Source: Verrucomicrobiota bacterium
GTDB lineage: Bacteria > Verrucomicrobiota > Verrucomicrobiia > Limisphaerales > UBA9464
Assembly (NCBI GenBank): GCA_017309115.1
Contig: JAFLEF010000012.1
Span: 62,001 to 126,000 of the forward strand
Direction of reading: 5' to 3'
DNA: 64,000 nucleotides
The first letter of the stretch is position 1. Each line of letters opens with the position of its first letter. The notes under the pieces are model-generated. The model did not search any database and was not told where the DNA came from. It worked only from the letters and a program-made list of their open reading frames with translations. Positions 1-64,000 of this stretch are shown here, piece after piece. Position numbers and translations under genes: made by a program.

Positions 1-356
1 CAAGCTCCTATCCGAACCACGCCTTGCGCCAGAATTTCTTAGGTGAAAAGAGAACGAATCTGGAACGCCGGAAAACAGGAAAAAGGCCGAAGAACCGAAA
101 ACCGAAGGCTGTAGGCTATAGGAAGGCTATCGCCAGCTGAGAGTTGAGAGGAACCAAAACCGCTGAACCGGATGTGCATGGTATCCACAAACCCGTCGGC
201 ACTTCTAACGTGTTTGATTGATTCCAGGTTTTTTCTCTCAACTCTCAACTTTCAACTCTCAACCGGTTTGTGGGTAGCTGAGAGGCCGGAATGGAGGCTG
301 AGGCGTCGAGTTGCTCCGGCTCTACGCGCCTACCGGGCTCTGCGCTTTCTCTTCCC
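1..356. other. Intergenic region downstream of the giant adhesin gene
   Basis: No convincing gene. Short open frames here overlap a dispersed repeat whose second copy lies at 37438-37550, so they are not treated as coding. Bases 59-85 resemble the 3' half of the 63-base repeats at 40816 and 40995 (reverse complement), sharing a GCCGGAAAACAGGAA core. A TGAGAGTT-like run sits at 137-150 and a CTCAACT/TTCAACT run at 234-264. I see no clear terminator hairpin with a T-run for the minus-strand gene that ends at 357. Confidence 0.7.
151..272 (+). repeat. Dispersed intergenic element, copy 1
   Basis: About 115-120 bases that match the reverse complement of 37438-37550 with only scattered differences and two short indels. 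Shared blocks include CTGAACCGGATGTG versus GTGAACCGGATGTG, then CCACAAACCCGTCGGCACTT, then CCAGGTTTTTTCTCTCAAC, then CAACTTTCAACTCTCAAC. Both copies lie between genes. The conserved sequence has no matching reading frame with a start, so it reads as a non-coding interspersed repeat. Only these two full copies are in the window. Confidence 0.85.
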
Positions 357-3300
357 TCAGTTTCCCAGCCAACGAATCCGGAAGAATCGAGTTACTCCGG
401 GCACCGCAGTCACCGGCGTCTCAAAGCCTTCGGCCGTGACCTGTGTCGGCACCTCAGGCAACGCCTCCCAGTGGATCAAATCCGAGCTGGCCTCAATGGC
501 ATATCCCGCCGGACTCGGCGCGCTCCAGATCAATACCAGATCCGGCTCGGCGGACTGACGTGCCAAACTGGACACAGTACGAACTCCCCGGAGTTCTTTG
601 ATTTGCGCAAAACCTTCCGGCAGCCCCACCACCTGCGGAGGGGCGCCAACATAGGTGCCGCCCTGATTGTTCCAGACCCCCACCCGCAGGATTCCGCTGT
701 TATTGATCGATCCACTGGCCAACAGCGTGGCGGTTCCAATTACGGTGAGACGGTCGGACGCTTCGATAACCAAGGAACCGCCCACCACGAGGTCGTGTGG
801 GAAGGTCACCACCCGATCCACCCGAATCTCTCCGCCCGGCTCATTCGAAATGGGGAACGCCCCAGTGATGGCCGTCGCGTTGCCGAAGAACACCTGCAAG
901 GTTCCAAGATTCAACGGACCTTCCAACGTGACCGGCCCGAGCAATCCGAGGCGGCCGACGCCAACGATCTGTTGCTCCGGCTTCAGGATCGTTCGGCCCA
1001 ACAACTCCAACGTGGCCCCAGAGGATACGTCCGCGACCCCTGAGAGGGTCCAATCGCGCGAGAGCTCCAACGTTCCCGCCAACACTTCAATCCGACCCGA
1101 GTTGCTGCCGGGAACCGCAAAGGCGCAGTCGGTCGTTCCCGTCTTTCGCAACGTCCCGGTGTTCACGAAATCCACACGCACAGTGTTATCCGCGGTTCCC
1201 TGAACGAATCCTCCGGTCCCGGAAACTTCGACCAAGCCCTCATTCTCCCAGCGCGCTCCGCCAGCCGGCGTGTTGTTGCGAATCAGATTCGCGGTTAATT
1301 GCATCGTCCCCCGATTCAAGAGTCGGCGCCCGGCGTTCAGAGACTTGCTGGTCGTCGTTGAAATGGTGGCCGTGACTCCCGCCGGAATCTCTGTGGTCCC
1401 CGAACCAAAGTGTTCACCACCGGTCCAGAGGAAGTCCCGAAGCAGGGTCAACTGACCCGTTCCCGCCACGCGCCCAGCCGCCATCGTGAACGGCACTGCC
1501 AATTCGACGTTCGCATCCACGACCATCTGAGCCGCCCCGCTCGTGAGGGTCAGCAGTCCGTCGCCCGTGAATTGAGCCCCTTCGCGCACCTGATGCACCC
1601 CGCGGAACCATTCCCAGCGAGTCCCGGCGCTGAGCAAGGCGGTTCCTGAATGATCACCGTTCTGGTTCATGCGAAGCACTCCACCTTGCACCTGGAGAAC
1701 GCCAGGATTCTCCCAGGGAACATCCACGCCCGACGGCGCCACGTTGGTTCCCTGTTTGAGCATCGACCCGTAGTTCACAAAGGCCACAGGCTTCAGGCCA
1801 TCCCAGGCGGTATTCAGAATGGAGCGGCCCGACGGAAGGACAAAAGTTCCCCGATTCTCAAACCGCGTAGGCGTGTCGGTGTTGTTGGCCAGGTACAGAT
1901 CGGCTTCATCCAACTCCATCAACGAGCGATTCACCAACACCCGACCGTGGGCCACCACCTTGGCGCCCGTCCCCAGGGACGTCGTAGCCGTCGCGGCCAC
2001 CTCGAGGCGACCGGGTCCCAGTAGAGTGCCACCATTCCAAACGAATTGATTGGTGATGAGAATCGACCCCGAGCCGCTGATGACACTGCCACTTCCCAGA
2101 CCGCCGATCTGGGTCAGGCTGGCGAACACTTGATCGGCATTGAAGGTGGCGGTTCCACCGGAGGCCCTAATTGGACCGGTCAATTGCAGCGTGGTGTCGA
2201 ACCGCACCGTCCCCGCCTGACACACCAAAGCCCCCGCTCCCCCCAGCCCGCTGTTCGCCTCAAACACATGCGAGCCGGCGGTAAACGTGAGGGTTGCCGG
2301 ACCGTCGATTTGAACCGAACCGGAGTGCTGCGAGTTCCGCTCGCTGGTGACCGTCCCTTGGAGAATTCGAATCGAGCCCCCATTCACCAACGGAACATCC
2401 AAACGGACGGATCCGTTGGCCGGAGACTCGATGGTCACGACGCCCTGATTGACGAAGCTCACGGGATTGGCCGCGTCCTCCTGGGTCCAAAAGAGTCCGG
2501 GGGCATTGATGAACTGGAGCGTTCCGTGGTTCTCCAGAGTGGCGCCTCCTGCCTGATAACCGCCGAGGTAGATGTACTGGGTCGACACCGGCAAGGTCGT
2601 CCGATTGATCAAGCGGCGGCCGTTAAGCAACTGCTTCAAGCCACCTCCAGAAACGCTGCCACTGGCCGTGGCCGCGATCTCCAGGGATCCCGTTCCAACC
2701 TGTTCTCCGCCCGTCCAGGCAAACTCTCCGGTAACAACGATCTGCCCGGCACCGGACAACACGCCGCCACTTTGCTGGTACCGTCTAAAGGTAACGCTGG
2801 GCTCCATCGCCAAGCCGCCGCCGGCGAGAACCACGGTTCCCTCGGCCAAAACTGAACTCGAAGCCGCCACCGCCACCGAACCGGAATTCACCAGCCACTG
2901 CGCTGCCTCCGCCAAGTTCAACGGACCGCTCATCTGTCCGTTGCTCTCGGTCTGGAGAATGCCCCCAGTGATCTCCAGTGTTCCGGTACTTTCGAAGGGA
3001 ACACTTACGCGACTGGTACCCGCCCCCGTTTTGCGCCAGATCCCGGAGTTGCGGAACAACACCGGCCGAGCGGAAGACGAGTTGGACCAAAGGAAGTCGG
3101 CTTCGCTATCCAACACCAGCGTCCCCAGATTCTCCAAAGTGGCTCCAGCTACTGCGGAGTTGGCGAGCATCAAGGTTCCCCCAAGAACGTTCACCGTACC
3201 TCGATTCAAGACACGACGACCGTCATTCAGAATCTTGTTGGCCGCGCCGGTGAAGGCGGCCGTGGCTTCCGCAGTCAATTCGGTCGTTCCCACGCCCGTC

Positions 3301-6300
3301 CAGTTGCCGCCACTCCAGGCCCACTCTCCCGACACGGTCCAGTAAACTCCGGCCGCATTGATCGAGCCACCGGCCTGGGCCAGCGTGCCCTGCGCCAACA
3401 CAAAACTGTCGGTCGCTGTCGTCAGCGTTCGATTGACCAACGACAAGGTCTGACGTCCCGAAGTCCCGCCCAAGACCAACCGACGAATCGCCGCGTTCTG
3501 ATCCAGCACCACGGTGTAGGTCCCGGGCTCGTCAATGAAGACATCATCCGCTGCGGTGGGCACCCGATTGGCGCTCCAATTGGCCGGATTGCTCCAGTTT
3601 CCGCCCGCCGCGTTAACCCAACGGAACTGACCTGGGGCCGTCACGGTGATGGTCACCGTGCCGGGCAGACTGATGCTGTTCCCGTCGGTCACCCGATAGG
3701 TAAAGGTGTCCACGCCGGTAAAGCCGGGATTGGCCCGATATCGGAACACGCCTCCACCCAGAGAGGTCAACGTTCCATTAGCGGGCAGGGTAAAGTCCTC
3801 CAACGAGAGAGAGTCTCCTTCCGCGTCCGTGTCATTGACGAGAACGCTCGGAATCACCTGGTCGAACCCAAGGATTGCGGCCACGGAATCCGGAACCACC
3901 AGCGGAAGATCATCAACGGCGAACGTTCGCACGAAAACGACCGCCTCCATCGAATCCACTTTGCCGTCATTGGCCCGATAGGAAAACTCATCCAACCCGG
4001 CCCATTCCGGATCCGGCACATAGATCAACTTGCGCTCGGAATTCGTGACGCTCGGCGCCACGGACCCTCGCGAGGTTTCCAGAATAATCGACGGTACCCA
4101 CTGGTCGTTGCCCGCCGGGTTTCCGCCCCCAGCCACACCGACTACACCTCGACCGGTTGCGTCAGTCACCACCGTGCGGGAATCCTCATCCAGGTTCCAC
4201 CAGGCCATTAGGCCCGTCTCGGTCCCGGTCATCGCCCGTCCGGCCAGGTCCAACATTTCCGCGGCACTCAGGGCGCGACTCCAGATAGCGACCTCGTCGA
4301 TGTCCCCGTCAAAGCGATTTCGATTGCTACCCAATTCGGTAATCACCCCGCCAATGGCCGCACCCATGCCATCGGACGTCGCCAAAGGCGCTGATCCCAC
4401 GCCAGCTGGCTGACCATTGATGTAGAAGCGTCGGTTCGTGCCATCCGACGTCACTGCCACATGCTGCCATTCCCCGAACGTGACCGCTCGATCGCTGATA
4501 ATCTGAGCCGTGTCATTGACCCAACTGTCCAAGCGTCCCGAGCCGGACTGAAGGCCCAGCGTCAATCCCCAGAAACCTTCGGAATAAATCACCGGGAATG
4601 CCCGCGTTGCCGCCCGGGGCCGAATCCAGGCGCTGATCGTCCACTGCGCCTGACCTGAAAGATTGCCCGCCGAGTTCTCCGGCACTGTGATCACGTCATT
4701 GACCCCGTCAAAGCGCCGGGCCCGGCCACCGCCCAAAGGCCCGCTCGCCGTCACACCGTCCACCGTTTGGTACAAAGTTCCGTGGGCCGGTAGTCGGGTG
4801 ACGGTTGTCGTCAATGGATCATTGTCCGCATCGGTGGCAGCCAAAGTGACCGCCACTGCGGTCTCTTCCGCCGTCAGATACGCCACGTCGAAGGGAGCAA
4901 AATCAACGATCCGCTCCGGCGCCTGATCAACGTTACCGTGACCGAGCAGTCCTCCCGCAACTCCCGTCACCAGATTCGTGATCTCCAATCCGGACGGTTC
5001 GTCAAAGTTCCACCCGGCTACGAGTCCGGGTTCGGTGCCAACCGTCTTCACCCAACGGTAACTCGCAATCTCCTCCTCGGTGCGCACTCGATTCCAGAGC
5101 CGGAGTTCGTCCAGTTCCCCAGCGAAGGCCTGATTCGGATCAAAGCCTCCTCCCGGCCCATCCTGATCCTGACCAAATACCAGGATGCCGCCGTCGCGGA
5201 ATCCCGCGCCCGGAATCACGGTGTTCGACGCCACCAGGACTCCATCCAGGTAAACTCGCGTCATCCCATCCGTCTGGGATCGGCTGATGGCCACGTGAAT
5301 CCAGTCGCCGGTGACCACTCCCACCCCCAAGCCGCGGGATCCGCCAGCGACGTACATATCCATGTTCAGGGTGTTGATCAGCAGAAGCTCGTTGTCCTGA
5401 CCACCAAACGAATACGAGAGCATGGTTCCCGCTTTCGCGGTATTGGTGGACTTCATCCAGAACTCCACCGTCAGGTCTCCGCTGGGGAATCCGCTGAAGT
5501 TGTTCCCGAACCGCAGGAAGTCGTTGTTGCCGTCAAACCGGAGGGCTCCATTCGTGGGATGCGCCTGCGCCACCGGAACGGAATTGGCCCCGACGTTCAG
5601 GGTTACCGTGGCCTCGCGCGAAGGTTCCGCGGGGACGAGATAGAGTCGGTCGTAAAGCGTCAGCCAGCGGGATGCCACGGCGGCCCTTCCCCGGTAGCTC
5701 AAGATCAGTTCATCCCCGAGGGCCATGTCGATGTTTCGGAGACTCACCGGCAGGATCAGCGTCTCTACCAGGGAACTGGCGGGATTCGGCTTGGAGACCG
5801 TATTCGTATACAGCGGAGTGACCACGCCATCTGCATATCGGCGCCGGGCAATGACTAAATCAACATCGACAGCTGCAGCTACCTGACCACTGCCATTCCA
5901 TTCCAACTCCAATTCGCCGACGACATCCAGTGGCATCGCCGCTGGGGCGATCCAAGTGACGGCGGGAATACTATCATACCAACCACCAGTCTGGATGTTG
6001 TGCGAAACTCCCTCCGACGAAATGGCCGTACCGAAGTTATCCTGAAACGCCCAGAGTCCGCCGCTGTTAAACCAGTTGGGATCCCAAATTAATTGTCCGG
6101 GAATTTCCTGGAACCAGGGAACCTCCTCCGTGAGGGGTCCGCCCACAAAGTAATCGTAGCGCCAAGTCACCAGGCCTAGCTGATCGCGGGAAGGATTTCC
6201 TTCCCGGGTGAAATTCACGGTGCCCGGTCGGAAGTCCCGCTCGCGATTCCAACTGAAGGAATCCACTAATAGATACCGGAACGTGTCCACTCCACTAAAG

Positions 6301-9300
6301 CCGGCATTCGGCGTGTATACCCACTGTCCCTCTCCGTTCTGGATCAGAGTCCCGTGTTGAGGCCGCGACGTTGGAATCGCCAGCAACGAATCGCCATCGG
6401 CATCGGTGTCGTTCTGGAGCAGTGTGGTCAGCGGCGTGGGCGTTTCCTGGAATAGCGCGAGCGTGTCCGCTCCGGCCACCGGAACCGTGTTCGTCGGCAA
6501 CACCTGCACCTCCACAGTTGAGGGGAACGAGGAATCTTGTCCGTCGGAAACCGCGTAGCGGAAGGTCATGCTTCCGGCCTCACCCGGCTTTGACACGAAG
6601 ATCACCCGATTCTGCGCATCCGTCACGAGGGCCGGCACCGCGTCAATGAGGCTCCCGCGAGTCACACCGTCCGCGGTCTGATACAACTCGCCGAGTTCCG
6701 GCAGGGTCAGCACCTGAGCCCGAACCGGCACGTTGTCCGCATCCGTTCCCGTCAGGCGTACCGTCACAGGCAACTCTTCCCGGGTCTCCATGCGAACCAA
6801 GGAGGTTTCCCAGACACTGGATTCCACCGCCATTGGGCTTCCGCCCGGAATGAAGGGATTCCCCAGCCGCGCGTGCGCCTCCCGGCCGGTGCTGTCACGG
6901 GTCAGTCCGGGGAACGATCCTTCAAAACTCCAGGCCGCCGCCAATCCCGCCTCGTTGCCCACCACTCGCGTTCCCACTCCCGCGGCAATCTCCGTGGCTG
7001 TACGAGCGACACTCCAAACACGCACTTCATCCAGTTCGCCGACGAACGGTCCGGCCCAGCCGTTACCGATTTGGAAGGGCTGATCACCCGGAATTGCCGG
7101 CAAGGTAACCGCAACTTCGGCCACCAACTCGCCGTTCAAATACCACCGCAGACGGCCTTGAGTCAGATCCCGCACCAACGCCACGTGGGTCCAAACCCGG
7201 CGCAGCAACGGACGGCCCAAATCCAAGTACTGGTAGTTGGAGTTGGGCGAACCGCCATCCACTCCCAGGTTGCCGTAGTGATACCGCAACTGACCGTTGT
7301 TCAACAACGCCATGCCCCCTTCGCCCGCATAGGCCTTGGTGATGACCGTCTGAACCGTGGTGGTATTCTCCGGATAGATCCAAAATTCGATCGTCAGATC
7401 CCCGCCAAACCGGAGTGACGCCGCGTTGGTCACCATCAACACATCATCCACCCCATCAAATCGGAAGGCCCCACCCGCTCCCGCGACCGGCAGCCGATTG
7501 GCTTGGAGGGCATTTCCGTCGAGACCGTCCGGAGTCCCGTCACCGTCCGTGTCCGCCCGATCGGGATTCGTCCCGGCAATCAGTTCCTCGGCATTGCTGA
7601 CCCCATCGCCGTCCCGATCCGGATCATCGCGATCCGGAACGCCGTCCCGGTCCTGATCAGCCAAGGTCACTACCGAAACGACTTTGCGCGCCGTGAGCCC
7701 GCCGGCATCCCGAGCCGTAAAGACCAAGCTGCCCGGATCCAATCGTTCGCTCCGAAGCTCCAAGGTGGCCGAGAGAGTGGCGAGATCGATCGGGCTGTTG
7801 GTGACACGCGTGCCCGTCTCGGCAAACCGCAGCACCGCAAATCGGCCGAAATCCGAACGGTTGAGCGGACGTCGCTCAAAGCCCGGACCTGACCACGATG
7901 CAATAAACTGAGCCCCGCCTCCGGCTTCGAAATACAGCGCAGTCAGGCTGTAGCTGCCAGCCGTCAGGCTCTGGACTGCGGATCGATCAGAAGCCCCGTG
8001 AGCTCCGTCAAAATCCACCACAATCCGATCGTCCAAACTCAGTCGCGAACCGTCGTCACTGTTCAGGGTAAACGTGTAGTCTCCGCTCTGGGGAACAATG
8101 AGTGTGCCGGTGAAGCGCGCACCAAACTGATCCACCTGGCCGCCTGGGAACCACGGTTCGGTGCCGTACGGATAGTTCAACTCGGTGAAGTTGGTGGTGT
8201 AGTTTGGCGGATTGATCAGCGGCAGCCCAGCCAGATTCCCCAAGCCCACGGCCGAATTCCAGAACTCCGCTTTTCCGGAGGATTCCGAGTCGAGTTCAGC
8301 CACTTCAAGGGAACGCACGTTGCCGTCGGCATCGGTCACCTGAACAGAAATCTGCCGGGTCGTACCCGCCACCAACTCCAGCGTGTCCGGAATACCGATC
8401 ACCGGCAGCTTGTCCGCCTGGAACGGATTGGACCCTTGATCGATTTCCTGACCGTTGCTCAAGCCATCGCCATCGGAGTCCGCTGACCGGCTGAAGACCT
8501 GCAGCGCCACTGGAGCCAGCGGCGACTCCACCATCGCTCCGTACGCCTCCACTTCGGCAATTGTGAGGTAGTTTTGACCGAGGTGAACCACTCGAATGTA
8601 CCGACCCACGGCGTCCGTAGGGATCTCCACGCCACCCAAGGCCTGCCCATTGGCCGTACGAAAAATCTCCACAGCGCCATTGCGGTACGTCGCGGGTAAC
8701 TCAGCGGCGAGGAAGTCGTCCCGCTCAAAGGGAGTCGCGGCCACGAGCACCGCCACAGCGCTCTGCTGGGCATTGTCGGAACGGAAATAAACACCCACTC
8801 GGTTCAGCGCCAACACCCGGCCCAGGTCGATCTCGAACCACGGATGCAGTTCGAAACCAGTGTGGGCGACCGATCCAGTGCCCCACTCACCACTCCGGTT
8901 GCCATCCACTATTCGCGAGGGCGGTCCGCCAAACTCCGTGCTGGAGGACCTCGCCGTCGCGACCGTGTCTCGTGCCAGATTCGTTCCGCCAATCAAGGCC
9001 ATGGCTTCCAGCACCGCGGAATCCCCGCTCAAGTTCGCCAGGAGCGGCACGAAGAGGGAACTGACAAAGTTGGTTCGCGGAGCATTGGTTTGGCCCGCCC
9101 CCAAGCGATACCGCACCACCTCGATACCCTCCGGATTCGGACCGCCCGCAGCAAACGCCACTTCCTGTCCTTCCACCACGGGAGTTCCATTTGTTGGTTG
9201 TGTGATCGCAAAGGGCGCCACCCGGAAAGTGGACACAAACGGAGTGATCGGATTGCCGTTGCGGTCCGTCATCACTTCGGTGAGCGACACGGTATATTCC

Positions 9301-12300
9301 TGACCGAACCGTAGCGCACCCGCCGGATACCAGATCACCACTTGGTTTGTTCCGCTGAGCGTTACTTCGCCTGGAACCTGGCCTTCCTCGCCGACCACCC
9401 GGAAACTGGCGGCGCTGACCGACTCCGGATCCAACGGTTCACTGAAAGTCGCCACCACCCTCGGCCGCACCGCGATCAAATCACTCTGATTTGCCGGGAG
9501 GATGGTCTGAACCACCGGAATACTGGCATCGACCAAACGGAAGACCACCGTGGCATTGGTGGAGTTCCCGGCGTCATCCGTCACGGTCACCACCGCCTGA
9601 ACGGGCGCTCCATCCTCCGGCAATCCTGTCAGCGAAAAGAACACCGCATTGGTCGCCGGCTGATTCGAGATCAGCGGTACCGTCACGGTCTGGTTGGTGG
9701 CCAGGGCCCCGCTGAGGGCCACAGACACGGTGGCGTTGGTAAAGTTATCCACCACTTGGACCACCACGGGAAGCGGTTCGCCCACACTCACCCGGGCGCC
9801 ATTGGTCGGACTCAGAATCGCCACATTCGGTCGGGCGGCATCGCTGATCTCCAAGGTGAAGACCAATTGTCCGCTCGATTGTCCGAGGTTGTCGATGGCC
9901 TCGGCAAAAATCTGAACCTGCGACCCCGGACCGGCTTGCGAATTCACGAATCCCTGGACGCGCAATCGGGTGGAGTTGGTCCGGCTCAATTCTCCCGTGC
10001 CGATGCCCGCCACGATGGCTTTCAGTTCCGACACGGAGGCGTCATCCACCGCTTCGACATCGACGGCGACGAACGATCCAGTGGGCGCCGCCCCGGTAGT
10101 TGGGGAAACCCGGGTGAACACGAGGGTCGGCGGCTGATTCGGCAAAATCGTGATGACCAACTCCGCCACCGGCCCATCATTGCCGTATTGATCCGTGGCG
10201 ATTGCCCGCACGGTGGTGGTGCCCGACAACGGCAAGGTCACCGGAATACGGAACGGAAGATTCGTGGCACTCCCTAAGGCGCCGAAGTCCTGACTGAACC
10301 GAACCTGCACTCCAGGTTCCGCCGTCGCCAGCACGGCCTCCACCGGCACCACAGCGCCCGCCACCGTCTGACGACCGTCTGCCACCCGCAACGACGCCAG
10401 CGTCGGCCCCACGGTGTCCAACGTGGCAAAAGTCGCCACAAACGGTTCGCCCGCCGACCGATTGCCCGCCAGATCGAACACGTTGCTCACCGTCAGGGTG
10501 TACGTGGTGTTGGCCCGCAAGACGTCGGCGGGAACAAAGCTCAACACCCGGCCGTCCACCCCTACTGACGTCGTCCCGGACACGACGCCTTCTGGACCAC
10601 TCACCCGGAAGCTGATCCCGCCCGGTTGCAGGGATTCGTTGAAACTCAGCCGAGGCACCGACCGCGGATCAATCTGGACCGCTCCATTGGTCGGAAACTG
10701 CGAGAGCAGGATGGGTGGATCATTGTCCGCGGTTCGGAACCGGGACACGAACGGAGTCACCAGGGAACGATTCACCAGATCCAACGGTCCCGTCCCCACC
10801 ACCCGGCCGCCGGCATTGAAGACGTCACCAGCAATCACCACGACTTCATACACCTGCTCGCTGACCAACGGCGCATTCGGAGTCAACCGCACCCGACGCG
10901 GCACGCCATTGGTTTCCAAAAGCTGAAGCTGGGCCGCCACTTTGACCCCACCCTGCACCGCCCGAATAAAAATCCCCTCGGGAGTCACCGTATCCGCTCG
11001 CAACGCCTCGCTGAACTCCAGTTCCACCACCGCCGTCGTGGGCACCTCTTCTGAGGTATTCGCCGGGACGACCGACAGGACCGTCGGGAAATCCTCGTCC
11101 AACCGCAAATCTCCCACCTCCAAGGATTCCCCATTCGACGTCAACCGCGTCTTCCGCAAGGCCACGCCACCGAAGTCCGCGGCCACGGCTTCGAGATCCA
11201 CTTCGCCAATCGGCAAATTGAAGAACTCAAAGGTTCCATCCAGCTCGGTCCGCACAAACGCACGACCCGGATTGGCACTCTGAGAATCGAAAGTGGCCAG
11301 TACGTCGATGTTTCCCACTGGCGTCACCCCATCCGCCCGGACCAAGCGACCCAACAGGGAACCGCTGTCTCCCAGACGCAACGTGAGCGTGTCAGCTTCG
11401 CCTGCGGCGGAAATGGCCCCACTAACCGTCGAAGCCAACGACAAACTCGACGCGGTCAGGCGGTAGTTCCCCACCGGAACATCGCCAAAGGCAAACGAAC
11501 CATCCGCGCCGCTCACGGCCGTCACCCGCTGTCCCGAAAAGACCGGTGCCTGAAACTCAATGACCACTTCGGCTCCCGAAATCGGAGTCGTTCCGTTGCT
11601 GCCCACGACCTGACCCGACACTTCGCCCACGCCCGGCAGAATCAGCGTCACCGGCGGGTTCGTTCCGGCCTGGGTCAGCGTCGTCCCCATCCGGGTGCCG
11701 TTCCGCAGTTCGCCACCATTCCGCGAAATCGCCGTGAGGGTGTAGTTCCCCAGCGTGAGATTCTCGAACCGGACGGATCCCGTGGCATCCGTGTCCGCCT
11801 CGCGTCCACCCAACCGGACGGTCACATTCGGCGCCGGCGTGCTTCCATCCGCCCGAACCACCAACACCGGCAGCGTGCCCAGCGGGCGCAAAGCCACATC
11901 CACCGATGCCACCAGGGTCGCCGCACTCAAGGTACCGGACGCCGAACCTGTGGTCCCGCGACCGCCTTCAGACACCGGACGATCCCGGGCCGACAAACTA
12001 AACGCGCCCACGGGGGATCCCGGGAAGCTGAATCGGCCGTCCGGTCCCGTCGTCACCGTCCGGCGCGGAGTCAGGCCGTCGGAGTACGTGACCGTCACCA
12101 CCGCACCCGCCGCAAAGTCCTGTCCATAGCTGTCGAGGACGTAGCCGTTGATCTCCCCGCGGGCACCTTCAATCAGGAGAGCGTTCACCACCTCGTCTGC
12201 CACACTGACCGTGGCGCTGCCTCGGGCCACGGCTCCCGTGACCGGTTCGGACGATTGCAACACGTGAGTCCCCAGGGGAACGCCTTCAAACCGGAACCGT

Positions 12301-15300
12301 CCCGTGGCATCCGTGGAGGCAAAGCCCAGATTACCGACGGACACCTGTGCGCCTTCCACCGGCGTCACCTGATCCACACGAACGAACCGACCCTCAATGA
12401 TTCCCGTGCCTCCGAGGCGCAGGGTGATTGGCACCGACTGCTCCGCGCCAACCGTGACACCGCCACGCGCCGAGACCCGCGTGGAGGATTCGGTGTACTG
12501 GGCGCAGACCGCATAACGCCCCTCCCACAAATTGCTGAACGTGACCCGGCCATTCGCATCGGCGAACGCCGTTAAGCGGCCTTCACGCGGATAGGTTCCC
12601 TGCTCCAGATCCACCTGAGCGCCCGCCGCTGGCAAACCGTTGCCTCGGAGTACGGTCACCTCCACGACGGAATCCTTGGTGAGCAACCGGATGTCCACCT
12701 GATTGGTCTGGCCCGCCGTAACGGTCGCATACGCTTCGCCGCGCAGTCCCGAAACCGCGTCAATTGCCTCCGCGCGATACGTCCGGGCTGGCACCGCTAT
12801 CTGCGTGTCAAAGAATCCATTCGTCCCGGTACGAATCTCGTAGTCGTCGGAGAAATTGATCTTTACCCGGATGCCTTCGCCCGCAGGAAGTCCGTTCGGC
12901 AGCAACACCCGACCGACCAAGCGGCCGTTGAAGTCACGGATGGACGGGAACTGGAGTTGGAGTCCAATCACGTTGGGATCAATCTCCGTAGTGACGCCTC
13001 CCTCAGAAATTACCGTGGGATAGAAGGGCGACGCGGCCTGAACGGTCCAGGGTCCCACCAACAACTGACCAGGGAACACAAACTCACCCGTCGCCGGATC
13101 CGTGTCGCGTTCGCCGCGAATGGTGATCTTCGGCGCGCCATCAATCGCCGGCCCGAGACCGGTCAGGCGCACCCGAGCCCCAATGGGCACTCCCTGGTGA
13201 TTGACCACCCGTCCTGAAACCGAGCCTTCCCGCAGCATGCGGATGTTGGCCTGCACCGACTGGCCATCGAATTGCAGTCGGGTGGTCGTGAAGCCCCAGG
13301 TGATCGGTCGGAAGTTGCGTTGCTCCCCCGTAATCAGCGGATCCTCCGCGCCCACGAACACCCGGATGGCCTCCTCGAAGGCCGCGAGGATTTCGTCTTC
13401 ATTGCCGGAACGAATCTGCTCGTTGAGTTGGCTGACGTTGAGCGTCGGGGAGGTCGCGTTGGCCGGCGCGCTGAGCGTGTAGTTGCCCAAATTCAGGTTT
13501 TCGAAGGAGTAATTCCCCTGCCCATCGGCGTCGGTCCAAAAGAATCCCTCGCCCATGGGAATGGCCACCCGGATGCCTCCTATGCCCGCGCCGTTCAGAT
13601 CGGTAACCCGGCCAAAGATGCGTCCCGCCGCCCGCAGTTTCACCACGACGTAATTGTTCGCCCCCGCCACCACATTCACGATGGAGGAACCCAAGCGGGG
13701 AAAGTCGATGCCCGCCTCCGGATTTCGTTCCACGCCGGCGCTGATGGTTCGTCGTCCGACCGGAACACCACTTAGCGAGAACAATCCATCGGCATCGGTT
13801 CGAACCAGGGTGAGACCGCCCGCCACCAGGGCATTGGCCGCCGGACGACCGTCTTCAAATTGCACTCGCCCCAGCAGTTCAGTCGTCGCCTCCAGTGACA
13901 GATTGGCCACCGACAGCGCACCCGCGGCCACCGTAAAGTCCAACCGGGTTCCCTTGCGCTGTCCGTCAAAAGAAATCGCGACCACATCGAATCGCTGCGC
14001 TGGAAGATTGTCCGCCCGCCAATTGCCTTCGGCATCCGCCTCCACAATCCGCACCACATTCTTCACCTGCGATCCCGACACTTCGCCGATAAAAATCCGC
14101 GCGCCAGCATGCGGGGTCTGATTGTCCGCCTCGAATACCGTTCCCTGCAAGCTGCCCACCGGCGTCTCCGTGTTCGGCAGTTCAATGGTCACCGCGCTCA
14201 CCTGCCCCGGGGTATCCAGAAGACCCGCAATGGTCCGAGTCCGACGATCCGACGTCGCCACTTCAATCGTGTAGACGCCCAGTGGAACGCCATAGAACGC
14301 GAATCGACCCTGCGCATCGGCAAAGATTCCCCGACCGAGTTCCCGCGACGCCGAATCCGGGAAGAGGTTAACTGCCGGACGCGGCACTGGCGTCACACCG
14401 TCGGCCGCCACCACTTGACCCACCACAGTCGCCCGGCCCCGGAACCGCAGCGCCATTGGAACGGTCTGACCCTCCCGCGGTCCGCCCATCGTCACCGTGT
14501 CCCGAATCAAGGCCCGATCGAGTCCCTCGACCTTGGCGATGGCTTCCGGAATCGACGCCGTCCCCAGAATGCTCAGCAACGAATCGCGACTCGCGGACGC
14601 CGTTGCCAGCTGCAGGATCCGCTCCCGCTCAACCTCTCCTTCCGCGGTGTTCTCGGCAATCAACGTCAACGCCTCTTCCGACAAGCCGCTCGTGTCCGTG
14701 GCCGACACCGAGTACGGAATTCCCGCCATTACAAAGTCGAAATCAAAGTTGCCACCGGCGTCGGTGAAAACCTGACTGACCCGCCGGGTCCAGTTTTCGC
14801 ACTCGTCCCGGGACCAATTCCGATCGTACATCGTAAGCGTCACGGGAATTCCTACCGCCGGCGAACCATCCCCCTTGAGCGCCCGCCCGCGAATCGCGAC
14901 ACCCTGCTTGAACGGTACCTCGGTGCCAGGCTCGACCGACCGGATCAGCCGGGGCTCGGCGGTCAACAGGTTCCCGCGGGCATCCGCCACGCCGCTCAAC
15001 GAAAGTTTGCGCGGGATAATCGCACTGATGCCCTTGCGCAGATTGAGATATGCGACGCGTCCACCCGGCTGCACCTGCACGGAGTTCGCCCCGTTGTCAC
15101 CTTCGACTTGGTAGGACTCCGGATCGCCGGCCGCTTCCTGGGTCATGGGCTTGCTAAACACCACTGCCACTACCGTGCCGTAATTAAAGTAGTCCTCGGG
15201 GCCGATGCACGGATTGCTGCCCCGACCCGCCTGCACCTTTAGGTCTTGTTCCACAGCGACCAGCGTGGGCGGCAGTTCCCGTATTGCGGTGACAGTGGCT

Positions 15301-17642
15301 GCTTGCTGGGAGTCCACGACCCCGTCTCCGTCCGGATCTACTTCGAGCGAAGTATTCCCGTCCATAACCGCAAACCGATACCGGGCGTTCTCGGGTGGTG
15401 CTGCAATCGTCCACCGAAGTTGTTGGGCCGTTCCATTGGTCTCGACCAACAAAACGGCCAACTGCGCGCTGGGCGGACCGTTGGTGAAGGTCCAGGTCAG
15501 CACCACATTCGAGCTCCGGGCGAAATTAGCCCAGGTGCCATTGGTGCCACCGTACACTAGGGAATACGGAATCAGGCTCGCCGTTTCGGTCGCATTGGTG
15601 TCGCCGAGCGAAAGCTGCAACTGACCGGAATCCGCACTACCCACGCCAAAGGCTTGTCCCAAACCAGCATAATCCGCGGCCCGATCCACCAAGCGATCGG
15701 TGGCCGTCAATCCATCGGCCGCTTCCATCGCCGCAAACAACGCGTCGCGCCATTCCCGACCGGCCTCGGTCTCCCGCATAATCTGATCAAATCCCGCATT
15801 ACTCTCCCGACCGCCCTGCCAGTCGCGCAGCAGATCCGCATACACCCGCCGCGCCGGATCGCCATATCCGAGGCGTTGTCCCGCTTCTGCCAAATCCAAA
15901 ACCCGGCGGGTAATGATACCCTTGCCCACGCGTAACACGCCCGGCGGCAACTGACCCGCTGTCGCCACGCTCAACGCCTGTCCCAGAACCCGATTGGCGG
16001 CAAAGATCAAGTCCGCCGGAAGGGTCTGCACCTGATCCGGCACCGCCAGGGTATCCGGTGAAAGGGCTACGCCCCGTTCGTCCACTCCGATGCTCAAGCG
16101 GAACCGGCCGACCACGCTGTCATCGCTGGTGGTGAGATTGGAAAAGCTGACCGCTCCATTACGCAACGAGCGAAGGCGGAAGGTGGCCGTGGCCGACTGA
16201 CCCGGCAGCAACGTTCCCAACTCCACGGTCTGTTGAGCTTCGTCCATCAGCACCGCGCCACTGATGGAATTCTTGTTGAGCGAAATCTGCACCAAGTTGG
16301 CCGGCGTGATTCCGGTGTTCAGCAGCGTCACACTGGCTTCGTAAGGTTCGCCCACTCGCACGGTGCGGGGATGCGAGAACGCCATCGAGAACCGGGGATT
16401 GCGCACCAACACCGATCCAGCGGCCTTGCCCTTCACCGTGACGGGACCGGCGGCCAGACCATCCATGGTCGCCTCGAGGTCGAGATCCATGACGTGCAGT
16501 CCCTCCTGCAACCCTTCTACCAGAAACTCGGCTTGGCCTGACTGACCCGGCTGCAGCCGCACCCCGTCATCCGGCGTTCCCACCTCGCCATCCGCCCCGG
16601 GCTGCACGATCGCTTGGATCGGCTGAATGAGTTTGTCTGGTCCAATCCGCGCGAAGCGGAGCGGATCATCACCCGGAACAGCATACTCCGTCGCGGGCAC
16701 GCGGTCGGGTCCGGCGGGAAGCTTCAACGTCGCCTTGATGTCATAAACGCTTAATCCGGATCCGCGCGGCGCCGCGTTCTCGGTGAAGATCTGCACGCTG
16801 AAGAACTGATTCAGATAGCCGATGTTCCCTGGAATCACCATCAGTGCCGGGATCGGGGGCACTTTTAGTCCGAGCGATTCCGGTTCGTCCGGATCGACCA
16901 CTTGGAAATTGATGCCCTGAACCTGAATATTGAGCTGCGAAACCTCGAACTCCGGCGGCAACTGCGTTGTCGCCGAGATCTGCTGATTGAGCACCGCCGC
17001 CGCCGCCAGCTTTGCCTCCAATTCCGCCGCGGGAATCAGTTCCACCGACTGCGTGAACTTGGGCGAGACCACCGGGAACGAGATAGGAATGGTCTTACCA
17101 TCGAGCACGAACGCCGCCTCGAACTCGACCACCCGGAAGTTCGACTCATCGATGAAGATCCCTTTCTCCTCAATCTCCTCGTAGGTCAGCGGCCGCGACG
17201 TCACGCGCGACACCAGAATCTCATCGAACACCTTCACCGGCACACTCCGCGGCGAACCCTCCATTCGCGTGCCCCCCGTCGCCGCATCCACGAGCCGGAT
17301 CGAATCCAACTGATAATCCCCCACGAGATTCAGCGGCGGAAACAGCATCGGCTGATTCACCGCCCCGACCAGTCGCCGCGGCTCCGGAAATCCCGGCCCG
17401 CGCAAGAACGCCTCAATATAAGCCCCCTCCGCCAGAGCCTGCGTGGCCTCCCCGCCGGTGAGCGTCACTAACACCGACCCAGCAATCCCCTTCGGCACCG
17501 ACACCGCCACCGGCGACACCTGCAAGCCAGTGCCATTGATCCGATACTCGAGGGTGGTGAGGGGCTGGGCCCAGAGCGACCCAACGCTTCTCCAAAAGAT
17601 CGCTATCACCAACAAATTTGTGATGTAATTCAAACACCTCAT
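357..17642 (-). CDS. Giant secreted multidomain adhesin-like protein (5761 aa)
   Basis: A predicted exported surface protein of unknown ligand. Residues 1-25 form a Sec signal peptide. Approximate order: a CARDB-like domain at 415-510; thirteen CarboxypepD_reg-like Ig-fold repeats at 910-2200, each with a G-x-x-x-G-x-V opening and an N/D-G-x-F/Y core; SbsA-type Ig-like domains near 2190-2400 and 2700-2810; a discoidin (F5/8C) domain at 2885-3035; a PA14 domain at 3130-3257; thrombospondin-type-3-like DxDxDG calcium motifs at 3050-3080 and 3325-3380; LamG folds near 3387-3585, 4030-4215 and 4300-4510; cadherin-like domains ending near 4670; and four ~210-residue beta-rich repeats (W-x-G-G, N-R-G-T, E-N-x-G-T signatures) at about 4760-5690. 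The tail is a W...RFFRIR module also seen in neighbouring secreted proteins. The ATG is preceded by a good Shine-Dalgarno sequence overlapping the stop of the upstream RHS gene. Binding to polysaccharide or to another surface is inferred from the domains. Confidence 0.9.
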   Translation of the reverse strand: MRCLNYITNLLVIAIFWRSVGSLWAQPLTTLEYRINGTGLQVSPVAVSVPKGIAGSVLVTLTGGEATQALAEGAYIEAFLRGPGFPEPRRLVGAVNQPMLFPPLNLVGDYQLDSIRLVDAATGGTRMEGSPRSVPVKVFDEILVSRVTSRPLTYEEIEEKGIFIDESNFRVVEFEAAFVLDGKTIPISFPVVSPKFTQSVELIPAAELEAKLAAAAVLNQQISATTQLPPEFEVSQLNIQVQGINFQVVDPDEPESLGLKVPPIPALMVIPGNIGYLNQFFSVQIFTENAAPRGSGLSVYDIKATLKLPAGPDRVPATEYAVPGDDPLRFARIGPDKLIQPIQAIVQPGADGEVGTPDDGVRLQPGQSGQAEFLVEGLQEGLHVMDLDLEATMDGLAAGPVTVKGKAAGSVLVRNPRFSMAFSHPRTVRVGEPYEASVTLLNTGITPANLVQISLNKNSISGAVLMDEAQQTVELGTLLPGQSATATFRLRSLRNGAVSFSNLTTSDDSVVGRFRLSIGVDERGVALSPDTLAVPDQVQTLPADLIFAANRVLGQALSVATAGQLPPGVLRVGKGIITRRVLDLAEAGQRLGYGDPARRVYADLLRDWQGGRESNAGFDQIMRETEAGREWRDALFAAMEAADGLTATDRLVDRAADYAGLGQAFGVGSADSGQLQLSLGDTNATETASLIPYSLVYGGTNGTWANFARSSNVVLTWTFTNGPPSAQLAVLLVETNGTAQQLRWTIAAPPENARYRFAVMDGNTSLEVDPDGDGVVDSQQAATVTAIRELPPTLVAVEQDLKVQAGRGSNPCIGPEDYFNYGTVVAVVFSKPMTQEAAGDPESYQVEGDNGANSVQVQPGGRVAYLNLRKGISAIIPRKLSLSGVADARGNLLTAEPRLIRSVEPGTEVPFKQGVAIRGRALKGDGSPAVGIPVTLTMYDRNWSRDECENWTRRVSQVFTDAGGNFDFDFVMAGIPYSVSATDTSGLSEEALTLIAENTAEGEVERERILQLATASASRDSLLSILGTASIPEAIAKVEGLDRALIRDTVTMGGPREGQTVPMALRFRGRATVVGQVVAADGVTPVPRPAVNLFPDSASRELGRGIFADAQGRFAFYGVPLGVYTIEVATSDRRTRTIAGLLDTPGQVSAVTIELPNTETPVGSLQGTVFEADNQTPHAGARIFIGEVSGSQVKNVVRIVEADAEGNWRADNLPAQRFDVVAISFDGQRKGTRLDFTVAAGALSVANLSLEATTELLGRVQFEDGRPAANALVAGGLTLVRTDADGLFSLSGVPVGRRTISAGVERNPEAGIDFPRLGSSIVNVVAGANNYVVVKLRAAGRIFGRVTDLNGAGIGGIRVAIPMGEGFFWTDADGQGNYSFENLNLGNYTLSAPANATSPTLNVSQLNEQIRSGNEDEILAAFEEAIRVFVGAEDPLITGEQRNFRPITWGFTTTRLQFDGQSVQANIRMLREGSVSGRVVNHQGVPIGARVRLTGLGPAIDGAPKITIRGERDTDPATGEFVFPGQLLVGPWTVQAASPFYPTVISEGGVTTEIDPNVIGLQLQFPSIRDFNGRLVGRVLLPNGLPAGEGIRVKINFSDDYEIRTGTNGFFDTQIAVPARTYRAEAIDAVSGLRGEAYATVTAGQTNQVDIRLLTKDSVVEVTVLRGNGLPAAGAQVDLEQGTYPREGRLTAFADANGRVTFSNLWEGRYAVCAQYTESSTRVSARGGVTVGAEQSVPITLRLGGTGIIEGRFVRVDQVTPVEGAQVSVGNLGFASTDATGRFRFEGVPLGTHVLQSSEPVTGAVARGSATVSVADEVVNALLIEGARGEINGYVLDSYGQDFAAGAVVTVTYSDGLTPRRTVTTGPDGRFSFPGSPVGAFSLSARDRPVSEGGRGTTGSASGTLSAATLVASVDVALRPLGTLPVLVVRADGSTPAPNVTVRLGGREADTDATGSVRFENLTLGNYTLTAISRNGGELRNGTRMGTTLTQAGTNPPVTLILPGVGEVSGQVVGSNGTTPISGAEVVIEFQAPVFSGQRVTAVSGADGSFAFGDVPVGNYRLTASSLSLASTVSGAISAAGEADTLTLRLGDSGSLLGRLVRADGVTPVGNIDVLATFDSQSANPGRAFVRTELDGTFEFFNLPIGEVDLEAVAADFGGVALRKTRLTSNGESLEVGDLRLDEDFPTVLSVVPANTSEEVPTTAVVELEFSEALRADTVTPEGIFIRAVQGGVKVAAQLQLLETNGVPRRVRLTPNAPLVSEQVYEVVVIAGDVFNAGGRVVGTGPLDLVNRSLVTPFVSRFRTADNDPPILLSQFPTNGAVQIDPRSVPRLSFNESLQPGGISFRVSGPEGVVSGTTSVGVDGRVLSFVPADVLRANTTYTLTVSNVFDLAGNRSAGEPFVATFATLDTVGPTLASLRVADGRQTVAGAVVPVEAVLATAEPGVQVRFSQDFGALGSATNLPFRIPVTLPLSGTTTVRAIATDQYGNDGPVAELVITILPNQPPTLVFTRVSPTTGAAPTGSFVAVDVEAVDDASVSELKAIVAGIGTGELSRTNSTRLRVQGFVNSQAGPGSQVQIFAEAIDNLGQSSGQLVFTLEISDAARPNVAILSPTNGARVSVGEPLPVVVQVVDNFTNATVSVALSGALATNQTVTVPLISNQPATNAVFFSLTGLPEDGAPVQAVVTVTDDAGNSTNATVVFRLVDASIPVVQTILPANQSDLIAVRPRVVATFSEPLDPESVSAASFRVVGEEGQVPGEVTLSGTNQVVIWYPAGALRFGQEYTVSLTEVMTDRNGNPITPFVSTFRVAPFAITQPTNGTPVVEGQEVAFAAGGPNPEGIEVVRYRLGAGQTNAPRTNFVSSLFVPLLANLSGDSAVLEAMALIGGTNLARDTVATARSSSTEFGGPPSRIVDGNRSGEWGTGSVAHTGFELHPWFEIDLGRVLALNRVGVYFRSDNAQQSAVAVLVAATPFERDDFLAAELPATYRNGAVEIFRTANGQALGGVEIPTDAVGRYIRVVHLGQNYLTIAEVEAYGAMVESPLAPVALQVFSRSADSDGDGLSNGQEIDQGSNPFQADKLPVIGIPDTLELVAGTTRQISVQVTDADGNVRSLEVAELDSESSGKAEFWNSAVGLGNLAGLPLINPPNYTTNFTELNYPYGTEPWFPGGQVDQFGARFTGTLIVPQSGDYTFTLNSDDGSRLSLDDRIVVDFDGAHGASDRSAVQSLTAGSYSLTALYFEAGGGAQFIASWSGPGFERRPLNRSDFGRFAVLRFAETGTRVTNSPIDLATLSATLELRSERLDPGSLVFTARDAGGLTARKVVSVVTLADQDRDGVPDRDDPDRDGDGVSNAEELIAGTNPDRADTDGDGTPDGLDGNALQANRLPVAGAGGAFRFDGVDDVLMVTNAASLRFGGDLTIEFWIYPENTTTVQTVITKAYAGEGGMALLNNGQLRYHYGNLGVDGGSPNSNYQYLDLGRPLLRRVWTHVALVRDLTQGRLRWYLNGELVAEVAVTLPAIPGDQPFQIGNGWAGPFVGELDEVRVWSVARTATEIAAGVGTRVVGNEAGLAAAWSFEGSFPGLTRDSTGREAHARLGNPFIPGGSPMAVESSVWETSLVRMETREELPVTVRLTGTDADNVPVRAQVLTLPELGELYQTADGVTRGSLIDAVPALVTDAQNRVIFVSKPGEAGSMTFRYAVSDGQDSSFPSTVEVQVLPTNTVPVAGADTLALFQETPTPLTTLLQNDTDADGDSLLAIPTSRPQHGTLIQNGEGQWVYTPNAGFSGVDTFRYLLVDSFSWNRERDFRPGTVNFTREGNPSRDQLGLVTWRYDYFVGGPLTEEVPWFQEIPGQLIWDPNWFNSGGLWAFQDNFGTAISSEGVSHNIQTGGWYDSIPAVTWIAPAAMPLDVVGELELEWNGSGQVAAAVDVDLVIARRRYADGVVTPLYTNTVSKPNPASSLVETLILPVSLRNIDMALGDELILSYRGRAAVASRWLTLYDRLYLVPAEPSREATVTLNVGANSVPVAQAHPTNGALRFDGNNDFLRFGNNFSGFPSGDLTVEFWMKSTNTAKAGTMLSYSFGGQDNELLLINTLNMDMYVAGGSRGLGVGVVTGDWIHVAISRSQTDGMTRVYLDGVLVASNTVIPGAGFRDGGILVFGQDQDGPGGGFDPNQAFAGELDELRLWNRVRTEEEIASYRWVKTVGTEPGLVAGWNFDEPSGLEITNLVTGVAGGLLGHGNVDQAPERIVDFAPFDVAYLTAEETAVAVTLAATDADNDPLTTTVTRLPAHGTLYQTVDGVTASGPLGGGRARRFDGVNDVITVPENSAGNLSGQAQWTISAWIRPRAATRAFPVIYSEGFWGLTLGLQSGSGRLDSWVNDTAQIISDRAVTFGEWQHVAVTSDGTNRRFYINGQPAGVGSAPLATSDGMGAAIGGVITELGSNRNRFDGDIDEVAIWSRALSAAEMLDLAGRAMTGTETGLMAWWNLDEDSRTVVTDATGRGVVGVAGGGNPAGNDQWVPSIILETSRGSVAPSVTNSERKLIYVPDPEWAGLDEFSYRANDGKVDSMEAVVFVRTFAVDDLPLVVPDSVAAILGFDQVIPSVLVNDTDAEGDSLSLEDFTLPANGTLTSLGGGVFRYRANPGFTGVDTFTYRVTDGNSISLPGTVTITVTAPGQFRWVNAAGGNWSNPANWSANRVPTAADDVFIDEPGTYTVVLDQNAAIRRLVLGGTSGRQTLSLVNRTLTTATDSFVLAQGTLAQAGGSINAAGVYWTVSGEWAWSGGNWTGVGTTELTAEATAAFTGAANKILNDGRRVLNRGTVNVLGGTLMLANSAVAGATLENLGTLVLDSEADFLWSNSSSARPVLFRNSGIWRKTGAGTSRVSVPFESTGTLEITGGILQTESNGQMSGPLNLAEAAQWLVNSGSVAVAASSSVLAEGTVVLAGGGLAMEPSVTFRRYQQSGGVLSGAGQIVVTGEFAWTGGEQVGTGSLEIAATASGSVSGGGLKQLLNGRRLINRTTLPVSTQYIYLGGYQAGGATLENHGTLQFINAPGLFWTQEDAANPVSFVNQGVVTIESPANGSVRLDVPLVNGGSIRILQGTVTSERNSQHSGSVQIDGPATLTFTAGSHVFEANSGLGGAGALVCQAGTVRFDTTLQLTGPIRASGGTATFNADQVFASLTQIGGLGSGSVISGSGSILITNQFVWNGGTLLGPGRLEVAATATTSLGTGAKVVAHGRVLVNRSLMELDEADLYLANNTDTPTRFENRGTFVLPSGRSILNTAWDGLKPVAFVNYGSMLKQGTNVAPSGVDVPWENPGVLQVQGGVLRMNQNGDHSGTALLSAGTRWEWFRGVHQVREGAQFTGDGLLTLTSGAAQMVVDANVELAVPFTMAAGRVAGTGQLTLLRDFLWTGGEHFGSGTTEIPAGVTATISTTTSKSLNAGRRLLNRGTMQLTANLIRNNTPAGGARWENEGLVEVSGTGGFVQGTADNTVRVDFVNTGTLRKTGTTDCAFAVPGSNSGRIEVLAGTLELSRDWTLSGVADVSSGATLELLGRTILKPEQQIVGVGRLGLLGPVTLEGPLNLGTLQVFFGNATAITGAFPISNEPGGEIRVDRVVTFPHDLVVGGSLVIEASDRLTVIGTATLLASGSINNSGILRVGVWNNQGGTYVGAPPQVVGLPEGFAQIKELRGVRTVSSLARQSAEPDLVLIWSAPSPAGYAIEASSDLIHWEALPEVPTQVTAEGFETPVTAVPGVTRFFRIRWLGN

Positions 17643-17646
17643 ATTT

Positions 17647-17653
17647 CTTCCTT
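17647..17653 (-). promoter_or_regulatory. Ribosome binding site overlapping the upstream stop codon
   Basis: On the minus strand the sequence reads TAAGGAAGAAATATG: the TAA stop of the RHS gene, an AAGGAAG Shine-Dalgarno overlapping it, a four-base spacer, then the ATG of the giant adhesin. This fixes the adhesin start and points to translational coupling, with the same ribosomes terminating and reinitiating. It is one of the few strong Shine-Dalgarno sequences in the window. Confidence 0.85.
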
Positions 17654-20600
17654 ATGGCGACGTCGAGGGAGGTGGACTCGATCTTGCCGAAAACACCCTT
17701 GAGACTCCGCTGACAAAAGTCCTGTTCCCCGATGAATCAGGAGCAGTCCAATGTCCGATTCGAAAGCCACCAGTATCGGTTACTGCTATGAAGTCTGAAG
17801 GTGCATGAATTGCGTGGGCCTTCAGCTTGTTCGCAAGATTCTGAGCTGCGCCCGTGACGCTTGCGCCTGTTTGACACGAGATAAGCCGAATGGGCTGTCT
17901 TCCATTCCATCCACTCTTTCGGATCAACAAGGCCAACGAACGATGACTAATTTTAACCCACTTCCCCTCATGTTTGATATCGAACGAATTCGGAGATCCG
18001 TGACTAAACACGTCAAACACCCCAGGTCTCTGAGCGACCCGCTGCACCGCCAAGTGAGTAGAGATATCGTACTGCCCCAACATCACAGCCCTGCCAGGGG
18101 ATTCACGAGTCACCCAAAATGGGGCCGCACCCAAGCTCGCATCCGCAGCGCGCTCTTCCATCTTCCTCAACTTCTCTTTGACTTGGACAGTAGGTCCGGA
18201 ACTTCGCCCATGCTTGGCCCTCAACTCCGTCAACCGACGTTTAGTTGCGCCCGCTACCCAATCCGCCTTTCCATTCTGTAATTGCCCTCTTGCCGCTAGG
18301 ACACTCCAGTGCCTCTCATAACCCGTAGCGATCTCGCTGGTGTGCCGGAATCCGGAAGCGCTGCCCACATTCTTTGGCTTCCAATGGTCTTCATAACCCA
18401 CCGCAATTTCTCCTCCCTGCCGAGAACTGCTTCTAGCCGGCCCCCAATGATGGTCATAGTTACTATCCACGTATCCTCCACGACCACTATACCCCCGCTG
18501 GTTTTTAAGACCCGACGGATCCCGATTTACAGTCGGGCTGTTTCCGAAACCTGCATATAGATTAACACTGTCTTCGTATCCCATCGGATCCGGTTCCAAA
18601 AACATACCCGCAAACGGATCATAGAAACGCGCCCTCAAATAGAACAACCCGCACTCATAATCAAAGTACTGCCCATGGAAAAGAAGTGGAGATCCAACCA
18701 AGCTTCGAGACACGGATCCCACATCGGTACTTGGAACAGGATCGGCGACATAGGCAGGTCCTTGCGACTCACCAAAGTCTAAAGTCACGCTCTCCTCTTT
18801 TACAATGTTCCCCCAATCGTCCTGAAGCCGATTCCCTCGCAACGTCAAAACCACTAAACCCGAAAGTGGCTTCTCTGGGTTAAAGACGATTACCGAGTTG
18901 GCCTCGAACCCGGGAACGCGTTCAGGAAACTCGGTAAAGCCTGCCGGTCCCGTTACAAAGTCTCCGAACTCTGGTCGCAACCTCACTATGCCCGACTGTC
19001 CTTCAACCGCCGGAAACAGAGCATAAACTGGCTCCGACAGCTCAATCAGAATCCGTCCATCACCCGCTACAATCACTCGTTTAACCATCGGAGACTTATC
19101 ATCCCGCGGCTCAATGACAGGCTGGCCGAAGGGATCATACCAAACACGCTCCCGAACCTCACCCTCCTGATCAGCCACTGCAATTATCGAAAACTGATCG
19201 TCGAACAAATAGTAGTGACGCTGCAGATTCCCATCGGCGTCAATCAAGTCAGCCGCATAGGGAACGTCAGCCTCCAAATAGAAATAGCGGGCCACCACCC
19301 TGCTTTCCTCCCCGACGACGCTAAACTCCTCCAAAAGACGAGACTCGTCATCGTACACAAAGTGTCGGCGCTCAATCTCTACCCCTCCGACAAGAACTCG
19401 CCGACCATACCGGAGACCGCTGGGTTGGAAAAAGTTCTCGATTACAACTCCATCAGCACGCTCAATTCTCACCAGATTACCCAAGGCATTGTGCGTCAAT
19501 GTCGCCTCAACCGAGCGAGGAACCTCATCCTGAGCGATTCGAACCATCAACTCCGCACCGGTAACTCTGCCGAGTGAATCAGGCGCACTCCTTGTCCGCG
19601 AGTTCACCACTGATGGCAAAAGAAATTCGTCGTGGGACGACCAATTCTCCGCAAAACGGGGAACACTTCCACCGGCCGCCGATACCGGCGCTGAGATCAA
19701 AAAGTCTAGTCCTGCAGTATCATAATTGTAGTCGCGCTCGTAAGCGGGTCGAGTTACTCTAGGAACATTCTCTACAGGCACTCCTCCAACTTGCGAATGG
19801 GTTAACCGTTCGCCCGAGTCAAAGCGAAAACTGTCGCTTCTTCCGGCCCGGTGGACGAACTGTCGAATCTCCACATTGTCCGCAAAATCATACTGGTAAT
19901 TCATTTCGGCCTGAACTGCTCCACCTTCAATTTTGGAGTAACGCGAACCGAGAAGCCTTCCACGCAGGTCATACTGATTGTCGATCTGCAGAACCTTTCC
20001 TAGGCGAATGCGTTTTGGCTGCTTGTCCCCCTGCCATGCCAAAACACGGACCACTTCCCCCCCCTTATCACTGACTCCAACAATCCGTCCGGCGCCATCA
20101 CGCTCCTCCACCACTGCGTGACCAGACGGATAAACCACATTCGTCCGGGCAAAGTCCGCTCGGTAAGCGTACTTGACCTCGAAATCTGAACCGTTTTCTT
20201 TGAGCCGTACCCCCAGAAGAGGACCTGCCCGATCAAATGTGTACTCGGCGCGACCGTTAGCGCCAGAATCCCCCGTATAGACCTGCACCCGCGGCCGGCT
20301 CAAGGCATCATACTCTATAATATTTCGATAGATCGTTGATCCAAAACTCGCGATTGACTCGGTTGGTCGCTGTTGAAGATCATAGGTGTATTGAATCGCC
20401 CCACCAGGCAAGATTACTTCTTTAGGTTGATTACGCGGATCGAAATTTCCATAAGTGATAACTTGCCCATTTCTCAAACTACGCCGGATCAGTCGGAACT
20501 GGCCGTCATAAGCAAACTCGAATCCCATATTGGGGTCGCCCGAGAACGAAGGATGACGCTGAGAATCGTGTTTGAAGCGAAAATCCATACCGTCCGCTCG

Positions 20601-23600
20601 TAATCTACGGTTCAGTTCCCCTAGGGCCGAATGCTCCAACTTGGTGGCATTTCCTCGGCCATTGACTAGTTCCAACTCGTAACCATCAGATCGGGATCGG
20701 AAAGTTCCAATAGCTCCCAGTCGATCCTTCGCGCTTTCGTGATGATCGAGCGCATCATAAGTGAAGAGATCCTCGTACACCGCCCCTAGTTCCTCTCGGC
20801 GGACTCGCTCCACGTTCCCATTTGAATCACTCGTAATTATAGTATTGATGGTCGAATCTGTTCCTCCCGTGGAGAAACCCGAGGCCGCCCATCGTTCAGT
20901 GACGGTCTGGTATGGTTCTTCAATAATCTTTTCCAATGGTCGATGGGTAATGCTCTCAACGCGTGAAACAGTATCTCCGAATATCGTGCTCCTGATCACG
21001 CGGCCAATTGCATCAATAGCATCAATACTTTGTTCCTCTACCACCCCATATTTGGGATCAGATACGCGATGTGACTTTAGTTGTCCCTCTGGATAGTAAC
21101 TACGGGTCGTCTCGTAAACAGCTGCCCCAGTAAATGTCTTGAGCGTTTTTGGACGATCCATTCCATCGTAATCGATAGAAGTAACCACTTCCCCTCCCTT
21201 CTCCACCTCCACAACATTGCCATGACGATCCATTTTATAGCTTTCAGAGTAGGAATCTAACGTCATTTTCGAAAGGAAGCCCAACGCATTATACTCGAAG
21301 GTCTGAATTGTTCCGCCCGGATGCGTGATCGCCTTTATTCTCGAACTCGCATCTGGAGTATACCGGTATTCCAAACTCGCCGTTTCGCCGTTTACTTCCA
21401 CTCCCTCAACTCGTCGACGGGTTACAAAGCCCTTAACATCCATTTCCAACTCAGTCTTTTTCTGTGTTCCGTCACCGAAAACTTCAGCCTCTAGAATAAC
21501 CCTTCCTTGCTCGTCATATGCCATCTTCTGAATTCCAATCCCGCGAACCACCTCCACTTGTTGGATGTTTTTACTGTACTTGTAGTCAATAGCAGCACCT
21601 CGGGGAGGCACTATTCGGCTGGGCAAACCATGCCTTGAAGCGATGTCTCCACCGTATTCGAAAATCGTCGTGGATTGTCCCCTCGATGCGGATCTTATGA
21701 ATCCAGTGGCAGCGGAAAACTCCGAAGACGTTTCGACGCCATCGTAGTCCAAATGCGAGACTAACTGGCCGTTTTTGTTGTATTCAAATCGCTCCACTCC
21801 CGCCTCACCGTGTTCGATTGATTCAATGTGACGTCCATCCGAGGAAACTGTATATCGAATCGTAAATCCATTGGCGTTTCGGTGCGCACCCGACGAAAGG
21901 TTGTACCGAGAATCATAGCTGTACGTTTCAGTGTAGCCTTCGCCTCCTCTTGGCCCCGCATCCACCTTTAATTGAATCAGGTTGGCCCTAGAGCGAAACA
22001 CCGGATGGTTTGTGTCATAGGTCAAGTAATGAATCCTACCCTCAGGATACTTGGTAAGGACCACGAGGCCATTTGGATCGTACTCATGGACCATTTCCAC
22101 TGTTGCGGAATTGACGCCTGAAATGGTGGTCACCTTGGGGTGCCCGAATTTATCAAGAACGATTTCAGTTCTTCGACCGCCAGCTTCGCTGGCCGTTGTT
22201 TTTTGATTCTCTAGTTTCTCCGCTGAGTTATCGGCAGGCACGACGATATCAGTACTTAACCCGCTTCCCACGCCGGCGGTCGCTACTGGTACACCCTTCG
22301 TCCCGGGAACTGTAGCCGCGGCCATGAGTGGAACTTTACCCGCGCCAACGGCAACTCCCACAATGCGACATTTTTCGTAGACATAGTGAGTTTGGTTTCG
22401 ACCAGCGAACCCACCATTCTCACCGTCGACTTCGATACCTTCCCGCCGCACCAGTAAACCATCATTGGAATAGAAATAGAGAACATCCCTTTGGGTGTGA
22501 TCGCGCAGACGACAGATTTTTCCTATCAGGTAAGCATTATCGCTCTTCTCATCGAGGCCCGCCACAAACTCAGGGTCTGAACCACGACGATAGTACCCAA
22601 ATCTAACGTATCGCTCGTCTGTAACCGACCGATCATCGATACGACGAAGCCACCCGCTTCGTTCGTACTCCAACTCATGGCGGTTAGCCGGGTATCGATC
22701 CAAAATCGTTTCGAGTCGCCCGTTAGCCGCGTAACGATAACGCACCCCTCCTGGAGTCAGACGCTCATACTTCCCATCCTTGAATCGAACGAGTAAATCA
22801 AACACTCCAGGCTCAGGGAGATAATAGTCTAAAACCAAATTTTCATATTCAAATTGCTCCACTAATGGATCGGATGAGTACTCCAGCGGAATCGATTCAC
22901 TGACCCATCGAAACAGGACAATTCGACCTTCGCCTGTATGGAAGAGAAGATCCTTACTACTGCCAACTACACTATCAATGAGCTGCCCCCGGGCAATCAA
23001 AGGCATTTTGAAACCTTCAGGGAAAAGCTGCGGTTGGAGCTCGGTTACGCGTTGGTTGTAATTGAAATCCCAACCGAGTCCAAATGGACCATCATAGGTA
23101 TCTTGACCGCCAATCGTTCGCTCAATTTTGATCGGCATGCGGGGACTCGGTAGAGTGAAATCTGTAGCCTCTGTTCGAAATTCGCCGCTGTGGGCACTTA
23201 TTGATCCGTAGGTGCCATCTAGTCGCTCATCTCCGCCAGGTGGCGGTGGGTTGGGCCCCATAATATACGAGACATCCAAGGTGGCCGCCGAACTATACGC
23301 TCGCGGACGAATCACATTCCGACTGGTGTCCACCTCCGCGGCGAACTTACGGATCGGCACATTCGCCAACTCGTTGGGTTCGATAAAGGCCCGCATCGAA
23401 GCCCCACTCCAGAGAACCTCGCGGTCGGCAATGCTCCGCAGGTCCATTAACTCGTCGGTCGACAGGGATTCGTAGACGACCGCGAATGGCCGGGAGAGAT
23501 ACCGATTGAAGAGCGGATTCGCGGGATCGTCGCTCAATCGATAGGCGGTCAGCGACCGTACGGGTGCGTCACATCCGGGCCGCGGCTTCATTCCCAATAC

Positions 23601-26600
23601 TTCCAGGGTCAATTCCTCGACGGCTCGCACCGGCGGAAAACCCGCCCCCTTGTTCGGCAGAGGCCAACCCGCATAGGAAAGAGCCTCCAAGCCCAAACGG
23701 ATTTGCGGACCCGCCCCCCCGGGGGCTTCGACCACAACGTAGTAGTGAAGTGACGGTTTCGGCGGGGTGAGATCAGACTCGTGGCCAAGGTGATCACCCC
23801 GAACGCGGGCCGGTACCAATGCAAACGCCGACCGCGACTGATCCATTAACTCCTGAACCTCGGCGTCCGTCTCGGGAAGAAACCGGGGATCCACCACTTC
23901 TTTGGCGTCGGGGAAGTTAACGAAGGAAAACACCGGTGCGGATTGCACCACTTCATTGCGGGAACCTTCCGCCACCGCCCGAACCCCGTAGTCCGAGGTC
24001 GCCACACTGCGCATACGGCCACCGCCGTTGGGAATGAAGCCCACCACGGCCGGATGCAATTGGGCTGGGTCTGTCGGGGGATCGGTCGCAAGGAATCGGG
24101 GTTCCAACAGCACCACGTGACTCACCGTGGTAACTTCCAATCGCCCGTCCTTGAGCATCTGCACCGAGCGAATTCCGCCTCCGGCGACCTCCTCTGGAAA
24201 GGTAACCTCTCCAATACGCTTCGGACTCTCCGGAAAGGTGATGTCGAGCGCCACTAGTTGATGTTCACCATTTCTGTTGGGAGACAAAGACACCAAGGCG
24301 ACCACCGGCGTCTTGAGTGCACCATCAACTTCAATGGTGAGGCCATCAATGACCGTGACCCGGCCAGGATAGTCCCGGAAATCGAAGTTTACCGAACCGT
24401 TGCCCGCATCAACCTCAAAGCCATTAAAACTGACGGTCCGATATTGGGGACGTATTTCAGTGGTCGTGGGTGTGCCATCCCGGGACAGCACCAGACCTCG
24501 ACTCAATGTTACCCCCAACGTCCCGCCCGTGAGGGAAAAATCCAGCACCTTTTGGGTGGTACCCGCGATGACGTAACTTTGCTTCTTACCGTAGAACTCG
24601 GGCGGACGTCGTTGCGGCAGCGGCAGGACATCACCCGGATCCACATAATCACCGTCCCCATTCGCATCTTTCCCCGGTTTGCCCGCAGCGGGGAACGTAT
24701 CGGCCTGAGCCACGGTGGCATGACGGCCGATGAGGTGTTCCTGCAGATCCACGACCACCAATTGATGAAGGTCAGCGCCGAATTCCTGGAAGATAAGATT
24801 CGGAGCATTCCACCGCACCTTGTTCACCGCCGACGCCGCCCGATAACTCACGATAGGGGAAGCAATCTCAACGGGATTGGAGGGGTCCGACATGTCAAAT
24901 ACTCGGAGGTATTGCCCCCGGACGATCACACTGTCTAAGTCGTCAATAACCGTGTCCAAGTCCCCGCCAACAACGGCCACCAGATCGTTGGTTCGGGTTT
25001 CCTCGTGAAGAGCCCGTTTGTAACTGTAGTTGGGGATCACCACCAAATCTCGGGGCACCCCCACCACCCGGGCACTCCCAAGTAGAATCGGGTTCTCCGG
25101 ATTGGAAATATCAAACGTCCGGAGCATCGGCGTGGGCGCATTGTCGATCACGTAGAGTCGGGCGCCCCAGATCGCCGCGCCCGTGCCGTTGACGACTCCG
25201 GGCAAGTTATAGCGACCCACCGGAGTGGTCCGGAAATTCACCGAGAACGAGTCGGCCTCCACAGAACTGGGCCGCTGATCCAGAGGATTGCCATTCAGAT
25301 CCATCACCGACTCTCCGGTCAGGGTCAGGGTGTAGCTTTCGTCAGGCAATAATCCGCCGTACTGAATCGTTAGGGTCGTCTGATCGGGACTAAGACGAAC
25401 CGCGGGAATCGCGGGGGCGGTCGACACCACTGACCCACTTAACAGAATGCCCGCCGTGTTGGTTTCCACGATCCGATCAATCGGTTCATTGAACACCACA
25501 GTGATTTCGCCAGTGTCGGTGACAAATCCGTCCTCGTCGGGAGATGTCGACACCACACTCGGCCCTTTCGTCTCGGTCGGATCCGACGGTGGGATTGGGC
25601 CTTCCACTCGATCCGGCGCCCCAATGAAGCTGATGGGGTAAGGAACCCGGGGCAGATAGACGCCGCTGGAAGACCGGGCCGAGACCTGAAGAACGACCCC
25701 TCGAACCAACTCGGGCGCCTGCAATTGCCCGGTCCAGCGGGTTCGATTGCCGTCCAATGGCGTCGATTCCGCGTTAACAATTTGGACGACGCTCAGAGGT
25801 TGGTTAGTCGGAAAAACCTTGGCGACAAAGACGTTAATTTCCGGGTCGCCTTGGAATCCCTGGGACGCGTTGACTTGCAAATCGACGGTCTGGCCTGCCG
25901 CCGGATAAACCGGACTGTGGGCGATATTAATTTGGGGCGAGGACTGCAGCGGGATGGGATCACGGAAGATGAAGTTCTTAAACGCTACGCCGGCAATACT
26001 GAGATCCGTGAGGGCGAAGAGAGTTTCGCTCAGTTTCTCCGAGTACCGGGGATGTGTGGCCATCACGAGATAGAAATCATCCGGCTTGAGCTGCAAGAGT
26101 GGAGTAGTCGGGGCTACGAGGAGGAAACTGCCATCGCGTCCAGAGGTCGCGTAAACCATCCCGGGGCGAACACGTCCTGGAACGGCGGGAGTGCCAATAT
26201 TCTGCAGTGTGATAAAGGCACCGCCCAAGGCCCGACCCAACAGCAAATCCGTCAACTCAGTGGTCAACTGTTCAGCCTGACTCAACCCCGAGTTCAACTG
26301 GTCGAGGGGTGAAAATGCCTTGCCCAACTGACTGTACGAGAATCCTCCGAGAAGGGGATTCTCAATCGCCAGTGGATTCTGAACTTTGGTGACCTCCAAT
26401 GACGTTAATGCTTGGCCCTTGACCACAATTGGATGTCCCCCCACTAGCAGAGGCATCAGGACATAGCGAAACACCGTGTTGGCAATGCCTGCTTGGGGTA
26501 TCAGGCCAATCACGGAGTTAACCGTCCCATAAAACAACTGCTCGCCATCCTTGAGAGGTTTGACGTCCTGACGCGCCACTTTGCCCAAAGGCGCGGGGGC

Positions 26601-29600
26601 CGGGGTTTCACTCGTGGTGAATTTCAATTGATCCAGGACCTCGAAGGCTTTCACGCCTTCGGTATCCGTAACCCGTACCAACGCCACCGCCGCATCGGCC
26701 GGATTCTCTGTCTCCGGATAGCCCGCCGCCAAAAGATTGACGGTGAAGCTGACCTTAATGGGCCCATTCATCGTCGCTCCATCCGTCTCCAAAATCATCG
26801 GCCTCGCGAGCGAGCGCGCTGCTTCCGGCTCGGTGTTGCCCAAAGCCTCCTGAACTTCAGCCGCGGTCGGAACTTTCAGCCGAAGCTTGGTCCGGCTCTG
26901 AATAACGGACGGCTCGATTTGAATTTTGACCGGCCCGCCATCCGACTGCGCTTCGAGAATCCCGCCCTGCGGATACAGACCCACGAAGCCGTCGTCGAAT
27001 TCCTGACGACTCACCGGCACGTACACGCGGGTGCCGTTCAAATTCACAAACGTGGCGCTGACGAAGTCCTCCTCAGTGCCGCTGATCAGACTGCTGAAAC
27101 TGCCGTCCACTTTGCTCAACACCGTCACGGTTTCGCCAGTGCTCTCGTTGACCAAAATCACCGGCACTTCGGGATCGGCGACCCCAGGCTGACCGTGCAC
27201 CACGATTGAGAAGGCGTCGGAACCCGGTTGATACGCCGGAATGTTCGCCAGAATCTCGGGCGGCACGTTCGTCGCGCCAGGTTCGTAAATGATGAGCTGG
27301 GCCGTCGCGATCCGCGTGCTGGCGGGAACCGTGGTGAATGAGAATTCCCGAGTGCCTTCCAGCGGAAGTCCCGACGGATCGGCAATCGTGGGATCCAGCA
27401 CCACCCGGTAAACCGTGTTCGCGTCCAGATCCGTAGCCGGACTCAACGTCGCAATCCGATTGGCCAGGTTCAGGGAAAGGGACGTCGGTACAACCTGGTT
27501 GTCCGGTCGGACCAACCGGATGGCGTTGACCACAGTTCCCGGATTCACCGCTTCGTTAAACTCAATCACCACGCTGCCCACCCGCGGCACGCGCGTGGCG
27601 CCCGCCGCCGGCGTGATGCGCGCCACGGCCGGCCCGCGTGGCGTGGTGGTCAGGTCCTGCTGCACCGCCGTCGCCGGATCCACCACCGTGATTCCATTGA
27701 GTCCCGTGTCTCCCGTGCGCGGATCAGTCACCTCCAATTGCTGCGCTCCCGCCGGACCGGTCAGCTGGAAACGCCCATCCCGATCGGTCAACGCCAGCCA
27801 GGGCAACCCCAGCAGCCGAACAGGCATGAGAGCCTGAACCGCGCCCTGACCGTTGCGAGCCACGCCCGAAATCAAGGCCTGCGCTGCGGGAACCTGGATC
27901 AGTACAAACTGCCCCGAACCCCGCAGCCCGGGTAGCCGTTCACCGCTCTCCGGTTCCAAACTGGTCAGCGCGCCCTGGGCATCACTCCGCAGACGTTCCA
28001 CCGGTTGCAACCCATAGTACCCCGTCTCACTCAGCACCCGGGCCAGCACCAAGTGGCTGTTGGTCGGCGCTCCCTGAATCTGCGTGGCCAGACTGCGCGT
28101 TACCGTGGATCCGTCCAAGGTGAGTTCAAAGGCCGCGAACACGGTGTGACCCGGACTCATCAGCGGCTGGAAAATCGAGCCATCCAGACGCCACAACCGC
28201 ATCGGGCTCGGCGCGGCCAAGCGTCCGCTACCCGCGAGAATCCGCACCCCACTCGTCCCAATCTGGCCGCCCGCAATTTCAATGACCTGACCGTCGAACG
28301 GCTGGGTCGGCAGCACGTCCACCTTCACCGACGCGGAATCCAGTTGGTCAGTTCCGAACAGTAACTGCGGCCGAACGGCGAACTGTGCCTGAAGCGTCGT
28401 GGGATCCTGGTCGCCCGGACGTTGATACCCCACAATAAAATGCTCGTACTGGGGCGTTAGTCGAAGGCTGCCATCGCGCAACACGTACGTCTCCGTCACT
28501 TCTCCCCGCAGCAGATAGCCGCTGGGCAGCGGCGACGCAGCGTGACGAATCTCCAGTTGCGCCGTGCCGGTCACCGCTTCCGGATCTTCGCTCGCCGGAC
28601 TCGCCGACGGCACCACCGCTCCAGTCGCCGTCAAATCAGTTACCGTTGGGGTCACGGGATTGCTACCAGCCAACGGCTGATTCACAACCGCCGGGGGTGG
28701 CGCCAGCGTTCCCGCATCCGCCACCACCAGCGCGTAGGCGCCAACGCCAGGCACCTCGACAGGAAGCGCGTTGGTGCCCTGCCCCGGCCGCACTTGCACC
28801 ACCTCCCAACGCCAACCCGCCTCGTTCCACTTCACCAAGGCAGCAGTTTCCGAAGTGCGAATTGGTCCCGCCGGTCGAAGGGATCCGGTCAACACGCCCG
28901 ACAGCGGTTCCGAACTCTCCAGCCAAAAGGCACTCAGCGGACTCCACCCCAGAGGAAGAAAGGCGGGCAACGTCTGACCCGTCAGGGGCGTGAGAACGAC
29001 CGTCGCGCCTTGGCTAACTACGCCGGCTCCCAATTCCAGCGAGATAGTCCCCGCCGCGTTGCTCAGCGTCGTGCCGCCCAAAGGCGTCACGGCAAACGTC
29101 TGTGCCGAACGTCGTGGCAGCTGCGGATTGGGCGCCAACGCCAGTTGATTGCTGGTGAGTTCCTGACGCCGCCAGACCGGCAGGAATCCATCCGCCGCAA
29201 ACCGCAATCGATTCTCCCCCTCACCTTGGCCGAAGGCCAACACTCCCGAAGCCGAATCACTCGTCTGCTCCACCGACCCCGCCGGTCCACTCACCGTCAC
29301 CGCCACCTGCGGCAGCGGTCGCCCGGCTTCATCCAAGGTCCGCGTCAAACCCAACGCCGGCACCACGGCTCGCCGAGCCGCGTATACCTTGGTTACGAGC
29401 GCCGGTGGATCCGATCCGCTGGACCCCAGGGTTAGCGTCCGGGGCATCGTTCCCTCTCCGGACTGCAAGACTCCATCGCCGGCTTCCGCGCTCAGATCCA
29501 CAAACGACTTTGCCGGCACGCTGTCATCCTCGCCGTCAAAGAATCGAAGCCCGGTGGTCCCGCGATAGTCCTCCACTAGCAGGATCAAGGGACCCTGAAT

Positions 29601-30485
29601 CGTTCGAGCCGCCGTGTTGGTCAGCGCCACCTCCACGTTCCAGACATTCAAGGCTCGGTTGAACCGCATGGACCGATAGTACACGGCGACATCCGCCGTC
29701 ACGTCGGTAAGGGTCAGATCCGATCCCTTCAGTTGAAACGTCTTGTCCGCCGCCTGCACTCCCTCGGCTCCGAGCAAAACCAACAGCAACCCCAGCCAAA
29801 CCCACAGCCGACTCATCCAAGCTGGTCCGCGTCCAATTCCGCCCGACGGTCCCTCGGTTCCCGCCAACCCCACCGGGCGACAACGACTCCGGTTCCAGAG
29901 CACTCCTCCCCCCAGCAGCAGCAACGCCAGCGGAGCCGGCTCGGGAATCACTTGCACCGGGGAATACCACCCCTGGGAAGGAAGGACGTTGTTGTTGTTG
30001 AACAAATCGAAATGGGCCGTCAGCGGTAATCCAGCAGCACTCATTGGCAACACCACGGTCACTTCGTAGGCCTGTTGATAGGTCAAAGACGGGGTCAGAC
30101 TCGGATAGGCGATCGGCGTCCAGAGCAGATTCTGCGAAGGGATCGGAACGGTCCCGGGCGTCGACGGCAACCACACTGCACCTCCGGCGTCCACCGTGGT
30201 CAGAAGAACCGTCCAAGTATCGACTGGATTGCGGAACGTCACCGTAAACGAATCCAGAATCTCCCCCGGCACCACCTGTTCGTCGGTCGCAAATCCAAAA
30301 CGAAACTGCAAAATCGGCGCCGTCGTCCCGGTTCCCAAGTCCAGTTCCTGCGATTCGCTGGAGAGCGCCACCCCGGGCGTCGTGTTCAGTTCACCCTGGC
30401 CTGCCAGGACCCACGGTAGGAACCAGAGGAGCGAAATCCTCCAAAGTCTCCCGACAATGTGATGCAATGGATGGAACCTTCGCAT
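17652..30485 (-). CDS. RHS/YD-repeat protein with internal PEP-CTERM segment and toxin-like C-terminus (4277 aa)
   Basis: A polymorphic-toxin-like giant protein. From the ATG at 30485 (a TTG lies 9 bases upstream), residues 1-30 resemble a signal peptide and a small beta domain follows. At 180-202 comes IPEP plus a hydrophobic stretch plus NRSRC, a textbook PEP-CTERM sorting signal, then a second complete signal peptide starting at Met224. Beyond are a CarboxypepD_reg-like repeat near 375-445, SbsA-type Ig domains near 960-1060 and 1640-1750, and LVIVD-like motifs (FDISNPENP, FDMSDPSNP, LDITFPESP) near 1790-2090 with a DxNxDG calcium motif near 1945. RHS/YD repeats run from about 2440 to 3993 and end in the canonical RHS core (YLRARFYDP, NRDPSGL). 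The last ~280 residues hold three GYExHW repeats and a domain with a His4162-Gly and a Ser-Cys4204-Gln-Thr-Gly pair, suggestive of a cysteine-peptidase-like effector. The RHS part is visibly less GC-rich than the N-terminal half. The true start of the mature large protein may be Met224 (base 29816). Confidence 0.88.
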   Translation of the reverse strand: MRRFHPLHHIVGRLWRISLLWFLPWVLAGQGELNTTPGVALSSESQELDLGTGTTAPILQFRFGFATDEQVVPGEILDSFTVTFRNPVDTWTVLLTTVDAGGAVWLPSTPGTVPIPSQNLLWTPIAYPSLTPSLTYQQAYEVTVVLPMSAAGLPLTAHFDLFNNNNVLPSQGWYSPVQVIPEPAPLALLLLGGGVLWNRSRCRPVGLAGTEGPSGGIGRGPAWMSRLWVWLGLLLVLLGAEGVQAADKTFQLKGSDLTLTDVTADVAVYYRSMRFNRALNVWNVEVALTNTAARTIQGPLILLVEDYRGTTGLRFFDGEDDSVPAKSFVDLSAEAGDGVLQSGEGTMPRTLTLGSSGSDPPALVTKVYAARRAVVPALGLTRTLDEAGRPLPQVAVTVSGPAGSVEQTSDSASGVLAFGQGEGENRLRFAADGFLPVWRRQELTSNQLALAPNPQLPRRSAQTFAVTPLGGTTLSNAAGTISLELGAGVVSQGATVVLTPLTGQTLPAFLPLGWSPLSAFWLESSEPLSGVLTGSLRPAGPIRTSETAALVKWNEAGWRWEVVQVRPGQGTNALPVEVPGVGAYALVVADAGTLAPPPAVVNQPLAGSNPVTPTVTDLTATGAVVPSASPASEDPEAVTGTAQLEIRHAASPLPSGYLLRGEVTETYVLRDGSLRLTPQYEHFIVGYQRPGDQDPTTLQAQFAVRPQLLFGTDQLDSASVKVDVLPTQPFDGQVIEIAGGQIGTSGVRILAGSGRLAAPSPMRLWRLDGSIFQPLMSPGHTVFAAFELTLDGSTVTRSLATQIQGAPTNSHLVLARVLSETGYYGLQPVERLRSDAQGALTSLEPESGERLPGLRGSGQFVLIQVPAAQALISGVARNGQGAVQALMPVRLLGLPWLALTDRDGRFQLTGPAGAQQLEVTDPRTGDTGLNGITVVDPATAVQQDLTTTPRGPAVARITPAAGATRVPRVGSVVIEFNEAVNPGTVVNAIRLVRPDNQVVPTSLSLNLANRIATLSPATDLDANTVYRVVLDPTIADPSGLPLEGTREFSFTTVPASTRIATAQLIIYEPGATNVPPEILANIPAYQPGSDAFSIVVHGQPGVADPEVPVILVNESTGETVTVLSKVDGSFSSLISGTEEDFVSATFVNLNGTRVYVPVSRQEFDDGFVGLYPQGGILEAQSDGGPVKIQIEPSVIQSRTKLRLKVPTAAEVQEALGNTEPEAARSLARPMILETDGATMNGPIKVSFTVNLLAAGYPETENPADAAVALVRVTDTEGVKAFEVLDQLKFTTSETPAPAPLGKVARQDVKPLKDGEQLFYGTVNSVIGLIPQAGIANTVFRYVLMPLLVGGHPIVVKGQALTSLEVTKVQNPLAIENPLLGGFSYSQLGKAFSPLDQLNSGLSQAEQLTTELTDLLLGRALGGAFITLQNIGTPAVPGRVRPGMVYATSGRDGSFLLVAPTTPLLQLKPDDFYLVMATHPRYSEKLSETLFALTDLSIAGVAFKNFIFRDPIPLQSSPQINIAHSPVYPAAGQTVDLQVNASQGFQGDPEINVFVAKVFPTNQPLSVVQIVNAESTPLDGNRTRWTGQLQAPELVRGVVLQVSARSSSGVYLPRVPYPISFIGAPDRVEGPIPPSDPTETKGPSVVSTSPDEDGFVTDTGEITVVFNEPIDRIVETNTAGILLSGSVVSTAPAIPAVRLSPDQTTLTIQYGGLLPDESYTLTLTGESVMDLNGNPLDQRPSSVEADSFSVNFRTTPVGRYNLPGVVNGTGAAIWGARLYVIDNAPTPMLRTFDISNPENPILLGSARVVGVPRDLVVIPNYSYKRALHEETRTNDLVAVVGGDLDTVIDDLDSVIVRGQYLRVFDMSDPSNPVEIASPIVSYRAASAVNKVRWNAPNLIFQEFGADLHQLVVVDLQEHLIGRHATVAQADTFPAAGKPGKDANGDGDYVDPGDVLPLPQRRPPEFYGKKQSYVIAGTTQKVLDFSLTGGTLGVTLSRGLVLSRDGTPTTTEIRPQYRTVSFNGFEVDAGNGSVNFDFRDYPGRVTVIDGLTIEVDGALKTPVVALVSLSPNRNGEHQLVALDITFPESPKRIGEVTFPEEVAGGGIRSVQMLKDGRLEVTTVSHVVLLEPRFLATDPPTDPAQLHPAVVGFIPNGGGRMRSVATSDYGVRAVAEGSRNEVVQSAPVFSFVNFPDAKEVVDPRFLPETDAEVQELMDQSRSAFALVPARVRGDHLGHESDLTPPKPSLHYYVVVEAPGGAGPQIRLGLEALSYAGWPLPNKGAGFPPVRAVEELTLEVLGMKPRPGCDAPVRSLTAYRLSDDPANPLFNRYLSRPFAVVYESLSTDELMDLRSIADREVLWSGASMRAFIEPNELANVPIRKFAAEVDTSRNVIRPRAYSSAATLDVSYIMGPNPPPPGGDERLDGTYGSISAHSGEFRTEATDFTLPSPRMPIKIERTIGGQDTYDGPFGLGWDFNYNQRVTELQPQLFPEGFKMPLIARGQLIDSVVGSSKDLLFHTGEGRIVLFRWVSESIPLEYSSDPLVEQFEYENLVLDYYLPEPGVFDLLVRFKDGKYERLTPGGVRYRYAANGRLETILDRYPANRHELEYERSGWLRRIDDRSVTDERYVRFGYYRRGSDPEFVAGLDEKSDNAYLIGKICRLRDHTQRDVLYFYSNDGLLVRREGIEVDGENGGFAGRNQTHYVYEKCRIVGVAVGAGKVPLMAAATVPGTKGVPVATAGVGSGLSTDIVVPADNSAEKLENQKTTASEAGGRRTEIVLDKFGHPKVTTISGVNSATVEMVHEYDPNGLVVLTKYPEGRIHYLTYDTNHPVFRSRANLIQLKVDAGPRGGEGYTETYSYDSRYNLSSGAHRNANGFTIRYTVSSDGRHIESIEHGEAGVERFEYNKNGQLVSHLDYDGVETSSEFSAATGFIRSASRGQSTTIFEYGGDIASRHGLPSRIVPPRGAAIDYKYSKNIQQVEVVRGIGIQKMAYDEQGRVILEAEVFGDGTQKKTELEMDVKGFVTRRRVEGVEVNGETASLEYRYTPDASSRIKAITHPGGTIQTFEYNALGFLSKMTLDSYSESYKMDRHGNVVEVEKGGEVVTSIDYDGMDRPKTLKTFTGAAVYETTRSYYPEGQLKSHRVSDPKYGVVEEQSIDAIDAIGRVIRSTIFGDTVSRVESITHRPLEKIIEEPYQTVTERWAASGFSTGGTDSTINTIITSDSNGNVERVRREELGAVYEDLFTYDALDHHESAKDRLGAIGTFRSRSDGYELELVNGRGNATKLEHSALGELNRRLRADGMDFRFKHDSQRHPSFSGDPNMGFEFAYDGQFRLIRRSLRNGQVITYGNFDPRNQPKEVILPGGAIQYTYDLQQRPTESIASFGSTIYRNIIEYDALSRPRVQVYTGDSGANGRAEYTFDRAGPLLGVRLKENGSDFEVKYAYRADFARTNVVYPSGHAVVEERDGAGRIVGVSDKGGEVVRVLAWQGDKQPKRIRLGKVLQIDNQYDLRGRLLGSRYSKIEGGAVQAEMNYQYDFADNVEIRQFVHRAGRSDSFRFDSGERLTHSQVGGVPVENVPRVTRPAYERDYNYDTAGLDFLISAPVSAAGGSVPRFAENWSSHDEFLLPSVVNSRTRSAPDSLGRVTGAELMVRIAQDEVPRSVEATLTHNALGNLVRIERADGVVIENFFQPSGLRYGRRVLVGGVEIERRHFVYDDESRLLEEFSVVGEESRVVARYFYLEADVPYAADLIDADGNLQRHYYLFDDQFSIIAVADQEGEVRERVWYDPFGQPVIEPRDDKSPMVKRVIVAGDGRILIELSEPVYALFPAVEGQSGIVRLRPEFGDFVTGPAGFTEFPERVPGFEANSVIVFNPEKPLSGLVVLTLRGNRLQDDWGNIVKEESVTLDFGESQGPAYVADPVPSTDVGSVSRSLVGSPLLFHGQYFDYECGLFYLRARFYDPFAGMFLEPDPMGYEDSVNLYAGFGNSPTVNRDPSGLKNQRGYSGRGGYVDSNYDHHWGPARSSSRQGGEIAVGYEDHWKPKNVGSASGFRHTSEIATGYERHWSVLAARGQLQNGKADWVAGATKRRLTELRAKHGRSSGPTVQVKEKLRKMEERAADASLGAAPFWVTRESPGRAVMLGQYDISTHLAVQRVAQRPGVFDVFSHGSPNSFDIKHEGKWVKISHRSLALLIRKSGWNGRQPIRLISCQTGASVTGAAQNLANKLKAHAIHAPSDFIAVTDTGGFRIGHWTAPDSSGNRTFVSGVSRVFSARSSPPPSTSP
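18290..18506 (-). repeat. Three ~25-residue GYxxHW repeats after the RHS core
   Basis: Immediately after the RHS core the protein has SNYDHHW, then EIAVGYEDHW, then EIATGYERHW, spaced by about 25 residues. The corresponding DNA repeats are visible as CATAACC plus flanking bases near 18318, 18390 and (diverged, CATAGTT) 18454 on the plus strand. The unit is between the RHS shell and the predicted effector, so it may be a linker or a recent internal duplication. Confidence 0.7.
29751..29816 (-). other. Second, internal signal peptide with alternative ATG start
   Basis: From the ATG at 29816 the frame reads MSRLWVWLG, a long Leu/Val core, then GVQA before an Ala-Asp-Lys mature end, an ideal type I signal peptide with an A-x-A-like cleavage site. 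In the +1 frame a TGA overlaps this ATG (ATGA), the usual layout of two coupled genes. The upstream PEP-CTERM gene would end there if its frame were shifted by one base. The Shine-Dalgarno before this ATG is weak. Confidence 0.6.
29880..29948 (-). other. PEP-CTERM sorting segment inside the RHS reading frame
   Basis: Encodes IPEP, then a run of Ala/Leu/Gly membrane residues, then LWNRSRC. This is the tripartite PEP-motif, transmembrane, basic-cluster arrangement recognised by exosortase. In the family it is the extreme C-terminus of the protein. Here the frame stays open for more than 4000 further codons, so the segment is internal. Confidence 0.8.
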
Positions 30486-30522
30486 GGACAGCAATTGCTA
30501 ACGTACCATGTCGGCCGGCAAT

Positions 30523-30558
30523 TGTGGCAAGCTGCCAGAGCAAAAAATTACTGCCACA
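30523..30558. promoter_or_regulatory. Inverted repeat TGTGGCA-N22-TGCCACA upstream of the RHS gene
   Basis: Seven-base perfect arms at 30523-30529 and 30552-30558, lying 38-73 bases upstream of the ATG at 30485 in an otherwise gene-free 193-base gap. The position suits an operator for the RHS/adhesin operon. A near sigma-54-like GG...GC pair lies within it, but its spacing (12 bases between GG and GC) does not fit the canonical 10. The regulatory role is inference only. Confidence 0.35.
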
Positions 30559-30678
30559 TGGATCTACCGCGGCTCGCCCCATTTTTCATCCGCCTCCCTT
30601 GCATTTCGCACCGCTCTGGAAAGCGTAGTTACCGAGCAATGGAACCGGGTCTCCGTCCGATTCCCCTACGTTGTCCTG

Positions 30679-33600
30679 TTAATCCAGCAATCGAGCCCGA
30701 AGGAACACCATTCCAGGAAATGCGGGTGTGCTGAACATCTCGTTGCCGGAAAAATCCTCGAACGTTCGGACGGGCTCCCAAGTGGTGCCATCGGCTAACC
30801 GCTCCAGCAGATATCGGAACCCGATGGCTCCAGTCAGGCGCCAGGACACAGTCCCGTCAGACTGGACGAGCACCGGTTCGATGCGACCCACTTCAAACTC
30901 CGGGTCGCCCTTCTGAAGGGCAAACGACGCGAAGGTGGCAATGGCAGAGGGCGCCGCTTCCGGACCGCTGGCCACCGTGTTGACCAAGGGTGAGCGACCG
31001 AAACGCCCTCCCGACGCCTGAGCCGCCTCATAACTGGACCCCGCACCTGCTTCCCATACCCGCACCTGGGCCACGAACGCCTCACTGGGCCTGATGTGGG
31101 GCAATGAGATTAGTTGAGGCTCCCAGAGTCCTGCCCAAACACCCGTCAAGAACGGACTCGGACGGCCCACGGGAAGAAGTGTCTCCGCTGACGGACCCGC
31201 ATACAATTGCGCGACGAATGCTTCGCCGGAGAGGAACGTAACGCCGTCCGCATCAGCCACACTCACCCGAAACGGAACCGGCTCATCCTTCTGGGCGGCA
31301 AACTCAATTCGACCGCCCCCAAGCCGAGTGGGCGCGGCCACTACCGGGACCGGCCAACTGAGGACCGAACTCTCCCTACTCTGAACCCGCACTTGGTAGG
31401 TGCCCAAGTCCACTTGCTGGACGGATGGAATTACCCGTGCTCGATTGGTCGCGTCGGGCAGCGCTTGGCCATTGCGAAACCATTGGTAATTCAGCGGCGG
31501 TGGCCCAGCGGCTCCGACCTCCAGCGCGAGATACTGCCCCAAGGCGACCGCCGCTCCAGTGGGCTGTCGAACAATCTCAACGACTTCGGGAAACTCCGGT
31601 TCCCACCGAATCTCCAGCACGAAGGGCCCGGAGTTGCCTTCCCCATTGCCCACAGCCAATGCGAATCGTTGCCCACTCTCCACGGGCATCCGCGATTGGG
31701 GAGACAACAATTGCAGGGCAGCCAGCGTCTCTCCTGAGAACACCGAGACCTGATTCCTGCTTCCTTCACCCTCTGGGACCACGCTGATCCGTACAAAACC
31801 CTTACCAGGCGCGGTCCATTCCCACCACAGGGTCTGGTTGAGTCCGGCTGGTTCGCCCGGTTCCCGACTGGCCTGCTGATTGGAACTTCGGATGGTGTGC
31901 GACCGTCCGGAGAGCTGAAGGCGATCGGCAAAATCATCATTCACTAATTCCGGAACCGCCACGTAATCGAACGATCCCGCGACGGGTCCCAAGGCAAAAT
32001 CGAAGTTTCCATTCGCCCCCGCGGCAATCCAATATGTGACGCCCGGCCGCGTGCGGAACGGCAGCCACGCCACCGGGTTTCCTTGGGTCACTTCCTGTCC
32101 CACCAAGAGCTTCAAGTCGGACCACGACGTCCCGGTGAACACCGCCGCCTGATTCTGATGTTCGCTCTCCAACAAGTGGAACAGGACGCCGCCGTGCTCG
32201 GGCGCCGTGAATTTCCACCACAAGGTTCCGTACCGCTGGAACGATACCAAAGCGGGCAGATTCGTTTCGCCTGATTCGGTGGATGCAAACGTCGTGGAGG
32301 AGAACAGCGGCACGGATCCTCCCGTCGGTGGCACTGCCAATTCAGTCGCGTCCAGTCTCTGATCGTTGGAGGGAGCCAGCCCTAGACGAAGTTCAAACTC
32401 ACCGGCGTTAGGATGCGGGCTGCTTACCGCCAACCGACACGCAGTCCCGGCGGGAACGTCCACGGATACCGGCTGATTGAGGTGCGCCCATTTTCCCCGG
32501 GCGATCAGAACTCCATTTACTCCCAGTTCCCACAACTCGACTTGCACCGGGTCGGCCCCGCGAATCTGCCGAATGCGGGCCGCGCCTCCCGCCGGAATGG
32601 TCCAATCAAACCAAACGGTGCCGTGGCCCAATTCAAAACCAGGGATCTCCCCTGGTTCGAGCGTGGCTCCCGCCAGGGATCCCACGGCACCGGATTGGGG
32701 AGGAACCACGGGAATGGGAACCACGGGGGACGCATCGGCAGCCTGATCGTTGGTCGGTCGAATCCAACCCATGACATCGAACAACACCCGATCCTCGGCA
32801 CTGCCCGTCGCGATGGCCCTCAGGTTAAACACGCCTGATACTGACGGAATCCAGGTGCTGACGGCCTGCGGATTGGGAGTCTGATTTGTCAGGACGCTTG
32901 AGCCCAGCCACCACGTCACCGTTTCGCTGACCCCACCCGCCGCTCGGAACGAGCGCAACTCTACCGGCACGCCCTGCTTCAATTCCGACGCCACCGGAGC
33001 GACTCCCGTCGTCTCGAAGGTGAGTTGGGCCAGGACGCCTGGGGCCTCGCCCACCACCTGCCAGAAGTACGTTGTTCCGGCGACAACCGGGACGGCCAAT
33101 TCAAAAGGATTCGTCGCCGTGCCTAGCCAGGCGGCGATGCGAGTCAGATTCGTTAGAGTGGATCCGGAGTAGGCCGACACGATCAGTGGCCCTGGAATGG
33201 GGCCTAACTTAACCCGTGCCGTGCCGGACGCCGGAGCGGTCCAACGATACCACAAGGAACCGCCCGGCACTCCCGGATCAGGTTCGCCCGCTTCCCGACC
33301 TGCCCACGACAGGCCGGACCAATCCCAGTCTGCCCGACCGATCGACGGTAAGGTCTGCGCCTGGGCAAACCGATCGTGAGCCACGGCGCCGATAATCGTG
33401 AGCGGCGCGCTGGCCCGCACCTCACCCTGCTGGTTGGTTCCCACCACTCGCCACGTCGTCATTTGTCCCAACACCGGCGTGACTTCGAACCATCGCGGAG
33501 AATCGACGGCCGACGCGAATGTCTCAAACACAGGACCACCGGCCTGCAGATGAATCGCCGGGTACTCATCCACCGGATTGAACTCGGTCACGAGAAGCCG

Positions 33601-34776
33601 GTGCGTCACATCTGCCGTCAGGTAGACGGTGGGATTCTGATTTCCCGGCTGGCTTACCTGGAACTCAGCCGGCGGATCCAACTGCAGGACCGGTCGCTGG
33701 AGCGCCAGCGTAGCCGCACCGAAAGGCTCCTCGAACGCTTGCGCCAGGCGAACGTAGTAACTAGTGCCAGCGGCGGCCGAAAATGGTTCACCGGCCGAGA
33801 TCGGCAGTGGAGTGAGCGAGGCCAAGACCCCGCCAGCAAAGACTTGGAAGGTCGCTCCCGAAGCCGTGAACTGCGCTTTTCCGGAGAACTGGGGAACCCA
33901 TTTCCACCACACCGATCGTACCGCGGGTCGCCCTGGATTGATTGGTGGTTCCTCCGACTCGGTCGAAGTAAAGAACAGATTCTCCGCAGCGCTCCAGTCC
34001 GACGCTGAAGCGGGAATGACCGTTGCCTCCGACCAGGAGTCGTTCCCGGCCACCAGCGTCCACTGGATGTTCCGGACATTGACGACCGATCTCAGGTTGG
34101 TCCGAACCCGGGCGGAAATCATGGTTGGCCCACCCCGGTCCGCCATCAGATCGAATCGCCAAGGAGCTGCCGACAGATTGGTCCGGACTTGGCCATTTAC
34201 CAGGAACGTGACATCGAGTGGATATTCGGAAGGATCCCCACTCTCGAGAGCAAACCCAGCCGTCGCCGGAGACCTCGTCGGCAAAACCGAAGACTCCGGA
34301 GCGATAAAGAGTCGACCAAACGAACCGCGGAAAGTTTGGATCGTTCCCTGAGGAGGTGGGTCCGCCAGTTCGATCGCCACCGAATACATCACACCCGCAT
34401 CCACGCGGAATCCCATCACCTGATCTCCTGATCGAATGGCGGCAGAGGTGACTTCCTGTAGCGTCTCGACAGTATCTCCCGTGTACACCGCCATGCGAAA
34501 TCCCGGCAGGTTATTGATAAACAGGGTCAGGTATCCAGAGCTGGCATACTGCACCCGGAACCATTGGGAATGGCGGGCCGGTTGGCCGGCATGGTCAGGC
34601 TCGCCGGGCTCAGCGCTGGCCAGGTTGGTGCTGATGATGGTGGTGATGCCGAACTCTTCCTGCGTGACGAGTCTAGCCGAGGCGAAGTGATCTGGCAGTG
34701 ATCCCTGGCCCGAAGCCCGAAGGCCGGCCAAGCAAACGACAAAGAAGAGCGATCCGATTAGGCGCCGCATACGCAT
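30679..34776 (-). CDS. Large secreted protein with tandem jelly-roll repeats and an Ig-like domain (1365 aa)
   Basis: Residues 1-24 are a Sec signal peptide. Six or so repeats of about 150-190 residues follow, each opening with a ND-x-F/W-x-x-A-type motif (NDSWSEA, HDRFAQA, NDQAADA, NDQRLDA, NDDFADR), continuing with an E-x-G-E or EPGEP box and a GSLWYRWTAP-like strand. This is the pattern of pre-peptidase C-terminal-like jelly rolls common in Verrucomicrobiota extracellular proteins. Near residue 1110 there is an I-set Ig-like domain (NYQWFRNGQALP, GTYQVRV). The C-terminus has the W...VFLRAR module similar to the tails of the giant adhesin and the CotH/LTD protein. No catalytic domain is recognised, so an adhesive or matrix role is inferred. 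It lies 193 bases upstream of the RHS gene on the same strand. Confidence 0.88.
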   Translation of the reverse strand: MRMRRLIGSLFFVVCLAGLRASGQGSLPDHFASARLVTQEEFGITTIISTNLASAEPGEPDHAGQPARHSQWFRVQYASSGYLTLFINNLPGFRMAVYTGDTVETLQEVTSAAIRSGDQVMGFRVDAGVMYSVAIELADPPPQGTIQTFRGSFGRLFIAPESSVLPTRSPATAGFALESGDPSEYPLDVTFLVNGQVRTNLSAAPWRFDLMADRGGPTMISARVRTNLRSVVNVRNIQWTLVAGNDSWSEATVIPASASDWSAAENLFFTSTESEEPPINPGRPAVRSVWWKWVPQFSGKAQFTASGATFQVFAGGVLASLTPLPISAGEPFSAAAGTSYYVRLAQAFEEPFGAATLALQRPVLQLDPPAEFQVSQPGNQNPTVYLTADVTHRLLVTEFNPVDEYPAIHLQAGGPVFETFASAVDSPRWFEVTPVLGQMTTWRVVGTNQQGEVRASAPLTIIGAVAHDRFAQAQTLPSIGRADWDWSGLSWAGREAGEPDPGVPGGSLWYRWTAPASGTARVKLGPIPGPLIVSAYSGSTLTNLTRIAAWLGTATNPFELAVPVVAGTTYFWQVVGEAPGVLAQLTFETTGVAPVASELKQGVPVELRSFRAAGGVSETVTWWLGSSVLTNQTPNPQAVSTWIPSVSGVFNLRAIATGSAEDRVLFDVMGWIRPTNDQAADASPVVPIPVVPPQSGAVGSLAGATLEPGEIPGFELGHGTVWFDWTIPAGGAARIRQIRGADPVQVELWELGVNGVLIARGKWAHLNQPVSVDVPAGTACRLAVSSPHPNAGEFELRLGLAPSNDQRLDATELAVPPTGGSVPLFSSTTFASTESGETNLPALVSFQRYGTLWWKFTAPEHGGVLFHLLESEHQNQAAVFTGTSWSDLKLLVGQEVTQGNPVAWLPFRTRPGVTYWIAAGANGNFDFALGPVAGSFDYVAVPELVNDDFADRLQLSGRSHTIRSSNQQASREPGEPAGLNQTLWWEWTAPGKGFVRISVVPEGEGSRNQVSVFSGETLAALQLLSPQSRMPVESGQRFALAVGNGEGNSGPFVLEIRWEPEFPEVVEIVRQPTGAAVALGQYLALEVGAAGPPPLNYQWFRNGQALPDATNRARVIPSVQQVDLGTYQVRVQSRESSVLSWPVPVVAAPTRLGGGRIEFAAQKDEPVPFRVSVADADGVTFLSGEAFVAQLYAGPSAETLLPVGRPSPFLTGVWAGLWEPQLISLPHIRPSEAFVAQVRVWEAGAGSSYEAAQASGGRFGRSPLVNTVASGPEAAPSAIATFASFALQKGDPEFEVGRIEPVLVQSDGTVSWRLTGAIGFRYLLERLADGTTWEPVRTFEDFSGNEMFSTPAFPGMVFLRARLLD

Positions 34777-34831
34777 TCCAAGCCAACAGAAGCACCGCCT
34801 CGTTTACAAATAGTTTCTTGGCCGGAGATGA

Positions 34832-34848
34832 GGGGGTCAAGGACCCCC
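34832..34848. terminator. Perfect GC-rich hairpin, possible transcription end
   Basis: GGGGGTC-AAG-GACCCCC is a perfect seven-base-pair stem with a three-base loop, in the 233-base gap between the metallophosphoesterase stop (35010, minus strand) and the start of the 1365-aa protein gene. There is no T-run directly after it on the minus strand, so intrinsic termination is not assured. A GAGCTGTGAGCTGTGAGG repeat lies alongside at about 34909-34924. Confidence 0.4.
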
Positions 34849-35009
34849 GAGCGACAGACTTCCATCCTCCCCACCGTTCCAATCTCTCAGTTCCCAGCTG
34901 GGACGGTGAGCTGTGAGCTGTGAGGTCAATCCTGGGGATCAGCAGGTCGGACGTACAAACGGGCTTCTGGTCCCCATGCGGATCCGGTTCACTGCTCTCA
35001 CCTGCCGCC

Positions 35010-36014
35010 TCAAACCGGCTTCCAGCGGGTCCCATCGGAAAAGATGGTGACCTGCTCGTATTTTCCACTGACCAGGTCGAGCTCGATCAACTTCGCGCCT
35101 TTGCGAACCTTGTCACCGCCATAGCCGCTGTACCCCGTCGCCCGGCCATACACCAAGTCCACATCCTGCGACCGAACCAGATAATCGTTCACGTGGTCGT
35201 GTCCGCAGAAGGTCGCCCGAATCGACTTCGATTCCGCCAGCACCGGCACCGCCTGCCCCGACTCCTTTTCGAAGCAAACCTCTTCATGACACACGCCCGG
35301 GGTCTGGTTGCGGAGGTAGCGGGTCTTCTGGTCCAACACAGGGATGTGAAAGAAGGCCAGCGACGGGAGGAACGCGGCTTCCTTCAGGTCCTTCTGCGAA
35401 CGACGCAGGTACGCCAACTGCCAATCCGATAGCCCAAACTGATTGCTGTTCAGAAACCACAATTGCGCTGCGGGACCGGCCGAGGTTCGAACCTCCAACC
35501 GATAGTCGCCCTGGGTCGCCCCGCCCCGATACCGGGAATTCCGGGCCGCTTCCAAAGCATCATGACCGCGCTGAAAATCATCCAACTGGTCGTGATTACC
35601 CCAGCACGTCGCCCACGGCACCTCGAGTCGCTCCAGGCGGGGAAGAATCAGTTCCAATCCCGCCTGCCCCCGACCGTCCGGATTGTCGTGCCACAAGTCG
35701 CCAGTCAACACCACCAAGTCGGGCCGAAACGTACGGACAAAGGCCTGCCAGTCTCGTTCCGTGGCGCGGTCATCGTCGCTGACCATCAAACCGTCCACAC
35801 CACAAAAGTAATGGTTGTCGGTGAACTGCAGGATTCGCAGTCCCTTCCGGCTACCGACATCGACTTGGCCCACGCCATCCCCCGGCTGCGCGACCCGACG
35901 CGTCCGGCCAATGACCGGCGGGGTCGGCTCCGTCGCTCCCAGTAGGGTCGGCGCCGCCAGCACAGAGGCGAGCAATCCCGGAGTGACTTGGACAAAATCG
36001 CGGCGCGTCATCAT
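35010..36014 (-). CDS. Tat-exported calcineurin-like metallophosphoesterase
   Basis: 334 residues. The N-terminus MMTRRDFVQV followed by a hydrophobic, Ala-rich stretch is a twin-arginine signal, so export of a folded, metal-loaded enzyme is expected. The five metallophosphoesterase boxes are in order: DNH near 66-68, TGD at 104-106, GNHD at 139-142, a His in FFHIP, and GHDH near 272. These ligate a dinuclear metal centre. The family hydrolyses phosphomonoesters or phosphodiesters; the substrate here cannot be told. The gene starts with two consecutive ATG codons and no strong Shine-Dalgarno, and is divergent from the CPBP protease gene 170 bases away. Confidence 0.9.
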   Translation of the reverse strand: MMTRRDFVQVTPGLLASVLAAPTLLGATEPTPPVIGRTRRVAQPGDGVGQVDVGSRKGLRILQFTDNHYFCGVDGLMVSDDDRATERDWQAFVRTFRPDLVVLTGDLWHDNPDGRGQAGLELILPRLERLEVPWATCWGNHDQLDDFQRGHDALEAARNSRYRGGATQGDYRLEVRTSAGPAAQLWFLNSNQFGLSDWQLAYLRRSQKDLKEAAFLPSLAFFHIPVLDQKTRYLRNQTPGVCHEEVCFEKESGQAVPVLAESKSIRATFCGHDHVNDYLVRSQDVDLVYGRATGYSGYGGDKVRKGAKLIELDLVSGKYEQVTIFSDGTRWKPV

Positions 36015-36183
36015 GGAGACGCCAGACTGGAGAGCGCTGATGAGGATTCAACTTCTCAATGGCGCTTCCCCCCTGAAACAGGGCAGGCCGTCACCCAAAT
36101 GTCGCCAACCTCGTTCCAAGCTCAGACCCAAAAACTTCTCGCACCCCACTCCAGTGGCTCGGAGACTCGAACTCACTCGATCC

Positions 36184-37377
36184 ATGGAAACTCCGCCTCA
36201 ACTGCCTCCCGAAACGGGCGAGGCCCCGCCCGTTCTCGCACCTCCAACGCGAACGGGCTGGCGCCGACTCAACGCCCGAGTTGTCGTGGGTTTGGGACTG
36301 CTGCTGAGCAGCGCCGGTTTGGGGCTAATCGTGGAGGGCGAACTGGGTTCGTTCCTGGCGGCGTCCTGGGAAGTGGTCCTCTTCGCAATCCTGTGCGTCC
36401 TGGCCTACCTTGGACTCGAATCCGTGTCCGCTCGCTGGCTGTCCCGGTTGCTGGGCGGTGGGCTCCTGCTGCTGGGAGTGGGGTTCAATCTGTTAATCAC
36501 CTACTCGGCTCTGACGCCAGACCTCGAAGCCGATGCTGTCGAGGGCACCTGGTCGCTCGTGGGAACAGTCGGGGCCGTCTCCCTTCTGGCTCTCGTCGTA
36601 GGCGGCCTCGCGCTGATTCCAGGAAGCCGGCGGTTCCTGAGTCGGATCACGCCGGATCAGGAATGGACCTCCGTGCGATCCCTGGCCCTGGCCCTGGTGC
36701 TCGCCTTCACGCTCGTCAGCCTCGCCCCCTTAATCGTCCTGGGCTCTGCCCCGCTGCTGCTGCTCCTGCAATCACTGCCCAATGCGGAGACGTTCTTTGC
36801 CGACGAGCGCGGGGTAGCCGGTCTGTTTCGGGATCAACTGTATTCCTTGTGCTGGACCCTGGTCGCGGCCGTCTGGGCGGTCGGCTACGGGATCCGACGC
36901 AACTGGACGGAAACCCTGGAACGCCTGGGTCTGCGCCGCCTCAATCGCCGGGACTGGCTGGTGGCCGGGATCCTGACCGCGGTGGTGTTCGGCCAAGGTG
37001 CGTTGGGCGACTGGGCCATCACCCGCGTGTGGACCGCCCTGAATTGGCCGGTCACGGATGCCGCCACCTTGGAACTCATGTTCGCTCCGTTCATCTCGAT
37101 TACCGGCGCGGTGGTCATTGGGGTTACGGCGGGATTGGGAGAGGAAGTGGCGGTCCGGGGCATTCTCCAACCGCGCGTGGGCATCCTGCTCTCCAACGCC
37201 TTCTTCACCTCGCTCCATGCGTACCAGTACGGCTGGGATGGTCTGACCTCGGTGTTCCTGACCGGCCTGTGCCTCGGCTTGATTCGCCAGCACACCAGCA
37301 CCTCGGTCTCCGCGATTGTTCACGGCGGATTCGATTTCATTCTGGTGATGCTGGAAGTCAGTGCGACGCCGCAATAG
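36184..37377 (+). CDS. CPBP-family intramembrane glutamic endopeptidase
   Basis: 397 residues with about eight hydrophobic segments. The catalytic signature is intact: GEEVAVR (Glu320-Glu321-x-x-x-Arg325), then FTSLH with His345, then a conserved His380 in AIVHGG. This is the Abi/CAAX-prenyl-protease-like fold used in bacteria for membrane-protein processing, bacteriocin immunity or unknown tasks. The start ATG at 36184 was chosen because it begins directly before the Pro-rich leader and first membrane segment. A longer open frame reaches back over the neighbouring minus-strand gene and is not credible. No obvious peptide substrate gene is adjacent. Confidence 0.88.
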   Translation: METPPQLPPETGEAPPVLAPPTRTGWRRLNARVVVGLGLLLSSAGLGLIVEGELGSFLAASWEVVLFAILCVLAYLGLESVSARWLSRLLGGGLLLLGVGFNLLITYSALTPDLEADAVEGTWSLVGTVGAVSLLALVVGGLALIPGSRRFLSRITPDQEWTSVRSLALALVLAFTLVSLAPLIVLGSAPLLLLLQSLPNAETFFADERGVAGLFRDQLYSLCWTLVAAVWAVGYGIRRNWTETLERLGLRRLNRRDWLVAGILTAVVFGQGALGDWAITRVWTALNWPVTDAATLELMFAPFISITGAVVIGVTAGLGEEVAVRGILQPRVGILLSNAFFTSLHAYQYGWDGLTSVFLTGLCLGLIRQHTSTSVSAIVHGGFDFILVMLEVSATPQ

Positions 37378-37437
37378 CGGCTTGGATGGACCGATGAGTG
37401 CTGGCCCTGAACGTGCTTATTGCAGGGTGAACCGGTC

Positions 37438-37550
37438 TCACAAACCAGTTGAGAGTTGAAAGTTGAGTGTTGAGAGAAAAAACCTGGAGTCCAGCATGTT
37501 AGAAGTGCCGACGGGTTTGTGGACACAAGACACATCCGGTTCACCGGTTC
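37438..37550 (-). repeat. Dispersed intergenic element, copy 2 (inverted)
   Basis: The reverse complement of this stretch matches 151-272. It ends 11 bases before the ATG at 37562 and thus supplies the leader of the downstream gene. An open frame extends through the element in phase with that gene, which makes an artificially long start at 37463 possible. The repeat match argues that those codons are not coding. Confidence 0.85.
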
Positions 37551-37561
37551 TCGCTCCTTCC

Positions 37562-39310
37562 ATGAAGTCCGCGCTCTTCCGGTCGCTGTCGTTGCGGATC
37601 CTACAGCCAACCCTCCGGCTGCTGCTGGTTCTCCTGGCCGGACTCATGGGCCCGCTGGTGTGGGCGGACGGCAAAGTCTTTCCACCTGCGGCCATCCCAA
37701 CGGAAGTGACCATTCCCGATCAGCGGGCCCTGATCCGCTGGTCCAAGGGCGTGGAACATCTGGTCATCGAAACGCGTCTGGCCGGAAGCGGCACCAACTT
37801 CGCCTGGGTCGTCCCCCTTCCCTCGCCGCCCACCGTGGCGCCCGCGACTTCCGGACTGTTCCCGACGCTGGAACATCTGCTCCAACCGACCGTCATTCAT
37901 GCCGCCACGGCCTGGTGGCTGTTGGGATTATTTGGGATCGCGATGGTCTTCCTGCTTTTGACCGTCCGCCGCACCGGGAACCTAAAGCCGGGAGATGTCG
38001 TCGGCGCCGCCGTCCTGGGATTCAGCGTGGGGGCGGTGGACCAAGGCGAGTGGGTCCTGCTCGGACTCGCGACCTTCCTGATCAGCGTATTGGCCCTGGA
38101 ACAGGTGCGCCGCAGAGGACTCGGCATCTGGGATGTTCTGGTTCTCTGCGTCCTCCTATTCCTCGTTGCCAGTCTGCTTCTACCGGCGCTGGCGAAGGCG
38201 TCGGCGAAGGGAGGTTCGCCCGAAACGCTTGCCGGCATCACAATTCTGGATCGGCAATGGGCGGGCGTTTACGAAACCACGACCCTCACTGGGCGCGATG
38301 GACGAAGTCTCCGTGAGTGGTTTCAACGGGAGGGCTACTCCTTTTCTCCGTCAGTCGTGCCGGTGTTTGAAGAATATCTCCGCGACGGCTGGGTGTTTGT
38401 GGCGAGCAAGGTTCGCCGAGACGTCGCGGTGGGAACGAACTCCCTGCCGCCGCTCAGCTTCACCTTCGCCACACCGCAGCCCGTTTATCCGCTCCGTCTG
38501 ACGGGCGTCGACAACGGCAATCTCGACGTCGAGCTGTTCGTGTTCGGACCCGAACGCGCCCGGGCCGACGGATTCTCGGTGCGAACCTGTCGGCCGGTTT
38601 CTCATCCGCCGACCGATCCGGCGGAAATTGCGAATTGGTATCCGACCTACCTCTCCCTGCCGTTGCTCCATCCGGGGTTGAAGACGGCGGTGGGAAACGC
38701 CGCCTACGTCACCCGCCTGCGAGCCACACTGACCCCGGGCCAAATGCGGCAGGATGCCCTCTTGCAGTGGGATGGTTTCGCGGAACGCCAGGAAGTCCTG
38801 TACAGCGCCCGGGGCGCCTTCACCACCGCGGCCAACGGGGTGTTGGGCATCGCTTCGCTGGCGGCGGTCTCGTTGATTCTGGTGCCGACTTGGCGGCGTC
38901 GGATCCAGCCTTCGGCGGGCCGTTGGTTCCTGGCGGGTGCCCTCCTGATGACGGCCCTCATCGGCTTCAGCTACCTCTGGTTTCCGGTGGTGCCCGTCCG
39001 GTTGGAATCAGGCCGCGACTGGCTGCGTTCGCGCGGATTCCGTCTGACCGACTCCCAGTATGCCCTGCAGTTTGCGATTCAAGATACCCGGTCCGACACC
39101 AATTCGGCTTTAGTCACCGTGGACGTCGTTCGGGAAACGCTGCGGGAATACCTGCCGTTTCATCTTCAGCGCCCCAACCGCCCTCCCTTCCCGACTCCGC
39201 GCGAAGAGGATTCTCCGGGCAACTACACGCTGCGAACCCGCCACGGCGGCGTTGACCTGCTGCTCTACAACGGCTGGGGTGGCGTTATCGAAGTCCCGCT
39301 GCCTCCATGA
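37562..39310 (+). CDS. DUF2330-like membrane protein
   Basis: 582 residues. After a signal peptide/anchor ending in LVWADGK, the segment IPDQRALIRW...VEHLVIETR...FAWVVPLP resembles the start of DUF2330 proteins, a family of exported proteins of unknown function. Several membrane segments follow (about residues 125-215), then a large extracytoplasmic part, another membrane helix near 470-490, and a soluble tail. The ATG at 37562 is preferred to one 99 bases upstream because the intervening sequence is a copy of a dispersed repeat. Its TGA overlaps the ATG of the next gene (ATGA), implying translational coupling and a shared envelope function. Confidence 0.75.
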   Translation: MKSALFRSLSLRILQPTLRLLLVLLAGLMGPLVWADGKVFPPAAIPTEVTIPDQRALIRWSKGVEHLVIETRLAGSGTNFAWVVPLPSPPTVAPATSGLFPTLEHLLQPTVIHAATAWWLLGLFGIAMVFLLLTVRRTGNLKPGDVVGAAVLGFSVGAVDQGEWVLLGLATFLISVLALEQVRRRGLGIWDVLVLCVLLFLVASLLLPALAKASAKGGSPETLAGITILDRQWAGVYETTTLTGRDGRSLREWFQREGYSFSPSVVPVFEEYLRDGWVFVASKVRRDVAVGTNSLPPLSFTFATPQPVYPLRLTGVDNGNLDVELFVFGPERARADGFSVRTCRPVSHPPTDPAEIANWYPTYLSLPLLHPGLKTAVGNAAYVTRLRATLTPGQMRQDALLQWDGFAERQEVLYSARGAFTTAANGVLGIASLAAVSLILVPTWRRRIQPSAGRWFLAGALLMTALIGFSYLWFPVVPVRLESGRDWLRSRGFRLTDSQYALQFAIQDTRSDTNSALVTVDVVRETLREYLPFHLQRPNRPPFPTPREEDSPGNYTLRTRHGGVDLLLYNGWGGVIEVPLPP

Positions 39311-40782
39311 ATTCCACCCTGCGAACGGTTCTGCTGGGAGTCGCGGTGGTCCTCTTCGTGGCCTTCCTCTGGCAGCGGACCTCCACGCCTGAGGCGCCGC
39401 ATGAGACTTTCATGAGGCAGGTTCAATGGAAGCTGGGACCCGTCGAGAAGCTTTGGAACAGAGCTCGACCACATCTGCCTCCCCGGTGGCAGATGCAGTT
39501 CCCCGCTTCGTCGGAACCCGATTGGTTGAGCGCCACGGAATGGCTCTCGAGACACGCCAACGACCCTGAGGTCGCCCGCTCCATAGTGCGAACCTGGCCC
39601 CGATGGAATCCCGAGGCGCGCATGTTTTGGCTGTCGTGGATCGAAGACCGGGAGCTGAAGCTCTCCCGTGAGTATCAATCCCTGATCCACGCTGAAATCG
39701 CTCGGAACTCCCGGGAAGGTTACCGCCTGCTCCTGCCGCTGGCTCGCCATCAACCCCTGCCGCCGTCCGACGTCGACTTCTTGATCCACTATCTAGAAAA
39801 TCAGTTCCTCGATCTGGATCCCTCGGAACAGATTCATCTGCTCAGCCAACTGGCCACTTTCGATTCACTGCCCCAGGAAGTCTTGATGTCGTTGACCAGC
39901 CTGCCGGAGCGGCCGTATCCCGAAGTGCCATTGATCGCTCGTGTGGTGAGTGCGCAACTCGCTCCAGCGGAATTCCCGTTGGACGCGACCGCCGAGTCTC
40001 AGTTCCGCCGACTCAGCCCTGAGAAACAATCCCTGGTTCTCACGCACTTGGCAGCGCCCGAGTTCCGACAAAAGGGAACTACAGCGTGGTCTCTTGCCCG
40101 CCTCGCCGACTTGGTGCGCTTCCACCGGACCAACGGGACGACGAATGTACAGAACCTGGAACGACTGTTCATCCGCCTTGAGGAGGTCGGGAACTCGCCC
40201 GGACCGTTGGCCCTCGATGTGGCCTCATGGATCACGTGGGAGGATTCGAGAGTCCGGGATGCTGCCGCCCGTGCTCTGACCCAACTCTCCCCACCGACGC
40301 CGGAACTGTTAACGGTCCTCCTGCCTCATCTGGCGTTCGATTCGGCGACGGCAACGATTCTCACGTGGCTGGCCGCGTATCCGGCCCAGTCCCAAGCCGC
40401 CGAACCCGTCCTTGTTGGCCTTTGCCAGGGCCATGCGCCGCGACAGACTGATTCCGCCACACCCCATCGGTCTGGGATACTGGATCCGAACCAGGCGCGT
40501 CGAGGCTCGCTGGGGATCGGAAGACCGGAAGGCCTCCAATTGCGATGCTGGCCTGACCTGCCTTCCATTTTGCTTTCCGCGTGGCCGGGATACCGATCGC
40601 TTTCCAACGAACTAGCCGCTTCGGGGCTTCAAACCAACGAGTTCCGGTTCCATAGAACTCTTCACGATCGGCTGCCCGAAGTCACCTTCCGCGAACTGGC
40701 GGAACATTGCCTCGCAGAAATCCGCGCCGCCCGGAATACCCCGACCAACCATCCCGCTTCGCCGAACGGGTCTGACCGTTGA
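39307..40782 (+). CDS. Membrane-anchored helical protein of unknown function
   Basis: 491 residues with an N-terminal membrane anchor (about residues 5-22, LRTVLLGVAVVLFVAFLW) and a largely helical exterior or periplasmic part. The Leu/Ala-rich spacing around residues 180-370 recalls HEAT-like repeats, but no motif is clear enough to assign a family. The start overlaps the stop of the DUF2330-like gene as ATGA, so the two form a coupled pair. The C-terminal 20 residues are Pro/Asn-rich and look disordered. Confidence 0.75.
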   Translation: MNSTLRTVLLGVAVVLFVAFLWQRTSTPEAPHETFMRQVQWKLGPVEKLWNRARPHLPPRWQMQFPASSEPDWLSATEWLSRHANDPEVARSIVRTWPRWNPEARMFWLSWIEDRELKLSREYQSLIHAEIARNSREGYRLLLPLARHQPLPPSDVDFLIHYLENQFLDLDPSEQIHLLSQLATFDSLPQEVLMSLTSLPERPYPEVPLIARVVSAQLAPAEFPLDATAESQFRRLSPEKQSLVLTHLAAPEFRQKGTTAWSLARLADLVRFHRTNGTTNVQNLERLFIRLEEVGNSPGPLALDVASWITWEDSRVRDAAARALTQLSPPTPELLTVLLPHLAFDSATATILTWLAAYPAQSQAAEPVLVGLCQGHAPRQTDSATPHRSGILDPNQARRGSLGIGRPEGLQLRCWPDLPSILLSAWPGYRSLSNELAASGLQTNEFRFHRTLHDRLPEVTFRELAEHCLAEIRAARNTPTNHPASPNGSDR

Positions 40783-40815
40783 GGTCCGGGACCCACAACA
40801 AAAAAACGAGCTAAA

Positions 40816-40878
40816 GCGCCCGAACACCATCACCCAAGTTCCCTTCCTGTTTTCCGGCTTTCCAGATTAACTCCCTCC
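40816..40878 (+). repeat. 63-base direct repeat, copy A
   Basis: Opens with GCGCCCGAACACCATCACCC and ends with CCAGATTAACTCCCTCC. It matches copy B at 40995 over its full 63 bases with about six differences, mostly C/T transitions. The central CCTGTTTTCC motif also recurs, inverted, near bases 59-85. Confidence 0.88.
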
Positions 40879-40937
40879 GCGACTTTGGCGGCGCATCGAA
40901 GGCAGGTGGAGGTGCGGTCTCACTCGACGCGTCACCC

Positions 40938-40976
40938 GCCGGGACGAAAAGCGGTAGCTCCGCAGGCTTCGCTACC
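40938..40976 (-). repeat. Palindromic REP-like element, copy 1
   Basis: Contains GCGGTAGC and GCTACCGC as perfect eight-base arms around a 12-base loop (40951-40978). The reverse complement, ending in CTACCGCTTTTCGTCCCGGC, matches 44227-44264 over 39 bases with two differences. Both copies are between convergent genes, so a role in mRNA 3' ends or nucleoid-protein binding is plausible, as for REP elements. Confidence 0.85.
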
Positions 40977-40994
40977 GCACTCCAAACGCTTCGC

Positions 40995-41057
40995 GCGCTC
41001 GAACACCATCACCCAAGTCCCCCTCCTGTTTTCCTGTTTTCCAGATTAACTCCCTCC
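40995..41057 (+). repeat. 63-base direct repeat, copy B
   Basis: Same unit as at 40816, in the same orientation 179 bases further on, with the palindromic element between them. The two direct copies could have arisen by duplication of a mobile miniature element or by recombination. Confidence 0.88.
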
Positions 41058-41116
41058 CCGGCTGAAGGCACAAGACAGCAGGAATGACCCACAGAAAGCA
41101 GACGGCACCAACCGCC

Positions 41117-42541
41117 TCACGGCTTTCCTGATGCCCCGGACTTCGCCGGCTCGGACGGAGCCACAACGGATTCCAGCTGGGATTCCACCGGCGTCACCGT
41201 GGCCCGGTGCGCCTCGATCTCGCGCTGAATCCCGGCAATGACTTCCGGATGATCCGCGCCGACGTCGAAGCGTTCGCTGGGATCCGTGGCCAAGTCGAAC
41301 AACAAGGGCCGGTCCGGCACGGTCGGTCCAGGTTGGCCATATCCATCCTGGGTCTGCAGATGCAGTTTCCAGCGGCCACTGCGCGCGGCATAGAGCCGGG
41401 TGCCCCGATAGTAAAACATCGTTTGGCGCGGGCTGGGAGCGCCCTTGAGCAACAGATCGGTGAGGTCAACCCCGTCGACCATGCGGTCGGCGGGAAGCTG
41501 TACGCCCGCCAGACGAAGGCTCGTGGGGAACAGGTCCAGCGTGCTGGCGATGCCCTCCGGAACCGTGCCCGGCTTGATCCGTCCCGGCCACCACACGATC
41601 GCTGGCACCCGCATGCCGCCCTCCCAGGTGCTGCCCTTGCCGTCGCGCAGCAATCCGGCCGAGCCACCTTGTTGGTTCATGATCAGCCAAGGCCCGTTGT
41701 CGCTGCTGAAAACGACCAGGGTCTTCCGATCCAGCTTTTCCCGGCGCAGCGTCTCCAGGATCTGACCCACACTCCAATCGAGTTCAGCCACGACGTCTCC
41801 GTAGAGTCCCCGCTGGCTCGTGCCGCGAAAGGCCCCCGAAGCGAAGAGCGGGGTGTGCGGGAACGTGTGCGCAAAGTAGAGGAAAAAGGGCCGCCGACGG
41901 TTCTCCCGAATGAAACGCTGCGCCTCCTCCGTGTAACGCCGGGTCAACGTGGTCTGATCCGCCGGACGCTCGACGAGCTCCTCGTTGCGATACAGCGGAC
42001 TGTTCCACCACTCCGCCTTTTGCTCCGCCAGGGTATTCGCCCGCGGCGGATTGCCCGCCACCGGATCCATGTCGTTCGAATGCGGCAGTCCAAAGAACGA
42101 ATCGAATCCGTGCCGGCGTGGATGCCCCATGGGATCGTTCGACCACACGCCCAAATGCCACTTCCCAACCATTCCCGTCGCATATCCCGCGGTCTGCAGC
42201 GCTTCCGCCAGGGTGATTTCACCCTCGGGCAGATGGCCTGTGGACTGACTTCGCAACACCCGATACCGATCGTGCGCCATGCCGCTACGAACCGGATAAC
42301 GCCCGGTCAACAAGGCGGCCCGACTCGGTGTGCAGACTTCTGCGGCGGAATAGAACTCCGTGAACCGCATTCCTTCCTGCGCCATTCGGTCGAGGTTCGG
42401 CGTCCGAAGGGTCGGATGCCCGTAACAGCCCAGATCGCCATACCCAAGGTCATCGGCGTAAATGATGACGATGTTGGGTCGCTCGGCGGCCACCGCGGTG
42501 AGTCCCCAAAAGGTCAGCCAGAGAAAAAGGAGTCGGCACAT
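41117..42541 (-). CDS. Secreted sulfatase (formylglycine-dependent)
   Basis: 474 residues with a signal peptide (1-19) followed at once by RPNIVIIYADDLGYGD, whose Asp30-Asp31 are metal ligands. The signature Cys70-Thr-Pro-Ser-Arg is the site converted to formylglycine, and GRYPVRSGM, KWHLG and FSSDNG boxes follow in the usual order. The product hydrolyses sulfate esters, likely on a sulfated polysaccharide, in the periplasm or outside. Length is normal for a type I sulfatase. It is divergent from a CotH-like gene across a 220-base gap. No formylglycine-generating enzyme is in the window. The exact substrate cannot be read from sequence. Confidence 0.93.
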   Translation of the reverse strand: MCRLLFLWLTFWGLTAVAAERPNIVIIYADDLGYGDLGCYGHPTLRTPNLDRMAQEGMRFTEFYSAAEVCTPSRAALLTGRYPVRSGMAHDRYRVLRSQSTGHLPEGEITLAEALQTAGYATGMVGKWHLGVWSNDPMGHPRRHGFDSFFGLPHSNDMDPVAGNPPRANTLAEQKAEWWNSPLYRNEELVERPADQTTLTRRYTEEAQRFIRENRRRPFFLYFAHTFPHTPLFASGAFRGTSQRGLYGDVVAELDWSVGQILETLRREKLDRKTLVVFSSDNGPWLIMNQQGGSAGLLRDGKGSTWEGGMRVPAIVWWPGRIKPGTVPEGIASTLDLFPTSLRLAGVQLPADRMVDGVDLTDLLLKGAPSPRQTMFYYRGTRLYAARSGRWKLHLQTQDGYGQPGPTVPDRPLLFDLATDPSERFDVGADHPEVIAGIQREIEAHRATVTPVESQLESVVAPSEPAKSGASGKP

Positions 42542-42761
42542 CGTTAGGCGTCGGAAAGTGTGGGCGTGGTGGAATCAACGGTGCCTCAGTGTTGCGATCA
42601 AACGTGCCAGCGCGCGAGCCCGGAGGAATCGGAACATCCTTTCCACAGGACACCCGGAGGCCCGCGATGAAAAGGATTTTGACAGACCCGACCGACGCGC
42701 ACCATGCACCTCTTCGATTTACCGCTGTATCCCGGTGGCAACTGACGCACTCTTCTCTCGT

Positions 42762-44210
42762 ATGAACCGGTTCCATTTCCTATGGGCCTCCCTGCTGTGC
42801 CTCCGCCTCCAAACTGGGACCGTCGAATCGGCGGATACGGCTTCGGAGCGATTCTTCGGTCTGACCAACCTGTGGGAAATTCGCCTGACCCTGACAGCCG
42901 CTCATTGGGCGGCGCTGGAGCCCCAGGAACGGATGAACGACGGCACCCGCCCGCCCGGGCCGGGAACGTTCGATCGCGATTACCCGTGGAGCACCGCCAC
43001 TTTCGAGTGCGCGGGTCAGGTGCTCACCAACGTCGCCGTGCGATTCAAAGGCAACTCCTCGTTCAACATGTCCCGCAATGGTTTGAAACGTCCGTTCAAA
43101 CTCGACTTCGACCGAGGCGCCGAAAAGCGGACGTTTTCGGGCCACGAGGAGCTGCTGTTGAACAACAATTTCAACGACGGCACGCAGTTTCGCGAAGCTC
43201 TGGCCTACGGGGTGTTTCGCCGCGCTGGAGTGGCGGCACCCCGCACCGCCTTTGCTCGCGTGTTCCTCACCATTCCGGGTGAACGGACCAATACGTTTCT
43301 CGGCCTCTACACCGTGGCTGAAGCCGTGGAAGGCGATTTTCTTAAGGCAAACTTCGGCTCCAAGAAGGGGCTGTTGGTGAAACCGGAGCGACTGCCGGGT
43401 CTGCGTTTTCTCGGGCCAGATTGGACAGCCTACACCAACCGTTATGAACCGAAGACCGACGTCACGGCCACCGACACCGAACGCTTCATCGCTTTCACTC
43501 GGATGTTGGACGAGGCCGACGACGCAACCTTCGCCCGAGAACTTCCACGCCAGTTAAATCTCACCAACCTCCTCCGCTTGGTGGCAGTGAACGCAGTCTT
43601 GGCCAACTACGACTCGCTGATTGGAACCGGACACAACTTCTACCTCTTCCAGCCGCGCGACGGAAAACCGGCGGTCTTCATCCCCTGGGATCTGAACGAA
43701 TCCTTTGGCGGACATCCCGGTGCAGGAGGGCGCCGAGAGCAGGCGGAGTTCAGCGTGCTTCGGCCGAACTCCGACACCATCCGGTTCCTCAGTCGGGTGC
43801 TGGCCCATCCCGCGTTCGCCGAAGCCTATCGCCAGGAGGTGGCCGCGCTGTTGACCCATGCCTTCAACCCCGTCCGACTTCGAGCCGACGCCGCGCAACT
43901 CGCCCAGTTGATTCAGGAATCGGTCTTTGCCGAATCACCGGAAGCTCGGACGGCCTTCGAAGTCTCCGCCCTCGGCCGAACGAATCTCCTAATGCGCCTG
44001 AACCCCGGCCCAAGTCGAGGCGGCCCTGGCTTCGGTCCGCGGCCCGATGATTTTCCGTTTGCCGCTTGGGTGGATCTGCGAGCCAAGAACGTGGCCGCCG
44101 AAGTGGCTGGCGAACGCACCGGAGCCAAACCCCGAATGCAGCGAGGACCCGGCGGACCCGGTCGTCCCGGCCAGCCGCCGCCCGGAACGCGAAGGGGCGA
44201 AGGTGAATAG
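42762..44210 (+). CDS. Secreted CotH-family kinase-like protein
   Basis: 482 residues after a signal peptide ending near residue 23. The family motifs are present: VRFKGNSSF near 93-101, RPFKLDF, LNNNFND, a LVKPERL turn, NYDSLIGTGHNFYLF near 281-295 and IPWDLNESFGG near 307-317. The last two carry the Asp/Asn residues that bind metal and act in catalysis in CotH protein kinases. CotH proteins phosphorylate secreted or surface proteins in spore-formers, but the role in Verrucomicrobiota is unknown. The C-terminus is Gly/Pro/Arg-rich and looks disordered. The start at 42762 was picked for the signal peptide; the open frame reaches further upstream without support. Confidence 0.85.
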   Translation: MNRFHFLWASLLCLRLQTGTVESADTASERFFGLTNLWEIRLTLTAAHWAALEPQERMNDGTRPPGPGTFDRDYPWSTATFECAGQVLTNVAVRFKGNSSFNMSRNGLKRPFKLDFDRGAEKRTFSGHEELLLNNNFNDGTQFREALAYGVFRRAGVAAPRTAFARVFLTIPGERTNTFLGLYTVAEAVEGDFLKANFGSKKGLLVKPERLPGLRFLGPDWTAYTNRYEPKTDVTATDTERFIAFTRMLDEADDATFARELPRQLNLTNLLRLVAVNAVLANYDSLIGTGHNFYLFQPRDGKPAVFIPWDLNESFGGHPGAGGRREQAEFSVLRPNSDTIRFLSRVLAHPAFAEAYRQEVAALLTHAFNPVRLRADAAQLAQLIQESVFAESPEARTAFEVSALGRTNLLMRLNPGPSRGGPGFGPRPDDFPFAAWVDLRAKNVAAEVAGERTGAKPRMQRGPGGPGRPGQPPPGTRRGEGE

Positions 44211-44226
44211 CCAAGCCTTTTGAGAC

Positions 44227-44264
44227 TGGTAGCGCAGCCTGCGCAGCTACCGCTTTTCGTCCCG
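44227..44264 (+). repeat. Palindromic REP-like element, copy 2
   Basis: GGTAGC and GCTACC arms (44227-44232 and 44245-44250) form a hairpin, followed by GCTTTTCGTCCCGGC. It matches the reverse complement of 40938-40976. It begins 16 bases after the CotH stop codon and could end transcription there. The rest of the 244-base gap (44211-44454) shows only a GAAAGCTGAGAGCTGAGAG repeat near 44361-44382. Confidence 0.85.
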
Positions 44265-44360
44265 GCAGCTAATGCGTCAGAGCATCCACAAACATCAGCA
44301 ACCTCTCACGCCCCCAAAAACGCCAGAGGGCTGGCGCAGTCCAAATGCTTGGAATCGGTT

Positions 44361-44384
44361 GAAAGCTGAGAGCTGAGAGCTGAG
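44361..44384 (+). repeat. Intergenic AGCTGAG microsatellite
   Basis: GAAAGCTGAGAGCTGAGAGCTGAGAG is a short tandem of GAGAGCTGA-like units. Variants of the same motif occur at 137-150, 234-264, 34909-34924, 37449-37476, 48336-48347, 48466-48477 and 54133-54164, always outside coding regions. Confidence 0.7.
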
Positions 44385-44454
44385 AGGTAAATCCTTCGAC
44401 CATGTTGATTTCCAGTACACCACAGAGCGCCCACCTCGACGCTTCCTGACCGCC

Positions 44455-46629
44455 TCAGTAACTCAGCACCAGAACCTCGTGGATGTCGTTCACGGTCGCC
44501 TCCACCCGATTGCCAGTCCGTCGCAAAACCGTGGACGGATTGACGGCCGTGGCGTCCCGAAGGGGTTCGCGGCTGGTCACCGCCACCCGATACAACGGCG
44601 CGTCCTCGATCGGAACAGGGAGCACGTAAGGACGATCCTTGGCCGGGGTGGTCTGGGGCGGGCTGTTGTATCCGAGCAGATGGACGCGAAGAGTGCGGGA
44701 AGCAGGATCATCGGTCACTACCGTCTGTACCGTGATGGGCGCTTCAATGCGCACTCGCGGATTAGGCTGTAGGAACCGGACGCCGTTCGCCAGAAGTCGA
44801 CGCGTCTCGGCCAGATGATGATCGCTGGCCGTCGCCCAGTCGGGGGAAGCGGCCCAGGTCAGCACCGAACCCTTACCGATCTCGTGGAGTAGGAGCGCCG
44901 GGCCCACCGGGGAATCGGCACTCAAGGGCCAGTCCTTGTTGTAGCGGTCCTGGGCGTGCAAAGCGGTGCGATGCGGTTTGAGCAGTTCACCGACCGCCGT
45001 CGCCGTGGTGACTTCATAGACAACCGCCGGACCGCGAATCAGGAAGGACCAATCCGGGCGAATCCCAGCGCCCAGCGGGCCGTCGATGCGCGCCAAATCC
45101 TTCGGCGAAAACCGGACCCAGTTGTCGCTGGACTCCAGTTCGCGCACCCACTTCGCGCCGATCAGGTCAGCCAGCGATGACTTGGCCGGCACTTCACCGC
45201 GCCAACCCCGGGCGCCGGTCAGCCCGGTGATCATCAGCCGCCCGCCCGCTTCGACATAACGTCGGAACAGCGCGACTTCGGCATCCGAGATCACGGCCAC
45301 ATTGGGCAGCAGCAGAACCGGGAACTGTTTCAACCGCTCGAGCGAAACGTTCTCGTCGAGCACCACCGCCCAGGGAATGTGCTCATACTCCATCGCCTTG
45401 TGGGCACCTTGGAAGGCCTGGAACACTTCGGCCGGCCGGTCGCGTCCGAACCAGTCCCGGGTGCGACTGCTGTAGTAGATTCCCACTTCAGAAACCGGCG
45501 TGTGCCCAAAATGGGCGCGCTTGGCCTGAGCTTCCCGGAAGGCCGCGCCGAACCGTTCGTAGGCCACCGGGTCCAACCCGCCGTCAAATCCCGTCTTGTC
45601 CACGATGGTCACGAACCCGCCATGACTGAGCAGCGTGAACAACTCCCAGCGCAGGTCATTCAGCGGCCGGGTGGTTTGATCATGATACATTCGCACACCC
45701 CGTTGCATTGCGATCTGGAACGGAAGTCCCGGCGTCGCCGCCTTGTAGAACTCCGCATTCAGCCCCACCCCCAATGCACTGAATCCCCAGACGCCAGTTT
45801 CGCCAGTGACGAAGTCACCATTCACGGCGTGCTGCACCGGACGCTGCCCGACCTCCCAGGAGAACGGAGGATTGCCATGATAATTGTAATCCACAGTGGC
45901 GCGGGGATTCACCCGACGAATGTGGGCCGTGAGTTCCTTCTCAAACCGCTCGCTGCTGGCGTAGCGAAACTCAAGGAACCGGTCCCAATCCTCGTCCCAA
46001 GTCACCCCCTTCGGCATGGGCTTGCTGTACTGGGCACGAAATTCCTGCTGGCAGGTGGAACACCAGCAACCAAAAGGCGCACCAAAACCCTGGTCCACCA
46101 TGTCGAGATGGAAGCCATCGATGCCGTAGGCGAGCTGCTCTTCCACCATCTGCTTCAAGTAACCAAGATACCCGGAGCGATAACACACGCGTCCGTCGAT
46201 CGGCTGGCCGTCACTGGTGACCTGACGCCACTCGGGATGTTCCCTCAGGGCGTGACTCGGATACTGCACCTGGCAGTAGGCAATGATGGGCAACTGAAGT
46301 TTGCGCCCTTCTTCGACGGCCTCCCGCAGAACATCCCGATCGCCCAACCCAGGCGGCTTCGGCTGCAGCTTCGAGTTGTAGAACGCCCAATCGCCTTCCC
46401 GCGCCCAGATCACCAGGTAGTCCGCACCGCTCGACTTGGAAGCGCGAGCGATATCACGGCCGTTGAACCGGGCAGCGAATCCCAAGTCATTGGTCGAACC
46501 GCCAAACTGGGAACCCGTGGGCCCCACTTCCAAGCCCACCAGGGCGCGGCGAAACCAGGGCGGTTCCGCGGCCGAGACCGAAATCACGAAGCCAAGCACG
46601 GCGAGGAACAGGCATGGGCGAAGTTTCAT
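44455..46629 (-). CDS. Secreted glycoside-hydrolase-like protein (hypothetical GH family, TIM barrel)
   Basis: 724 residues with a Sec signal peptide (1-21). The N-terminal half reads as an (alpha/beta)8 barrel: YLVIWARE, IIAYCQVQ, then DGFHLDMVDQG at 171-181, whose acidic residues are good catalytic candidates, and a metal-like GCWCSTCQQEF at 187-197. This pattern is typical of the hypothetical glycosyl hydrolase 6 group that borders alpha-L-fucosidases. Residues of about 370-600 (VLLLPNVAVISD, GGRLMITG) resemble the beta-galactosidase trimerisation, glutamine-amidotransferase-like domain. A beta-sandwich ends the protein. It follows the serine hydrolase gene by 12 bases on the same strand, so the two probably form one operon. 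Substrate unknown. Confidence 0.82.
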   Translation of the reverse strand: MKLRPCLFLAVLGFVISVSAAEPPWFRRALVGLEVGPTGSQFGGSTNDLGFAARFNGRDIARASKSSGADYLVIWAREGDWAFYNSKLQPKPPGLGDRDVLREAVEEGRKLQLPIIAYCQVQYPSHALREHPEWRQVTSDGQPIDGRVCYRSGYLGYLKQMVEEQLAYGIDGFHLDMVDQGFGAPFGCWCSTCQQEFRAQYSKPMPKGVTWDEDWDRFLEFRYASSERFEKELTAHIRRVNPRATVDYNYHGNPPFSWEVGQRPVQHAVNGDFVTGETGVWGFSALGVGLNAEFYKAATPGLPFQIAMQRGVRMYHDQTTRPLNDLRWELFTLLSHGGFVTIVDKTGFDGGLDPVAYERFGAAFREAQAKRAHFGHTPVSEVGIYYSSRTRDWFGRDRPAEVFQAFQGAHKAMEYEHIPWAVVLDENVSLERLKQFPVLLLPNVAVISDAEVALFRRYVEAGGRLMITGLTGARGWRGEVPAKSSLADLIGAKWVRELESSDNWVRFSPKDLARIDGPLGAGIRPDWSFLIRGPAVVYEVTTATAVGELLKPHRTALHAQDRYNKDWPLSADSPVGPALLLHEIGKGSVLTWAASPDWATASDHHLAETRRLLANGVRFLQPNPRVRIEAPITVQTVVTDDPASRTLRVHLLGYNSPPQTTPAKDRPYVLPVPIEDAPLYRVAVTSREPLRDATAVNPSTVLRRTGNRVEATVNDIHEVLVLSY

Positions 46630-46641
46630 GATTCGACAGGG

Positions 46642-48123
46642 TCACTTGGGAGTTTGCCGACCCACGATCGGCGTCGGCCGAGTGGATCCAAAGCCCACAT
46701 TGAACTCGGGTTCGACGGTCACCTGGGACTCCTGAAACCCGAGCTTCAGCGTCAGGATGTAGGGGGTCTCCGAGTAAACGATCTTGGCCACGAACTGATC
46801 CGGGGTCGCCCAGGCTCCGGCGGAGTCCACCACCGCCTCGGGAAACGTTCCCCAGGCCAGCGTTCCCGACCGCCACTCCCCTTGCCCGAGCGGAACGACC
46901 TGATCCCGGCCGTCAAAGCGCAACCGCACGTTCGCCACAGTTCCGGACTGTCCCTCCAGGGTGAGCGATTCCAATTTCAGATCATTCGTCGGAAACACCC
47001 AGGCTCGGCCCATTCGCGAGGCCGCCGCCGGCGAAGTTGATTCGCCTGCCGGGAATGGAAGGCGCAACCCGCGCAAGCGTTCCCGCAGCCGAGTTTCCGC
47101 CGCCGCGTTCGCCGGCAAAGACCCGTCCTGAAACGCCGGCAGCAACCGATCCCACACCAGATTCATCACGGCCTGCATGTCCTTTACGCCGCTCGTGATC
47201 GCGATCACCACCTCCTGTTCCGGCAACACCAGACAGTACTGACCAAACGCTCCGTCGCCCCGGTACGTGTCATGCCGCGAACGCCAGAATTGAAACCCAT
47301 AGCCCTGATCCCAGTCGCTCTTCGGATTGCTCCCGTTCGACGTCTGCCGGCTCGTCGCCTGATCCACCCACGTGGCGGGCAGCACTTGCCGACCGTTCCA
47401 CTGACCCCGTTGCAGATACAGCTGACCAAACAGGGCGATGTCCTCGGTGCGCAGATTCAGACCGTATCCACCCAGGGTGATGCCCTGGTGATTGGTACCC
47501 CAGGTCGGATTCTCAATGCCCAACGGCTCGAACAAACGCGGCTTCAGGTACTCCAAGACTGTTTGTCCCGTGGCCTTCTGCACCATCGCTGACAGCATGA
47601 AGGTGGCGGGCGTGTTGTAGAGGAAGCGGGTCCCTGGCTTGAACGGAACCGGATGGGACAGGAAGCCCTCCGTGGACATGCCGTCTCCCGACCTCGGGGG
47701 TTCCTTGTCGTGTCCGGTCGACATGCGCAACAGATCACGAACCCTCATGGCCTTGAGATTCGCACTGGGTTCCGCCGGTGCCTGGTCTGGAAAAAACTTC
47801 AGGACTTCATCATCCAAGCTGAGCTTGCCTTCGGCGATCGCCAACCCCACGGCGGTCGATGTGAAACTCTTGCTCAGGGAATAGAGCTCGTGTGGCTTGG
47901 AAGCGGCGTACGGCGCCCACCAGCCTTCGGCGATTACCCGGCCCCGCCGCAGAATCATCACGCTGTGGAGGGCATCGATCGATTTCTCGGCCTCGGTCAC
48001 GAATGCAAGAATGGCGTCGGAAGAGACACCTTGGGATTCCGGCGAACTCCGTGGAAGCGCCGGAGCCGCCGCCAGGGAATGAAGCAAATGCAGCAACGCC
48101 AGAAGTGCGCAGGAAACTCTCAT
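46642..48123 (-). CDS. Secreted serine hydrolase, beta-lactamase / class C esterase family
   Basis: 493 residues with a signal peptide (1-20). The active-site S-x-x-K box is Ser82-Leu-Ser-Lys85 in YSLSKSFTST, and Tyr-x-Asn is in FLYNTPATF, as in class C beta-lactamases, DD-peptidases and related esterases. The C-terminal third (about 365-493) is a beta-rich domain found fused to such hydrolases. Family members include esterases and D-aminopeptidases, so beta-lactam resistance should not be assumed. It is first in an apparent two-gene operon with the glycoside-hydrolase-like protein, and its promoter region is shared with the divergent DHPS-like gene and occupied by a tandem duplication. Confidence 0.87.
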   Translation of the reverse strand: MRVSCALLALLHLLHSLAAAPALPRSSPESQGVSSDAILAFVTEAEKSIDALHSVMILRRGRVIAEGWWAPYAASKPHELYSLSKSFTSTAVGLAIAEGKLSLDDEVLKFFPDQAPAEPSANLKAMRVRDLLRMSTGHDKEPPRSGDGMSTEGFLSHPVPFKPGTRFLYNTPATFMLSAMVQKATGQTVLEYLKPRLFEPLGIENPTWGTNHQGITLGGYGLNLRTEDIALFGQLYLQRGQWNGRQVLPATWVDQATSRQTSNGSNPKSDWDQGYGFQFWRSRHDTYRGDGAFGQYCLVLPEQEVVIAITSGVKDMQAVMNLVWDRLLPAFQDGSLPANAAAETRLRERLRGLRLPFPAGESTSPAAASRMGRAWVFPTNDLKLESLTLEGQSGTVANVRLRFDGRDQVVPLGQGEWRSGTLAWGTFPEAVVDSAGAWATPDQFVAKIVYSETPYILTLKLGFQESQVTVEPEFNVGFGSTRPTPIVGRQTPK

Positions 48124-48226
48124 GGAAGGAAACTCCCGGACCCTGTCAGCGCCGGCCCCCGCTGGCCACCCTGTTTCTATTCCCCGAGCCGGGCAGGGTT
48201 CAGTTCAGTTGAAAGGATTCAAAATC

Positions 48227-48347
48227 GGTGGGGCGACGCTCCGCGGAGCCGAACGCTCGTGGACTCCACCCGCATCTCTTCGCCGAGACACCAACGGCTC
48301 GGTGGAACCTCGCCCTACCGTTGTATCCCTTCCGACCTCTCAGCTCT
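48227..48347 (+). repeat. 121-base tandem repeat, unit 1
   Basis: Begins GGTGGGGCGACGCTCCGCGG and ends TCCGACCTCTCAGCTCT. Unit 2 begins 130 bases later with only about three substitutions. Each unit has its own long imperfect inverted repeat: the left arm GGGGCGACGCTCCGCGGAGC faces the right arm whose complement reads GGTAGGGCGAGGTTCCACCG. Unit-scale folding into a long hairpin is therefore possible. Confidence 0.92.
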
Positions 48348-48356
48348 CTCCCCCCC

Positions 48357-48477
48357 GGTGGGGCGACGCTCCGCGGAGCCGAACGCTCGTGGACTCCACC
48401 CGCATCTCTTCGCCGAGACACGAACGGCTCGGTGGAACCTCGCCCTACCATTGTTTCCCTTCCGACCTCTCAGCTCT
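48357..48477 (+). repeat. 121-base tandem repeat, unit 2
   Basis: Near-identical to unit 1 (three substitutions seen: CACC/CACG, CCG/CCA, TAT/TTT). It ends 26 bases before the chosen start of the DHPS-like gene. An open frame runs through both units in phase with that gene, but this is a by-product of the repeat and not a real N-terminal extension. Confidence 0.92.
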
Positions 48478-48503
48478 CAGGAGCTCGACATTTCCCAAAG
48501 CCG

Positions 48504-49409
48504 ATGTTCTCTCCGGACGTCATGTTGAAGTTGGAAGATTTGGCGGAACTCGCCGCCCATCACGGATCCGCCCTCCCGGCCAAAGTGGCCGCCTTTGAAA
48601 TCGCCGGACGCCGGTTTGACGGCAATGCCGCACCCGAATTGATGGGGGTCATCAATCTTTCCGCCGACTCCTGGTACCGGGAATCCGTCTGCCTTTCCGC
48701 CGATGCCGCCATCGAGCGCGGACGCATCCTCGCCGCCCAAGGCGCCGCCATTCTGGACCTGGGAGCGGAATCCACCCTGGCCCACGCCGCCCGGGTCGAT
48801 GAAGCCGCCCAACAATCCAAACTCCTGCCCGTCGTTCGGGAACTCGCTCGGTCCGGACTGCTGGTCTCGGTAGAGACGTATCATCCGTCCGTGACCCGCG
48901 CCGCCTTTGAAGCCGGCGCCCGAATTCTGAATCTGACCGGCACCGAACAAACCGAAGATCTGTTCCGCATGGTGGCCGACTTCGAGGGCGGAGTCATCTT
49001 GTGCCACGTGCAGGGGGCCCACGTCCGGGCTGTCGCCGACTTCGACTTCGGCTCCGATCCCACCGCCATGCTGTACGAGTACTTCGCACCGCGGGTGGAA
49101 CAAGCCCAACGCTGCGGAGTCAGCCGACTCTGGATCGATCCCGGGCTGGGGTTCTACTATCGCAATCTCCAGGATTCCTCGACCCGCATCCGGCATCAGA
49201 TGCGGGTCTTCCTGAACACCTTTCGATTGCGCGCCTTGGGCTGGCCAACCTGCCACGCCCTGCCCCACGCGTTCGAATGTTTCGGCGAGGAAGTGCGCAG
49301 CGCCGAACCCTTCTTCGCGGTCCTGGCCGCTCTGGGAAAGACCGACCTATTCCGAACCCACGAGATTGCCCGAACCCGAGCGGTCCTGAAGACCCTCCAA
49401 GTGTGGTGA
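48504..49409 (+). CDS. Dihydropteroate-synthase-like protein with divergent active site
   Basis: 301 residues with a pterin-binding TIM-barrel layout. Recognisable boxes: LMGVINLSADSW at 46-57 (family MGVxNxTPDSF), DLGAEST at 85-91, SVETY at 122-126 (family SIDTY, so Asp is replaced by Glu), ILNLTG at 141-146, CHVQG at 167-171, IDPGLGFYY at 211-219 (family DPGFGFGK, the Lys is lost) and RTHE at 284-287. The family SRK motif, whose Lys contacts pterin, is not found; that stretch reads CHALPHAFECFG. It may be a paralogue with another pterin or methyl-transfer function, and not the folate enzyme. The start is either 48504 or 48522; upstream codons fall in the tandem repeat. A small membrane-protein gene follows 13 bases on. 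Confidence 0.75.
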   Translation: MFSPDVMLKLEDLAELAAHHGSALPAKVAAFEIAGRRFDGNAAPELMGVINLSADSWYRESVCLSADAAIERGRILAAQGAAILDLGAESTLAHAARVDEAAQQSKLLPVVRELARSGLLVSVETYHPSVTRAAFEAGARILNLTGTEQTEDLFRMVADFEGGVILCHVQGAHVRAVADFDFGSDPTAMLYEYFAPRVEQAQRCGVSRLWIDPGLGFYYRNLQDSSTRIRHQMRVFLNTFRLRALGWPTCHALPHAFECFGEEVRSAEPFFAVLAALGKTDLFRTHEIARTRAVLKTLQVW

Positions 49410-49422
49410 GTAGCCCCAACCC

Positions 49423-49725
49423 ATGCGATCCCCACGCGGCTATCTCGAATGGTATGAAGTTCTCCTCCTGGGATTGGCGGCGGTCGTAGTGTATCCGGAC
49501 AAGGTGCTCGAATGGATCGGGGAGTGGACCGGTTGGTCGCTGGGATTTCGCCACTTGATCTACCTGGAGATGGTCGCCCTCGGGCTGATAGTTCTGGCCA
49601 TGTCGCTGTTGATGCCCGCGTATCCCCAACTGGCCTGGTGGAAACCGATTCTCATGATCGGATTCCTCGGGGTCGTCCGACTCATCGTCAGCTGGGTGAC
49701 CAGTTTCTTGGGGTTTGGGAACTAA
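49423..49725 (+). CDS. Small three-helix membrane protein, unknown
   Basis: 100 residues with hydrophobic segments at about 11-30, 42-65 and 72-95 and few charges. It begins 13 bases after the DHPS-like stop, which suggests co-transcription. No motif allows a family call. The composition and lack of a shadowing longer ORF on the other strand support it as a real gene. Confidence 0.65.
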   Translation: MRSPRGYLEWYEVLLLGLAAVVVYPDKVLEWIGEWTGWSLGFRHLIYLEMVALGLIVLAMSLLMPAYPQLAWWKPILMIGFLGVVRLIVSWVTSFLGFGN

Positions 49726-49883
49726 GAGCCCGTCAGCCTTGGACTCCGCCTGAAGACGTTCTCCTGCCGATTCGTCGGTCTCCCCTGAAGGTCACCCTGG
49801 AAGACGATCCTTGGCGAAACGGCACGCTTCGCCGCTTGGATTTCTCCCGGATTGACGGACACTTCTGACGAAGCACCGAAGCC

Positions 49884-52610
49884 ATGCCGGATACCCCGTC
49901 CACCCCTTGCCTCCCCGGCGCCGTCCGGCGCTGGCCTGGCCCGTGGTCTGTTGTCGTTCTGGGGGTCGCCCTGGCCCTGGCGACCATCCGAATCGGAGCG
50001 GTCGAGAATCCGATGTCCACCGACTGGTGGTCTCTAAAGCCCCTCTCCCGGCCAGCCGTTCCCAAAATCCCGGCCGCCGCCAACGGTCCGATCCATCCGA
50101 TCGACGCGTTCATTCAACAAACGCTGACCGCGCAGGGTCTCCATCCGTCCCCCGCCGCCGACCGCCGCACTCTAATTCGCCGTCTGTACTTCGATCTTCT
50201 CGGTCTTCCCCCCAGCCCGTCGGAAATTGAAGCCTTCGTCACGGATGCTGATCCGCGGGCCTACGAGCATCTCGTGGATCGCCTGCTCGCCTCACCTCAG
50301 TACGGCGAACGCTGGGCCCGACACTGGCTCGATGTGGTTCACTACGGCGAGACCCACGGCTACGACAAGGATCAGCCGCGGCCCAATGCCTGGCCGTATC
50401 GGGATTACGTCATTCGCAGTTTCAATCAGGACAAACCCTACACCCGATTCATTCAGGAGCAGGTGGCGGGAGATGTCCTGTTCCCGGGAACCCGCGATGG
50501 TTTCGAAGCGCTGGGGTTCATCGCCGCGGGGCCGTGGGATCTGATCGGTCACGCTGAAGTGCCCGAATCCAAGCTCGACGGCAAAGTCGCCCGCCACCTC
50601 GACCGCGACGACATGGCGGTCAACACCCTCCAAACCTTCAACAGCCTCACGGTCCAGTGCGCCCAGTGCCACAATCACAAGTTCGATCCCATCTCCCAGG
50701 AGGACTACTACAGCCTCCAGGCCGTGTTCGCCGCCGTGGATCGCGCCGATCAAAAGTACGACTTCGAGCCGGATGTGGCGCAGCAGCGAAAGACACTCAA
50801 AACTCGCCGGACCGAACTCACGTCCCACCGACAATCGATCCAGGATGCTATCGCCACCCGAGCGGGTCCGGACCTCAAGCAACTCGACGAGCAGATCGCC
50901 GCCGCCACGAAAGCGGTTCAACGCAGCGAAGCCAACGGCTACCACAGTGCCATTGAACCCAAGGCCGATGTTCTGAAGTGGGTCCAGGTCGATCTGGGCC
51001 AATCCCAATCGTTGGCGTCGGTGGTGCTGCATCCCTGCCACGACGACTTCAATCAGATCGGCGCCGGGTTCGGCTTCCCGGTCCGCTTCCGAGTAGAAAT
51101 CTCCGACGATCCGGAGTTCGCCCGCGGCGCACAGCTCGTCGGAGACTACACGCAGACCAACTTCGCCAATCCCAAACTTCAGCCGGTCAAGGTGGCCATT
51201 GATGGTCGCACCGCCCGTTATCTACGAGTCACGGCCACCCAACTCGCACCCCGGCAAAACGATTACATTTTCGCGCTCGCGGAATTGTCCGCCCTGACTC
51301 CCGACGGCCGGAATGTGGCGCGCGGCGCGGCGGTAACTGCGTTGGATTCAATTGAGGCGCCAGTGCGCTGGCAGAAGGTCAATCTCACGGACGGCTGGTT
51401 TCCCGGGCAGGATCCTCTCCGCAATCCGGAGATCGGCACGTTGAAGCAAAGCCGCACGAACCTGCTGGCTCGGGTGACCACCCCGGAGGACCTGTCCGCC
51501 CTCGCAACCCTGGAGCAGGAGCTGAAGGACGTTCAGTCGCAATGGGACCAATTACCCGCCCAAGGCACCGCCTTTGTCGCGGCGGTCTATCAGGGTTCCG
51601 GCGCCTTTACCGGCACCGGCGCGCAAGGCGGCAAGCCGCGTCCGATTTATCTGCTCAGCCGTGGCAACATTCAGAAGCCAGGACCTGAAGTGACCCCCGG
51701 AACTCTCGCGTGCTTGCCCGACCTTCCCTCGCGCTTTGAATTGCCGGCCAACCATGCGGAAGGACTCCGCCGGGCCGCTCTCGCCGAATGGCTCATCAGT
51801 GTTCAAAACCCGCTGACCTGGCGATCGGTGGTGAATCGCGTCTGGCAGTATCACTTCGGACGCGGGTTGGTGGATACGCCCAATGACTTCGGGCGCATGG
51901 GCAGCCTGCCCACTCATCCGGAACTGCTCGATTGGTTGGCCGTGGAGTTTCGGGATGGCGGGCAATCCTTGAAATCGCTCCACCGGCTCATGGTCACCAG
52001 CGCGACCTACCAACAAGTGTCCGCCGTAACCCAGCCCGAAGCCGCCCGCACCGATTCGGATAACCGATATCTCTGGCGTCAGAACCGGCGGAAGCTGGAG
52101 GCCGAAGCTGTCCGCGACGCCGCACTCTCGGTCGCCGGCGTTCTGGATCTGAAGATGGGCGGCCCGAGCTTCAAGGACTTCGTGGTCGAGAAGCCCGAGC
52201 ATTCCCCGCACTACGAATACCGCCTGCACAATCCCAACGATCCCGCGACCCACCGCCGCACCATTTACCGCATGATCGTGCGCTCGCAGCCCCAACCGTT
52301 CCTGACCGTGTTGGACTGCGCGGATCCCTCAATGCAGGTGGGCAAGCGCAACGAAAGCGTCTCACCGCTCCAGGCGCTCGCGATGATGAACAATCCGCTC
52401 ATGCTGACCTTGTCCGGCCAGTTCGCCGCCAAGTTGCAGGCGGCTGGGGGCACACTCCCCGAGCAGATTCGCCAGGCCCATTTCGAAGCCCTGGGACGCG
52501 CCCCCACGGCGGATGAACTCGCTGCACTCACTCGCTACGGTCAAACCCACGGGCTCACCAATGTCTGCCGGGCTCTGCTCAATCTGAACGAGTTTTCCTT
52601 CGTCGACTGA
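49884..52610 (+). CDS. DUF1549/DUF1553 secreted protein with a discoidin-like insert
   Basis: 908 residues. After a signal peptide (about 1-38) comes the DUF1549 region with RRLYFDLLGLPP, PQYGERWARHWLD and VQCAQCHNHKFDPI. The last has a C-x-x-C-H motif that could bind heme c and is typical of the planctomycete/verrucomicrobial family. Residues around 345-510 insert a discoidin-like (F5/8C) beta-sandwich (WVQVDLGQSQSL, ARYLRVTATQL). The DUF1553 part follows (PLTWRSVVNRVWQYHFGRGL, LLDWLAVEF, ATYQQ, LWRQNRRKLEAEAVRD). Such proteins always pair with a DUF1501 partner, here starting 2 bases after the stop. A role in degradation or binding of complex organic matter is suspected in the literature but not proven. 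Confidence 0.9.
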   Translation: MPDTPSTPCLPGAVRRWPGPWSVVVLGVALALATIRIGAVENPMSTDWWSLKPLSRPAVPKIPAAANGPIHPIDAFIQQTLTAQGLHPSPAADRRTLIRRLYFDLLGLPPSPSEIEAFVTDADPRAYEHLVDRLLASPQYGERWARHWLDVVHYGETHGYDKDQPRPNAWPYRDYVIRSFNQDKPYTRFIQEQVAGDVLFPGTRDGFEALGFIAAGPWDLIGHAEVPESKLDGKVARHLDRDDMAVNTLQTFNSLTVQCAQCHNHKFDPISQEDYYSLQAVFAAVDRADQKYDFEPDVAQQRKTLKTRRTELTSHRQSIQDAIATRAGPDLKQLDEQIAAATKAVQRSEANGYHSAIEPKADVLKWVQVDLGQSQSLASVVLHPCHDDFNQIGAGFGFPVRFRVEISDDPEFARGAQLVGDYTQTNFANPKLQPVKVAIDGRTARYLRVTATQLAPRQNDYIFALAELSALTPDGRNVARGAAVTALDSIEAPVRWQKVNLTDGWFPGQDPLRNPEIGTLKQSRTNLLARVTTPEDLSALATLEQELKDVQSQWDQLPAQGTAFVAAVYQGSGAFTGTGAQGGKPRPIYLLSRGNIQKPGPEVTPGTLACLPDLPSRFELPANHAEGLRRAALAEWLISVQNPLTWRSVVNRVWQYHFGRGLVDTPNDFGRMGSLPTHPELLDWLAVEFRDGGQSLKSLHRLMVTSATYQQVSAVTQPEAARTDSDNRYLWRQNRRKLEAEAVRDAALSVAGVLDLKMGGPSFKDFVVEKPEHSPHYEYRLHNPNDPATHRRTIYRMIVRSQPQPFLTVLDCADPSMQVGKRNESVSPLQALAMMNNPLMLTLSGQFAAKLQAAGGTLPEQIRQAHFEALGRAPTADELAALTRYGQTHGLTNVCRALLNLNEFSFVD

Positions 52611-52612
52611 CC

Positions 52613-54127
52613 ATGAATCACGGATCTCCTTTTCATCGCGCCCCACTCCGGAAGCCGCTGGTCCAGTCGCGCCGGGAGTTCCTCTTCCAGTCCGGCGGAG
52701 GCCTTGGTGGATTGGCGTTGGCCAGCCTGCTGGGCCATCAGGGCTTGCTCCAGGCCGGCAGCGCGCCCCGTACCTTCCCCTACCCGGCCCCGCCGAGTCG
52801 TCCCCGGGCGAAGCGGGTCATCCAGCTGTTCATGGCGGGCGCCGCCAGTCATCTCGATCTGTTCGACTACAAGCCTGAGTTGGTGAAACGCGACGGCCAG
52901 AAGAGCGACTTCGGCGAACACGTCGAGGCGTTTCAGGATGGTCTCGGGCCTTGGATGAAGCCGGTGTGGGCCTTCCGGCCGTACGGCGAATCCGGCAAGC
53001 TGCTGGGCGAACCCGTGGCCGCCCTCGGGCCTGTCGCCGACGACCTCGCCTTCGTTCACAACCTCGTCGGCAAGACCGGCGTTCACAGTCAGGCCACCTA
53101 CCTCCAGGCCACTGGATTCCAGCTCCCCGGATTTCCAGGGATGGGTTCCTGGGTGAGCTACGGACTGGGCAGCTTGAACGAGAATCTTCCCACGTTCGTG
53201 GTGTTGCCCGACCACCGGGGCTTCGCTTCCAACGGACCGAAGAATTGGGACTCCGCCTTCCTGCCGGGTCAGCACGCCGGCACCACGATTTATCCCGGCC
53301 GGGAGAATCCGATCAGCGATCTCTTCCCCGGTCCTGCCGGTGACTTCGTCTCCCCGCAAAGCGAGCAAGCGACCCAGGCCCTGCTATCCCAGCTGAACCG
53401 GCGTCATGCAGCCGCCGACGAAGGTGACGCCCGGCTCGACGCCCGAATTCGCAGTTACGAACTGGCCGCCCGAATGCAGCTCGCCGCCCCGGAAGCTCTG
53501 GATATCTCCCGGGAACCCGATTACCTGCTCGAGCTTTACGGCATCCGGAGAAACCCGCCGACCTGGCCTTCCGAAATCAATGCCGAGGAGGAAATGGATT
53601 ACTTCGGCCGAAAATGTCTGGTCGCCCGGCGCCTGATCGAACGCGGCGTTCGCTTCGTGCAGATCTGGAGCGGCAACGACAACAGCTTCCCGCGCCGCAA
53701 CTGGGATTCCCATGAGGACATCCGGCGCGATCACGGCCCGCTGGCGATGGGCTTCGCCCGGGGCGCCTCGGCGCTGATCCAGGATCTGAAACAGCGGGGT
53801 CTGCTCGAAGACACCATTGTGCTGTGGACGACGGAATTCGGGCGCATGCCGAGCTCCCAGGGAGGCAAGGGCCGGGATCACAATCCGTACTGCTTCACCA
53901 ACTGGGTCTGCGGCGGCGGCATCCGGGGCGGGGTCACCTGCGGCGAGAGTGACGAGTGGGGTTACAAGCCACGCGAACGGAATCATCCCACGACCGTGTA
54001 CGACATCCATGCCACGATGCTGCATCTGCTGGGCATCGATCACACCCAACTCACCTTCCGTCACAACGGTGTCGACCGTCGCCTCACCGACGTCCACGGC
54101 GAAATCATCGAGGGCCTGCTCGCGTAG
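52613..54127 (+). CDS. DUF1501 Tat-exported protein
   Basis: 504 residues with SRREFLFQSGGGLGGLALASLL as the twin-arginine signal near 19-40. The DUF1501 body follows, with an alkaline-phosphatase-like fold by family knowledge (AGAASHLDLFDYKP, WTTEFGRMP, GRDHNPYCFTNWVCGGG). The gene starts 2 bases after the stop of the DUF1549/DUF1553 gene, as in many Planctomycetota and Verrucomicrobiota, so the two are translated as a pair. Function of the pair is uncertain. Confidence 0.92.
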   Translation: MNHGSPFHRAPLRKPLVQSRREFLFQSGGGLGGLALASLLGHQGLLQAGSAPRTFPYPAPPSRPRAKRVIQLFMAGAASHLDLFDYKPELVKRDGQKSDFGEHVEAFQDGLGPWMKPVWAFRPYGESGKLLGEPVAALGPVADDLAFVHNLVGKTGVHSQATYLQATGFQLPGFPGMGSWVSYGLGSLNENLPTFVVLPDHRGFASNGPKNWDSAFLPGQHAGTTIYPGRENPISDLFPGPAGDFVSPQSEQATQALLSQLNRRHAAADEGDARLDARIRSYELAARMQLAAPEALDISREPDYLLELYGIRRNPPTWPSEINAEEEMDYFGRKCLVARRLIERGVRFVQIWSGNDNSFPRRNWDSHEDIRRDHGPLAMGFARGASALIQDLKQRGLLEDTIVLWTTEFGRMPSSQGGKGRDHNPYCFTNWVCGGGIRGGVTCGESDEWGYKPRERNHPTTVYDIHATMLHLLGIDHTQLTFRHNGVDRRLTDVHGEIIEGLLA

Positions 54128-54130
54128 TTT

Positions 54131-54215
54131 GTTTAGTTGAGAGTTGAAAGTTGAAAGTTGAGAGACCGGAACGCACTCGCTTACCGCTTACCGCTTACCG
54201 CTTACCGCTTACCGC
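54131..54215. repeat. TTGAGAGTTGAAAG run followed by five GCTTACC repeats
   Basis: Between the DUF1501 stop and the prepilin gene. TTGAGAG/TTGAAAG units occupy about 54137-54164, matching the ends of the dispersed elements at 151-272 and 37438-37550. A separate tandem of five perfect GCTTACC heptamers covers 54179-54213. Replication slippage could vary the count. Confidence 0.88.
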
Positions 54216-54279
54216 TTTGCCTCTCCACTGGTTTGTTGGAAGTTGACCGTGAGCAGCGAGGTCTGGTTAATCCGACGCC

Positions 54280-55071
54280 ATGACCACTGGTGTGAACCGT
54301 CCGCTGCCGTCTCGGGCCTTCACCTTGATCGAACTTCTGGTCGTCATCGCCATCATTGCGATTCTCGCGGGCTTGCTTCTTCCCTCCCTGGCCCGCGCCA
54401 AACGACGAGCGCTCGAGGCCAATTGCCTCTCCAACTTCCGCCAGTGGGCCATTGCCGCCAATCTGTATGCGCTCGATGACGGACGGGGTCGACTGCCCGC
54501 ATTCGGCGACATCGGCAACAATCCCTGGGATGTCGCGGATGCCATGGTGCCCGCCCTGCAAAACTACGGCCTGTCCGTTCCGATGTTCTTCTGTCCGGTT
54601 CGGCCCAAGGAACTGACCGAGGCGCGCGCTTGGCTGCTGAAGCAGAAGAAGCGCGAACTCATCAACAACGAAGACCTCCGCTTCTACTACGCCCAACGTT
54701 GGACGTTCGGCTTTGCCATCATCCAGCACAGTTGGTGGGTGCCGCGCTCGGGACGCCCAGGCTACCGCGTCACCTCCGCCACCACCCGGGTCAACACCAA
54801 CACGATCGCCGAAGGCTGGCCGACCCGACTCGAGGATCCGGGAGCGTCGATCAGCCCCATTCTGACCGATACGCTGTACCACGACGGGTTCACCACGAAC
54901 TTGGCTGTCGCGTGGGGCGGACATCCGACCAAGAACGTGGACTCCGGATTCCAAATTCAGGGCGGCGGCGCGGAGTCGATCTCTCGAGCCTATGCGGACG
55001 GACACGCCGACGCCGCGCGCAAGGCGGCCATCGTGTGGCGTCACTTCGGCAACTGGACCAGCTTCTACTGA
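54280..55071 (+). CDS. Type IV prepilin-like / pseudopilin-family protein
   Basis: 263 residues. The N-terminus ...[17 protein letters not shown] has the class III signal: Phe14 as the mature first residue, Glu18 at +5, and a long hydrophobic helix. The usual Gly at -1 is Ala13, which is common in this phylum. The mature part has the layout typical of verrucomicrobial and planctomycete prepilin-like proteins (NNLRQ-like [21 protein letters not shown], later H-x-D: YADGHADA). Many such genes per genome are known and their export machinery is type II/IV-like. It stands alone between repeats, so no pilus operon context is seen. Confidence 0.9.
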
Positions 55072-55192
55072 TCCCAAGCCCATCCGGCGGTGAGAAAAAC
55101 CGGTGAGGACCCGGAGGGAAATGGTGAGGGCGAGCCAATTGCCTTGTCCAAATGTCACAATCCAGAAACTTTCCTCCAGTTCCCCCGCTCTT

Positions 55193-58100
55193 ATGGCTAT
55201 GCACTGGTTCTTTCGTTTCGGCCGATGGCTGGGGCGTGTTTTGTGGATCCTGCCAATGGCCTTGTGGGCCGCCGCGTTGGATCCGGCCGTACTCACGCCC
55301 ATCGATATTGGACCCACCGAGATTGCCGGAACCCTCGAACGGTCAGGCGACACAATCCGCCTGACCGCCGCCGGCACGGGCATTGGCGGTCGGAGTGACG
55401 GGTTTCAGTTCGTTTGGACCCAGTTCACCAACGACTTTGACCTGAAGTTCCGGGTCTCGGCCCTCACCGCCACCGATGTACTGGCCCGGGCGGGTCTGAT
55501 GGTCCGGGAAAGTCTGGAAACCAACGCCCCTTTCCTCGGTCTCTTTGCTACACCCACAGCCGCGGGAAGTCACATCCTGTTGCGCAGTTCCGGGGCCATA
55601 TCGTCTCCGCAAGCCGGATACTTCCCGCCGAACCTTCCCCACAGCTGGCTGCGGCTTCGCCGAACCGGAGAACTCTTCACCGGCTTTGGCAGCTTCGATG
55701 GAGTCAATTGGACGCTCATTTCCTCCAACTCGATCTTCCTGACCAACTCCCTCGTTGGCTTTGCCGCCACCAGCCGGAATCCGTCAGTGGCCACCCTCGC
55801 CGAGTTTTCCGATCTCGCGGATGCCGATCCCGCCGCCCCTCAGGTGCCCCTTTCGCTGTCTGTGGAGCCTCCGGGACCCACCAGCCGCCGGTCCGCCATT
55901 GTTGTCAGCGAAGTCATGTATCATCCCGCCGACCGGACCGATCTCCGCAATGGGGAGTTTGTCGAACTCTACAACTCCCAGCCGTTCTTCGAGGATCTCT
56001 CTGGTTGGCGCCTGGCCGGCGATTACGAGTACACCCTTCCTCCCAATACGGTGATTCCCGGCGGCGGATTCCTGCTGATTGCCCCGAACCCAGCCGACGT
56101 GATGGCGCTGTACGGGGTCAGCAACGTGCTGGGCGGCTTTACCAACACGTTGTCCAACAGCTCCGGAGAAATTCGGCTGCTGAGTGAACGGGGGGCGGTG
56201 CTGTTCGAACTGGAATATCGCGACAAGGATCCCTGGCCATTGGCGGCGGATGGCTCCGGTCATTCGCTGGCATTGGTGCATCCGAGTTATGGTGAAGCGG
56301 ATCCTCGGGCTTGGTCGGCCAGTGCCCGTCCGGGCGGATCCCCTGGGGCTTGGGAGTATGCCGACCAACAGCCGCGTCGGCAGGTCCGGCTGAACGAACT
56401 GCTCGGCCGCGCTGGCGCCACAGGTCCCGGTCCCTTTGTCGAACTCTTCAATTCCGGCTCGCAGGAGGTCGATCTAACGGGATGTCGCCTGGGCTACCAT
56501 GAGCTGGCTCCGTCTTATGTGTTCCCCGCCGGCACCCGGATTCCTGCCCGCGGATTCCTCAGTGTGACCCCGGCAGAGCTCGGCTTCGCGCTGCGATTGG
56601 ATGCCGAGACCTTGTTCCTGCGTTCACCTGCCGGAGCGGCTGATGGAGGTGCGGTACTTGATGCCGTACGGTTTGATCCGAGTCCGGCGGGGGTATCGCG
56701 CGGTCGTTGGGCCGATGGCACCACTGAATTCTATGAGCTCGCGACTCCGACTCCAGCCGGCACCAATGCCCCGCCCCGGCCGACCGAGATCGTGTTCAAT
56801 GAGATCATGCACAGTCCGCTGACCGGTGACACTGATCTGGAATATCTCGAACTGCACAACCTGAGTTCTCGAACCCTTTCGCTGGCCGGTTGGCGAATCG
56901 AAGGCGGTGTCGAATTCACGTTTCCACCCACCGCCCAAGTTCCCGCTGGGGGGTTTCTTGTGGTGGCCGGAAACGCGGCGCGCCTGCGCTCGGTACATCC
57001 CGAACTCACGGCTGCCAACTGTCTGGGCGACTTCCAGGGCAACCTATCCAGTCGCGGGGAGCGTCTGGTCCTGCTTCGACCGGAAATCATACCCGATGGG
57101 GCCGGACAACGAGTCGTCCTCACTCCCGCCGACCAACTGACCTACCGGAGCGGCGGTCAATGGGGGCAATGGAACGACGAAGGCGGCAGCAGCCTGGAGT
57201 TGGTCGATCCCCGGGCCAATCGCCGGTGGGGGGGCAACTGGGCGGATAGCGATGAGTCCCGCCGCGGCCAATGGACCACCATTGAAGCCACCGGCGTGCT
57301 GGATTTGGGCGCGGGCAATGCGGACGCCCTGCAGGTGGGTTTGCTGGGGGAAGGCGAAGCCTTGCTGGATAATCTCGAAGTGATTGGACCCGCCGGCACC
57401 AACGCAGTCGTGAACGGGGATTTCGAAGGTCCCACCCCGGGCTTTGCCGCCTTGGGCAACCACATTCGCTCGTCCTTGGAAACCACCGAAGGCGACGGGA
57501 GTTCACGGTCGTTGCATTTGCGCGCCAGCGGCAATCTCGACACCGGGGCCAACCGGGTTCGCTTTCGATTCCCGCGCAATCTGAATCCCGGTGACACCTA
57601 CACGTTGCGAGCCCGGATGCGTTGGTTGAAGGGCTGGCCGGAACCTCTGCTCCGGGTCCGCGGCAATTGGTTGGAAGCCACCGGTCGTCTGCTGGTGCCC
57701 GAACGCGCTGGCACTCCGGGCGCCGCCAATTCCCGGCGACTCGACAACGCCGGACCCGCCCTCGCAGAAGTCACCCACCACCCGGTGCTGCCGGCGGCGA
57801 ATGACGCGGTGATCGTATCCGTCCAGGTCGATGATCCCGATGGCGTGGAGAGCGTCCGACTCCACTGGCGGGTGGATCCGATCCTCGAGTACTCGGTGTT
57901 GGAAATGCGCGACGATGGCGCGGGCGGCGACGAGCGGGCCGGAGACGGACGTTACTCCGCGACGCTGCCGGGGCAGCCCAATGCCGCGCTGGTCGCGTTT
58001 TGGATTCAAGCGACCGACCGCGCCGGCGTCCCCGCCACCCGTGAGTTTCCCCGCAACGCCCCCGTCAGCGAGGCGCTGATCCGCTACGGAGAATCAGCCG

Positions 58101-61100
58101 CCAACAACGCTTTCGGAACCTATCGACTCTGGCTCACGCGCAAGAACAGCACGACTTGGGGCAATCGCCCCAATCTCAGCAACGAACCCGTCGAAGGCAC
58201 CCTGGTCTATGGAAACTTCCGGGCGATTCACGGCGCCGGATACCGCTTTGCGGGCAGTCCGTATCATCAGCAGTTCACCTCGCCCACCAGCGATGCACAT
58301 TACGTTTGGCGTCTCCCAGGCGACGATCGATTGCTGGGCTCCGACAACTTCAACAAGGTGCACGCACCGGGCAACGGACCGTTCGATGATGACACCACCC
58401 AGCGCGAACAGACCGTGTACTGGATGGCCCGCCAATTGGGTCTGCCCTGGCTCTACCGCCGGTATGTGAACGTTTACGTCAACGGCTCCAAGCGCCGAAA
58501 GCTGATGGAGGACACCCAGGTGGGTAGTGGTGATTTCATCAGCTCGTACTTTCCCAACGACGACCAGGGAGACCTCTTCAAGATCAATCCCTGGTTCGAA
58601 TTCACCTCGGAGTCAGGAACCTCCCTCAACTTCAGCAACAATGGCTGGGCGGACATGAACGACTACCGGACCACCGGAAACGCCCGCAAGCTCGCCCGTT
58701 ACCGGTGGAACTGGCAACCCCGGGCGGTCGAAGGAACGGTTAATGACTACCGAAGGTTCTTTGCCCTGATCGACGCCGCCAACTCGGTTTCGCAGGAGGA
58801 CTTCATTCGGAATCTCGAGGCGGAGGCCGACATGACCCAGTGGCTGCGCATCTTCGCGCTCAATCATGCCGTCGGGAATTGGGACAGCTTCGGCAATCGG
58901 AACGCCCAAAACATGTACGCCTACCGACCTGAGCGTGGGCGGTGGCAGTTGATCATGTGGGACGCCAACATCGTGTTCGGGAATTCGGGTTCGGACGGAC
59001 CAACCGGTGATGATCTGTTTCAGTACAATGGTGCCGATGGCCCGATGGGACGGATCTATTTCACCCCGCATTTCCGCCGAATGTACTATCAGGCACTGGG
59101 CGAAATCATCGCCGGCCCGATGAACACCAACCGGCTCTCGGCGCTGCTGGATGCGAAGTTCGCAGCGTTCCAGGCCTCGGGCGTCTCGGCGTCCGCGCCC
59201 ACCGCCATTAAGACTTGGGTGCGCTCCCGAATCGGATTCCTCAACACCGTCCTGGCGGATCAGGCCGCCACCTTCACCGCCAAGCTGGACAACCTGCCCA
59301 CCGGCTCCAGCCCGCTCAATCTGATCACGGTCTCCGGGACCGCGCCGTTGGCGGTTCGAACGATCCTGCTCAATGGCGTTCCCCAACCGGTCGAGTGGAC
59401 CTCGGAAACGGACTGGGTCCTGCCGGTCGTGCTGGCTGCGGGCAGCAACACCCTGCGCTTCGAGGGACGAAATGCCGCCGGAGAAATCCATCCGGGTGCC
59501 AACCGTCAACTCACAGTCCGGTTCACTGGTACGGCTGAGTCCGCTGCCGACAAAATCGTGTTCACCGAGGTCCAAGCCCGTCCGCCTACCCCCGGCGCCG
59601 AGTACGTCGAGTTGCTAAACGTTTCGACCACTCAAGCCTTCGATCTCTCGGGATGGCGCCTTTCCGGTCTCGATTACATCTTCCCGCCCGGATGTATTCT
59701 CCCGGCGGGACAACGCTGGGTACTGGCCGCGGATCGGGCGGCGTTTCTCGGCACCTACGATCCCAGACGCGCCACTCTGCGGGATGTCTTCCCCGGAACG
59801 TTATCCCCGACGGGAGAGACGCTGCGGCTGATCCGTCCCGGGACCACACCGGAGGCTGATCAGACCATCACCGCGGTTACCTACCAGACCCAGGATCCGT
59901 GGCCCAACCCGCCCGCCGGCTCCGCCTTGCAACTGGTCGATCCTTCGCGGAGCGAGGACGAACGGATTGGAAACTGGAGTTTCGTGGCTCCTCGGGATCC
60001 GAATTTCACTGAATGGAAGCGGGCACAGGTAACTGCCGCCGTGGGCGCCGGAGGCGAATTGCAGCTCTATGTTTCGGGATATCCTCCCGTCACAGATCCT
60101 CTGGATGTGCGAGGCACGTACTGGGGCAGCATCAATTTTGGTGGCCCGGTTCCTTACGGCGTGCGTTTCGACCGCAACAACGGCGAGCTTTCCGCTAGCT
60201 TTCTGTTCGATCCGAACGATCTGGAGGCCAACAATCCCATGGTGGGTGTCTCCCAGAACGGTTTGGACATTCAGTTCGGGTTCGACGCCGAGAACCGGTT
60301 TGTCGGCAAACTTTCCGCCGACGGAACCAGGATCACCGGAAACTATCTCGGCGGAGGCGCCAGCGCTTCGTTCACGTTCGCCCGGTTGAATCCGGGAGGC
60401 AGCCTGCTTCTGGACGATGTGGCTCTGGTCCGCGGAAATACTCCTGAAGCGGGCGAGAACCTGCTCAAAAATGGCGGCTTCGAGGACAGCCTGATCGGGA
60501 CCTGGCAAGCCGAAGGCAATCATGCCGACAGCGAAACGACCGATCAACAGGCCCACCAAGGAACCCGCTCCCTCCTTCTGCGTGGTAGCACCGGAGGCAC
60601 CGGCAGTCCGACCAACGCGGTGGTTCAGACCGTTACCGGCTTGATTCCCGGCGAGACGCTAACGCTTAGCTACTGGTATCTCGACGGCACCACGGCCCAA
60701 GGGCTCATGGTCCGATTGGGTGACGGAAGTCTGGACCTGCCTGTCCGAACGGCCCCGACCAAGGATCCACACAACGAGTACACACCCGGCTATGCCAACA
60801 CCACCGCGGGTGAGGCGCCTGTTTTTGGCAATTTGTGGCTTAATGAGGTTCAGCCCGACCCGACGAATGGAGCACCTTGGCTGGAACTGTGGAACGCCGG
60901 TAGTTTCCCCGAACCCTTGGATGGTCTGTACCTCAGCGACTCCACGGGATCCCTGACCCGCGACGCGTTTCCCAGCGGACTCAGCGTGGCCCCCGGACAA
61001 TTCCTCCTGGTGGCGCTCGATGGCACCGGAACGCTCAACGTGCCGACCGACCTTCGGACGTCTTTCCGCGCCGCGCCGCAGAACGGAGCCGTGTTCCTCA

Positions 61101-61948
61101 GCCGACAATCCGGCGGCCGGACGTGGCTGGTCGACTTCCTGCGCTGGGGAGCGCTCGAACGAACCCGATCCGTGGGCCACTACCCGGATGGATCCCCTCA
61201 TGCCGACCGCGATTTCGCCACCCCCACTCCCGGTAACCCCAATTCGTTGGTGGTTCCGCTGTTGCCAGTTTGGATCAACGAATGGATGGCCCTGAACAAC
61301 ACGATCCCTGATCCGGCCGGCAGCCCGGACAATCCCGAGTTCAACGATTGGTTCGAACTCTACAATCCGAACGAAGCGCCCGTGAATCTTTCGGGTTTCG
61401 TGCTCAGCAACTCCCCCACCGACCAGACCAAATTCCGAATCCCCAGCGGCTACGTCATTCCTGGTCGGGGATATCTCCTGGTGTGGGCCGACAATCAATC
61501 CAGTCAGAACTCCCCGCAACGGCCGGATCTGCACGTGAACTTCCGGCTTTCCGGAGATGGCGAGGCCATCGCGCTGTTTGATCCCGAGGGAAAACTCGTG
61601 GATTCCGTCAGCTTCGGACCGCAGCAAGCCAACGTCAGCGAAGGTCGCGCAACGGCCGGCGGCCCCTTCGTACGCTTCCCGAATCCTACGCCAGGAACGG
61701 CCAACACCGGACTACCACCTGTCATTGCCCCCATCCTGGCGCTTCCCACGCTGAGTACCACCGGCGAACTGACGCTGATCTGGAGTACTCAGGTGGGACG
61801 AACATACCAAGTCTACAGCAGCGACGACCTGGCTGGAGCGTGGGTTCCCCTGGCACCCGCCTTCGTCGCCACCAGCAACACGGGAAGCCTGACCGATCCC
61901 GCGCCTCCCCCGACCGGACGGTTTTATCACGTCCGCGTGGCCGAATGA
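55193..61948 (+). CDS. Giant secreted CotH kinase with six lamin-tail domains (2251 aa)
   Basis: Signal peptide at residues 1-24 from the ATG at 55193. A GTG at 55103 or ATG at 55121 (with a close GGAGG) would add an implausible pre-signal tail. Then a concanavalin-like beta domain (about 25-220) and lamin-tail (LTD) domains near 235-400, 400-530, 531-690, 1456-1570, 1880-2012 and 2025-2170, each with an IVxxEIMxxP-like opening and a FVELYN/YLELHN box. A central CotH domain covers about 1000-1350 with NWDSFGNRNAQNMYAY and IMWDANIVFG as the catalytic-loop Asp/Asn motifs. A carbohydrate-binding-like LLKNGGFED module precedes LTD5. The C-terminus carries the W...RFYHVR module shared with the giant adhesin. 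CotH phosphorylation of surface proteins is the inferred activity. It may be regulated separately from other genes; no operon partner is evident. Confidence 0.88.
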   Translation: MAMHWFFRFGRWLGRVLWILPMALWAAALDPAVLTPIDIGPTEIAGTLERSGDTIRLTAAGTGIGGRSDGFQFVWTQFTNDFDLKFRVSALTATDVLARAGLMVRESLETNAPFLGLFATPTAAGSHILLRSSGAISSPQAGYFPPNLPHSWLRLRRTGELFTGFGSFDGVNWTLISSNSIFLTNSLVGFAATSRNPSVATLAEFSDLADADPAAPQVPLSLSVEPPGPTSRRSAIVVSEVMYHPADRTDLRNGEFVELYNSQPFFEDLSGWRLAGDYEYTLPPNTVIPGGGFLLIAPNPADVMALYGVSNVLGGFTNTLSNSSGEIRLLSERGAVLFELEYRDKDPWPLAADGSGHSLALVHPSYGEADPRAWSASARPGGSPGAWEYADQQPRRQVRLNELLGRAGATGPGPFVELFNSGSQEVDLTGCRLGYHELAPSYVFPAGTRIPARGFLSVTPAELGFALRLDAETLFLRSPAGAADGGAVLDAVRFDPSPAGVSRGRWADGTTEFYELATPTPAGTNAPPRPTEIVFNEIMHSPLTGDTDLEYLELHNLSSRTLSLAGWRIEGGVEFTFPPTAQVPAGGFLVVAGNAARLRSVHPELTAANCLGDFQGNLSSRGERLVLLRPEIIPDGAGQRVVLTPADQLTYRSGGQWGQWNDEGGSSLELVDPRANRRWGGNWADSDESRRGQWTTIEATGVLDLGAGNADALQVGLLGEGEALLDNLEVIGPAGTNAVVNGDFEGPTPGFAALGNHIRSSLETTEGDGSSRSLHLRASGNLDTGANRVRFRFPRNLNPGDTYTLRARMRWLKGWPEPLLRVRGNWLEATGRLLVPERAGTPGAANSRRLDNAGPALAEVTHHPVLPAANDAVIVSVQVDDPDGVESVRLHWRVDPILEYSVLEMRDDGAGGDERAGDGRYSATLPGQPNAALVAFWIQATDRAGVPATREFPRNAPVSEALIRYGESAANNAFGTYRLWLTRKNSTTWGNRPNLSNEPVEGTLVYGNFRAIHGAGYRFAGSPYHQQFTSPTSDAHYVWRLPGDDRLLGSDNFNKVHAPGNGPFDDDTTQREQTVYWMARQLGLPWLYRRYVNVYVNGSKRRKLMEDTQVGSGDFISSYFPNDDQGDLFKINPWFEFTSESGTSLNFSNNGWADMNDYRTTGNARKLARYRWNWQPRAVEGTVNDYRRFFALIDAANSVSQEDFIRNLEAEADMTQWLRIFALNHAVGNWDSFGNRNAQNMYAYRPERGRWQLIMWDANIVFGNSGSDGPTGDDLFQYNGADGPMGRIYFTPHFRRMYYQALGEIIAGPMNTNRLSALLDAKFAAFQASGVSASAPTAIKTWVRSRIGFLNTVLADQAATFTAKLDNLPTGSSPLNLITVSGTAPLAVRTILLNGVPQPVEWTSETDWVLPVVLAAGSNTLRFEGRNAAGEIHPGANRQLTVRFTGTAESAADKIVFTEVQARPPTPGAEYVELLNVSTTQAFDLSGWRLSGLDYIFPPGCILPAGQRWVLAADRAAFLGTYDPRRATLRDVFPGTLSPTGETLRLIRPGTTPEADQTITAVTYQTQDPWPNPPAGSALQLVDPSRSEDERIGNWSFVAPRDPNFTEWKRAQVTAAVGAGGELQLYVSGYPPVTDPLDVRGTYWGSINFGGPVPYGVRFDRNNGELSASFLFDPNDLEANNPMVGVSQNGLDIQFGFDAENRFVGKLSADGTRITGNYLGGGASASFTFARLNPGGSLLLDDVALVRGNTPEAGENLLKNGGFEDSLIGTWQAEGNHADSETTDQQAHQGTRSLLLRGSTGGTGSPTNAVVQTVTGLIPGETLTLSYWYLDGTTAQGLMVRLGDGSLDLPVRTAPTKDPHNEYTPGYANTTAGEAPVFGNLWLNEVQPDPTNGAPWLELWNAGSFPEPLDGLYLSDSTGSLTRDAFPSGLSVAPGQFLLVALDGTGTLNVPTDLRTSFRAAPQNGAVFLSRQSGGRTWLVDFLRWGALERTRSVGHYPDGSPHADRDFATPTPGNPNSLVVPLLPVWINEWMALNNTIPDPAGSPDNPEFNDWFELYNPNEAPVNLSGFVLSNSPTDQTKFRIPSGYVIPGRGYLLVWADNQSSQNSPQRPDLHVNFRLSGDGEAIALFDPEGKLVDSVSFGPQQANVSEGRATAGGPFVRFPNPTPGTANTGLPPVIAPILALPTLSTTGELTLIWSTQVGRTYQVYSSDDLAGAWVPLAPAFVATSNTGSLTDPAPPPTGRFYHVRVAE

Positions 61949-62039
61949 GCGAGGGGCCATCCGCCGAGTTCAACGAAGAAGTTCCATCAGCGGCCGGCGG
62001 CTGACTCCTTCTCCACGGCATCTGCGGACAGCCCCCGTC
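61949..62039. other. Convergent gap between the CotH/LTD gene and clpB
   Basis: 91 bases between the plus-strand stop and the clpB stop on the minus strand. A GCGGCCGGCGGC patch near 61990 can form a weak stem. There is no T-run, so no clear intrinsic terminator can be named. Confidence 0.45.

Positions 62040-64000
<1,961 letters not shown>

Follow-up and report, generated by a model that had tools for sequence, protein, structure and literature searches.

PEP-CTERM is by definition a signal that ends a protein. Among bacterial proteins made as one chain, FbcH of Bradyrhizobium combines cytochrome b and cytochrome c1 in a single gene product, which is cut by signal peptidase; its counterparts in other bacteria are separate genes. 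We know of no sortase-type tag ahead of the internal signal peptide of FbcH, and in open-licence papers we did not find a polyprotein that combines a sortase-type tag with an internal signal peptide.

The passages of Haft et al. 2006 (PMC1569441) on tag placement describe PEP-CTERM tags as C-terminal 'virtually without exception', with fewer than 10 residues past the domain in 87% of PEP-CTERM proteins. The same passages mention a very small number of tags whose tails are dramatically longer and which 'may represent non-functional examples', and describe atypically placed tags as more variable and possibly non-functional. An earlier, sequence-only reading of the DNA analysed here held that the exosortase tag is C-terminal in every known case, which, given these long-tailed tags, is too strong.

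An internal tag in a giant open frame

We analysed a stretch of 64,000 nucleotides from a Verrucomicrobiota bacterium (hereafter the window), and in it the minus-strand frame whose parts are given in Table 1. The frame runs from 30494 to 17652 if counted from its first TTG, the ATG start being at 30485, and the database copy of the fused protein (P0003) is 4277 aa long. The sequence-only reading had placed a PEP-CTERM tag, followed by a second signal-like stretch, inside this single frame, and we confirmed both the frame and the tag. The NCBIfam model TIGR02595 (cut-off 16) matches the tag with 21.2 bits in an N-terminal piece and with 16.6 bits in the whole protein. The tag is not terminal, lying 4074 residues ahead of the protein end.

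Table 1. Features of the fused frame, in window coordinates
Feature	Coordinates	Strand	Description
Single open frame	17652..30485	minus	4277 codons from the first ATG; no internal stop
Putative first signal peptide MRRFHPLHHIVGRLWRISLLWFLPWVLAG	30399..30485	minus	judged by eye; predicted helix 6-22
PEP-CTERM half	29949..30398	minus	predicted beta domain; homologous to the relatives' separate upstream gene
Internal PEP-CTERM tag IPEPAPLALLLLGGGVLWNRSRCR	29877..29948	minus	IPEP motif, hydrophobic helix 185-201, basic NRSRCR
Linker	29817..29876	minus	low-confidence coil in the model
Second signal-peptide-like stretch MSRLWVWLGLLLVLLGAEGVQA	29751..29816	minus	own in-frame ATG; predicted helix 223-238
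ATGA	29813..29816	minus	in-frame ATG overlapped by +1-frame TGA (29815-29813)
RHS half past the predicted cut	17655..29750	minus	Big_5, DUF6531, RHS/YD repeats, RHS core

TIGR02595 lists 36 tags in the window's genome, and we measured the 30 with retrieved loci. A stop follows 24-40 residues past the tag start in 29 of the 30, and the window's tag is the only one that runs on without a stop. Since 29 of the 30 measured tags end in a stop, the run-on is more than chance.

Between NRSRC and the Met of ATG 29816 lie 21 residues. Together with NRSRCR and MSR, the linker forms the loop that joins the two hydrophobic helices; this loop is 28 residues long, has a net charge of +4 and is predicted to be cytoplasmic. 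The signal-peptide character of the second stretch was judged by eye and from its predicted helix, and the site pattern predicts cleavage by signal peptidase after VQA. The overlap of ATG 29816 by a TGA in the +1 frame, described before, is indeed present.

Beyond the predicted cut, the protein matches the Rhs_assc_core model TIGR03696 with 61.6 bits (cut-off 32.5), the YD-repeat model TIGR01643 with 52.8 bits (cut-off 15.8) and PF05593 with 49 bits (cut-off 22), and is thus an RHS repeat protein. A CarboxypepD_reg match in this half is under its cut-off, and the C-terminal stretch had no match in the Pfam or NCBIfam scans.

Separate and fused forms in related genomes

We used the ~270 N-terminal residues of the RHS half to search 321 genomes of the host's order, and found this half at 47 places in 39 genomes, of which 44 places were analysed. 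In 23 of the 44 a separate PEP-CTERM gene ends directly upstream of the RHS half, and in 11 of these 23 pairs (with start codons picked by rule) stop and start overlap by four bases as ATGA. The coupled two-gene state that the sequence-only reading had proposed to look for in related genomes thus exists. The ATGA of the window is possibly a relic of that state; it may also be a coincidence, A after ATG being frequent. Tag and RHS half share one frame at five of the 44 places, namely the window (G000), two places in the same genus (G003 and G004) and two in other families (G183 and G096). With the pattern used, no tag was seen at the other 16 places, some of which are at contig ends. One frame thus stands for what are elsewhere two separate genes (23 places separate, five fused), as in FbcH. 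Because the pair is adjoining or fused in 28 of the 44 places, its arrangement suggests that the PEP-CTERM protein and the RHS protein function together. Nearly all of the family lies within the host's order: in a class-wide sample of 384 genomes, ten had a match and one of the ten was outside the order.

Protein searches gave 69 related proteins (P0003-P0071), 24 of which carry tag and second signal in one chain. Together with G003, G004 and G096 these make 27 fused sequences. Sixteen of the 23 separate PEP-CTERM genes, stripped of the tag, served to build an HMM. The PEP-CTERM half of the window, ~150 residues, scored 169.4 bits against it, and the halves of 26 of the 27 fused sequences matched with 153-200 bits, so the fused N-terminal half is a homologue of the separate gene. 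The exception, P0010, had no match, and its record begins just before the tag. As for the 26 other PEP-CTERM proteins of the window's genome, 22 were among the listed matches, none above 2.3 bits, and four were not.

A quick tree with SH-aLRT as the only support was built from 100 rows, 27 of them fused. The clade in which it places the window (SH-aLRT 99) consists of 15 rows, all fused, and the window's nearest relative there, P0004, is 61% identical. Another clade (SH-aLRT 99) comprises 8 rows, likewise all fused, and P0023, P0012, P0013 and G096 lie outside both. The fused/separate label needs at least five gains or losses on this tree, three of them forced by starred branches, and 24 when shuffled. 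The fused rows include two pairs of near-copies (P0009/P0055 and P0007/P0008). In G003 the RHS frame stops ~160 residues into the RHS half; its assembly is fragmented and 70%-complete.

A probable polyprotein and its alternatives

The 4277-codon frame fuses two genes and likely makes one polyprotein, which would be cut by exosortase and by signal peptidase. That a single chain is made is probable because the relatives share the join.

A signal peptide has a basic head and sets out from the cytoplasm. PEP-CTERM signals, according to the passages on their topology in two papers (PMC1569441, PMC12188702), presumably retain their basic end in the cytoplasm. Tag and signal peptide fit end to end, since such a cytoplasmic basic end and such a basic head can be one loop, which would have two jobs, as the PEP-CTERM tail and as the signal-peptide head. 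The first signal peptide would export the PEP-CTERM half and be cut there by signal peptidase. The PEP helix would bring the chain back to the cytoplasm, the positive loop would remain inside, and the second helix would export the RHS half, the chain thus threading the membrane out-in-out. Two further cuts, one by exosortase at the internal PEP and one after VQA by signal peptidase, would yield two products, one to one: a small surface protein (PEP-CTERM) and a giant RHS protein.

We modelled residues 1-485 with AlphaFold2, using 34 sequences. The model (mean pLDDT 84.3) has helix 6-22, a beta domain with high-pLDDT strands (31-180) and helix 185-201, followed by low-confidence coil, helix 223-238 and beta domains (247-444); its pTM is only 0.48, too low to settle how the parts lie relative to one another. 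These predicted elements are as expected for the out-in-out topology, without proving it.

The fused sequences keep one order: PEP, hydrophobic helix, basic loop, hydrophobic helix, small-x-Ala. PEP is present in 26 of the 27 (P0013 has AEP), in 25 the second helix has [AVGST]xA at its end (P0012 has LKA and G003 LQA, neither a strict small-x-Ala), and the loop between the helices is net positive in all 27, although its length varies from 3 to 66 residues. The sequence-only reading had taken orthologues that are always fused, with a conserved linker, as evidence against its proposals. On this our findings are mixed: the orthologues are not always fused, and the loop keeps its charge and position, not its sequence or length. 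Retention of the motifs could partly be inheritance, several rows being near-copies.

The same two helices might instead stay uncut and form a lasting hairpin in the membrane, by which the RHS half is tethered next to the PEP-CTERM domain. Such a hairpin agrees with the single frame and with the two helices that a short coil links in the model. A mere anchor, however, has no need of PEP in 26 of 27 sequences or of [AVGST]xA in 25, and exosortases are present: the exosortase family PF09721 was found in 12 of 12 chosen genomes, with five copies over the cut-off in the window's own. We therefore consider an uncut chain unlikely.

Quite unlikely, too, is that the open loop is incidental and that translation of the RHS protein starts at ATG 29816, in the manner of the coupled pairs. 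This ATG, with Arg at +3, does head a plausible signal peptide, and the ATGA seen in nearly half of the separate pairs persists in the window. The absence of an obvious ribosome site ahead of 29816 says little, since most starts in the window likewise lack one. The loops of the relatives weigh against a second start. Met is absent from the loop in 19 of the 27 fused sequences, P0004 among them, and present in eight, the window included; M, V and L are all absent in 10 of 26 (G096 lying outside this count). At the codon level, the loops of G004 and G003 lack ATG, GTG and TTG altogether, and the first candidate start falls within the second helix and lacks a basic head. The 43-residue loop of G183 has one TTG, 41 residues ahead of the helix, and neither ATG nor GTG. 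In G096, the 66-residue linker has a GTG preceded by GGAGAAG, which resembles a ribosome site; because this suits an ordinary second start, the open linker may be due to chance, and G096 may be two genes. The proposal that both ATGs are used is thus not general, given the loops without Met and those without M, V or L; the window's own gene could still use 29816.

Another reading is that the genes are fused but their internal tag has decayed to a remnant without function. The variability ascribed above to atypically placed tags (PMC1569441), and the loss of the first Pro in P0013, would fit decay. The near-constant PEP and the invariably basic loop, kept down to ~40% identity, make it very improbable.

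A frameshift error of assembly or sequencing, joining two genes in this genome only, is extremely improbable: the assembly does consist of 111 contigs and the +1 TGA does overlap the ATG, but the fusion recurs in G003, G004, G183, G096 and 23 other protein clusters from several sources, and, judging from the tree, it dates far back in the window's clade, so that a mistake in this assembly is ruled out.

The frameshift of the sequence-only reading thus fits as history, given the coupled pairs in relatives, and fails as an error, given the fused state in other assemblies. Its polyprotein, cut by two enzymes, is the best-supported of its proposals, with motifs and basic loop kept over 27 sequences and the cuts themselves inferred. 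That there is a family of such two-enzyme polyproteins, with tag and signal peptide back to back and products in a fixed ratio, appears to us somewhat more probable than the opposite.

Comparison with known systems

If the polyprotein reading is true, exosortase reads a tag inside a chain, without a free C-terminus. The 27 fused sequences make it testable whether exosortase requires a free C-terminus. They also make testable whether bacteria have membrane-hairpin polyproteins, which some viruses use, for equal amounts of secreted partners. In addition, an uncharacterised PEP-CTERM family is now linked to giant RHS proteins.

The fused protein shares with the PEP-CTERM/exosortase (EpsH) system the PEP motif, the hydrophobic helix, the basic cluster and the exosortase genes in the genome. 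Its tag differs in being internal and in running into a second export signal. Because the tag is not at the extreme C-terminus, the protein is a variant of the PEP-CTERM sorting-signal proteins and not a standard member. It resembles RHS/YD-repeat proteins in matching TIGR03696 and TIGR01643 above their cut-offs, and is unlike them in its long N-terminal Ig-like and carboxypeptidase-regulatory-like region and in the fused PEP-CTERM half. Like FbcH, it has an internal signal peptide and puts two exported or membrane proteins into a single bacterial frame, a likeness of mode for which we claim no homology; unlike in FbcH, two enzymes would act at one hairpin.

N-terminal region of the RHS half in other giant proteins

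As can be seen from the precomputed domains of the relatives of the RHS half, four of these proteins (P0033, P0036, P0041 and P0069) carry PF02450, a lecithin:cholesterol acyltransferase-type domain, while the RHS repeat is absent from the precomputed domains of the same four. The N-terminal region of the RHS half, thus, also heads other giant proteins.

Variants among the fused proteins and their relatives

In one fused protein, P0013, VAEP replaces PEP in the tag, and the remainder of the hairpin is retained. In the relative G135 (L059/L117; C555:10191-10989), the RHS half is divided between two frames, with the junction at 10667/10666; this split is a frameshift or an assembly error. In the same-genus genome G003, the fused frame (locus L023, contig C89) meets a stop ~160 residues into the RHS half.

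Neighbouring frames and the C-terminal end of the RHS protein

The 5761-aa frame, which has its own signal-peptide-like start, is probably co-transcribed with the RHS frame. Other features of the window are listed with it below.

Features flanking, within and away from the RHS frame
Feature	Position	Strand	Description
5761-aa frame	357-17642	-	begins 9 bases past the RHS frame stop
C-terminal end of RHS protein	17655-18506	-	~284 residues past the RHS core domain
1365-aa frame	30679-34776	-	upstream of the RHS frame; family scan: weak matches, to immunoglobulin-like families only
2281-aa frame	55103-61948	+	family scan: six lamin-tail domain stretches, a CotH kinase domain and a carbohydrate-binding domain

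Whole-protein scans gave no Pfam or NCBIfam match to the C-terminal end of the RHS protein. Variable C-terminal domains are common at this position, after the core, in RHS proteins.
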